DNA of 29,775 bases, taken from positions 1-29,775 of IMG/VR virus record IMGVR_UViG_3300020477_001436. One strand, given 5' to 3'. A program made the translations under genes and the position numbers. Below, in pieces: positions 1-29,775 of this stretch. This stretch comes from a virus. The notes under the pieces were generated by a model. It had not been told where the DNA came from. It was given only the letters and a program-made list of their open reading frames with translations, and did no database searches. Positions within the stretch are counted from its first letter, which is position 1, and every line of letters starts with the position of its first letter.

Positions 1-282
1 AATACTCATTCAGGTGGTTTAAACAAACAAAAACAACAAGTAAGAAAAGAATATCCAGGTGATAATCCACTTGCAGTTAAGTATGAAACTGTAGAAGATA
101 AAATTACTCAAGAAAATTTAACAAATTCATTGAGAACACAATACGAAGGTTTTAAAAAATCATATCAAGAAGCGGCAAAAGCCACTGAATCAAAAGCAAA
201 ACCGGACTTTTTAGACATGGATAAAGATGGCAATAAAAAAGAGCCAATGAAAAAAGCAGTTTCTGATAAAAAATCAAAATAA
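1..282 (+). CDS. 3' end of an unknown phage protein (partial)
   Basis: An open frame enters from the left edge and stops at the TAA at 280-282, giving 93 visible codons with no start in view. The composition is strongly hydrophilic, rich in Lys, Gln and Glu, and there is no membrane segment. Near the C-terminus the visible residues 72-81 read DMDKDGNKKE, an Asp-x-Asp-x-Asp-Gly loop like the calcium loop of EF-hand or dockerin-type sequences, followed by EPM and a lysine-rich tail. The frame is real by codon pattern and by its clean junction with the cold-shock gene 22 nt downstream. I do not recognise the family. Its position just before the terminase would fit a structural or head-assembly gene, which is inference only. 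Confidence 0.6.
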   Translation, partial: NTHSGGLNKQKQQVRKEYPGDNPLAVKYETVEDKITQENLTNSLRTQYEGFKKSYQEAAKATESKAKPDFLDMDKDGNKKEPMKKAVSDKKSK

Positions 283-304
283 TTCAACAACAACAAATCA
301 AAAT

Positions 305-523
305 ATGAGTGTGAACGGCAAAGTAAAATGGTTTAATCCTACTAAAGGATTTGGTTTTATTGCTCGTGACGACAAAGAAAAAGATTGTTTTGTTCATATT
401 TCTGCAGTAAAAGCCGCAGGATGGAACGACCTAAAACAAGGTGATACAGTAGTTTTCGATGTTGATATACAAGCAAAAGGCCCATGTGCTGTAAATTTAT
501 CGAGACCCGATATAAACAGTTAG
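305..523 (+). CDS. Cold-shock domain protein (CspA family)
   Basis: This 72-residue protein is a complete single cold-shock domain, the usual length for CspA-type proteins. It starts with the canonical GKVKWFN strand, carries RNP1 as KGFGFI (about residues 14-19) and RNP2 as CFVHIS (about 28-33), and ends with the expected beta strands. Family members are five-stranded OB-fold proteins that bind single-stranded RNA or DNA and melt RNA structure; known roles include RNA chaperoning and antitermination. It has no evident Shine-Dalgarno: the upstream 20 nt are CAA/AAT-rich. It lies 36 nt before the terminase gene. A phage copy may keep phage mRNA unstructured at low temperature or act on transcription; that role is inferred. 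The family assignment is secure. Confidence 0.93.
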   Translation: MSVNGKVKWFNPTKGFGFIARDDKEKDCFVHISAVKAAGWNDLKQGDTVVFDVDIQAKGPCAVNLSRPDINS

Positions 524-543
524 TTAAAAGCCCATTAAAATTA

Positions 544-552
544 TATTAAATA
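544..552 (+). promoter_or_regulatory. Late-promoter-like AT box before the terminase gene
   Basis: TATTAAATA at 544-552 is followed by CTA, resembling the extended T4 late promoter (TATAAATA then CTAT), and ends 7 nt before the terminase ATG at 560. The same nine bases recur at 12385-12393, six nt before another start codon. If used, the transcript would have almost no leader. Evidence is sequence similarity and position only. Confidence 0.4.
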
Positions 553-559
553 CTACACT

Positions 560-2155
560 ATGGCGTATGTTAGTTTAGATTCTGAGCAAATTAAAAAAGC
601 TCATAAGAGACACAAATATACTAAAGAACAAGTAGAACAACTTGAGAAGTGTATGGATGTGAAGACCGGACCGTTGTTTTTTATGGAAACTTTTATGAAA
701 ATACAACATCCTACTAAAGGAGAAATGGCTTTTAAACCATATCCATATCAAAAAAGATTAATTGAAGCATACAATTCACATAGATTTTCAGTATCAATGC
801 TACCAAGACAAACAGGAAAAACAACCTGTGCATCAGGATACCTAATATGGTATGCTATGTTCCACCCGGATTCACACATACTAATTGCGGCACACAAATA
901 CGCAGGAGCATCAGACATTATGTCAAGGGTGCGTTATGCTTATGAGATGTTACCTGGTTGGATTAAAGCAGGTGTAACACAATACAATAGGAACTCAATT
1001 GAATTTGATAATGGTTCCAAAATAATGGCAACTACAACAACTGAAAATACTGGACGGGGTATGTCCTTAACAATGATATATTGTGATGAGTTTGCGTTCG
1101 TGCAACCACCAGATAAAGCAAAAGAATTTTGGACTTCACTATCTCCAACACTATCAACTGGAGGTAAATGTTTAATTACATCAACTCCAAACAGTGACGA
1201 AGACCAATTTGCATTAATTTGGAAAGAAGCAAATAAAAGATTTGACGAATATGGTAACGATAAAATTGTAGGAACAAATGGCTTTTATGCCATGAAAGCT
1301 CACTGGTCAGAACACCCAGACAGAGATGAAGCTTGGGCATTAACAGAAAAAGCAAGAATAGGTGAAGAAAGATTTAGACGAGAACACGAATGTGAATTCT
1401 TAATTTTTGATGAAACATTAATTAATTCTATTACATTGGCAGAAATGGAAGGCACAATGCCTGTAGAAACTACCGGACAAGTACGTTGGTATAAAAGACC
1501 AACTCCAGGACATACATATATGGTTTCATTAGATCCTGCTATGGGAACTGGTGGAGACTATGCGGCTATACAAGTATTTGAACTACCAACATTTGATCAA
1601 GTAGGCGAATGGCATCATAACACTACACCAATGAATCAACAAATTAGAATATTACAAGGTATTAACAAGTATATACATGAAGCAATACAAGAAAAAGATG
1701 CTACTGCATCTCCACAAATATTTTATAGTATGGAAAACAATACTATCGGTGAAGCGGCATTAATGAGAGTTATGGACATTGGTGAAGAAAATATTCACGG
1801 TATGTTTTTATCAGAACCTATAAGAAAAGGACATAGACGTAAATTTAGAAGAGGTTTTAACACTACTGCTAAATTTAAAATTGATGCTTGTACTAAATTT
1901 AAAGAATTAGTTGAAAGTGGTAGAATAAAAATTAACTCACAGTTATTAATATCTGAACTTAAAGATTTTGTTGCAACAGGTTTAAGTTATAAAGCAAAAC
2001 CAGGACAACACGATGACCTAGTATCTTCTTGTTTATTAATGACACGTATGATGAAAGTTCTCGCAGATTTTGATCCTAAAATATTCGAGAAATGGACCAA
2101 CAGAACATCGGAATATACGGCTCCACTACCTATTTTTGGAAGTATGTGGGGATAG
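560..2155 (+). CDS. terL: Terminase large subunit, T4 gp17-like
   Basis: This is the ATPase/nuclease motor that packages DNA into the prohead. The 531-residue protein (T4 gp17 has 610) shows both halves. The N-terminal ATPase has Walker A PRQTGKTT at 82-89, Walker B MIYCDE at 172-177 and the coupling motif ITSTPN near 206-211. The C-terminal RNase H-like nuclease has SLDPAMGTGGDY from about 323, with Asp325 the expected first metal ligand, and a conserved HDD near the end. The shorter length comes mostly from the termini. A late-promoter-like box sits just upstream and no small-subunit gene is visible beside it. In T4 relatives tail genes follow gp17; here an unknown 688-residue gene and then accessory genes follow, so local order is rearranged. 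The call is secure. Confidence 0.97.
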   Translation: MAYVSLDSEQIKKAHKRHKYTKEQVEQLEKCMDVKTGPLFFMETFMKIQHPTKGEMAFKPYPYQKRLIEAYNSHRFSVSMLPRQTGKTTCASGYLIWYAMFHPDSHILIAAHKYAGASDIMSRVRYAYEMLPGWIKAGVTQYNRNSIEFDNGSKIMATTTTENTGRGMSLTMIYCDEFAFVQPPDKAKEFWTSLSPTLSTGGKCLITSTPNSDEDQFALIWKEANKRFDEYGNDKIVGTNGFYAMKAHWSEHPDRDEAWALTEKARIGEERFRREHECEFLIFDETLINSITLAEMEGTMPVETTGQVRWYKRPTPGHTYMVSLDPAMGTGGDYAAIQVFELPTFDQVGEWHHNTTPMNQQIRILQGINKYIHEAIQEKDATASPQIFYSMENNTIGEAALMRVMDIGEENIHGMFLSEPIRKGHRRKFRRGFNTTAKFKIDACTKFKELVESGRIKINSQLLISELKDFVATGLSYKAKPGQHDDLVSSCLLMTRMMKVLADFDPKIFEKWTNRTSEYTAPLPIFGSMWG

Positions 2156-2163
2156 AGAAATAC

Positions 2164-2171
2164 TATAAATA
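2164..2171 (+). promoter_or_regulatory. T4-type late promoter TATAAATA
   Basis: An exact TATAAATA octamer, the T4 late promoter element recognised by the gp55 sigma factor with gp33/gp45, lies in the 22-nt gap after terL and ends 6 nt before the ATG at 2178. Transcription would then start at or just before the start codon. No Shine-Dalgarno lies in the spacer. The match is exact; use in this phage is inferred. Confidence 0.6.
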
Positions 2172-2177
2172 CACTAT

Positions 2178-4244
2178 ATGAACCCAAAAACGTCTACAGA
2201 CTTGTTTAATAAAATCAGATCGCAATTCTCTAATATACAAATAGGGGACGAAAGTGGTGTTCCAACTGCTGATCCAAGTGCCGCAGTATTCTTTGAATTT
2301 GAATTTAAAGAAGATGCTGACACATATGGAGCAGTAAGTATTAGTCTAGCAGACGGTGAAAATATGAAAGTATTTTATAACCGTAATTTAGTAGACAAAA
2401 TAGACGAGGATAGCAGAGACGAATGGTATGCTTTCCTAAAAGAGCTAAAAGACTTTGCTATAGAGCATCAATTACGTTTTGATGTGCGTGATATAACGAA
2501 AACGAACCTAACGAAGCAAGACTATAAGAACATGGCAGATACGAACGCAACGGTAAATACTGATGAAATGTCAGAAGAAGTAAACAGAATTACAACATTA
2601 GCAGGTGTTAATGAACTTAACCAAGACCCAAAACCTTTCAAACCAGTGAGAGAAGGGCTTACAGGTACAGCAAAAAGATCATACGAAAACCTAGATAAAA
2701 CAAGATTAATAATTAGACACTCAGGCAAAGTTGACGAAACAGTACCGGGTGCAAGATCAAGAAGAATTGATTCATTATATATTGAAAACGAAGATGGGGA
2801 AAGATTCAAATATCCATTAACACACCTAGCAGGTGCAAGAGCAATGATGAGACACGTTGCTAACGGTGGAAGACCACATGACGAATTTGGACAACACATT
2901 GTCAAAACATCAGAAAATATTGCACAATTAAATTCATTTTCTAGATACGTTTCACACAAAGATCAATTAAACGACAATGCTGGTGACATAATTGAACAAA
3001 CAAAATTAAAATTAGAAAACTTAAGAACGTATATGGTTAACTTGTCTAAACAAGGCCATTACGACGAAGCAAGTAAAAATTTTAAACCATCAGCAGTAGC
3101 AGAATTAAGTGATGATGAAAAAAGTGCATACAGAGAAAAATTTACATTAAAAAATCTAGACGATAGAGTTGAACAGGCTTTACCATTAATCCATAACATT
3201 ATGCAAGAATATCAACCAGAAGAACCAACTGATAAAGATGCAAAAATGGAACCAATTGTAGACCATGGAGCAATAGTACAATCTTTTTTAACTAATCCTG
3301 ATAAAAAATTAATTTTAAGAAAAGATGATACAGCAGATAAAATGTTATCAGTAACAAAATTTACAAACAACAATACAATGTTAGGTTCTATACTTTCAGA
3401 CATAGCATCTAGAATGCTTACACAAGATGACAACGATGAAAGAGTTGCCAACTTTGCTTCTAGAGTTGCTGATGGTTTAGAAAGAGAAGGCGAATTGTTT
3501 AATGATCCAGACAGCGATTGGCCAAAAAATAAAAAAATTGCAATTCAATTGGCAAGAAGATACATCGAAGATTACAAAAAAATGAAAGCAGATCCTTCAT
3601 ATGCAGACGAAGTAAGAATGGATGCTGGTGCATTTAAACCAAAAGGTCATTTAAAGAAAAAAGAAGATGCTTCAGAATTTGTTGAATGGGCAGATGACGT
3701 TACTAATGAATATGCACAAGACAACTATCAATCATGGTTAGCAAAACAAGGAAAAGATGTTAGAAATCTTTCAGCAGAAGAACATTATAAATTAACTCAA
3801 CAATTTAAAATGGATAGAATACAAAAAGCAAAAGATTTACATTCTACAAAAGGTCCTGGAGACACTATAAAATATACACCATCTACTGATAGTGAACCTG
3901 CTAGATTTGAAGACGGTACAACATTTGAAGATATCAAACCTTATGTATCAATGTATAAAGGTGATGATGGCAAAGTAGTACACGACGTATTAGACAAAGA
4001 CGGCAACTCAGCATACAAAACAAATGATGCCAAAGACGCAATGAATTATTTGTCAAAAAACTTTAGTAAACTTCGTGGCCCAGCACCTAAAGTTGGTGAC
4101 TTTGTAAAAAAAGAATCAATAAACGAAGCAAGAACAAAAATAGTAACGGCTATTAAAGCCAAAGCAGACGGCGACAACGCACAAAACATCGCTGGCGTCG
4201 AAGAAGAAATTTCCAGAATCACACAATTAGCAAATTACCAATAA
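2178..4244 (+). CDS. Unknown 688-residue protein, probably virion or packaging related
   Basis: I do not recognise a named family. The protein is soluble, highly charged and mostly predicted helical, with no signal or membrane segment. An N-terminal part (1-125) is acidic. A central part from about 145 has a conserved-looking basic stretch (VDETVPGARSRRID, then ERFKYPLTHLAGARAMMRHV, about 195-240). The C-terminal third is rich in Lys, Asp and Glu. A short motif occurs twice: EEVNRITTLAGV at 133-144 and EEISRITQLAN at 676-686; the second copy is the extreme C-terminus. From memory, similar ExxRIxxLAG motifs occur in structural proteins of marine T4-like phages. Its position after the terminase and its late promoter suggest a head, neck or packaged internal protein. 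That assignment is inference. Confidence 0.6.
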   Translation: MNPKTSTDLFNKIRSQFSNIQIGDESGVPTADPSAAVFFEFEFKEDADTYGAVSISLADGENMKVFYNRNLVDKIDEDSRDEWYAFLKELKDFAIEHQLRFDVRDITKTNLTKQDYKNMADTNATVNTDEMSEEVNRITTLAGVNELNQDPKPFKPVREGLTGTAKRSYENLDKTRLIIRHSGKVDETVPGARSRRIDSLYIENEDGERFKYPLTHLAGARAMMRHVANGGRPHDEFGQHIVKTSENIAQLNSFSRYVSHKDQLNDNAGDIIEQTKLKLENLRTYMVNLSKQGHYDEASKNFKPSAVAELSDDEKSAYREKFTLKNLDDRVEQALPLIHNIMQEYQPEEPTDKDAKMEPIVDHGAIVQSFLTNPDKKLILRKDDTADKMLSVTKFTNNNTMLGSILSDIASRMLTQDDNDERVANFASRVADGLEREGELFNDPDSDWPKNKKIAIQLARRYIEDYKKMKADPSYADEVRMDAGAFKPKGHLKKKEDASEFVEWADDVTNEYAQDNYQSWLAKQGKDVRNLSAEEHYKLTQQFKMDRIQKAKDLHSTKGPGDTIKYTPSTDSEPARFEDGTTFEDIKPYVSMYKGDDGKVVHDVLDKDGNSAYKTNDAKDAMNYLSKNFSKLRGPAPKVGDFVKKESINEARTKIVTAIKAKADGDNAQNIAGVEEEISRITQLANYQ

Positions 4245-4266
4245 TTTTTTACAGTCGACGTACTAA

Positions 4267-4283
4267 TTTAAATAATATATAAT
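4267..4283 (+). promoter_or_regulatory. AT-rich promoter-like boxes before the B12 radical SAM gene
   Basis: The 44-nt gap after the 688-residue gene contains TTTAAATA (4267-4274, one mismatch to TATAAATA) and TATAAT (4278-4283), which ends 5 nt before the ATG at 4289. I see no convincing -35 box 17 nt upstream. No hairpin terminator is present. AT richness makes chance matches likely. Confidence 0.3.
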
Positions 4284-4288
4284 TAGAT

Positions 4289-5800
4289 ATGAACGATTAT
4301 CACGCGGTATTTGTATACACGCCATTTTCAAAAATAGATGCGATGCCTCTAGCACCAGCTTTATTAAAGGCTATATGTGATCAACACGGCTTAAGAACAA
4401 CTACTTTAGATTATAATATTGAATTACAAATAGATTATAAGGATAAACCATGGGGAGCTGACTTGGCTAGTTACCTAATGCACTTTGTAGAAATGCCTAC
4501 AGAAGCATATGACTGGTATTGGAACTGGGTAGAAACAAAAGCAAAAGAATTAATTAATTTAAACTGTAACTGGATTGGACTTTCTTTATTAAGTTATCAA
4601 AGTTTATGTTTTACACACGACATTTGTTATACAATTAAAAGACTAAAACCTAATCAAAAAATAATTATAGGCGGCAGTGGTATAAGCAAAGATGATAATA
4701 CACGTGTACCTTTTAAAAAAAGTAACAAGTATATGTCAGATATAATGTTAGAAACAGGTCTATGTGATTCTATTGTTATAAACGAAGGCGAAAATGTTTT
4801 AATTGACATTTTAAAAAATAATAAAAAAGGAAAATTTAATGCAGGTAAGCAATTAACACACGAAGAACTAAACGAATTACCCACACCTTCTTATATTGAT
4901 TACAAAACAGACTTATACAAAGATAATTCTAAAATATTTCATTTAACAGAACAGGCAGTTGCCGCAACAATCACTGGATCAAAAGGATGTGTACGAAGAT
5001 GTACATTTTGTGATGTGTATTCATTTGAACCAAAATTTGTTTTTAAAGACGGAGAAAGAATTGCAGAAGAGATGATTGAAATATATGAAACACAAGGTAT
5101 TACTCATTTTATGATGTCTGACTCTCTTATAAACGGATCAATGAAAGCATTTAGACAAATGAATACAGCACTTGCAAAAAAATTACCACGAACTATAAAC
5201 TATTATGGCGAATATATTGCACGACCTGAAGGACAAACAACTGAAGAGGATTACCATTTAATGGCTGAAGCTGGTTGCAAACACGTAATTGTTGGTGTTG
5301 AATCGGGTAGTGAAGCAGTTAGAAATCACATGAAGAAAAAATTTACAAACGACGATTTAAACATAATGATTCAAAGTTTACATAAAGTTGGAATAACTCA
5401 AGAATGGAACTTAATGGTAGGTTACTTAACTGAAACTAGAAAAGACTTTGAGGAAACAATGTCGTTAGTAAAAAGATATAAAGATATTAAATTTCCTAAT
5501 ATGATTGTTAATCCTACTGGTATATTACATATATTTCCAGGCTCACCTTTATTTGATACACATATGAGACAATTAGATATAGAATTTGAGAACATTCCAG
5601 AAGAAGCTGTTGGTTTAAAATGGGATTTTTGGTTTACAAAACAAAATCCTGAAAATACATTTGAAAATAGAGTAGCATGGTGGAATGAGTTAATTGACTT
5701 CTGTTATGAGCATGACTACATGACAGAGTATCGTTATAAAACTAAAAAGCATCTAGCCAAAAGATGTATTGAAGAATATAAAAAAATATTAAGCAAATGA
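4289..5800 (+). CDS. Radical SAM enzyme with B12-binding-like N-terminal domain
   Basis: The 503-residue protein has the layout of class B (B12-dependent type) radical SAM enzymes. An N-terminal Rossmann-like region (about 1-180) contains IGLSLLSYQ and KIIIGGSG strands but lacks the DxHxxG cobalamin-contact motif. The radical SAM barrel carries the cluster motif C234-x3-C238-x2-C241 (GCVRRCTFCD). Downstream are the expected glycine-rich and acidic strands (GVESGSE near 340). Such enzymes cleave S-adenosylmethionine with a 4Fe-4S cluster and methylate or rearrange unreactive carbons in sugars, lipids or peptides; the substrate here is unknown. The stop overlaps the next start as ATGA at 5797-5800, so the two are probably co-translated. 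It sits between packaging and replication genes, away from the main glycan block. Confidence 0.88.
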   Translation: MNDYHAVFVYTPFSKIDAMPLAPALLKAICDQHGLRTTTLDYNIELQIDYKDKPWGADLASYLMHFVEMPTEAYDWYWNWVETKAKELINLNCNWIGLSLLSYQSLCFTHDICYTIKRLKPNQKIIIGGSGISKDDNTRVPFKKSNKYMSDIMLETGLCDSIVINEGENVLIDILKNNKKGKFNAGKQLTHEELNELPTPSYIDYKTDLYKDNSKIFHLTEQAVAATITGSKGCVRRCTFCDVYSFEPKFVFKDGERIAEEMIEIYETQGITHFMMSDSLINGSMKAFRQMNTALAKKLPRTINYYGEYIARPEGQTTEEDYHLMAEAGCKHVIVGVESGSEAVRNHMKKKFTNDDLNIMIQSLHKVGITQEWNLMVGYLTETRKDFEETMSLVKRYKDIKFPNMIVNPTGILHIFPGSPLFDTHMRQLDIEFENIPEEAVGLKWDFWFTKQNPENTFENRVAWWNELIDFCYEHDYMTEYRYKTKKHLAKRCIEEYKKILSK

Positions 5801-6204
5801 TACAATTAACATTTGAAATTATTAAAAATAATAAATTGCCAAGAGGTAAAATTGTATTAAATGGTAATGTTTTACATAATAATTTTTATGATTTTACAAC
5901 ATTTGACATTAAGCCTAAAGTTGGCAGTAATGTTTTAGAAATAACTTTGGATAATAAAATTGAAAAAGAAGATACTGTAATGCAGGGCAATAAAATTGTT
6001 AAAGATGTGTGCGTAATTCTAAAAGAAGCTAAATGCATGATTACTAAAGAAATATTAACCAATCTTGACGTTGACAGTTCTTATGCAACAGAAAAAGGCG
6101 AAAGAATAAAAACTTACGGATACCTATCGTATAATGGTACCTATACTTTCAATTTTGATTATCCGTTTTTCGTTTTCCAAAAGAAAAAAGTATTTTACCA
6201 ATAA
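5797..6204 (+). CDS. Small unknown protein, predicted beta-rich, coupled to radical SAM gene
   Basis: This 135-residue protein is not recognised. It alternates short hydrophobic strands with Asn/Lys/Asp turns (for example LTFEII, KIVLNG, VLEITLDN, YTFNFDYPFFVF), which suggests an all-beta domain. There is no signal peptide, transmembrane helix or catalytic motif, and only two cysteines (Cys68 and Cys76, not a cluster-type pair). Its ATG overlaps the TGA of the radical SAM gene (ATGA), the only gene in the window so directly paired with it, so a functional link such as substrate or partner is reasonable. Similar beta proteins in phages can be glycan-binding or decoration proteins; this is speculation. 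Confidence 0.65.
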   Translation: MIQLTFEIIKNNKLPRGKIVLNGNVLHNNFYDFTTFDIKPKVGSNVLEITLDNKIEKEDTVMQGNKIVKDVCVILKEAKCMITKEILTNLDVDSSYATEKGERIKTYGYLSYNGTYTFNFDYPFFVFQKKKVFYQ

Positions 6205-6210
6205 TAGTAG

Positions 6211-6239
6211 TAGACAATTCATAAATATAGTAGTATATT
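6211..6239 (+). promoter_or_regulatory. Sigma70-like promoter of gp32, with late-like box inside
   Basis: TAGACA (6211-6216) and TATATT (6234-6239) are separated by 17 bp, one and two mismatches from the bacterial consensus. CATAAATA (6220-6227), one mismatch from the T4 late element, lies between them. Either would give a leader of roughly 55-75 nt, long for this genome, that holds the strong Shine-Dalgarno of gp32. T4 gp32 is autoregulated through its leader; I saw no clear pseudoknot here. Confidence 0.45.
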
Positions 6240-6288
6240 ATACGTAATGTTTAATATACATTTAGGCAGAAAACAAACATAGGCAAAT

Positions 6289-6295
6289 AAGGAGG
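6289..6295 (+). promoter_or_regulatory. Strong Shine-Dalgarno of gp32
   Basis: AAGGAGG, complementary to the 16S rRNA tail, ends 8 nt before the ATG at 6304. It is the clearest ribosome binding site in the window, where most starts lack one, and fits the high amount of ssDNA-binding protein needed during replication. Confidence 0.85.
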
Positions 6296-6303
6296 CTTAC
6301 ATT

Positions 6304-7287
6304 ATGGCTACATTGGCTGATATAAGAGCGAAGTTAAAATCCCAAGAAGTGAACCGCTCCACTTCTCAAACAGGTGGCGACAACGCCATTTATCCACACT
6401 GGAACATACAAGAAGGCTCAGAAGCAGTTATTAGATTCTTACCAGATAAGGATCAAGGTAACACGTTTTTCTGGACAGAGAGAAATATGATCAAACTACC
6501 TTTCGCAGGTATTAAAGGTCAAACTGATTCTCGACCAATCCAGGTACAAGTACCTTGTATGGAAATGTACGGAAAAACTTGTCCGGTACTAACGGAAGTT
6601 AGACCATGGTTTAAAGATAAAAGCATGGAAGACATGGGCAGAAAATATTGGAAAAAGAAAAGTTATATTTTCCAAGGTTTTGTTGTTACTAATCCGTTAA
6701 CTGAAGATGCTACACCAGAAAATCCAATTAGAAGATTTATAATTGGACCACAAATCTTTAACATTATTAGATCTGCGTTACTTGATCCAGAGATGGAAGA
6801 GTTACCAACTGATTATGTAAAAGGTGTTGACTTTAGAGTTAATAAAACAACTAAAGGTGGATATGCTGATTACTCAACATCTAAATGGTCAAGAAGAGAA
6901 AGAGCTTTAGAAGAGGCTGAAAGAGCCGCTATCGAAAAGTATGGTTTACATAACTTAAATGACTTTAGACCAAAAGAACCATCAGAAGCAGAAGTTAAAA
7001 TAATCAAAGAATTATTTGAAAAATCTGTTGAAGGTGAGGCTTATGATCTTGAGAAGTATGGACAATACTTTAGACCTGCAGGCGTAGGTGCTAGAGTATC
7101 TATACCAACAGCAAGTAGACCTGCTCCAGTTGAGAAGACTGCTGATCCGGTAAATGCAGAGGTAAAAGTTGCACCTGCACCACAACCAGTTACAGAGTCG
7201 GCTCCAACAGCAACAGCTCCAACAGGAGATAGTGCCAAAAGAGCAGAAGATATCTTGAAACTTATAAGATCGAGACAACAAAAATAA
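6304..7287 (+). CDS. 32: Single-stranded DNA-binding protein, T4 gp32-like
   Basis: The 327-residue protein (T4 gp32 has 301) coats single-stranded DNA at replication forks and recombination intermediates and works with UvsX and UvsY. The N-terminus is basic, followed by the OB-fold core with the typical aromatic and charged stretches (HWNIQEGSEAVIRFLPD, then VPCMEMYGKTCPVL). Only Cys85 and Cys93 stand where T4 has its His/Cys zinc ligands, so the zinc site looks altered or lost. The tail is Pro/Ala/Thr-rich from about 265 and ends in a basic EDILKLIRSRQQK rather than the very acidic T4 tail; marine T4-like relatives end in a similar way, from memory. It has its own promoter and a strong ribosome site, and is followed by uvsX, a typical recombination neighbourhood. 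Confidence 0.92.
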   Translation: MATLADIRAKLKSQEVNRSTSQTGGDNAIYPHWNIQEGSEAVIRFLPDKDQGNTFFWTERNMIKLPFAGIKGQTDSRPIQVQVPCMEMYGKTCPVLTEVRPWFKDKSMEDMGRKYWKKKSYIFQGFVVTNPLTEDATPENPIRRFIIGPQIFNIIRSALLDPEMEELPTDYVKGVDFRVNKTTKGGYADYSTSKWSRRERALEEAERAAIEKYGLHNLNDFRPKEPSEAEVKIIKELFEKSVEGEAYDLEKYGQYFRPAGVGARVSIPTASRPAPVEKTADPVNAEVKVAPAPQPVTESAPTATAPTGDSAKRAEDILKLIRSRQQK

Positions 7288-7301
7288 ACTGACATTTTAC
7301 C

Positions 7302-7331
7302 AGGGCCTTAATTGTTGACAGTTGAGGCCTT
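7302..7331 (+). promoter_or_regulatory. 13-bp RNA hairpin between gp32 and uvsX
   Basis: Two 13-nt arms (7302-7314 and 7319-7331) pair completely around a UUGA loop, with three G-U pairs. The G-U pairs would be mismatches (C-A) on the other strand, so the structure is specific to plus-strand RNA. No U-tract follows, so it is not a standard intrinsic terminator; it could be an attenuator, a processing site or a 3' stabiliser of gp32 mRNA. Confidence 0.65.
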
Positions 7332-7343
7332 GTGTAATATAAT
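7315..7343 (+). promoter_or_regulatory. Consensus sigma70 promoter of uvsX
   Basis: TTGACA (7315-7320) and TATAAT (7338-7343) are perfect consensus hexamers 17 bp apart. Expected initiation is near 7350, only about five nt before the uvsX ATG at 7355. The AAGGA at 7344-7348 would then be used only on longer transcripts arriving from gp32. The -35 box lies in the loop and distal arm of the hairpin. Confidence 0.75.
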
Positions 7344-7354
7344 AAGGATAGGAT

Positions 7355-8410
7355 ATGACAAAACCATTCGACGCAACAAAATTTAGAAAAAGCATAACAA
7401 AGTCTATACAAGGACTTGGCATAGGATTTAATGATCCAACTGACTGGATAAGCACAGGAAACTATGCGTTAAATTATTTAATAAGTGGAGACTTTAACAG
7501 AGGTGTTCCACTAGGCAAAGTAACAGTACTAGCAGGAGAGTCAGGCTCAGGCAAATCATTTTTAGCATCAGGCAATTTAGTACGTAATGCACAAAAAGAA
7601 GGCATCTATGTAATACTAATTGACTCTGAAAATGCATTAGACAAATCATGGCTAGAAGCACTTGGTGTAGATACCGACGAAAAGAAACTATTAAGATTAA
7701 GTTTATCTATGGTAGATGATGTAGCAAAAACAGTTTCAGATTTTATGAAAGGTTACAAAGATGAACACGCAGACGATAAAGAAAACGCACCTAAAGTACT
7801 AATCGTAATTGATAGTTTAGGTATGTTACTAACACCAACTGATGTTAAACAATTCGAAGACGGTGAAATGAAGGGTGACTTAGGTAGAAAGCCGAAGGCA
7901 CTAACGGCGCTAGTGCGTAATTGCGTAAATATGTTTGGGTCTTGGAACGTTGGACTTATAGCAACTAATCACACATACGCATCGCAAGATATGTTTGATC
8001 CTGATGATAAAATATCAGGCGGACAAGGATTTATATATGCAAGTTCAATTGTGATTGCAATGAAGAAATTAAAACTTAAAGAAGACGAAAAAGGTAACAA
8101 AATTACAGAAGTTAGGGGTATTAGAGCGGCTTGTAAAGTTATGAAAACTAGGTTTTCAAAACCATTTGAAAGCGTACAAGTTAAAATCCCTTACGAAACA
8201 GGAATGGATCCTTACAGTGGATTAGTAGACTTATTTGAGAAAAAAGGTGTACTAACACAACAAGGAAACAGACTAAAATACGTTGATTCCTCAGGAAAAG
8301 AGACTTTAGAGTTTAGAAAAGCCTGGGTTGGAACCAAATTGGATATGCTTATGAAAGATTTTGATAAATTATCTACAGCATCATCACAAGATGACCAACT
8401 TAAGGATTAA
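7355..8410 (+). CDS. uvsX: UvsX recombinase (RecA family)
   Basis: The 351-residue protein is the T4-type RecA/Rad51 homologue that forms filaments on single-stranded DNA and drives strand exchange, recombination-dependent replication and repair. Walker A is GESGSGKS at 61-68, the Walker B strand VLIVIDSLGML has Asp153, and SENALD near 91-96 and the downstream loop with SGGQGFIYASS fit the ATPase core. Length is close to T4 UvsX (391) but somewhat shorter, with the usual N-terminal domain (WISTGNYALNYLISG). It lies downstream of gp32, with its own consensus promoter and an AAGGA six nt before the ATG. The next gene begins 3 nt after its stop and uvsY follows, so all three are probably one operon. 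Confidence 0.95.
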   Translation: MTKPFDATKFRKSITKSIQGLGIGFNDPTDWISTGNYALNYLISGDFNRGVPLGKVTVLAGESGSGKSFLASGNLVRNAQKEGIYVILIDSENALDKSWLEALGVDTDEKKLLRLSLSMVDDVAKTVSDFMKGYKDEHADDKENAPKVLIVIDSLGMLLTPTDVKQFEDGEMKGDLGRKPKALTALVRNCVNMFGSWNVGLIATNHTYASQDMFDPDDKISGGQGFIYASSIVIAMKKLKLKEDEKGNKITEVRGIRAACKVMKTRFSKPFESVQVKIPYETGMDPYSGLVDLFEKKGVLTQQGNRLKYVDSSGKETLEFRKAWVGTKLDMLMKDFDKLSTASSQDDQLKD

Positions 8411-8413
8411 CGA

Positions 8414-8659
8414 ATGGTAGAAATGACCCACGAAGATATCGAAAGATTGTGGAATTCCGTTACACACTTCATTCCTGATAGACAAAAACAAGACGCGGCT
8501 GTTGACTTTGTTAGAGCATTAGACGACATTGGCGTTGAGCATAAAGAAATTAAAGGTATTGCTGAATACGATCCAATACTAGAAAATGCTGTCGAAACTG
8601 TTTTTGAGGAATACGAAGAGGACGACGAAGTTTACGACGATCGATATGAAAATGATTAA
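8414..8659 (+). CDS. Small acidic protein between uvsX and uvsY
   Basis: This 81-residue protein starts 3 nt after the uvsX stop. It is very acidic, with a C-terminal tail of Glu, Asp and Tyr from about residue 66 (EEYEEDDEVYDDRYEND). The N-terminal 55 residues look helical (DIERLWNSVTHFIPDRQKQDAAVDFVRALDDIG). No catalytic motif is visible and I cannot name a family. From memory, small proteins of this type are conserved next to uvsX in marine T4-like phages. The acidic tail could imitate DNA or contact gp32/UvsX/UvsY, which is inference. The last two codons overlap the chosen uvsY start. Confidence 0.72.
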   Translation: MVEMTHEDIERLWNSVTHFIPDRQKQDAAVDFVRALDDIGVEHKEIKGIAEYDPILENAVETVFEEYEEDDEVYDDRYEND

Positions 8660-9113
8660 TTGGTATAACGAAGTAAGTAGAGACATTAAAAAGATTCCAG
8701 AGTGTATAAAATACTTTGAAACTGAATTAAACAACGCTAAAAGAGAAGTTAGAATATATGGTAACCTTGAAAAAGCTAGTGCGTCACTTCCAGGAATAGT
8801 TGAAGAAAGATTTGGACAATTACAACAAATAGAAGCAATACTTGAATACCTTAATATTGAATTACGTAGATTAAGATCCAAAACATTTAGAAAATTTTTA
8901 GAAAATTATAATAGAGCATTGTCCAGCAGAGATGCTGAAAAGTATGTTGACGGCGAAGCAGACGTTATTGATATGGACAAACTTATTAATGATTTTGCAC
9001 TTTTAAGAAACCAGTGGCTAGGCATTACCAAAGGGCTAGATCAAAAACAATGGCAAATTACAAACATTGTTAAATTGCGAGTAGCAGGTATGGAAGATGC
9101 CAACATCAAATAG
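8652..9113 (+). CDS. uvsY: UvsY-like recombination mediator
   Basis: UvsY in T4 loads UvsX onto gp32-coated single-stranded DNA. The open frame extends back to 8586, but the first 20 codons lie entirely inside the preceding gene and are of poor quality, so I choose the ATG at 8652 (MINWYNEVSRD), overlapping the stop of that gene by 8 nt; 8646 is possible. The resulting 153 residues match UvsY (137 in T4) in size. The protein is helical and basic in the middle (LRRLRSKTFRKFLENYNRA) and ends in a helix, QWQITNIVKLRVAGMED, that matches the T4 UvsY end (IKHIQDMRAFEAG-like). Position directly after uvsX supports the call. Sequence similarity is weak, as is usual for this family. Confidence 0.75.
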   Translation: MINWYNEVSRDIKKIPECIKYFETELNNAKREVRIYGNLEKASASLPGIVEERFGQLQQIEAILEYLNIELRRLRSKTFRKFLENYNRALSSRDAEKYVDGEADVIDMDKLINDFALLRNQWLGITKGLDQKQWQITNIVKLRVAGMEDANIK

Positions 9114-9693
9114 AATAATCCTTACAGACGTAGACGGCGTATTATTAGAATGGGAGAACCATTTTACTAAATGGATGATATCTCGTGGAGCAAAACTAAA
9201 AAACGAATTTAAAGCAGAATACGATATGCAACGTAGATTTGTTGATGCTACAGAAGATATTAAACTTGCAATAAGAGAATTTAATAAAAGTGCTTGGATG
9301 GGAACACAACCTCCAATGCCAGAATCACAAACGTGGGTAAAACTATTACACGCAGAAGGTTGGACATTTATCCCAATTAGTTCACAAACATCTGACATAC
9401 CTGCACAAGAATTACGTAAAAGAAGACTAGAAGAGCTATTTGGCGAATATGCTTTTTATAACTTTCATATACTAGAAACCGGACAAGACAAAGATAATGT
9501 CCTTGCAGAATTCCACGGAACAGGTTTATGGTGGATTGAAGACAAATGGACCAATGCATTAGCTGGATTAAAGTACGGTCTTAAACCTTTGTTTATAGAT
9601 CATCCATACAATAGAGAATATTCCCACCCCGATATTACCAGAGTAAATAATTGGAAACAGATACACGAGATAGTTTCTAATGATGGTAGATGA
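9097..9693 (+). CDS. HAD-superfamily phosphatase
   Basis: The 198-residue protein has the four haloacid dehalogenase motifs. Motif I is ILTDVDGVLLEW, with Asp11 (nucleophile) and Asp13. Motif II is PISSQ around 94-97, a lysine candidate is Lys132, and motif IV is WIEDKW with Glu148 and Asp149. This points to a magnesium-dependent phosphohydrolase with a small cap between motifs I and II (about 25-80). Possible substrates are nucleotides (as in phage 5'-nucleotidases of this fold) or sugar phosphates, given the glycan genes that follow. Its ATG overlaps the end of uvsY by 17 nt and its own end overlaps the next radical SAM gene by 14 nt, so it bridges the recombination operon and the accessory block. 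Confidence 0.85.
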   Translation: MPTSNRIILTDVDGVLLEWENHFTKWMISRGAKLKNEFKAEYDMQRRFVDATEDIKLAIREFNKSAWMGTQPPMPESQTWVKLLHAEGWTFIPISSQTSDIPAQELRKRRLEELFGEYAFYNFHILETGQDKDNVLAEFHGTGLWWIEDKWTNALAGLKYGLKPLFIDHPYNREYSHPDITRVNNWKQIHEIVSNDGR

Positions 9694-10951
9694 AGAACAA
9701 AAATATTTCCCGATTAAAAAAGATCCTGCTTGTCCTTTAAAATGGAATTGGTCAACAATTTGGACAACAACAGGAGAGACAGCTAGTTGTCATAAATGCA
9801 AAAGAGTACCAATTGACATTGATAAGTTTGACGAATTTCATAACTTACCTCACAAAATAAACGAAAGAAAAATTATGTTAAGTGGCAAATGGCCTACAGT
9901 TGCCAATGGGGGTTCTGGTCATTGCGAAGTTTGTAAAGAAATTGAAGACAATGGTGGATTAAGTGACCGGCAACAAATGAAAGGTATTCCTAATCAAGTG
10001 CCACCTGAATTACGTAATAATCCAACTGCAACTTCTGTTACTCCAAGAATATTTGAACTGTTTGTTTCTAACACTTGCAATCTTCAATGCACATATTGTA
10101 ATACTAGAGATTCAAGTAAAATAAATTTAGAAGCTAAAAAACACGGACCAATTATTTTTCCGGATGGTGAAGCAGTTGGCAGATATCAATATCAAGCACC
10201 TCATCCACAAGCAGTAGGATATTTTAGAAAGTCATTAAAATGGTATGAAGCTAATGGACACAAACTAAAACGATTCCATTTATTAGGCGGAGAACCTTTT
10301 TATATGAAAGAAACTATTCCTGTTTTAGAAACATTAGCAAAAGTTAAAAATAGAAATTTAGAATTTAATATAGTATCAAATATGATGTGTACGCCTGCTA
10401 GATTAGAAATGTATATAGATAAAATTGAACAATTAATTAGAAATAAAAACATTGGTAGATTTGATTTAACAGTTAGTATTGACGGTATTGGACCTGAAGC
10501 AGAGTATTGTAGATCTGGCATGAAATCTGATATAGTTACAAGAAATATGGATTATATTATTAATAAAAAATGGATTATAGTAAATGTAAATTCTGTTATG
10601 ACAAGTCTTACTATTAAACCATATTTAAAATTAATTAGATATGTTAATGAAAAAAGAAAAATTAGAAGGATTGGACAATATTTTGGACAGGATATTGGTA
10701 CACGTGATTTTTTACATCCTATGGCGCAAGGAGGCGAATTTTGGAGAGAAGATATGGAAAAATTAATCAACGAAATAGAGGATTATGATGGAAGATCACA
10801 ATTTCAAGAACACTTAACTGGAATTTGGAAATCGTTTGAAAAATCAAAACCAAACAGGAACTTGATTGATAAATTTAAATTTTATCTAGATGAATTAGAT
10901 AGAAGAAGAAATACTAACTGGAGAAAAATATATCCATACTTGGATATTTAA
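9680..10951 (+). CDS. Radical SAM protein, twitch/SPASM-like
   Basis: The 423-residue enzyme carries the radical SAM motif C133-x3-C137-x2-C140 (NTCNLQCTYCN), followed by a glycine-rich GGEPF (about 203-207) and a TVSIDGIG strand, as in SPASM/twitch enzymes. Before the barrel is a Cys-rich segment: Cys18, Cys37-x2-Cys40 and Cys82-x2-Cys85, in a pattern suited to an auxiliary Fe-S cluster or zinc site. In most relatives the extra cluster is C-terminal, so the N-terminal placement is a point to check. Such enzymes modify peptides, sugars or protein side chains; the substrate is unknown. Start at 9680 or the adjacent ATG at 9683. Coupled to the HAD gene and 12 nt before a glycosyltransferase. 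Confidence 0.87.
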   Translation: MMVDEEQKYFPIKKDPACPLKWNWSTIWTTTGETASCHKCKRVPIDIDKFDEFHNLPHKINERKIMLSGKWPTVANGGSGHCEVCKEIEDNGGLSDRQQMKGIPNQVPPELRNNPTATSVTPRIFELFVSNTCNLQCTYCNTRDSSKINLEAKKHGPIIFPDGEAVGRYQYQAPHPQAVGYFRKSLKWYEANGHKLKRFHLLGGEPFYMKETIPVLETLAKVKNRNLEFNIVSNMMCTPARLEMYIDKIEQLIRNKNIGRFDLTVSIDGIGPEAEYCRSGMKSDIVTRNMDYIINKKWIIVNVNSVMTSLTIKPYLKLIRYVNEKRKIRRIGQYFGQDIGTRDFLHPMAQGGEFWREDMEKLINEIEDYDGRSQFQEHLTGIWKSFEKSKPNRNLIDKFKFYLDELDRRRNTNWRKIYPYLDI

Positions 10952-10954
10952 ATA
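10947..10954 (+). promoter_or_regulatory. Late-promoter-like box before the GT-A gene
   Basis: TTTAAATA, one mismatch from TATAAATA, overlaps the TAA of the radical SAM gene and ends 9 nt before the next ATG (10964). No Shine-Dalgarno is present. Weak evidence in AT-rich DNA. Confidence 0.25.
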
Positions 10955-10963
10955 ATTACTAAT

Positions 10964-11638
10964 ATGAAAGTATATGTAGGCTGGGATTCAAGAGAAGATA
11001 TAGCATATCAAGTATGCCAACACTCAATTAAAAGAAAAGATCCGGGTGCAGAAGTTATTCCATTAAAACAAAACGATATGCGACAAGATGGAATATACAC
11101 ACGAGCAGTTGATAAATTAGCATCAACAGAATTTACTTTTTCAAGATTTTTTGTACCATACTTAAATGATTATAAAGGTTGGGCAGTATTTTGTGACTGT
11201 GATTTTGTTTGGCGGGTTCCTACTACAGAATTAGAACAATATTGTGATGATTCTAAAGCAGTAGTTTGTGTGCAACACGATTACAAACCTAAAGAAAGCA
11301 GAAAAATGGATGGACAAGTTCAAACAGTATACCCAAGAAAAAATTGGTCAAGCATGGTACTTTGGAATTGCGGACATCCTAAAAATAAAATATTAACACC
11401 CGAATTATTAAACTCAGAATCCCCAAAATTCCTACACAGATTTAGTTGGTTAGACGATTCAGATATTGGATCATTGCCACACGTTTATAACTGGTTAGTG
11501 GGTTGGTATAAAGAACCACAAGATGGCATACCTAAAATATTACACTATACAGAAGGCGGTCCGTGGTTTGATGGTTATAGAGAATGTGATTATGCTGATG
11601 TATGGAAAAAAGAAGTTATTAACTTGTTTTCAACATAA
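10964..11638 (+). CDS. Glycosyltransferase, GT-A fold (GT8-like)
   Basis: The 224-residue protein begins with a strand typical for GT-A enzymes (MKVYVGWDSRE) and has an Asp-x-Asp metal motif, WAVFCDCDFVW, with Asp78 and Asp80. Near the end LHYTEGGPWF resembles the His/Gly-Pro-Trp element of GT8 family members. These enzymes transfer a sugar from a UDP-sugar using manganese. No signal or membrane helix is present, so it acts in the cytoplasm. Its TAA overlaps the next ATG (TAATG at 11636-11640). Length is about two thirds of typical bacterial GT8 enzymes, so it is a compact version. Donor and acceptor are unknown. Confidence 0.82.
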   Translation: MKVYVGWDSREDIAYQVCQHSIKRKDPGAEVIPLKQNDMRQDGIYTRAVDKLASTEFTFSRFFVPYLNDYKGWAVFCDCDFVWRVPTTELEQYCDDSKAVVCVQHDYKPKESRKMDGQVQTVYPRKNWSSMVLWNCGHPKNKILTPELLNSESPKFLHRFSWLDDSDIGSLPHVYNWLVGWYKEPQDGIPKILHYTEGGPWFDGYRECDYADVWKKEVINLFST

Positions 11639-12114
11639 TGTATTGGGATAGAATAAAAAAACAACACTACTTCAAAGCACCTAAGGAACACATATACGCA
11701 ACAGGTATTGTTCCTGTTAAGGAATACGACATACTTTACGAAAATCAAAATAATACAACACACGAAGTTTGGGAAGAATTTTACAAAAAGTTTAAAATAA
11801 AATTTACTTTTTATAAAGACTTGCGAAATATTAATATAGACAAAGAAATAATTTGTTTATGGTTCTTTAAAGATAGGGGAGATAAAAATCCTGGCAACGA
11901 CATTCAATTAGGAATAATAGGAGATAGACTTGGATCAAAAATAATTAGATATTATCCTAATACATTTTTTATAACACAATTTAAAGATATTAAAATACTT
12001 GAAAGAGAAGGATTTAATATTAATAGACCAGTTTTACAATTAGATTTAAATGACAAAGATTATAATAAAATTATAAAAATGCTAAGACAACTAATAAAAG
12101 ATTTACCCAGATAA
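11638..12114 (+). CDS. Unknown protein coupled to the glycosyltransferase
   Basis: The 158-residue protein is not recognised. It is basic and Tyr/Phe/Ile-rich, with an alternating strand-helix pattern (EIICLWFFKDRGD, IQLGIIGDRLGSKIIRYYPNTFFITQ), which could be a small alpha/beta domain. It has no signal peptide, no clear transmembrane segment and no catalytic motif that I can name. The start codon shares bases with the stop of the GT-A gene (TAATG), so translation is probably coupled, which suggests a partner or accessory function for that enzyme. The next gene follows after 10 nt. Confidence 0.65.
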   Translation: MYWDRIKKQHYFKAPKEHIYATGIVPVKEYDILYENQNNTTHEVWEEFYKKFKIKFTFYKDLRNINIDKEIICLWFFKDRGDKNPGNDIQLGIIGDRLGSKIIRYYPNTFFITQFKDIKILEREGFNINRPVLQLDLNDKDYNKIIKMLRQLIKDLPR

Positions 12115-12124
12115 CTAATAGTAT

Positions 12125-12373
12125 ATGAATCATAAAGATAGAATGTTGCAAAAAATAGAGCAATTAGGTTTAATTGTTATTCATACAGAAATTGCACCTT
12201 ACGGACCTGGAACTCGTAGATATATGGTTGGCCGAAATATAGAAGCACCCGAAAAATCTCATCAAATGGGTAGTGGCAAATGGCAAATGACTAGAGGTGT
12301 GCAAGAATGGTTAACTCCCGAGCCATTAAACGGACCAGAATTAGAAGCCTGGTTAACAGACTACGAAAACTAA
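12125..12373 (+). CDS. Small unknown protein (82 residues)
   Basis: This short protein is soluble, with a helical start (KDRMLQKIEQLGLIV) and a central GPGTRRYMVGRN stretch, then a Trp-rich end (KWQMTRGVQEWLTPEPLNG). No domain is recognised. It lies 10 nt after the preceding gene and 26 nt before a radical SAM gene, in the same direction. Codon pattern and tight spacing support a real gene; function is open. Confidence 0.55.
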   Translation: MNHKDRMLQKIEQLGLIVIHTEIAPYGPGTRRYMVGRNIEAPEKSHQMGSGKWQMTRGVQEWLTPEPLNGPELEAWLTDYEN

Positions 12374-12384
12374 AACTACATTAC

Positions 12385-12393
12385 TATTAAATA
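12385..12393 (+). promoter_or_regulatory. Late-promoter-like box before radical SAM gene
   Basis: TATTAAATA, identical to the box before the terminase (544-552), ends 6 nt before the ATG at 12400. It sits in the middle of a small inverted repeat (TTACTA at 12381-12386 region and TAGTAA at 12395-12400) that reaches the start codon. Use as a promoter is inferred. Confidence 0.35.
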
Positions 12394-12399
12394 GTAGTA

Positions 12400-13413
12400 A
12401 TGAAAAAACTTTTTTATTCACCAATTCCGTTATGTTTAGCATTTGAGCCTATTAATTTATGCAACGCAAAATGTTTTTGTTGTCCTTATACTGAATTTAG
12501 TGAGGACAAAACTTTCATTACTCAAAAAATGTCAAAGGAACAAATTACACAATTAATAGAAAACTGGGCACGACTATTAAAAAAACATAAAATTAAACCA
12601 TGGAGCGTCGCTATATTGCCATGGAGATATTCTGATCCTTTAGTAAATCCACACCTCGGTCTTGTTTTAGAATTAGCAGACAAACATCAATTAAATGTTA
12701 GTCTAACTACTAACGCAATTTCGTTTGGTAAACGACAATGTGATTTATTGCAAAAATATAAACATACACTATCAAAAATATTTGTATCAGTAATTGGATT
12801 TACAGAAAAACAAGTATGGGAGCAAATGAAAATTAGTAGAGAAAAAACTTTTCAAAGTCTTGAATTTGTTAGAGACAACTATCCGGATATTTCTAAACTA
12901 ATGGATATAGCAATTAAAAATAGAAATAACACTATTGCGCCAATAGATACAATAGAAGAATATCAAAATAGAACACTAGGTAAAGCTAAAACTAAAGTAA
13001 ATTGGATTAGTAATAGACTAGGTAAAGGGGATGATCAATGGGTACCAAAAGGTAATTGGGCACCCTCTGATAAAAGTTTTGTAAATGGATGTGAATTAAC
13101 TCCAGGAAAAATACTAAATCGTTTAGAAATAATGGTTAGTGGAAGAGCGGCACTTTGTTGTGATATGTCTTATGATCGTAATTTTCCTAAAGAAAAAGTT
13201 GATTATGGTAATGTATTTGAAATCGGTATAGAAGGTGTGTGGGCTAATTTAACTAAAGAACACCAATTAATATATGAACAAAAATATTCAGCTCGTAAAT
13301 TAAAGTTAATTTGTAATGATTGTAATAGAGCCGGTATTAGTAATGGTGGGTTTACAATGGACAAGACAATAAGAATGCAAGAAAGAAATAGAGAGAAGTT
13401 CTTTACAAACTAA
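12400..13413 (+). CDS. Radical SAM protein with SPASM-type C-terminal Cys cluster
   Basis: The 337-residue enzyme has the cluster motif C21-x3-C25-x2-C28 (NLCNAKCFCCPY; an extra Cys27 is inside) close to the N-terminus. It continues with barrel strands such as VSLTTNA. The C-terminal part has Cys231 in NGCEL, Cys253-Cys254 in AALCCDM, and Cys305-x2-Cys308 (ICNDCN), the arrangement of a SPASM domain that binds one or two auxiliary 4Fe-4S clusters. SPASM enzymes oxidise or cross-link peptides, activate sulfatases, or act on sugars as in aminoglycoside pathways. Nothing here identifies the substrate; the surrounding glycan genes favour a sugar or glycoprotein. It is followed after 8 nt by an oxygenase. 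Confidence 0.88.
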   Translation: MKKLFYSPIPLCLAFEPINLCNAKCFCCPYTEFSEDKTFITQKMSKEQITQLIENWARLLKKHKIKPWSVAILPWRYSDPLVNPHLGLVLELADKHQLNVSLTTNAISFGKRQCDLLQKYKHTLSKIFVSVIGFTEKQVWEQMKISREKTFQSLEFVRDNYPDISKLMDIAIKNRNNTIAPIDTIEEYQNRTLGKAKTKVNWISNRLGKGDDQWVPKGNWAPSDKSFVNGCELTPGKILNRLEIMVSGRAALCCDMSYDRNFPKEKVDYGNVFEIGIEGVWANLTKEHQLIYEQKYSARKLKLICNDCNRAGISNGGFTMDKTIRMQERNREKFFTN

Positions 13414-13421
13414 TTAATAAT

Positions 13422-14036
13422 ATGATAGGAAATAGTTTTGTAGACAAGTGTCTTAATACTGAAGTTATCACAACTCCGTGGCCACATCAAGTTATTGAAA
13501 ATACATTTGATAAATCTGTATTTGAAAAATTACAAGCACAATGTATTGAAAAATTAAATTTTCCAACAACACAATTAGTACAAATACATCCAAAAAATTA
13601 TAAAGAATATGGAATAGATTTTTATAACGAAACTTTGAATATTTGTGAAAGTTTATATGAAAATATGAAAGTGTTGTGTGGTGCGTATCCAAAATATAGA
13701 TGGTTTGAAAACCTAGGAGTTAATGTACATATATCTGTTACTCCACCATTGCCGTGGCAGTTTCATATACACCAAGAAGGCATTGAAAAGATTTGGAGTA
13801 GTGTAACATACGTTTCACCAGAAAATAATGTTGGAACTAAAATGTATACAGCAGAAACCAAAGATGCTTTTGTTAAAGAAGCAAAATGGAAACCTAATAG
13901 TACATTTATTTTTTGTGGACAAGAAAGAAAAACTTGGCACTCATACGAAAGCAATGAAAATACTAACCGTATTACGTTTAATCTTTTTATTATGAAATAT
14001 CGGAAGAAGGTAACATTTTTTCCTTTAAAAGATTAA
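13422..14036 (+). CDS. 2-oxoglutarate/Fe(II)-type oxygenase-like protein
   Basis: The 204-residue protein begins with the TPWPHQVIENTFDKSVFEKLQ pattern shared by phage 2-oxoglutarate-dependent oxygenases. Likely iron ligands are His117 and Glu119 (HQE, in PWQFHIHQEG) and His173 (TWHSY), with Arg183 (NRITFNLF) as the 2-oxoglutarate carboxylate contact, a HxE...H...R set with normal spacing. HxE instead of HxD is a variant to note. Such enzymes hydroxylate sugars, lipids, peptides or nucleobases using oxygen. The last 47 nt overlap, tail to tail, the end of the minus-strand glycosyltransferase. A second family member lies at 19595. Confidence 0.72.
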   Translation: MIGNSFVDKCLNTEVITTPWPHQVIENTFDKSVFEKLQAQCIEKLNFPTTQLVQIHPKNYKEYGIDFYNETLNICESLYENMKVLCGAYPKYRWFENLGVNVHISVTPPLPWQFHIHQEGIEKIWSSVTYVSPENNVGTKMYTAETKDAFVKEAKWKPNSTFIFCGQERKTWHSYESNENTNRITFNLFIMKYRKKVTFFPLKD

Positions 14037-14709
14037 CATCTGCTTGTAAATGCCTATCTTTTACTTTACTCCAAGTAAATTTATCTCTGTTACCAATATT
14101 AAGATTTGTTCTAACTTGTTCGCCTGTTTCATCAAACATCTTTTTAGCTTTAAACAGAACAGTTGGCAAATACAAACATCTGTTTAACTTTCTTGCAACT
14201 TTTTGTGTATAACTATCGACAAAAAAATGCCAAAAATACGGTGGAGCAAGATAGCCTAACGTATTAATCCAATTTTTATGTACAGCAAAATGAGCCGCGG
14301 GTAAAGGTTTATCTTCCCATAATTTAACTTCATTTCCTAAATCTCGAGTACCTTTTCTTCTTCCATCGGATGGTACAACCATTAATATCTTATCTTCATA
14401 CTTGTCAAATTGTTCTACAATTAATTGATCCCAATCTTGTGTTTGAATTTGTACATCATCTCCCATTAGCATTACTATATCATAACTTGCTTGACTTGCC
14501 AGTAAATTCCAACTATAACAAGTCGACTGGTTTGGACCAATAGTATAATATTTTTCATCTAATAATTCTTTATATTCTTCTATTGTAGGATCGTCATCAT
14601 TAAGATAAAATAAAATTTCTACATCGTGTTTTGCAAATTTTAGTGCTGTATCAACTAACCTTTTTGCTAATTTTGGACGTCCTCTTGACGGACAACTAAA
14701 TGAAATCAT
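13990..14709 (-). CDS. Glycosyltransferase, GT-A fold (GT2-like)
   Basis: The open frame reaches back to 14727, but the ATG at 14709 (MISFSCPSRGRP) overlaps the upstream stop as ATGA, the arrangement used by its neighbours, so I choose it (239 residues). It opens with the FSCPSRGRPKLA nucleotide-binding strand of GT2-like proteins, then FYLNDDDP, and a metal-binding-type MLMGDDVQ with a hydrophobic strand before it. A Trp/Phe-rich segment (YFWHFFVDSY) may form the acceptor site. It probably adds one sugar in the glycan pathway. It is the last gene of the minus run 18458-13990. Confidence 0.78.
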   Translation of the reverse strand: MISFSCPSRGRPKLAKRLVDTALKFAKHDVEILFYLNDDDPTIEEYKELLDEKYYTIGPNQSTCYSWNLLASQASYDIVMLMGDDVQIQTQDWDQLIVEQFDKYEDKILMVVPSDGRRKGTRDLGNEVKLWEDKPLPAAHFAVHKNWINTLGYLAPPYFWHFFVDSYTQKVARKLNRCLYLPTVLFKAKKMFDETGEQVRTNLNIGNRDKFTWSKVKDRHLQADVNLLKEKMLPSSDIS

Positions 14710-15707
14710 ATTAATTTGTCTTTCCAAGTTTTTGGTGTGTGTTCATTTATAATTTCTAATGGTAAATGATACTGAAACTTTTTAGTTCCTCGTAATCTAA
14801 TATAATCTGCAGTCTTTTTTACTGCTGTTCTTAAATTAGTTGACGTTTTATAACCTAATAACTTACGTGCTTTGTCTGATGAACAAGTTGCAAGTTTAAC
14901 TTCTTGTGGTCTATCTAAATGGTATTCTGGATCTAAATTAATTCCTGTTTCATTAGCACACAACTCAGCAAGTCCATTTATTGTTGTAGACTCTTCGTCT
15001 GGTCCAATGTTTATTACTTGTCCAACTACGTTATCTTGAAAGGCAAGTGCGTTCAAACAATATAAACAATCATCAATATAACTAAAACATCTTTTTTGTT
15101 CACCATCGCCGTATATAATTGGTTGCTTACCTTGTAACATTCTGTTTAACATAATTGACATTACGTTTCTAAATGGGTCATCATACTTCTGTCTTGGGCC
15201 AACTATGTTGTGTGGTACAGCAATAACGTACTCCATTCCGTGTACTTTACATAAATTTTTTAATACATCCTCTCCGGCTTTTTTTGCAATACCGTAAGGA
15301 TCTTGTGGCTTACAATCATAATCTTCTTTAAATGGTGTTTGGTTCTCTCCATATCTTGCCATGCTTGAACAATACACAAAACGTTTTACTTTATTTTTAA
15401 TTGCGGCAGTTACAGTTGCAACTGAAGCCTCAAATATATTTTGTGTTACAAGTACAGGAGAAAAAACTGAAAGTCCTTCATATGCGGTTGCGGCTGTGTG
15501 ATAAACTATATCACACCCTTCCATTGCTTTTGTAAGTTTATCTAAATCTTTACAATCAACTTGATGAAACTCAACGTCTTGCGGAACATTATCTACATAG
15601 CCACCGATCATATTGTCATTACCAGCAACTGTGTGTCCGTTTGCTATCATTAAGTCTGCTAAATGAGAACCTAAAAATCCTGCAACGCCTGTTATAAAAA
15701 TTTTCAT
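14706..15707 (-). CDS. NAD-dependent sugar-nucleotide epimerase/dehydratase
   Basis: The 333-residue extended short-chain dehydrogenase has the NAD site GVAGFLG at 7-13, and Tyr138-x3-Lys142 (YGIAK) with Ser114/Ser115 (YCSSMARYG) forming the catalytic triad. Length and motifs (NIVGPRQKYDDPF, INIGPDEESTTI) match UDP-glucose 4-epimerase/dTDP-glucose dehydratase relatives. The Asp34-Glu-type dehydratase signature is not seen, so an epimerase is more likely. It would supply an activated sugar for the neighbouring transferases. Its end overlaps the GT2-like gene (ATGA) and it starts 10 nt after the sulfotransferase-like gene stop. The exact sugar cannot be told. Confidence 0.9.
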   Translation of the reverse strand: MKIFITGVAGFLGSHLADLMIANGHTVAGNDNMIGGYVDNVPQDVEFHQVDCKDLDKLTKAMEGCDIVYHTAATAYEGLSVFSPVLVTQNIFEASVATVTAAIKNKVKRFVYCSSMARYGENQTPFKEDYDCKPQDPYGIAKKAGEDVLKNLCKVHGMEYVIAVPHNIVGPRQKYDDPFRNVMSIMLNRMLQGKQPIIYGDGEQKRCFSYIDDCLYCLNALAFQDNVVGQVINIGPDEESTTINGLAELCANETGINLDPEYHLDRPQEVKLATCSSDKARKLLGYKTSTNLRTAVKKTADYIRLRGTKKFQYHLPLEIINEHTPKTWKDKLI

Positions 15708-15717
15708 ATAAACCTAT

Positions 15718-16317
15718 TTAAGATGTTGGATAATACTTGGACAAATAATCAAAATCATCTTTATAAACTTTTTTAATCCTTTCTTTTTGTGCTGGTGTTA
15801 ATAATGACGTCCTGTTTTGTCCTTGTCTTAATAATTTTCTTGACCCTGACTCACTTGTATTAAAAATTGGAAAATCTTTTTGTGGTAACGTTGGGTTTTC
15901 TAGTAAGTCTTCAAATCTATAAATTATATCAAACTTAGAACTAGGCTCACATAACCAATATGTTTGTGGCATATAATTTACTCTAATTTCTCCACTTTCG
16001 TATTCATCAATCATATCATCAATGCTTTTCCATCCGTGCTTTTCCGCTGTACTTTTTACTTTAGAAAACCATACCCAACTACTTGCAATTCTATCCATTG
16101 GTTCTCGTATTGTTGTAACTATTTTATAATCAGCATAATTATAATTAATTTTTTTAAGCCTTTCGAGTATACTTGGAAGCCTACTATGCCTTCCAAATTC
16201 GTTTTTTTTTAAAAAAGGTGCTCTAGTATGATGTGCTGGCCATTGATAAGAAAACCAACTTCCGCCTGTTCGCGGAATATGTACATAAATCATTTTTGCT
16301 TCTGGATCTATTTGCAT
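15718..16317 (-). CDS. Sulfotransferase-like protein
   Basis: The 199-residue protein shows the PAPS-binding loop IPRTGGSWF (Pro15 to Phe22) after a first beta strand (MIYVHI), and a second phosphate motif TIREPMDRIASSW (about 69-81), with Arg71 and Ser79 as expected 3'-phosphate contacts. This is the carbohydrate sulfotransferase pattern (Sulfotransfer_2/3 type). It moves sulfate from PAPS to an acceptor hydroxyl, here probably on the phage-directed glycan. The ATG shares bases with the preceding FkbM stop (TAATG read on this strand). It is shorter than most bacterial family members (250-300), so the acceptor part is reduced. Confidence 0.82.
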   Translation of the reverse strand: MQIDPEAKMIYVHIPRTGGSWFSYQWPAHHTRAPFLKKNEFGRHSRLPSILERLKKINYNYADYKIVTTIREPMDRIASSWVWFSKVKSTAEKHGWKSIDDMIDEYESGEIRVNYMPQTYWLCEPSSKFDIIYRFEDLLENPTLPQKDFPIFNTSESGSRKLLRQGQNRTSLLTPAQKERIKKVYKDDFDYLSKYYPTS

Positions 16318-16982
16318 TATACTCTATAATAAACTATATCCGGCCATTGACTCATTAAAATTTTAAAACCTAAATTTTTTACTATATGCTCTTTAACTTC
16401 TTTGTTACTTGATTCGTATTTTTCAGTATTATGATTAAGTTCTACCATAAGAAATTTTACATTAGATTGATTTTCATCATTAAACGTCAAAGTTTTATGA
16501 GCTCCTTTTAATACTTCCATTTCGTATCCTTCTACATCTATTTTAATCATTTCAACATCTTTGTAATTGAAATAATCTATTGTATGCATTGGTATATCGC
16601 CTTTGCCTTTTACTCTAGTTTTCTGTGTTGCTTCTTCTGTTGTTAAAGATATTTCTCCTTCTTCATTTCCTATTGCAAATCTGTGGCTTTTAATTCTATC
16701 ACTAAATCTTGCTACGTTTCTTTCTAAACAAGCAAAGTGTACTCGATCCGGTTCAAATGCATCAATATTCTTAATATATTTTTCCATTGCAACACTCCAA
16801 GTACCACACCAAGCACCTACATCTAATACTCTTTTAAACTTTTTTTTCTGACTATCACAATAGTTTATAAAATTATTCAAACATTTATTCTGTGTAAAAG
16901 GGAGACCTGCTTTCCACTGATCGATATGCTTATCATTTGATGGTACCCAAAAATCGTTTATTTCTTCTATTTGTGTTTTCAT
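16317..16982 (-). CDS. FkbM-family methyltransferase
   Basis: The 221-residue protein contains the S-adenosylmethionine site VLDVGAWCGTW (Asp54, Gly56, Gly60), the acidic loop FEPD near 76-79, and the family signature MIKIDVEGYEMEVLKGA. FkbM proteins O-methylate sugars and other hydroxyl groups in polysaccharides, glycolipids and natural products. The short N-terminal extension lacks a membrane anchor. It overlaps its upstream neighbour as ATGA and its downstream neighbour as TAATG, so it is locked into the minus-strand operon. Likely substrate is a sugar of the glycan built by the adjacent transferases; that is inference. Confidence 0.92.
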   Translation of the reverse strand: MKTQIEEINDFWVPSNDKHIDQWKAGLPFTQNKCLNNFINYCDSQKKKFKRVLDVGAWCGTWSVAMEKYIKNIDAFEPDRVHFACLERNVARFSDRIKSHRFAIGNEEGEISLTTEEATQKTRVKGKGDIPMHTIDYFNYKDVEMIKIDVEGYEMEVLKGAHKTLTFNDENQSNVKFLMVELNHNTEKYESSNKEVKEHIVKNLGFKILMSQWPDIVYYRV

Positions 16983-17791
16983 AGTATACCTTTATCTAGT
17001 AATATCTCAACTGCTTTACCGTTTTCATATTCTTCTGGCGTAAATTGTTGGTATGCTAATGACCATAACCATTCTTCAGCACCAACAAAAAACGGATTTT
17101 CTATATCAGAAATTTCTTGTCCTGAAACTTCTTTTGCAAAACTTTTTTCATCACATATAACAGGTATCCCCATAAGCTGAGCTTCGATTGCCGCTATAGA
17201 ACAACTTGTTACTAAACACCAAGCGTCTTTTAATTGTTCTGCTAACGGAATTGTTGCTTCGCTAGGACCCGATGTTCCTCTACCACGCGGTTTATGTCTT
17301 ACTACTATTGGTCTGTCTGTGTGTACTTTAATCTCTGAAATTGTTTCTTCTAGCCAATTAGGCCTATCTAAATAATTGTGTATACCTTCAGAACTTGGAC
17401 AAACTAAAACATTTTTTCCTTTAAAGTCTGGTGCCTTAACTTTTAATCCAAACTTATCAAACCTATCAGACTTACAATGTTTAATGTATCTTACGTGTAT
17501 TCCATTTTTACAAATACGCCAATAATGATTATCTGGTTTTAAATTATTATTATCAAATCTACCAAAATATGGAGTATCAGTAAACCAAAACTGATGTTTA
17601 CGTGCATCTAACTTTTTAACTAAAGATAAATTATTATTAACAAAACCCCAAAACATTGAATTTGCTAACGGCTCTGTTGCAATACTATTATCATTTACAG
17701 CAACTTGTTCTGGCCAAGACTTTTTAATTCCATTAAAAACTTCCCAGGCTTTACTGTTTGGATTATTAAATGGTGCGTAAATTGTTAGCAT
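16979..17791 (-). CDS. GT-B-like glycosyltransferase, copy A of four
   Basis: The 270-residue protein shares a C-terminal domain with three other proteins in this window (20365, 21167 and 25003). Shared features are an NWLEETISEIKVHTDRPIVV strand-helix, a basic VRHKPRG motif, a conserved WCLVTSCSIAAIEA with Ser in the TS/HSS position, GIPVICDE, and SDIENP...WLWSLAYQQFTPEE at the end. This is the shape of capsule or teichoic-acid-type GT-B enzymes (KpsS/KpsC- or TagF-like), which transfer sugars or polyol phosphates. The N-terminal part is much less conserved between copies. The start overlaps the SGNH gene by 26 nt. Exact donor and acceptor are unknown. Confidence 0.72.
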   Translation of the reverse strand: MLTIYAPFNNPNSKAWEVFNGIKKSWPEQVAVNDNSIATEPLANSMFWGFVNNNLSLVKKLDARKHQFWFTDTPYFGRFDNNNLKPDNHYWRICKNGIHVRYIKHCKSDRFDKFGLKVKAPDFKGKNVLVCPSSEGIHNYLDRPNWLEETISEIKVHTDRPIVVRHKPRGRGTSGPSEATIPLAEQLKDAWCLVTSCSIAAIEAQLMGIPVICDEKSFAKEVSGQEISDIENPFFVGAEEWLWSLAYQQFTPEEYENGKAVEILLDKGIL

Positions 17792-18458
17792 CTATAAATT
17801 CTTTTAATTGTTCTGCCCAACGTTTATGTCCTTCCACGGAAGGATGGGGATCTGCCATATTAGCAACTAATTTATTTTCAAGAATATAATCATAATGTGA
17901 CGTTTCTGGTTTAAAAAATCTTTTTTTATCTATCATATCATATAATGTCCGAACATCTGCATTTTCTATTGGTGTATCTGAAATAGTTTTATACATTACA
18001 TAAGGATATTTGTTTAATTTAAAAAAATTTTGTAAATTAACAGTAGTTTCAATTGATTCATACTGAATTAATTGATCTATATCTAAATTAAGTGTAAAAA
18101 GATGTTTGAAAAAAGTTCTAGATGGTGTATCTTTTTGTGGGCTAAATGTTTTCCATGCTGACTCTAAATCAGGAAATTTATATTTTTTATACCCGTCATT
18201 AGTGGGAAAATCAAACCTTGAGCCTGATGTTATACCAATTACAAAGAAACATTTTTTTGCTAACTCCGGATTTCTTTGGCACCAAATTTTAGTTGTAATA
18301 CTAACTCTTTTATTTCCTCGTCCACCTCCTGCTAAATGTCCTCCTCTTGCTAGTCCCATTAATTTTTCTAATTCTTTTCCAGCATGAGTCATTATACCGT
18401 CTTTAGAACGATACGTAAGAAACGAACAACCGTTTATAAAAATATGAGTAGGTTCCAT
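17766..18458 (-). CDS. SGNH/GDSL hydrolase-like protein
   Basis: The 230-residue protein has the two catalytic blocks of SGNH hydrolases. Block I is HIFINGCSF with Ser12 as nucleophile in place of GDS; the Cys before Ser is a common variant in glycan-modifying members. Block V is DPHPSVEGH, with Asp203 and His205 as acid and base. Such enzymes remove or transfer acetyl groups on sugars. The middle is rich in basic and aromatic residues. Gly-rich GGHLAGGGRGN (about 39-49) may be the oxyanion loop. No signal peptide is visible, so it acts inside the cell. It opens the minus-strand operon and diverges from the GT61-like gene across a 25-nt spacer. Confidence 0.75.
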   Translation of the reverse strand: MEPTHIFINGCSFLTYRSKDGIMTHAGKELEKLMGLARGGHLAGGGRGNKRVSITTKIWCQRNPELAKKCFFVIGITSGSRFDFPTNDGYKKYKFPDLESAWKTFSPQKDTPSRTFFKHLFTLNLDIDQLIQYESIETTVNLQNFFKLNKYPYVMYKTISDTPIENADVRTLYDMIDKKRFFKPETSHYDYILENKLVANMADPHPSVEGHKRWAEQLKEFIDANNLRTI

Positions 18459-18483
18459 AAAATAATATAATTAATTATACAAA
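18459..18483. promoter_or_regulatory. 25-nt divergent promoter region
   Basis: The spacer between the two outward-facing starts (minus 18458, plus 18484) is almost pure A/T. It contains TATAAT on the plus strand at 18466-18471 and TATAAT on the minus strand at 18479-18474. The matching -35 positions fall inside the coding starts and are not good matches. Both transcripts would have leaders under 15 nt. The two boxes are so close that they should compete. Confidence 0.45.
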
Positions 18484-19575
18484 ATGCAGACAGTGAAAAA
18501 CATTACCAATATTAAGTATTTTTTAGATCGCTTTGAAACAGTGGATCATGAGTATGGATTTGATGTAAAATATCACGAGAAAGCACCTAAAACACATTTT
18601 CATAGTTTGCCGACGTTTGTTGCTGAATTTAGAAACTGCTCAGTCAACACTTTGCCTTGTTTAATTACTGAGGACAGACACCTTATAACTAACAACATCT
18701 GGCCTTTATTACACAAATACAAACACAAACCAAAAAAGACACACGGCTTATGGGATAATTGGACAGAGCCAACTATTCAAATTACTATGCCTCCAATTAC
18801 AAAACAACTTGATGGTGACAAATTTGTATGGTTACCTATAGACAAAGAAAGTGCAAATAATCCATGGCACATTTGGATTGACGTTATATCTAAATTTAGA
18901 TTAATAGAAAAAAGAGGTACAACAACTTTTAATAATTTTATCTATGTGTTAAGCAATCCTAGTGCTTACTTTGATAAGGTTGTTAAAGAAATGTTTCCTG
19001 ATATAAAATATTATGTAATGCCAGAAGGCGAAACTTGGCGTTTCCAACATTTAATTGTTCCGTCAATGAGTAATCATGATGATGGCGTAACAACACCTCA
19101 TCTTGCTCCATGGTTAAGACATTTTAAAGGATTGTTTGGATTCAAAGGATTAACTCCACATAGAAAAATAATTGTACTACGTCCTGGAGCAAAAACGAGA
19201 AAAATGATTAACTCGGACGAACTGATACTAGCATTAAAAGGTTGGGAAACAGTTACTTTAGAAAACATGACTATAAAAGAACAATTTAAAACTTTTGCAG
19301 AAGCAACACACGTTCTTGCGGCTCATGGTGCAGGACTAACAAATTTGCTTTGGTGCAAGGCTGGTACAAAAGTAATTGAAATACAAGATCCTAATATGTT
19401 ACACAAAAAAGTTTATCCTTTATTATCACATCATTTACAATTAAAACACGAAATATATCTTGCAAAAACAATACCAATACAATATAACAAAACAAGACCT
19501 AAAGGTGTTAAAAGAATTAATGATTTAATAAATTTTGAAGTTAATATACCAGATTTAATTAGACATTTAGATTGA
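18484..19575 (+). CDS. Glycosyltransferase, GT61-like (DUF563)
   Basis: The 363-residue protein matches the GT61/DUF563 pattern. It has RKIIVLRPGAKTRKMIN (a nucleotide-sugar-site strand), a long helix (FKTFAEATHVLAAHGAGLTN) in which the AHGAGL signature is diagnostic, and then WCKAGTKVIEIQ. Family members transfer xylose or related sugars onto glycans, and bacterial members are found in polysaccharide clusters. An N-terminal domain of about 160 residues with many Trp/His/Lys precedes the catalytic part. The start at 18484 is the first ATG after the divergent spacer; no Shine-Dalgarno is seen. Next gene begins 19 nt downstream. Confidence 0.85.
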   Translation: MQTVKNITNIKYFLDRFETVDHEYGFDVKYHEKAPKTHFHSLPTFVAEFRNCSVNTLPCLITEDRHLITNNIWPLLHKYKHKPKKTHGLWDNWTEPTIQITMPPITKQLDGDKFVWLPIDKESANNPWHIWIDVISKFRLIEKRGTTTFNNFIYVLSNPSAYFDKVVKEMFPDIKYYVMPEGETWRFQHLIVPSMSNHDDGVTTPHLAPWLRHFKGLFGFKGLTPHRKIIVLRPGAKTRKMINSDELILALKGWETVTLENMTIKEQFKTFAEATHVLAAHGAGLTNLLWCKAGTKVIEIQDPNMLHKKVYPLLSHHLQLKHEIYLAKTIPIQYNKTRPKGVKRINDLINFEVNIPDLIRHLD

Positions 19576-19594
19576 TACAAAGTATAATAAAAAT

Positions 19595-20368
19595 ATGTAT
19601 TCGTTGCTACAGAAAAAACCAAAACTTATAACAGATCCATATCCACACGTTGTAATAGAAGAAGCTTTACCGTGGGAGTTATATGAGAAGCTAGAAGCAG
19701 AATTTCCAGAAAAAACTTTACTAGCAACTGAACCATTTGACAACGGTATATGTTATAGAATGAAATCAGATGTTTTGTTACAACCAACATTTGAATCTAC
19801 CCTATGGAGAGAATTTGCAAACTATCATACATCACCTGAATGGTTTATGGAAGTATACGAATTGTTTAAACCATGGCTAGAAGATAAACCTAAACTAACA
19901 AGTTTGCTACCTAACCTTAAAGAAAACTTAGGTGCAAGAGGATGGGCAGGCAAAGAAATTAATTTATGGAGTGATTGTCAAGTTGTTATGCACAAACCAA
20001 TAACAGAAAAAACATCTAGAACAGCACACATAGACAATCCAATGGAAATGTTTGCTGGATTGTTGTATATGCCTTATAAAAATGATACAAGCACTGGCGG
20101 TAACTTTCAAATACATTCAACAAAAAATAATATAAGAAAAGTAGATATGAACGGTGGTAGACAAGTATATGCTGAGGATTTAGGTACTGTACATACCACA
20201 GTACCATACAAAAGAAATACGTTTGTAATGTTTTGTAATGCAAATCCTAATACAGTACACAGTGTATCAAACAGAATTAATCCAACTATGTACAGAAGAA
20301 GTGTAAACATTATTGCAGAGTTTAAAAGGAATTATGCAAAAATGTATAACGTTGAGGAAATAAGATGA
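19595..20368 (+). CDS. 2-oxoglutarate/Fe(II) oxygenase
   Basis: The 257-residue protein has a canonical His-x-Asp...His...Arg iron and 2-oxoglutarate site: His145-Ile-Asp147 in RTAHIDNPM, His222 in NTVHSVS and Arg234/235 in TMYRRSVNI. The segment from GLLYMPYKND through GGNFQIH is the jelly-roll core, close to prolyl-4-hydroxylase-type phage proteins. The N-terminal opening (DPYPHVVIEEALPWELYEKL) resembles that of the oxygenase at 13422, so both may share an ancestor. It hydroxylates an unidentified substrate, perhaps a sugar or a glycoprotein side chain. The stop overlaps the next gene as ATGA. A short AT-rich gap with TATAAT (within GTATAATAAAA) precedes its ATG. Confidence 0.85.
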   Translation: MYSLLQKKPKLITDPYPHVVIEEALPWELYEKLEAEFPEKTLLATEPFDNGICYRMKSDVLLQPTFESTLWREFANYHTSPEWFMEVYELFKPWLEDKPKLTSLLPNLKENLGARGWAGKEINLWSDCQVVMHKPITEKTSRTAHIDNPMEMFAGLLYMPYKNDTSTGGNFQIHSTKNNIRKVDMNGGRQVYAEDLGTVHTTVPYKRNTFVMFCNANPNTVHSVSNRINPTMYRRSVNIIAEFKRNYAKMYNVEEIR

Positions 20369-21177
20369 ACTATGCAGTAAAAACAGGTAGAGCTGTTACT
20401 GAAAAATACGTAGAAGCGGCCGCAAGAGGTATGGATGCAAAAATTGTTTCACACAAGGAAGTAACAACATCAACTGATTGTGATAAAGTTGTATTCATGG
20501 GTGTATTAAGAGGCACTCACCTTGTATATAGATGGGCAGAAATGAAAGGAATTGATTTTTATTATATTGACCGACCATATTGGGGCGAAAGTAGAGGTAC
20601 TCCTTATTGGATGAGATGTTCTAAAAATCAACACGTTAAAACATTTAACGACAACAGGCCAGATGACAGATTTAAAAAAACATTTAAAGAAGTAGTTAAA
20701 CCATTCCATAAAAATGGCAAATATGTTTTGGTTGTTCCGCCAAGTCATGCCATGGCAAATATGTTTGATGGCAAAAATTGGTTGGATAATACATTAAAAA
20801 TTTTAAAAGAAAATACAGATAGAGAAATAGTTATTAGAGAAAAACCATTTAATCCAGACACAATAATAGATGATCAAGGAAGATTTCAACCAGGAACTAG
20901 TAAAAATAAACAACCAGCTAAACCATTTGAATGGGAAAAAGTTCACGCAGTAGTAACATTTAATAGTTCAATTACAATTAAAGCATTAACTAACGGTGTT
21001 CCTTGCTTTACTAATTTTGAAAATCCTTGTTTACCTATATGCGAAACAGATTTTGCAAAAATAGAAACACCAATATATGAAGACCCTAGACCCGTATTTT
21101 ATTCACTTGCTTATGGACAATTTACACAAGAAGAATTTAGGAATGGTTATGCTATGGAGATATTAGATGGACGTTGA
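20365..21177 (+). CDS. GT-B-like glycosyltransferase, copy B of four
   Basis: Of the four related proteins (see 16979, 21167, 25003), this 270-residue copy has a shared C-terminal domain with NWLDNTLKILKENTDREIVI, REKP in place of the basic RPHPR motif, HAVVTFNSSITIKAL and the closing YEDPRPVFYSLAYGQFTQEEF. It lacks the His of RPHP found in copies C and D; copy A has RHKPR. The N-terminal part begins directly with MNYAVKTGRAV and contains YYIDRPYWG, similar to the TDTPYFG of copy A, so A and B may be the closest pair. The ATG overlaps the oxygenase stop (ATGA), and the gene end overlaps copy C by 11 nt. Confidence 0.72.
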   Translation: MNYAVKTGRAVTEKYVEAAARGMDAKIVSHKEVTTSTDCDKVVFMGVLRGTHLVYRWAEMKGIDFYYIDRPYWGESRGTPYWMRCSKNQHVKTFNDNRPDDRFKKTFKEVVKPFHKNGKYVLVVPPSHAMANMFDGKNWLDNTLKILKENTDREIVIREKPFNPDTIIDDQGRFQPGTSKNKQPAKPFEWEKVHAVVTFNSSITIKALTNGVPCFTNFENPCLPICETDFAKIETPIYEDPRPVFYSLAYGQFTQEEFRNGYAMEILDGR

Positions 21178-22150
21178 AATATTTAGAAGAACAGTAAAGG
21201 ATAGACGTAGAGGTGCTAGTTGGGAACTTCTACAACATATGGCGACAGGAATTAAAGCTGTTGGTGATAATCCAATTATTGTAGACGAACACAGAACTGG
21301 CCCTACTGTTGAAAACGAAATGGAACCAACTGCTCCAATTGGTTGTATGTTTGGTTATGGTGGCGACAAACAAATGCACCACACAAAAGGACGTAGACGA
21401 GAATTAGTTGAACGTGCAAAGAAAAAAGGCATTTACATTATAACATTTGATGGTGGTATACTATCTAGTTTTGGAAATACTATAACACATCCTAAACATC
21501 ATTGGCGGGTAGCATTATATTCTCCTATGAGAAATGGAAACTTTTTAAGTGACAATTCTCCACCCGATAGATGGGAGATGATGAAAAAATTATGGAATGT
21601 AAAATATGAACCATGGAGAAAATCTAATCCAAACGACCCAATATTATTTGTATTACAACCACAAGATAATTGGAGTATGAACGACCTAGACCCAATTGAT
21701 TGGTTCAATGATGTATATAAAAAATTACGACCATTAACTAAAAGAAAATTTCAAATTCGTCCACACCCAAATCATATGGCCGCTATGGAAAAAAGAAAAA
21801 ATGAATTTCCTAAAGACTGTGAACTTATAATAGGACAAAAATTTTTTACTGGCGATGAGAAAAAGTACTATAGATTCGACTTTCAAAAAGCAATAACTAA
21901 CGTTCATGCTGTTATATCTCACAACTCTACTGCTACCATTGATTCCTGCATCCGTGGCAGGCCTACCTTTTGTACATCAGATCTTGCTATTGCTTGGCCT
22001 GTTGCAAACACTGTTTTAGAAGATATTGAAAATCCAAAATACCCCGATAGAACACAATGGGTTTATGACTTAGGTTATAAACAATGGACAGAAGAAGAAA
22101 TTAAAAACGGTACTGTATTCAAACGATTTAAAGAGAGATTAAAATTATAG
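21167..22150 (+). CDS. GT-B-like glycosyltransferase, copy C of four
   Basis: This is the longest copy at 327 residues. It shares the [21 protein letters not shown] strand-helix, the RPHPN motif, [22 protein letters not shown] (Ser/Thr-rich nucleotide-contact loop) and [26 protein letters not shown] at the C-terminus with the other copies. The extra N-terminal length includes TPIG-like [13 protein letters not shown] and a Rossmann-like strand IYIITFDGG (about residues 90-97). The combination of RPHP and SHNS/T loops matches capsule or lipopolysaccharide-type GT-B enzymes. Its TAG stop shares the G with the GTG start of the ferredoxin gene (TAGTG). Substrate is unknown. Confidence 0.74.
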
Positions 22151-22473
22151 TGACTTATGTTGTTAACGACAAATGTATTATGTGTAAGCACACCGACTGC
22201 GTTGAAGTATGTCCGGTTGATTGTTTTTACGAAGGAGAAAATATGCTTGTCATTAATCCAGACGAGTGTATTGATTGTGGAGTATGTGAACCTGAATGTC
22301 CAGAAGATGCTATTGAACCTGATACAAATCCTGACACAGCAAAGTGGGTTGAGTTTAATGGCAAATGGTCTAAACAATGGGCAGTACTGGCAACTAAAAA
22401 AGATTCTCTCGATCCGGATAACAAACACAGGAACGAAGAAGGAAAACTAGAAAAATATTTTAAGGACAAATAA
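22150..22473 (+). CDS. fdxA: 7Fe ferredoxin (3Fe-4S plus 4Fe-4S), FdxA type
   Basis: The 107-residue protein, starting with GTG at 22150, carries cysteines at 9, 12, 17, 21, 25, 40, 43, 46 and 50. After subtracting the initiator Met, these are exactly the positions of Azotobacter ferredoxin I. There, 8, 16 and 49 hold the 3Fe-4S cluster, 20, 39, 42 and 45 hold the 4Fe-4S cluster, and 11 and 24 are free. The stretches [15 protein letters not shown] and [16 protein letters not shown], plus the tail ending EGKLEKYF, match alphaproteobacterial FdxA. It is a low-potential electron carrier. It sits between a glycosyltransferase and asnB with overlapping codons on both sides, so it was kept as part of the operon. 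It is probably host-derived and may feed the radical SAM enzymes. Confidence 0.94.
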
Positions 22474-24143
22474 TGTGTGGCATATACGGAATAACAGCAA
22501 GAGATTCTGAATTTATAAACCAGTTTATTAACAAATGTAAACATAGAGGACCTGATGGACAAAGTGTTTGGCACGACGCTAGTGTTACATTAGGACATAA
22601 TCTTTTAAGCATCATGGCTGATCCGGGTGTATCTAAACAACCATGGCGTACGCCTAAAGGCAATATATTAACTTACAATGGTGAAATATTTAATTACTAC
22701 GAACTTAAAAAGAAATATAAAAACTTTAAAGACACAACAGGTTGCGATACAGAACTTTTAGCATGGGGTCTAGATACATATGGGTTAAACTTTATAGACG
22801 AAATAGATTCGATGCACGGATTTGCATACTACGATAGAAATAAAAAACAAATTATATTAAGCAGAGATCACGCAGGTATAAAACCTGTGTACTATGCAGA
22901 AATAAAAGAAGGATTAGTGTTTGGTTCTGAAATAAAAGGTATGTTGGACAAGGTTCCTAATTCACGTTGTGTTGATAATTTAGCAATAAGTTGTTTAGCA
23001 ACTACAGGTATTAATGCTACACGTAATACTATGTTTAGTGGAATTAAAAAATTATTAGCAGGTGAAACACTAATTTATGATATAGCAAATAAAAGAATTA
23101 GAGAGTGGAAAAGAATTTTAATAAAGCCAAACAGTAATAGAGATTTTTATCCAGAAGAGTTTAAAATAATGGGTAATAACACAGTTAAAATGTGTAGTAT
23201 TGGGAAAAGAAAAATTGGTGTATTCTTAAGTGGCGGACTAGATTCAAGTTTAGTTGCATTTGAACTTAAAAATATAACGGGAGATGCAAACACTTTTACT
23301 AACAGAATGAAACCAAATATAATTCGTGATGAAGACTATAACGAAGACGCCGACTGTGCCAAAGTGTTGGCTCTTGAAAACAATTTTAATCATACTGAAG
23401 TAACAATTACTCCTAAAATAATAAAAGACTATTGGAATGATTCGATTTATTTTATGGAACAACCTGCATATAATCCAAGTCTTGCCATGTATTGTTATAC
23501 TAATAAAGTATTACACGACAAAGGTATAGTAGTAACAATGGCTGGTGATATGGGAGATGAAATACTAGGCGGGTATCCAAAGTATTGGAAACTAAAAAGA
23601 GATTTGCCAAGCAATGACAAAAGACCAAAAAATTGGGGTGATATTATCAACAGATGGACGAGAAGAATAAAACGGCCAATATTAGGTGCCGAATGGAACT
23701 TGGATTCACATTTATTTCTAGATAGAAATACTATAGGTGAGGAACTACACAAATGTTATCCAGATGAGTTATGGAACCCCGAAGATCCTGTAGGTTCATA
23801 TATGGCATTAGATTGTGTTACTCAAGTACCAGAAGAATTTTTTAATCGAAACGACAAATACGGTATGGCATATGGAATGGAAGGACGTTTTCCGTTAGCA
23901 ACTAAAATGTTTATGCAATATTGTATGAACATACATAGTAATTTTAAAATTGGGCCAGATAAACATGAAACAAAACTATTAACAAAAATTGCTTATAAAC
24001 CATGGTTACCTAGAAAAATTATTAGAAAAATGAAAACTGGCTGGACTGTACCATTACGAGAATGGCGGAAAATACATAGCAAAGCAGAGATACCAACAAT
24101 GATAATAAAAGATTGGAAAAAAACTTATAAAATAAAAAAATGA
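22473..24143 (+). CDS. asnB: Glutamine-dependent asparagine synthetase homologue (AsnB)
   Basis: The 556-residue protein (E. coli AsnB has 554) has Cys2 as the N-terminal nucleophile (MCGIYGI) of class II glutamine amidotransferases. The glutaminase domain runs to about 200, and a synthetase domain carries the PP-loop SGGLDSS at 253-259 plus MAGDMGDEILGGYPKYW. The chemistry is ATP-dependent amidation of a carboxylate with ammonia from glutamine: aspartate in true AsnB, but uronic-acid sugars in O-antigen homologues such as WbpS. Placement inside a glycan cluster favours the second role, while nitrogen metabolism is the alternative. The TAATG junction with fdxA and the 4-nt overlap with the next glycosyltransferase show operon placement. 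Confidence 0.93.
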   Translation: MCGIYGITARDSEFINQFINKCKHRGPDGQSVWHDASVTLGHNLLSIMADPGVSKQPWRTPKGNILTYNGEIFNYYELKKKYKNFKDTTGCDTELLAWGLDTYGLNFIDEIDSMHGFAYYDRNKKQIILSRDHAGIKPVYYAEIKEGLVFGSEIKGMLDKVPNSRCVDNLAISCLATTGINATRNTMFSGIKKLLAGETLIYDIANKRIREWKRILIKPNSNRDFYPEEFKIMGNNTVKMCSIGKRKIGVFLSGGLDSSLVAFELKNITGDANTFTNRMKPNIIRDEDYNEDADCAKVLALENNFNHTEVTITPKIIKDYWNDSIYFMEQPAYNPSLAMYCYTNKVLHDKGIVVTMAGDMGDEILGGYPKYWKLKRDLPSNDKRPKNWGDIINRWTRRIKRPILGAEWNLDSHLFLDRNTIGEELHKCYPDELWNPEDPVGSYMALDCVTQVPEEFFNRNDKYGMAYGMEGRFPLATKMFMQYCMNIHSNFKIGPDKHETKLLTKIAYKPWLPRKIIRKMKTGWTVPLREWRKIHSKAEIPTMIIKDWKKTYKIKK

Positions 24144-25006
24144 AGTATAAAATTATAACAACATTTAAACCTAATGATTGGAACAAATATGCAAAACGCA
24201 TGGTACAATCTGTACTAGATAAATGGCCTAATGCTGATACAACTGTCTACTATCAACAGCCTCATAAGCCTGATTTTAATCAAAATGTTACTTGGGTTGA
24301 TATAGATAAAGCAAATCCAGACTTACATAAATTTAGAGAAAAATATAAAAACGATCCGGTTGCTATAGGTAAACTAAACGAAATACCCGGAGGTGTAAGA
24401 CGCTCTCCACGTTTAGCAACAGAAGGTGGACTTGATGCAAAGAAAGACTCATACCTATGGAACGCAGTTAAGTTTAGCTACAAAGTATCTTGTGTTACAC
24501 ACGCAGTAAAAACATATAATGATTATGATTATGTAATTTGGATTGACGACGATACCTATACATTTAGAAATATACCAATGGAATTTATAGAAAGTATATG
24601 TCCTAATGATACATTGGTTACGTACCTTGGCAGAGAAAATGATAAGGGCAGTAACAAATATCCTGAATGTGGACTTGTTTGTTATAATATTAAGCACCCG
24701 CTTGTACAAAACTTTGTTACAGATTGGGAAAACTTATATACGTCAGCAAATATATTTGACTTACTCGAGTGGCACGACTCGTATGTGTTCTGGCATATGA
24801 CTAAAGAATACAAACAAAAACACAATGCAAAAGTACACGATATTGGTTATGCAAAAGATGTTAAAGGACATCACGTATTTGTAAATAGTGAACTTGGTCA
24901 GTACATAGATCATTTTAAAGGTGACAGAAAAGAAGATAAAAGATCACGTACTGAAGATTTAAGAAAAACACCAAAACTATTAAAAATTGATTATTGGAAA
25001 CAATGA
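24140..25006 (+). CDS. Glycosyltransferase-like protein, GT-A fold
   Basis: The 288-residue protein starts with a short Rossmann-like strand (YKIITTFKPNDW) and has a hydrophobic strand ending in Asp136-Asp137-Asp138 (YVIWIDDDTYTF), the metal-binding triad of GT-A enzymes. Later it has ECGLVCYNIKHP and a WHDSYVFWHM segment with acidic and aromatic residues suitable for sugar binding. No membrane anchor is present. I cannot assign a CAZy family with certainty; it belongs to a group seen in marine phages, from memory. ATGA overlap with asnB upstream and ATGA overlap with the next gene at 25003 make it part of the same run. Confidence 0.75.
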   Translation: MKYKIITTFKPNDWNKYAKRMVQSVLDKWPNADTTVYYQQPHKPDFNQNVTWVDIDKANPDLHKFREKYKNDPVAIGKLNEIPGGVRRSPRLATEGGLDAKKDSYLWNAVKFSYKVSCVTHAVKTYNDYDYVIWIDDDTYTFRNIPMEFIESICPNDTLVTYLGRENDKGSNKYPECGLVCYNIKHPLVQNFVTDWENLYTSANIFDLLEWHDSYVFWHMTKEYKQKHNAKVHDIGYAKDVKGHHVFVNSELGQYIDHFKGDRKEDKRSRTEDLRKTPKLLKIDYWKQ

Positions 25007-25872
25007 AAGTAAGTGTTTATACAAAATTTGGCCCAAATAATTCTAAAAAAGTTTTTGAGGCTTTTATAGAAAGTTTAGAAAAAGCAGGAGATGAAATTCA
25101 ATTAAACTGTAATGGTAACAGTGATGTTTCTGTAATATGGTCAGTATTATGGCAAGGAAGAATGGTTGGCAATAGAAAAATTTGGGAAGAAAGCCGACAA
25201 AAAAACAAACCAGTTGTTGTTCTTGAAGTTGGTGGTATAAAAAGAAACGAAACTTTTAAAGTAGGAATTAATGGAATAAACAGAGAGGCAGATTTTGCTA
25301 ATCAAAATGTTGACAGTGAACGTTGGAAAAAATTTAATATAGAACTAAAACCGTGGGCACAAACAGGTGAGGAAATTATAATTTGTGGGCAACACCACAA
25401 TAGCCACCAATGGAGAAACAATCCAAAAATGCCAAATTGGTTTGAACAACAAATTATTGAAATAAGAAAACATACTGATAGACCTATTGTGATTAGACCG
25501 CATCCAAGAAATAGACTAGGTGTAGATACTGCAAAATTTAAAAATGTAAAAGTTGTTCATCCTATTAAAGATCAAAACACATACGATGACACAGACTTTA
25601 ATCAAAAATTAAAAAATGCTTGGGCAGTAGTTAACCACTCTAGTAATCCTGCTATGCAATCTGTGTTTAATGGTATACCTGTATTTGTATCTGAAGCTAG
25701 TTTGAGCTATGATGTTGGTAATTCGTCTTTAACAAATATTAATAATCCAAAAATGCCTGATAGACAAACATGGGCAAATCGTTTAGCATATACTGAATGG
25801 ACAACTGAAGAAATAAGACAAGGGTTACCATGGGCAAGAATTAAGAACAGATTGAAGGAGAAATATTTGTAA
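25003..25872 (+). CDS. GT-B-like glycosyltransferase, copy D of four
   Basis: The open frame extends to 24994, but the ATG at 25003 (MKVSVYTKFG) overlaps the preceding stop as ATGA and is the better start (289 residues). It is the fourth member of the group and has the clearest motifs: MPNWFEQQIIEIRKHTDRPI, VIRPHPRNR, AWAVVNHSSNPAMQS, GIPVFVSE and NNPKMPDRQTWANRLAYTEW. Its PDRQTW/PDRTQW ending matches copy C (21167), so C and D are probably a closer pair. It ends TAATG with the next gene, whose start has an AAGGAG upstream at about 25855-25860. A polysaccharide-type transferase with unknown substrate. Confidence 0.74.
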   Translation: MKVSVYTKFGPNNSKKVFEAFIESLEKAGDEIQLNCNGNSDVSVIWSVLWQGRMVGNRKIWEESRQKNKPVVVLEVGGIKRNETFKVGINGINREADFANQNVDSERWKKFNIELKPWAQTGEEIIICGQHHNSHQWRNNPKMPNWFEQQIIEIRKHTDRPIVIRPHPRNRLGVDTAKFKNVKVVHPIKDQNTYDDTDFNQKLKNAWAVVNHSSNPAMQSVFNGIPVFVSEASLSYDVGNSSLTNINNPKMPDRQTWANRLAYTEWTTEEIRQGLPWARIKNRLKEKYL

Positions 25873-26624
25873 TGCCAATGATAATAGGAGGAAGAAATCC
25901 AATAGAGCCAATTAAATGGGAAAAGTATACAGGCGAAACAGTTAATACTAGACTTGTAATTAAAGACAGAAAAAAACATCAAGAAACTGCATACTACGAA
26001 GACAAAGTTAAAAATGTTCCTAGAGGTAATGCATATATTATTGGAAACGGTCCTTCTCGTAAAGATTTTGACTTAAACAAATTAAAAGCAACAGGACAAA
26101 CGTATGGCTGTAATGCTTTATACAGAGACTTTATGCCGGATTTTATTTTTTCTGTTGATACAAAAATGACCTTATCTATGTGCGAAGACAAAGTATATGA
26201 AAAATGTTTTCATTATACTCCTGCACTAGAAACTAATAGACCATACGGCAAAGACAAATTACATTTAATTCCAAACAATCCTCACTGGATATCAGGTAAT
26301 GTCGCGTTTTGGACTGCCTGTGTTCATGGGCACAAGAACATTTATTTGATTGGTTTTGACTTTAGACAATACGGAGCAGGCAAGTTTAATAACATATATC
26401 AAGACACTGAAAACTATGGGCCTAGAAATGATGATCATATATTTGAAGGGTGGCTAAAACAATTTAGAGATCATTTAAAAATGAGACCATACTGTCATTT
26501 TACTATTGTACATGACGATCCGCCGGAATATTTAAATTATTTACAAACCGGTACTGATTTAAAAAATAGTTCTTTAATAACTTATAAGGAATTTACTGAT
26601 ACAGTTTTAGACCGTGCTGTTTAA
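25872..26624 (+). CDS. GT42/DUF115-like glycosyltransferase
   Basis: The 250-residue protein has an AYIIGNGPSRKDFDLNKL motif (Gly58-Asn59-Gly60-Pro61-Ser62) followed by GCNALYRDFMPDFIFSVD, and later ISGNVAFWTACVHGHKNIYLIGFDF. The same order (AGNGPS loop, RCNQFY, SGVYMC, EIYLSGIDFYQNG) is found in the Campylobacter sialyltransferase CstII (family GT42) and in the wider DUF115/MptE-like group. Transfer of a sugar acid such as sialic or related nonulosonic acid is a plausible but unproven role; no CMP-sialate synthetase is in view. The final 32 nt overlap, tail to tail, the SprT-like gene. Start shares bases with the preceding stop (TAATG). Confidence 0.68.
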   Translation: MPMIIGGRNPIEPIKWEKYTGETVNTRLVIKDRKKHQETAYYEDKVKNVPRGNAYIIGNGPSRKDFDLNKLKATGQTYGCNALYRDFMPDFIFSVDTKMTLSMCEDKVYEKCFHYTPALETNRPYGKDKLHLIPNNPHWISGNVAFWTACVHGHKNIYLIGFDFRQYGAGKFNNIYQDTENYGPRNDDHIFEGWLKQFRDHLKMRPYCHFTIVHDDPPEYLNYLQTGTDLKNSSLITYKEFTDTVLDRAV

Positions 26625-27063
26625 AATAGTTTCTCCAACTATAAAAATGAGCATTGTGATTTGAGTAAGGGTCTTTCCAAACTTGCATTTGATATAAATG
26701 TACCATTTCGTGTGCAAGTGTTTCTATAAAATCTTTCCACATAGGAAATTTATTATGCAATTCAATTCTATAAGATAAATGTTCGCCTAAATGATAAGGA
26801 ATTACTCTTTGATTAAACGTTCCTTTTCTACATTTTCTATTGTCCCAATCAACAACACATAGTCCCCAATCGTATTTCATTCTTCTTACAATAAGTTCTG
26901 GCTCTATTAAATTGCCGCCAAACATACCTCTATTCAAAGTTCTAAACCAACTTTGGCATTGTTCTACTGTAGGTGTGAAGTGTTTGACGTTTTTACGTCT
27001 AGCCAGAGCTTTTTTAACTCTGAATCTTAATGTTTTATTGCGTTTTTGTATTCGTTTTTTCAT
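26593..27063 (-). CDS. SprT-like zinc metalloprotease
   Basis: The 156-residue protein has the zinc-protease motif HEMVH (His118, Glu119, His122) in TLAHEMVHLYQ and a likely third ligand His139 in SNHNAHFYSW, the SprT-type layout. The N-terminus is a strongly basic segment (MKKRIQKRNKTLRFRVKKALARRKN), suggesting DNA or RNA binding, and a PELIVRRMKYDWGLC segment is the usual SprT beta part. Eukaryotic relatives (Spartan) degrade proteins cross-linked to DNA, and phage members are common though untested. Its end overlaps the preceding plus-strand gene by 32 nt and it diverges from the uvsW unit. It is the only clear protease in the window. Confidence 0.85.
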   Translation of the reverse strand: MKKRIQKRNKTLRFRVKKALARRKNVKHFTPTVEQCQSWFRTLNRGMFGGNLIEPELIVRRMKYDWGLCVVDWDNRKCRKGTFNQRVIPYHLGEHLSYRIELHNKFPMWKDFIETLAHEMVHLYQMQVWKDPYSNHNAHFYSWRNYFKQHGLKLYQ

Positions 27064-27105
27064 CGGTTGACATTATTACCATATGTGTTATACTAGTATT
27101 TAATC
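27064..27105. promoter_or_regulatory. Divergent promoter region, SprT-like and uvsW unit
   Basis: On the plus strand TTGACA (27067-27072) and TATACT (27089-27094) are 16 bp apart, a good sigma70 match ending 11 nt before the ATG at 27106. On the minus strand ATTAAATACTA (27104-27094) resembles a late promoter with about 27 nt to the SprT-like start. This would give the two directions different timing, early for uvsW and late for the protease. Confidence 0.5.
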
Positions 27106-28446
27106 ATGAATATGCCAGAATTAACAGAAGCTAAATTGCCAAAAACAATTAACGAAGCACTTAAAATATTAGCATATAATGACTTTTTTTACGGAGACCC
27201 TATAAAGAGCCGTATTAACCCCCACGATAAGGATAGGGAAACTATAAGGTCATTAGCTGAAGCTCAATATCCATGGACTGAGAAGCAGGGTAAACTAGCA
27301 GTTGTAATACTAAAAAGGTACCTAACAAAGTTCCAAAAATTTAAAATGGATATAAAAGATTTATTGGATAAGCCAAAATATGACGATCCGTTTCGTGTAA
27401 TAAATTTTGAGAAGAGTATAGAAAAATATATTGACGAGGACGAAGAGGAAATGTTAGAACTTAAATTTCCTTATTCAAAAAAACTTGTTGGATTAATCCA
27501 ATGTTTAAAAAACAAAAGAGGGTTACCTAGTTCATATTGTAGATTTTCAGGAGAGAAAAAAACTTGGACAATTAAACAAACCGATGTTACAACTTATTAC
27601 TCAACATTAATTGCAACTAGATATGATTTTAAATTTATTGATACAACTTTATTAGACGATTATGATGAAGTTAAAAAAGAAATTACAGGATTTAAACATC
27701 CTACTGCTAAACTTGTTGGTGAAGACATTGTATTAGAAAATGCTCCAGAGTCAATGCAAGAATATTGGAACAACTTTAAGAAAAAAGCATTTAAACCTTT
27801 ACTACAAGTAGATGCTCTTAAAAACATTGGTATTGATCCAAAAGGAATTAACATTAAGGCATACACAGAAATTGGTAAAAAAATTGCACATCATCATTAT
27901 CATAAACTTTGGATTGATAGTAAAGAGTGTAGTAGAGATCAAGTAATAGCAGGTTTAGTAGAATTAGATTGTTTTCCAATTGTAATGCCTGTATCAGGAG
28001 AGATTGAATCAAAAGAAGAGATAGACGAGTGGTGGAATTGGTTAAAATGTTTTGAGCGTCATGGTATAGACTGGAAACAATTATCGTTTGGTTTTGATAT
28101 TAAAGAACCAAAAAGAGTGCCGCCAGATAATTTTGATTATCATTATACTGGAAAATTAGACGACAATTATTTTAGTAAATTATGGGAACTACACCAATTA
28201 AGCAAACAATTTAAATATATCGACAACACAACTAAAGTTATGTTTGTTAGAAATAGAATACCAAGAACATTAATTAAATCAAAAATAAACCCAGGTGCCG
28301 CATTAATTACATTAGGTGGTGGTTATTTTTCAGCTGGTACAGAAAATTTAAAAAGATTACTTGAAAATTTACCTAAAAAGTTGTATTATAGTGATAGTCA
28401 GCCAAGCAGTTATGATTGGCACGACCACATTATAATTAAACTATGA
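27106..28446 (+). CDS. Unknown protein coupled to uvsW
   Basis: The 446-residue protein has no family I can name with certainty. It is soluble, with a helical N-terminal region (about 1-110). A middle part reads FPYSKKLVGLIQCLKN then FSGEKKTWTIKQTDV then FKFIDTTLL; this order of strand, Trp-containing strand and short helix resembles the small HARP-type domains found with SNF2-like helicases. A His-rich segment KKIAHHHYHKLW lies near 270, and the C-terminal part is alpha/beta (KVMFVRNRIPR, AALITLGGGYF). It ends with an ATGA overlap into uvsW, the only evident partner. A helicase accessory role, such as fork or loading function, is inference. Start at 27106, or 27112 as second choice. Confidence 0.6.
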   Translation: MNMPELTEAKLPKTINEALKILAYNDFFYGDPIKSRINPHDKDRETIRSLAEAQYPWTEKQGKLAVVILKRYLTKFQKFKMDIKDLLDKPKYDDPFRVINFEKSIEKYIDEDEEEMLELKFPYSKKLVGLIQCLKNKRGLPSSYCRFSGEKKTWTIKQTDVTTYYSTLIATRYDFKFIDTTLLDDYDEVKKEITGFKHPTAKLVGEDIVLENAPESMQEYWNNFKKKAFKPLLQVDALKNIGIDPKGINIKAYTEIGKKIAHHHYHKLWIDSKECSRDQVIAGLVELDCFPIVMPVSGEIESKEEIDEWWNWLKCFERHGIDWKQLSFGFDIKEPKRVPPDNFDYHYTGKLDDNYFSKLWELHQLSKQFKYIDNTTKVMFVRNRIPRTLIKSKINPGAALITLGGGYFSAGTENLKRLLENLPKKLYYSDSQPSSYDWHDHIIIKL

Positions 28447-29775
28447 GTTCATGTAAATTAGTAATAAAAGACGAAGTAAATGTTAAATTTGAGAACCTAG
28501 ATCTCAAGTGGCGTCAAAAACTAGCAAACAAATTTAAGTATCAGGTTCCTTATGCTTATCACTTACCAGCAGTAAAGTTAGGTAGATGGGATGGCAAAAT
28601 AAGTTTTTTTGGAATAGGTGGCACAACATATCTAAACCTAGTTGACCAAATTCTTCCAATACTTGAAGCAGGTGGAGTATATGTTGAGCTTGACGACAGA
28701 AGAGTAAAGCATAATTACGAATTTAAAGCAGTTGATACAGATTATATGTCTGCTCTTAAGTGGCCAGAGAATCATCCTTGTGCTGGACAACCAATTATAT
28801 TAAGAGACTATCAAGTAGAAACTATTAATAAATTTATAGAACAACCACAAAGCATACAAGAAATTGCCACTGGCGCAGGTAAAACAATTATTACTGCGGC
28901 ACTTTGTAAATTAGTTGAACCATATGGACGTACACTAACAATCGTACCTAATAAAAGTTTAGTAACACAAACTGAAGAAGATTTTCTTGCCTGTGAATTA
29001 GACACAGGAGTTTATTTTGGTGACAGAAAAGAAGTTGGTAGGTACAATACAATAGCAACTTGGCAATCGTTAAACGTTATCGAGAAGAGAGCAAGGAACG
29101 AACATACAACTGAATTTAAAGAATTTTGTGCTGGCATTGATACTATAATAGTTGACGAAGTACATATGGCAAAAGCAGATGTACTAAAAAGATTACTTAC
29201 AGGAGCTCTTGCACACGCAGGAATACGTTGGGGACTAACAGGAACAGTACCTAAAGAAGATTATGAATTTTATGGAATCAAATGTTCTCTAGGAGATGTT
29301 ACACACAGGATCCCGGCAAAAGAATTACAAGACAAAGGTGTGTTAGCACAATGTCACGTAAATGTTTTACAAACACAAGATCATCCTATGTTCAAAAACT
29401 ATCCAGAAGAATTAAAATGGCTAACTACGGACAGCAACAGGATGACCTGGATTGCACAAACAATACAAGATATTTCAACATCGGGTAACACACTAATTTT
29501 AGTAGATAGGATATCTGCAGGCGAAATACTAAAAAAGAAACTAAAAGATTCTGTGTTTATATCAGGATCAGTTAAAACTAAAGAAAGGAAAGAACACTAC
29601 GATGAAGTGTCTACAACGCAAAGTAAAATTATTATTGCCACATATGGAGTGGCTTCTGTTGGTATTAATATCCCTAGGATATTCAATCTTGTTCTTATTG
29701 AACCAGGTAAATCCTTTGTTCGTGTAATACAAAGTATAGGAAGAGGCATTCGTAAAGCAGAGGACAAAGATCATG
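28443..29775 (+). CDS. uvsW: UvsW helicase, superfamily 2 (partial, right edge)
   Basis: The gene starts with ATGA overlap at 28443 and stays open to the window end, giving 444 complete codons of about 500 in the T4 protein. Motifs of a superfamily 2 helicase are present: motif I IATGAGKT at 141-148, DEVH at 238-241, GLTGTVP (motif III), LILVDR (motif IV), ATYGVASVGINIPR (motif V) and QSIGRGIRK (motif VI). The N-terminal 110 residues form the UvsW-specific DNA-binding part (WRQKLANKFKYQVP and KLGRWDGKISFF). In T4 UvsW unwinds R-loops and reverses forks, and switches replication from origin to recombination initiation. The last 50-60 residues are beyond the window. Confidence 0.93.
   Translation, partial: MSSCKLVIKDEVNVKFENLDLKWRQKLANKFKYQVPYAYHLPAVKLGRWDGKISFFGIGGTTYLNLVDQILPILEAGGVYVELDDRRVKHNYEFKAVDTDYMSALKWPENHPCAGQPIILRDYQVETINKFIEQPQSIQEIATGAGKTIITAALCKLVEPYGRTLTIVPNKSLVTQTEEDFLACELDTGVYFGDRKEVGRYNTIATWQSLNVIEKRARNEHTTEFKEFCAGIDTIIVDEVHMAKADVLKRLLTGALAHAGIRWGLTGTVPKEDYEFYGIKCSLGDVTHRIPAKELQDKGVLAQCHVNVLQTQDHPMFKNYPEELKWLTTDSNRMTWIAQTIQDISTSGNTLILVDRISAGEILKKKLKDSVFISGSVKTKERKEHYDEVSTTQSKIIIATYGVASVGINIPRIFNLVLIEPGKSFVRVIQSIGRGIRKAEDKDH

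Follow-up and report, generated by a model that had tools for sequence, protein, structure and literature searches.

A predicted sigma70-type promoter overlaps an RNA hairpin between the gp32-like and uvsX genes of a virus and its relatives

We analysed the 67-base gap between a gp32-like gene (end at 7287) and uvsX (start at 7355) in the window, by which we mean the whole stretch of 29,775 bases of a virus record studied here, and it is likely that this gap holds two control elements in the same bases, a sigma70-type promoter for uvsX and an RNA hairpin for the 3' end of gp32 transcripts. The comparison of relatives indicates that both overlapping signals have been kept while most of the letters around them changed. 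The structure of the hairpin, its covariation, the geometry of the promoter and the separability of the two parts can be read from the sequences themselves. The PHROG labels of the flanking genes are 'single strand DNA binding protein' (6304-7287) and 'UvsX-like recombinase' (7355-8410), and the features of the region are as follows:

6220 to 6227, plus strand: octamer CATAAATA upstream of gp32, presumably T4-late-promoter-like (motif scan; a one-letter variant of TATAAATA)
6304 to 7287, plus strand: gp32-like single-stranded DNA binding protein gene, the upstream neighbour (ORF; PF08804, E 1e-7; phrog_1192, E 8e-63)
7301 to 7314, plus strand: 5' arm of the hairpin, CAGGGCCTTAATTG, with an outer extension at 7297-7300 (fold; pairing kept in relatives)
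7315 to 7320, plus strand: predicted -35 hexamer TTGACA, of which bases 7315-7318 are the hairpin loop UUGA and the last two open the 3' arm
7319 to 7332, plus strand: 3' arm of the hairpin, CAGTTGAGGCCTTG, which doubles as most of the 17-nt spacer, with an outer extension at 7334-7337 (fold)
7338 to 7343, plus strand: predicted -10 hexamer TATAAT, separated from the -35 hexamer by a 17-nt spacer
7344 to 7354, plus strand: discriminator and predicted 5-nt leader (sequence; spacing-class analysis)
7355 to 8410, plus strand: uvsX, a RecA-like recombinase gene, the downstream neighbour (ORF; PF00154; phrog_97)

Only two octamers of the type NATAAATA occur in the window, TATAAATA at 2164-2171 (upstream of ORF 2178) and CATAAATA at 6220-6227, both of which are candidate late promoters of the T4 type. 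Three radical SAM genes (Pfam PF04055) are located near gp32 and uvsX, at 4289-5800, 9680-10951 and 12400-13413.

The original prediction had named a perfect sigma70 promoter in this gap, and TTGACA-17-TATAAT (7315-7343) is indeed the sole 12/12 match to a sigma70-type promoter on either strand of the 29,775 bases, where 0.09 such matches are expected by chance (dinucleotide shuffles of the window, spacing 16-18 nt); the promoter is conserved in the window's clade as well. At the level of sequence the site has everything that defines a sigma70-type promoter (-35 TTGACA, -10 TATAAT, a spacing of 16-18 nt). Among the 35 distinct sequences in which promoter and hairpin are fused, the spacer measures 17 nt in 34 and 18 nt in one, the -10 box reads TAATAT (16), TAAAAT (9), TATAAT (7) or TATTAT (3), and the -35 hexamer TTGACA (14), TTGACG (12) or TTGACT (9). 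Because the fused sequences were selected by the presence of TTGAC, its conservation among them is by construction and is not independent evidence; independent of this selection are the spacing, the -10 box and the unselected count of promoters given below (41 of 43 intervals). Summed over 22 related records, the full promoter pattern with at most one mismatch gave 113 matches versus 17 for the reversed control, and two of the 22 records contained no match at this threshold. A count over 1.05 Mb of loci, with duplicates, gave 56 hairpins that enclose the TTGAC of a promoter; 52 lie between gp32 and uvsX and four elsewhere. T4 middle promoters of the MotA class have a MotA box around -30; inspection of the window by eye revealed no such box, the -35 region being TTGACAGTTGAGG without a TGCTT core. 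In a 219-kb record (G015; first 40 kb, L182-L183) perfect TTGACA-17-TATAAT sites are densely clustered on one strand, with 12 of the 15 exact matches at 2.7-34.3 kb, and the cluster resembles an early gene region.

In plus-strand RNA the stem consists of 14 bp (7301-7314 with 7319-7332) and is closed by the loop UUGA (7315-7318), and RNAfold adds four further pairs beyond a 1-nt bulge (7297-7300 with 7334-7337). The hairpin and its UUGA loop had been predicted correctly; the stem had been given as 13 bp, one closing C-G pair having been missed. Folding energies are -24.1 kcal/mol for the plus strand (z -4.2; equalled by 1 of 200 shuffles) and -11.9 kcal/mol for the minus strand (z -1.3). The window's stem contains three G-U pairs (G7303-U7330, U7309-G7324 and U7312-G7321), which become A-C mismatches on the minus strand; the earlier claim that such pairs make sense only in plus-strand RNA is in line with the relatives, in which the non-Watson-Crick cells of 33 fused sequences, under strand-neutral scoring, comprised 22 G-T versus 2 A-C, plus 11 of other kinds (20 G-T versus 3 A-C in an earlier, less clean set that took in the non-members L042, L134, L044, L126 and L041). 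Stability favoured the plus strand in 26 of the 33 fused sequences (p 3.5e-4); among far relatives it did so in 26 of 37 (p 0.002).

Conservation of the two arms in relatives, on which the original prediction had staked the hairpin, turned out to be a conservation of pairing and not of sequence. The 33 fused sequences contain 22 distinct 5' arms and 23 distinct 3' arms, and a sequence's own arms paired at 97.5% of positions versus 48% when arms were swapped between sequences (78% when the best of seven registers was allowed for the swapped arms); the arm register of L096 was set by a wider search, and L012 and L017, whose contigs start within the 5' arm or only shortly ahead of it, did not enter the pairing tests. 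Since the arm families shift register by one, the MAFFT alignment of all 33 sequences was not used for counting pairs, which was done on 17 sequences of one register family (16 distinct), including L003, which is off by one and was partly scored as broken. In the 16 distinct rows 94.3% of the cells were paired versus 18-57% when the arms were slid, double changes occurred in 4 of the 11 stem pairs, and the covariation score was 0.279 versus 0.178 in shuffles (reached by none of 500), counts which are not independent events because the sequences are related; further pair types showed no excess over shuffles in these rows (9 versus 9.0; 380 of 500). Where the sixth base of the -35 hexamer lies in the stem, it covaries with its partner (A-T, G-T/C, T-A/G), with one A-A exception. 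From this pattern we conclude that the hairpin is a structured RNA element of the plus strand, the pairing of which is kept through two-sided changes. No Rfam family matched above its gathering score (one sub-threshold match, 14.6 versus 40 bits, was located beside the element), and a known RNA family was rejected on this basis.

Relatives were gathered by uvsX and gp32 searches of viral contigs (the best 80 of each search), which yielded at least 154 loci; adding the window, and also L155, which is a part of the window, brings the comparison set to 156 sequences, 138 of which contain both genes. One relative (L081) has a gp32-uvsX interval identical to the window's. By UvsX protein the closest named phages are Sinorhizobium phage Phosso (69%), Agrobacterium phage Atu_ph07 (68%) and Vibrio phage 2.275.O (64%), whose records each exceed 340 kb. 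We defined the window's clade by a UvsX identity of at least 79.5%, and it comprises 43 distinct gp32-uvsX intervals, 41 of which kept the promoter. In 33 intervals TTGAC lies inside the hairpin (32 by automated scan and L008 by inspection); in eight (seven by scan and L118) a gene has been inserted, the hairpin is gone, and TTGACA-17-TATAAT is found at the 3' end of the inserted gene, so re-made directly before uvsX or before a small gene that precedes uvsX; and in two (L024, L026) the hairpin is present and the promoter absent. The hairpin is thus dispensable, having been lost in eight of the 43 clade intervals. Far relatives provided 48 distinct intervals shorter than 111 nt: 31 have a hairpin without an embedded promoter (26 of these without any promoter and five, L147, L042, L044, L052 and L032, with a separate promoter after the hairpin), 11 have almost no gap, and in six the hairpin scan found none. 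All six named jumbo phage isolates that we examined have a hairpin behind gp32, and in none of the six did inspection by eye reveal TTGAC in the gp32-uvsX interval. In a tree built by a quick method all 35 fused rows (L081, L084, L025 and L094 being among those labelled fused by rule) fell into one clade of 44 rows with support 100, which also holds seven inserted-gene rows and the two promoterless rows. Because each element occurs without the other in relatives, the comparison assigns the hairpin to gp32 and the promoter to uvsX, with the two fused in the window's clade.

Several other genes and sequences were encountered in these intervals. The inserted gene of about 270 codons (L098, L016, L011, L021, L029, L091, L104, L118) carries the 12/12 promoter within its own 3' coding end and had no Pfam match in the one copy examined; its 7 rows are dispersed in the uvsX tree, where they take 6 changes, which suggests that it was gained, lost or swapped several times. 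A conserved gene for a 32-residue peptide (MKxEIKKAIDWILYKQxPAW...LWIL), judged by eye to be of membrane type and without a Pfam match, is found ahead of uvsX in many relatives; the window lacks it. It lies between promoter/hairpin and uvsX in L084, L008, L028, L024 and others. In L045, L063 and L073 a longer conserved sequence (GAGTTCCGGCAAAAACCTCC...GGTAACCAGCGAGGTCTC and similar) occupies the place where other relatives have the simple hairpin.

With +1 placed by the usual rule, 7 nt after the -10 box, the window's transcript is predicted to start at about 7350 and to have 5 nt ahead of the ATG (7355), which agrees, at the level of a sequence prediction, with the near-leaderless uvsX RNA originally proposed. 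The Shine-Dalgarno-like AAGGA at 7344-7348 is upstream of this predicted start, so that read-through RNA alone would carry it; in the window a further AGGA directly precedes the uvsX ATG. The distance from the -10 box to the next start codon falls into three classes among the 35 fused sequences. It is 5-7 nt in 16, including 12 with exactly 6 nt, in which the predicted +1 falls on the A of AUG; these short-spaced sequences have no Shine-Dalgarno motif in the predicted leader, and 13 of the 16 have none anywhere. It is 9-11 nt in seven (the window, with 11 nt, among them), six of which have AAGG or AGGA in the discriminator, a motif that would be whole only on read-through RNA since it lies upstream of the predicted start; that a Shine-Dalgarno-like motif would be present only in read-through RNA in six of seven suggests that this RNA may also be translated. 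It is 18-23 nt in the remaining 12, and all 12 have a Shine-Dalgarno-like motif inside the predicted leader. The first gene behind the promoter is not uvsX but the short membrane-type peptide gene in 13 of the 35. In clade contigs a start codon follows the -10 box by 5-7 nt in 16 of 39 promoter-start pairs (L174 and L201 among these pairs are the gp32-uvsX element itself) versus 1 of 6 and 0 of 4 for control patterns, and in the 219-kb relative in 6 of 23 pairs versus 0 of 2 and 0 of 2. By these counts a spacing that predicts leaderless mRNA is general at other promoters of these phages. Two further genes of the window are predicted to be leaderless: ORF 19595, which starts 6 nt behind the -10 box of TAGACA-17-TATAAT (19560-19595), and ORF 4289, which starts 5 nt behind that of TCGACG-17-TATAAT (4255-4289), a site with a weak -35.

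The strongest rival explanation is that the hairpin is an intrinsic or factor-assisted terminator of gp32 which the uvsX promoter merely overlaps. It is attractive since the hairpin follows soon after the stop codon with a strong, GC-rich stem, T-rich tails accompany the gp32 hairpin in the isolates SCTP-2 and RaK2, and canonical terminators exist in the same phages, some followed directly by ATAAATA boxes, which would make the adjacency of terminator and promoter a habit of these phages. The boxes resemble T4 late promoters, and a U-run terminator directly followed by such a box is a recurring unit (L162:10975, L176:596, L180:15491, L196:3785, L199:14090). However, the gp32 hairpin has the GC-rich stem of an intrinsic terminator without its U-run, the longest T-run being at most 2 in all 32 distinct fused hairpins and, in far relatives, not exceeding 3 in 42 of 50 hairpins. 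Among 30 post-stop hairpins in 467 kb of the clade, 14 are the gp32-uvsX element, all with T-runs of 1-2, whereas many of the other 16, in the same contigs, carry a U-rich tail or a run of U within the 3' arm, and several of these others are followed by ATAAATA boxes. Furthermore, the motif confined to read-through RNA in six of the seven sequences of the window's spacing class hints that transcription does read through. Plain U-run termination is therefore unlikely, given that other terminators in the same contigs do have U-runs; an intrinsic terminator was rejected as the main reading for want of a U-run, and we regard termination in the wider sense, factor-assisted or weak termination included, as an unlikely account. 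Instead, the hairpin is probably a stability or processing element of the gp32 3' end. In T4 the gene 32 mRNA is described as the most stable T4 mRNA, with an RNase E cut near its stop codon (PMC3014915, in the part available), which makes such a role a reasonable one here.

The remaining alternatives differ in what the shared bases would do. In T4 the leader hairpins of genes e, soc, 49 and I-TevI have a late promoter in the DNA of their 5' strand, and the gene e-type hairpin hides the ribosome site (available text of PMC3014915); by analogy, the present hairpin might hide the uvsX start on read-through RNA while promoter-derived transcripts, which would lack the entire hairpin, escape. The geometry speaks against this, because both arms lie upstream of the start region, the outermost pair reaching no further than 7337 and stopping 18 nt short of the ATG, because a fold of 7285-7357 leaves most of AAGGAUAGGAUAUG unpaired, and because 13 of the 16 sequences predicted to be leaderless have no Shine-Dalgarno motif to hide; we rejected this device, which we consider improbable. 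It is more improbable still that the inverted repeat is a DNA operator, bound by a repressor or activator dimer that regulates uvsX. A palindrome centred on the -35 box, as this one is, occupies a classical operator position, but an operator would keep its sequence, whereas the 33 sequences, with pairing kept, share no conserved half-site (22 different 5' arms, 23 different 3' arms); a DNA dyad would give no reason for the bias of 22 G-T versus 2 A-C, and far relatives have the hairpin without the promoter. Arm divergence and strand bias led us to reject the operator, and also a DNA hairpin promoter of the kind used by the N4 virion RNA polymerase, a phage polymerase, in which the palindrome would be extruded as a cruciform and its single-stranded loop or stem recognised. 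A promoter element does lie in the loop of a palindrome here, yet the site has all parts of a double-stranded sigma70-type promoter, eight relatives that lack the palindrome still have the promoter, and the strand bias favours one strand only, which leaves this idea with hardly any credibility. Least probable of all is a chance overlap of a promoter-like site with a hairpin: the AT-rich genome does offer many weak promoter-like sites (68 in the window's first half, as in shuffles), but a 12/12 match, a promoter in 41 of 43 intervals, a fixed 17-nt spacing and 52 of 56 overlaps at one locus argue strongly against it.

We thus return to two independent control elements written in the same 43 bases, for which we infer promoter activity, the start site, the gp32 3' end and the role in stability. 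The hairpin, found behind gp32 in most relatives and in cultured jumbo phages, would be the older element, which on plus-strand transcripts arriving from upstream would close the 3' end of the gp32 message, most likely as a barrier in stability or processing and not as a U-run terminator. In the window's clade the loop of the hairpin would have come to hold the -35 box, with the -10 box directly after the 3' arm, and the arms could drift by paired changes as TTGAC and the 17-nt spacing stayed fixed. The sigma70-type promoter, presumably used by host RNA polymerase, would start a leaderless or near-leaderless mRNA of uvsX or, in some relatives, of the small membrane-type peptide gene put before uvsX. 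The outcome may be a gene boundary of minimal space, with a hairpin-ended gp32 RNA, an independently started uvsX RNA and some read-through. A further-reaching interpretation, which we offer as a tentative one, is that the boundary is a dual code, selected both as a double-stranded DNA promoter (the -35 at the centre of the palindrome, the spacer formed by the 3' arm) and as a single-stranded RNA hairpin, which might end one replication message and start another, leaderless one, might set the amounts of gp32 and UvsX apart, and might have in its leader length an evolvable switch in ribosome recruitment.

Promoters and RNA hairpins of phages are usually annotated apart, and here both codes appear to occupy the same bases in dozens of relatives, which makes this boundary a testable case of overlapping selection at the DNA and RNA levels, with the -35 in the loop and the arms changing in pairs. 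An ATG exactly 6 nt after the -10 box may serve to predict leaderless transcription across a large group of uncultured phages related to jumbo phages, and the gp32-uvsX pair itself is central to replication and recombination of the T4 type.

In comparison with known systems, promoter bases shared with an RNA hairpin, a separate uvsX promoter and predicted leaderless phage promoters are already known from the sources in the parts available. Apparently new is that the loop of a covarying 3' hairpin, belonging to the upstream gene, contains a perfect -35: in the open-licence literature we found no description of a sigma70 promoter so placed. The N4 promoters likewise have promoter sequence in a hairpin, but in contrast to N4 the evidence here points to RNA and to a sigma70-type promoter. 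In T4, gene 32 is not known to be adjacent to uvsX. As in T4 genes e, soc, 49 and I-TevI, promoter and RNA hairpin share bases, so that read-through RNA would carry the hairpin and promoter-derived RNA would not; unlike in that group, as far as the available text of PMC3014915 describes it, the hairpin lies behind gp32, the uvsX start is uncovered, and the promoter, of the sigma70 type, places its -35 hexamer in the loop. T4, too, has a promoter of its own immediately before uvsX, the middle promoter PuvsX, with a perfect -10; according to PMC2988021 PuvsX belongs to the MotA class and has a weak -35 and UP elements, whereas the -35 is perfect here. The T4 gene 32 mRNA is likewise subject to control at its 3' end, although the available text of PMC3014915 describes no 3' hairpin for it, in contrast to the hairpin found here behind gp32. 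Leaderless mRNAs have been mapped in Sinorhizobium meliloti (171 starts; PMC3616915, in part), and leaderless SigA promoters were predicted in Cluster O mycobacteriophages (PMC4351075, in part); unlike those cases, as the sources present them in the parts available, the promoter described here is nested in the covarying RNA hairpin of the upstream gene, and its predicted leader varies among relatives, being about 0, 3-5 or 12-17 nt long.

Follow-up and report, generated by a model that had tools for sequence, protein, structure and literature searches.

A core 7Fe-type ferredoxin in a lineage of uncultivated marine T4-like phages and its candidate redox partners

Uncultivated marine T4-like phages commonly carry the gene for the 7Fe-type ferredoxin FdxA, which in one phage lineage is a core gene, located next to the clamp loader and a thymidylate synthase. 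We describe it from a 29,775-base IMG/VR virus record (the window, meaning the whole stretch of DNA analyzed). The reading that we marginally favor is that phage FdxA is a general small low-potential one-electron carrier whose clients vary among phages; we infer both the electron source and the clients. Its direct basis is the identity of the gene, the conservation of its ligands, the existence of a phage-only clade, the varied neighborhoods of the gene, and the absence of coupling to radical SAM genes.

Identity, distribution, and phylogeny of phage FdxA

The fdxA open reading frame (22150-22473, + strand) has a GTG start and encodes 107 amino acids. Its product clears the cut-off of NCBIfam FdxA_Protbact (NF045490; 145.4 bits vs 135, E = 5.9e-43) in an alignment covering residues 1-101, carries a C-terminal DUF3470 domain (PF11953; 28.8 bits vs a cut-off of 23.2), and matches structures of Azotobacter vinelandii ferredoxin I (AvFdI) with E values of about 1e-30. 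These matches bear out a sequence-only reading of the window in which the gene was called a 7Fe ferredoxin with nine cysteines aligned exactly to those of Azotobacter ferredoxin I: Cys 9, 12, 17, 21, 25, 40, 43, 46, and 50 (initiator counted) fall at the AvFdI positions, although only seven of them are ligands. The AvFdI cluster ligands (residues 8, 16, and 49 together with 20, 39, 42, and 45) account for seven of the nine aligned cysteines, so the other two are dispensable for the clusters.

All seven ligand cysteines of AvFdI and the proline that follows are present in the window protein; P22 and P51 are kept in all FdxA relatives compared, and the nine cysteines are invariant in 81/81 viral and 91/91 cellular FdxA. 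The gene is under strong purifying selection where this is measurable (dN/dS of 0.02-0.12, from pairs with unsaturated dS only). The open reading frame most likely encodes a functional 7Fe FdxA, with cluster occupancy predicted from these ligands. An AlphaFold model of the product was too poor to serve as evidence (pLDDT 56) and was set aside.

The window protein shares with AvFdI and proteobacterial FdxA (NF045490) its length, the DUF3470 tail, the nine cysteines, the aspartate by the [3Fe-4S] site, and alignment over the full length; it differs in being phage-encoded, in belonging to a phage-only clade, and in the loop that follows the second cluster motif, which is shorter. PHROG 8732, a group of phage proteins of unknown function, also matches it over the full length (E = 9e-34); this is the same family, already gathered from phages with neither function nor context assigned. 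The gene is truly viral, because the window is a virus record with a T4-like terminase, gp32, and UvsX. The terminase is nearest (54%) to those of jumbo T4-like phages such as PA5oct; no tRNA that might point to a host was found in the window.

At least 596 relatives of FdxA were found in IMG/VR, which makes this a frequent gene among uncultivated viruses; no convincing isolate phage with FdxA was found in INPHARED. The matches there in Acinetobacter phage MD-2021a and Microcystis phage MaAM05 were rejected as their contigs look bacterial (mutS, pgi, ilvD, and icd); the four remaining matches are short unannotated faecal records. Three records deposited as phage (CAKLQH020000001, CAKLQF020000001, and MW495066; loci L322, L323, and L324) are probably mislabelled, their FdxA regions resembling a bacterial chromosome.

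In a tree of 172 FdxA sequences, 50 viral proteins, that of the window among them, group in a phage-only clade (SH-aLRT 99) next to the FdxA of Rhodobacterales; the remaining viral proteins are placed among roseobacter or Pelagibacter FdxA. This scatter indicates that phages acquired the gene more than once; many forks are unresolved because the alignment has only 112 columns. The aspartate beside the [3Fe-4S] cluster (position 16; Asp15 of AvFdI) is found in 91/91 cellular FdxA. It is replaced by serine (15 proteins) or threonine (13) in 28/81 viral FdxA, all of them in the phage-only clade (loci L020-L057 and others), and is retained in the window (D16).

PetF, the ferredoxin of cyanophages, has the plant-type 2Fe-2S fold and is unrelated to FdxA. 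The two are alike in being phage-encoded ferredoxins but differ in type (2Fe-2S vs 7Fe), as the sequence-only reading had maintained in setting the window gene apart from the cyanophage kind. PetF is encoded in 44/153 cyanophage genomes (PMC10452541). Ferredoxin-type genes have been reported from Lake Baikal Nitrospirota phage VP_99 (PMC7678222) and from viruses of the Ross Ice Shelf (PMC10721903) and the ETNP oxygen minimum zone (PMC8940887), like the window from uncultivated viruses; the parts of these accounts available to us describe no 7Fe FdxA type, phage-only clade, or clamp-loader position. Marine T4-like viruses with up to 12 radical SAM genes, grx, paaD, and an A-type carrier (PMC5332604) resemble the window in combining Fe-S and radical SAM genes, but ferredoxin is nowhere mentioned in that paper. 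Viral ferredoxins and T4-like viruses with Fe-S and radical SAM genes are thus already known; no account of the phage-only FdxA clade or of its core position was found in the open-access literature.

Gene surroundings of fdxA

Neighbors were counted in 61 non-redundant FdxA-centered loci with 3 kb available on each side. A clamp-loader subunit lies within 3 kb of fdxA in 44/61 loci and a thymidylate synthase in 40/61; Fe-S assembly genes lie within this distance in 6/61, as do two radical SAM families (6/61). Conversely, FdxA is present in 75 of the 79 loci centered on one clamp-loader lineage, and the four exceptions are all shorter than 15 kb. Genomes of other lineages that carry gp44 without FdxA (G082, G085, and G211) were also found.

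The thymidylate synthases beside phage fdxA are mutually exclusive: ThyX (29/61) and ThyA (11/61) never occur together. ThyX was considered as a client of FdxA and rejected; by itself it is an insufficient explanation, because ThyA, which needs no reductant, also adjoins fdxA. Since neither the clamp loader nor thymidylate synthase is a known ferredoxin user, the position of the gene may mirror shared ancestry and not function.

In the window itself, fdxA is preceded by a gene for a glycosyltransferase (GT)-like protein (21167-22150, + strand), assigned by family clustering to a family of four paralogs, the others lying at 16979-17791, 20365-21177, and 24994-25872; the paralog at 16979 has a weak match, below cut-off, to the putative glycosyltransferase family DUF6716. 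The GTG start of fdxA shares one base with the TAG stop of this upstream gene (TAGTG). Downstream is a gene for an asparagine synthase-like amidotransferase (AsnB; 22473-24143, + strand; TIGR01536 above cut-off), whose start overlaps the stop of fdxA by one base (TAATG) in the window and in two related loci, L007 and L020. The order GT-like gene, fdxA, AsnB recurs in these two loci, where FdxA is 77% and 73% identical to that of the window.

A carbohydrate island spans 13990-25872 of the window and includes an epimerase, a sulfotransferase, an FkbM methyltransferase, a GT61 glycosyltransferase, AsnB, and the four putative-glycosyltransferase paralogs. The fdxA gene sits inside this island, outside any radical SAM operon, and is probably co-translated there with the glycan and AsnB genes.

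Alternative roles: Fe-S assembly, radical SAM, and redox sensing

The strongest specific rival for the window is Fe-S cluster assembly. On this reading, FdxA would combine with phage SufE, a phage DUF59 protein (PF01883, SufT/PaaD-like), and the host SUF system in a phage Fe-S supply module, giving electrons for, or holding, clusters destined for phage Fe-S enzymes, radical SAM enzymes included. Profile searches in all six frames put sufE no more than 651 nt from fdxA in 16 loci, before it in some and after it in others; these include four of the closest kin of the window, where the two genes adjoin (L003, L004, L006, and L008); DUF59 lies within about 600 nt of fdxA in seven loci and is present in the synteny sister of the window (G006). 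Fe-S assembly genes together with many radical SAM genes are known from marine T4-like genomes (PMC5332604), and viral sufE has been described (PMC8940887). However, sufE or DUF59 comes within 3 kb of fdxA in only 6 of the 61 non-redundant loci, neither was found in the window, and enrichment of Fe-S genes is weak (SufE in four FdxA-bearing vs one FdxA-less records). Overall, we consider such a supply module unlikely.

The sequence-only reading had proposed that FdxA is a dedicated donor for the three radical SAM enzymes of the window; as such it would reduce their [4Fe-4S] cluster with no call on host flavodoxin or ferredoxin. The three genes themselves are confirmed: all match PF04055 above cut-off and have an intact CxxxCxxC motif. 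The first (4289-5800, + strand; E = 1e-19; CVRRCTFC) has weak similarity to B12-binding radical SAM families; the second (9680-10951, + strand; CNLQCTYC) is of the twitch-domain type (NF033640, 205.9 bits vs a cut-off of 170); the third (12400-13413, + strand; E = 1.5e-8) has the motif CNAKCFCC. They lie 16.4, 11.2, and 8.7 kb upstream of fdxA, respectively.

Co-occurrence was surveyed in two sets of records, one comparing FdxA-bearing records with records picked by terminase or UvsX and one of further records picked by FdxA, clamp loader, UvsW, and gp32. Among the 155 T4-like virus records left after removal of near-copies, which are mostly fragments and whose FdxA-less members come partly from other lineages, radical SAM genes occur in 41/89 FdxA-bearing and 30/66 FdxA-less records (odds ratio 1.02; length-adjusted 0.74, bootstrap confidence interval 0.35-1.49), with no co-occurrence beyond background, an outcome that the sequence-only reading had itself named as a refutation. 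In records of at least 90 kb the counts are 10/15 and 5/6. FdxA occurs with no radical SAM match in G267 (237 kb), G259 (142 kb), and G024 (133 kb), and radical SAM genes occur without FdxA in G211, G082, G085, and G216; FdxA-less records of 134-219 kb hold four to six of them (four in G211, 219 kb). Nor are radical SAM genes closer to fdxA than chance predicts (within 3 kb in 6/20 vs 5.0 expected).

A few observations favor the donor proposal. The window combines fdxA with three intact radical SAM genes, in L003 and L008 about 1-2 kb separates fdxA from a twitch-type gene upstream of it, and the large records richest in radical SAM genes bear FdxA (21 genes in G258, 19 in G266, and 11 in G270). 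Radical SAM genes are present in each of the six records of the window clade that measure about 30 kb or more (three in the window, five in G001, four in G002, one in G003, two in G005, and three in G006; p = 0.07), but the members share ancestry and the result is not significant (p = 0.14 with the window left out); a link limited to this clade may exist. With an odds ratio near one, no proximity, and at least 8.7 kb between fdxA and the radical SAM genes of the window, the survey gives no sign that FdxA exists for these enzymes, and we regard a dedicated donor as improbable.

Some T4-like records are unusually rich in radical SAM genes: G258 (record of L422) has its 21 in 170 kb and G266 (record of L485) its 19 in 257 kb, and G077 (record of L204) has 11 radical SAM matches in 26 kb.

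A self-contained phage system serving a host with few reductants, as the sequence-only reading envisaged, also finds no backing. The NAD_binding_1-type ferredoxin reductase domain (PF00175) was found in 0/80 virus records including the window, all of them fragments. FdxA scores above cut-off in 94/118 genomes from the family of a Pelagibacterales metagenome-assembled genome (MAG), so candidate hosts do not lack it. A 2Fe-2S ferredoxin as a substitute in FdxA-less phages was rejected: Fer2 was detected in 1/80 records, and that record is FdxA-bearing.

A very improbable reading makes FdxA a redox or iron-stress protein and not a donor, its [3Fe-4S] cluster serving to sense or buffer redox conditions inside the infected cell. 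Loss of the neighboring aspartate in 28 members of the phage-only clade hints at altered redox behavior, and A. vinelandii FdI regulates FPR, but the window protein keeps D16 and the loci compared showed no consistent link of fdxA to a regulator or stress gene.

A variable electron carrier and a possible chain to bilin reductase

Under the general-carrier reading, these T4-like marine phages would owe fdxA to an ancestor that took it from an alphaproteobacterium and then kept it. The carrier would be made during infection and reduced by the ferredoxin-NADP reductase of the host, or by a phage-encoded FPR in the few phages that have one, and would pass electrons to whichever ferredoxin-dependent reactions a given phage needs. 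Fe-S cluster assembly is the candidate client where sufE or DUF59 adjoins fdxA; heme oxygenase and the bilin reductase PcyX are candidates in other phages, and radical SAM enzymes or nucleotide metabolism may be further ones.

Among the products of the FdxA-bearing record G267 (IMGVR_UViG_3300021959_006017) are a ferredoxin-NADP reductase of the FPR type (2bgi is its best solved match, E = 1e-59), PcyX (match 5owg, E = 3e-80), heme oxygenase, and a class I ribonucleotide reductase. The record may hold a complete phage electron chain to bilin reductase (L634:7928-8698 and L637:3529-4757). Among the large records scanned, PcyX occurs in 4/10 with FdxA and 0/6 without it, a difference that is not significant (p = 0.23); phage FPR was found in two scanned records, G267 and G285, both with FdxA, numbers too small for significance. 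Some records are common, by contig name, to the FdxA/clamp-loader and PcyX scans (e.g., IMGVR_UViG_3300020446_001892). The kin of the window (G001, G002, G005, and G006), which are fragments, showed no PcyX, heme oxygenase, or FPR, so the bilin chain does not directly explain the window gene.

We tentatively suggest, as a possibility short of our favored reading, that FdxA is an old core protein of a major marine T4-like lineage, shaped by phage-specific pressures that include repeated loss of the aspartate by the [3Fe-4S] cluster, and that in some members it may be the middle link of a phage-encoded path from NADPH through FPR and FdxA to heme oxygenase and PcyX. PcyX is a ferredoxin-dependent enzyme of marine viruses whose purpose has been described as unclear (PMC11480375). 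Phage FdxA is a concrete candidate donor for this viral bilin reductase; if the proposal is true, the phage chain would provide the donor so far missing when viruses make phycoerythrobilin in non-photosynthetic hosts. More broadly, a one-off link between a ferredoxin and radical SAM enzymes is replaced by a general, testable one, a bacterial-type 7Fe ferredoxin that is fixed across a large set of marine phages and shows no coupling to radical SAM genes; the client candidates to which it points are Fe-S assembly, bilin reductase and heme oxygenase, and nucleotide metabolism.
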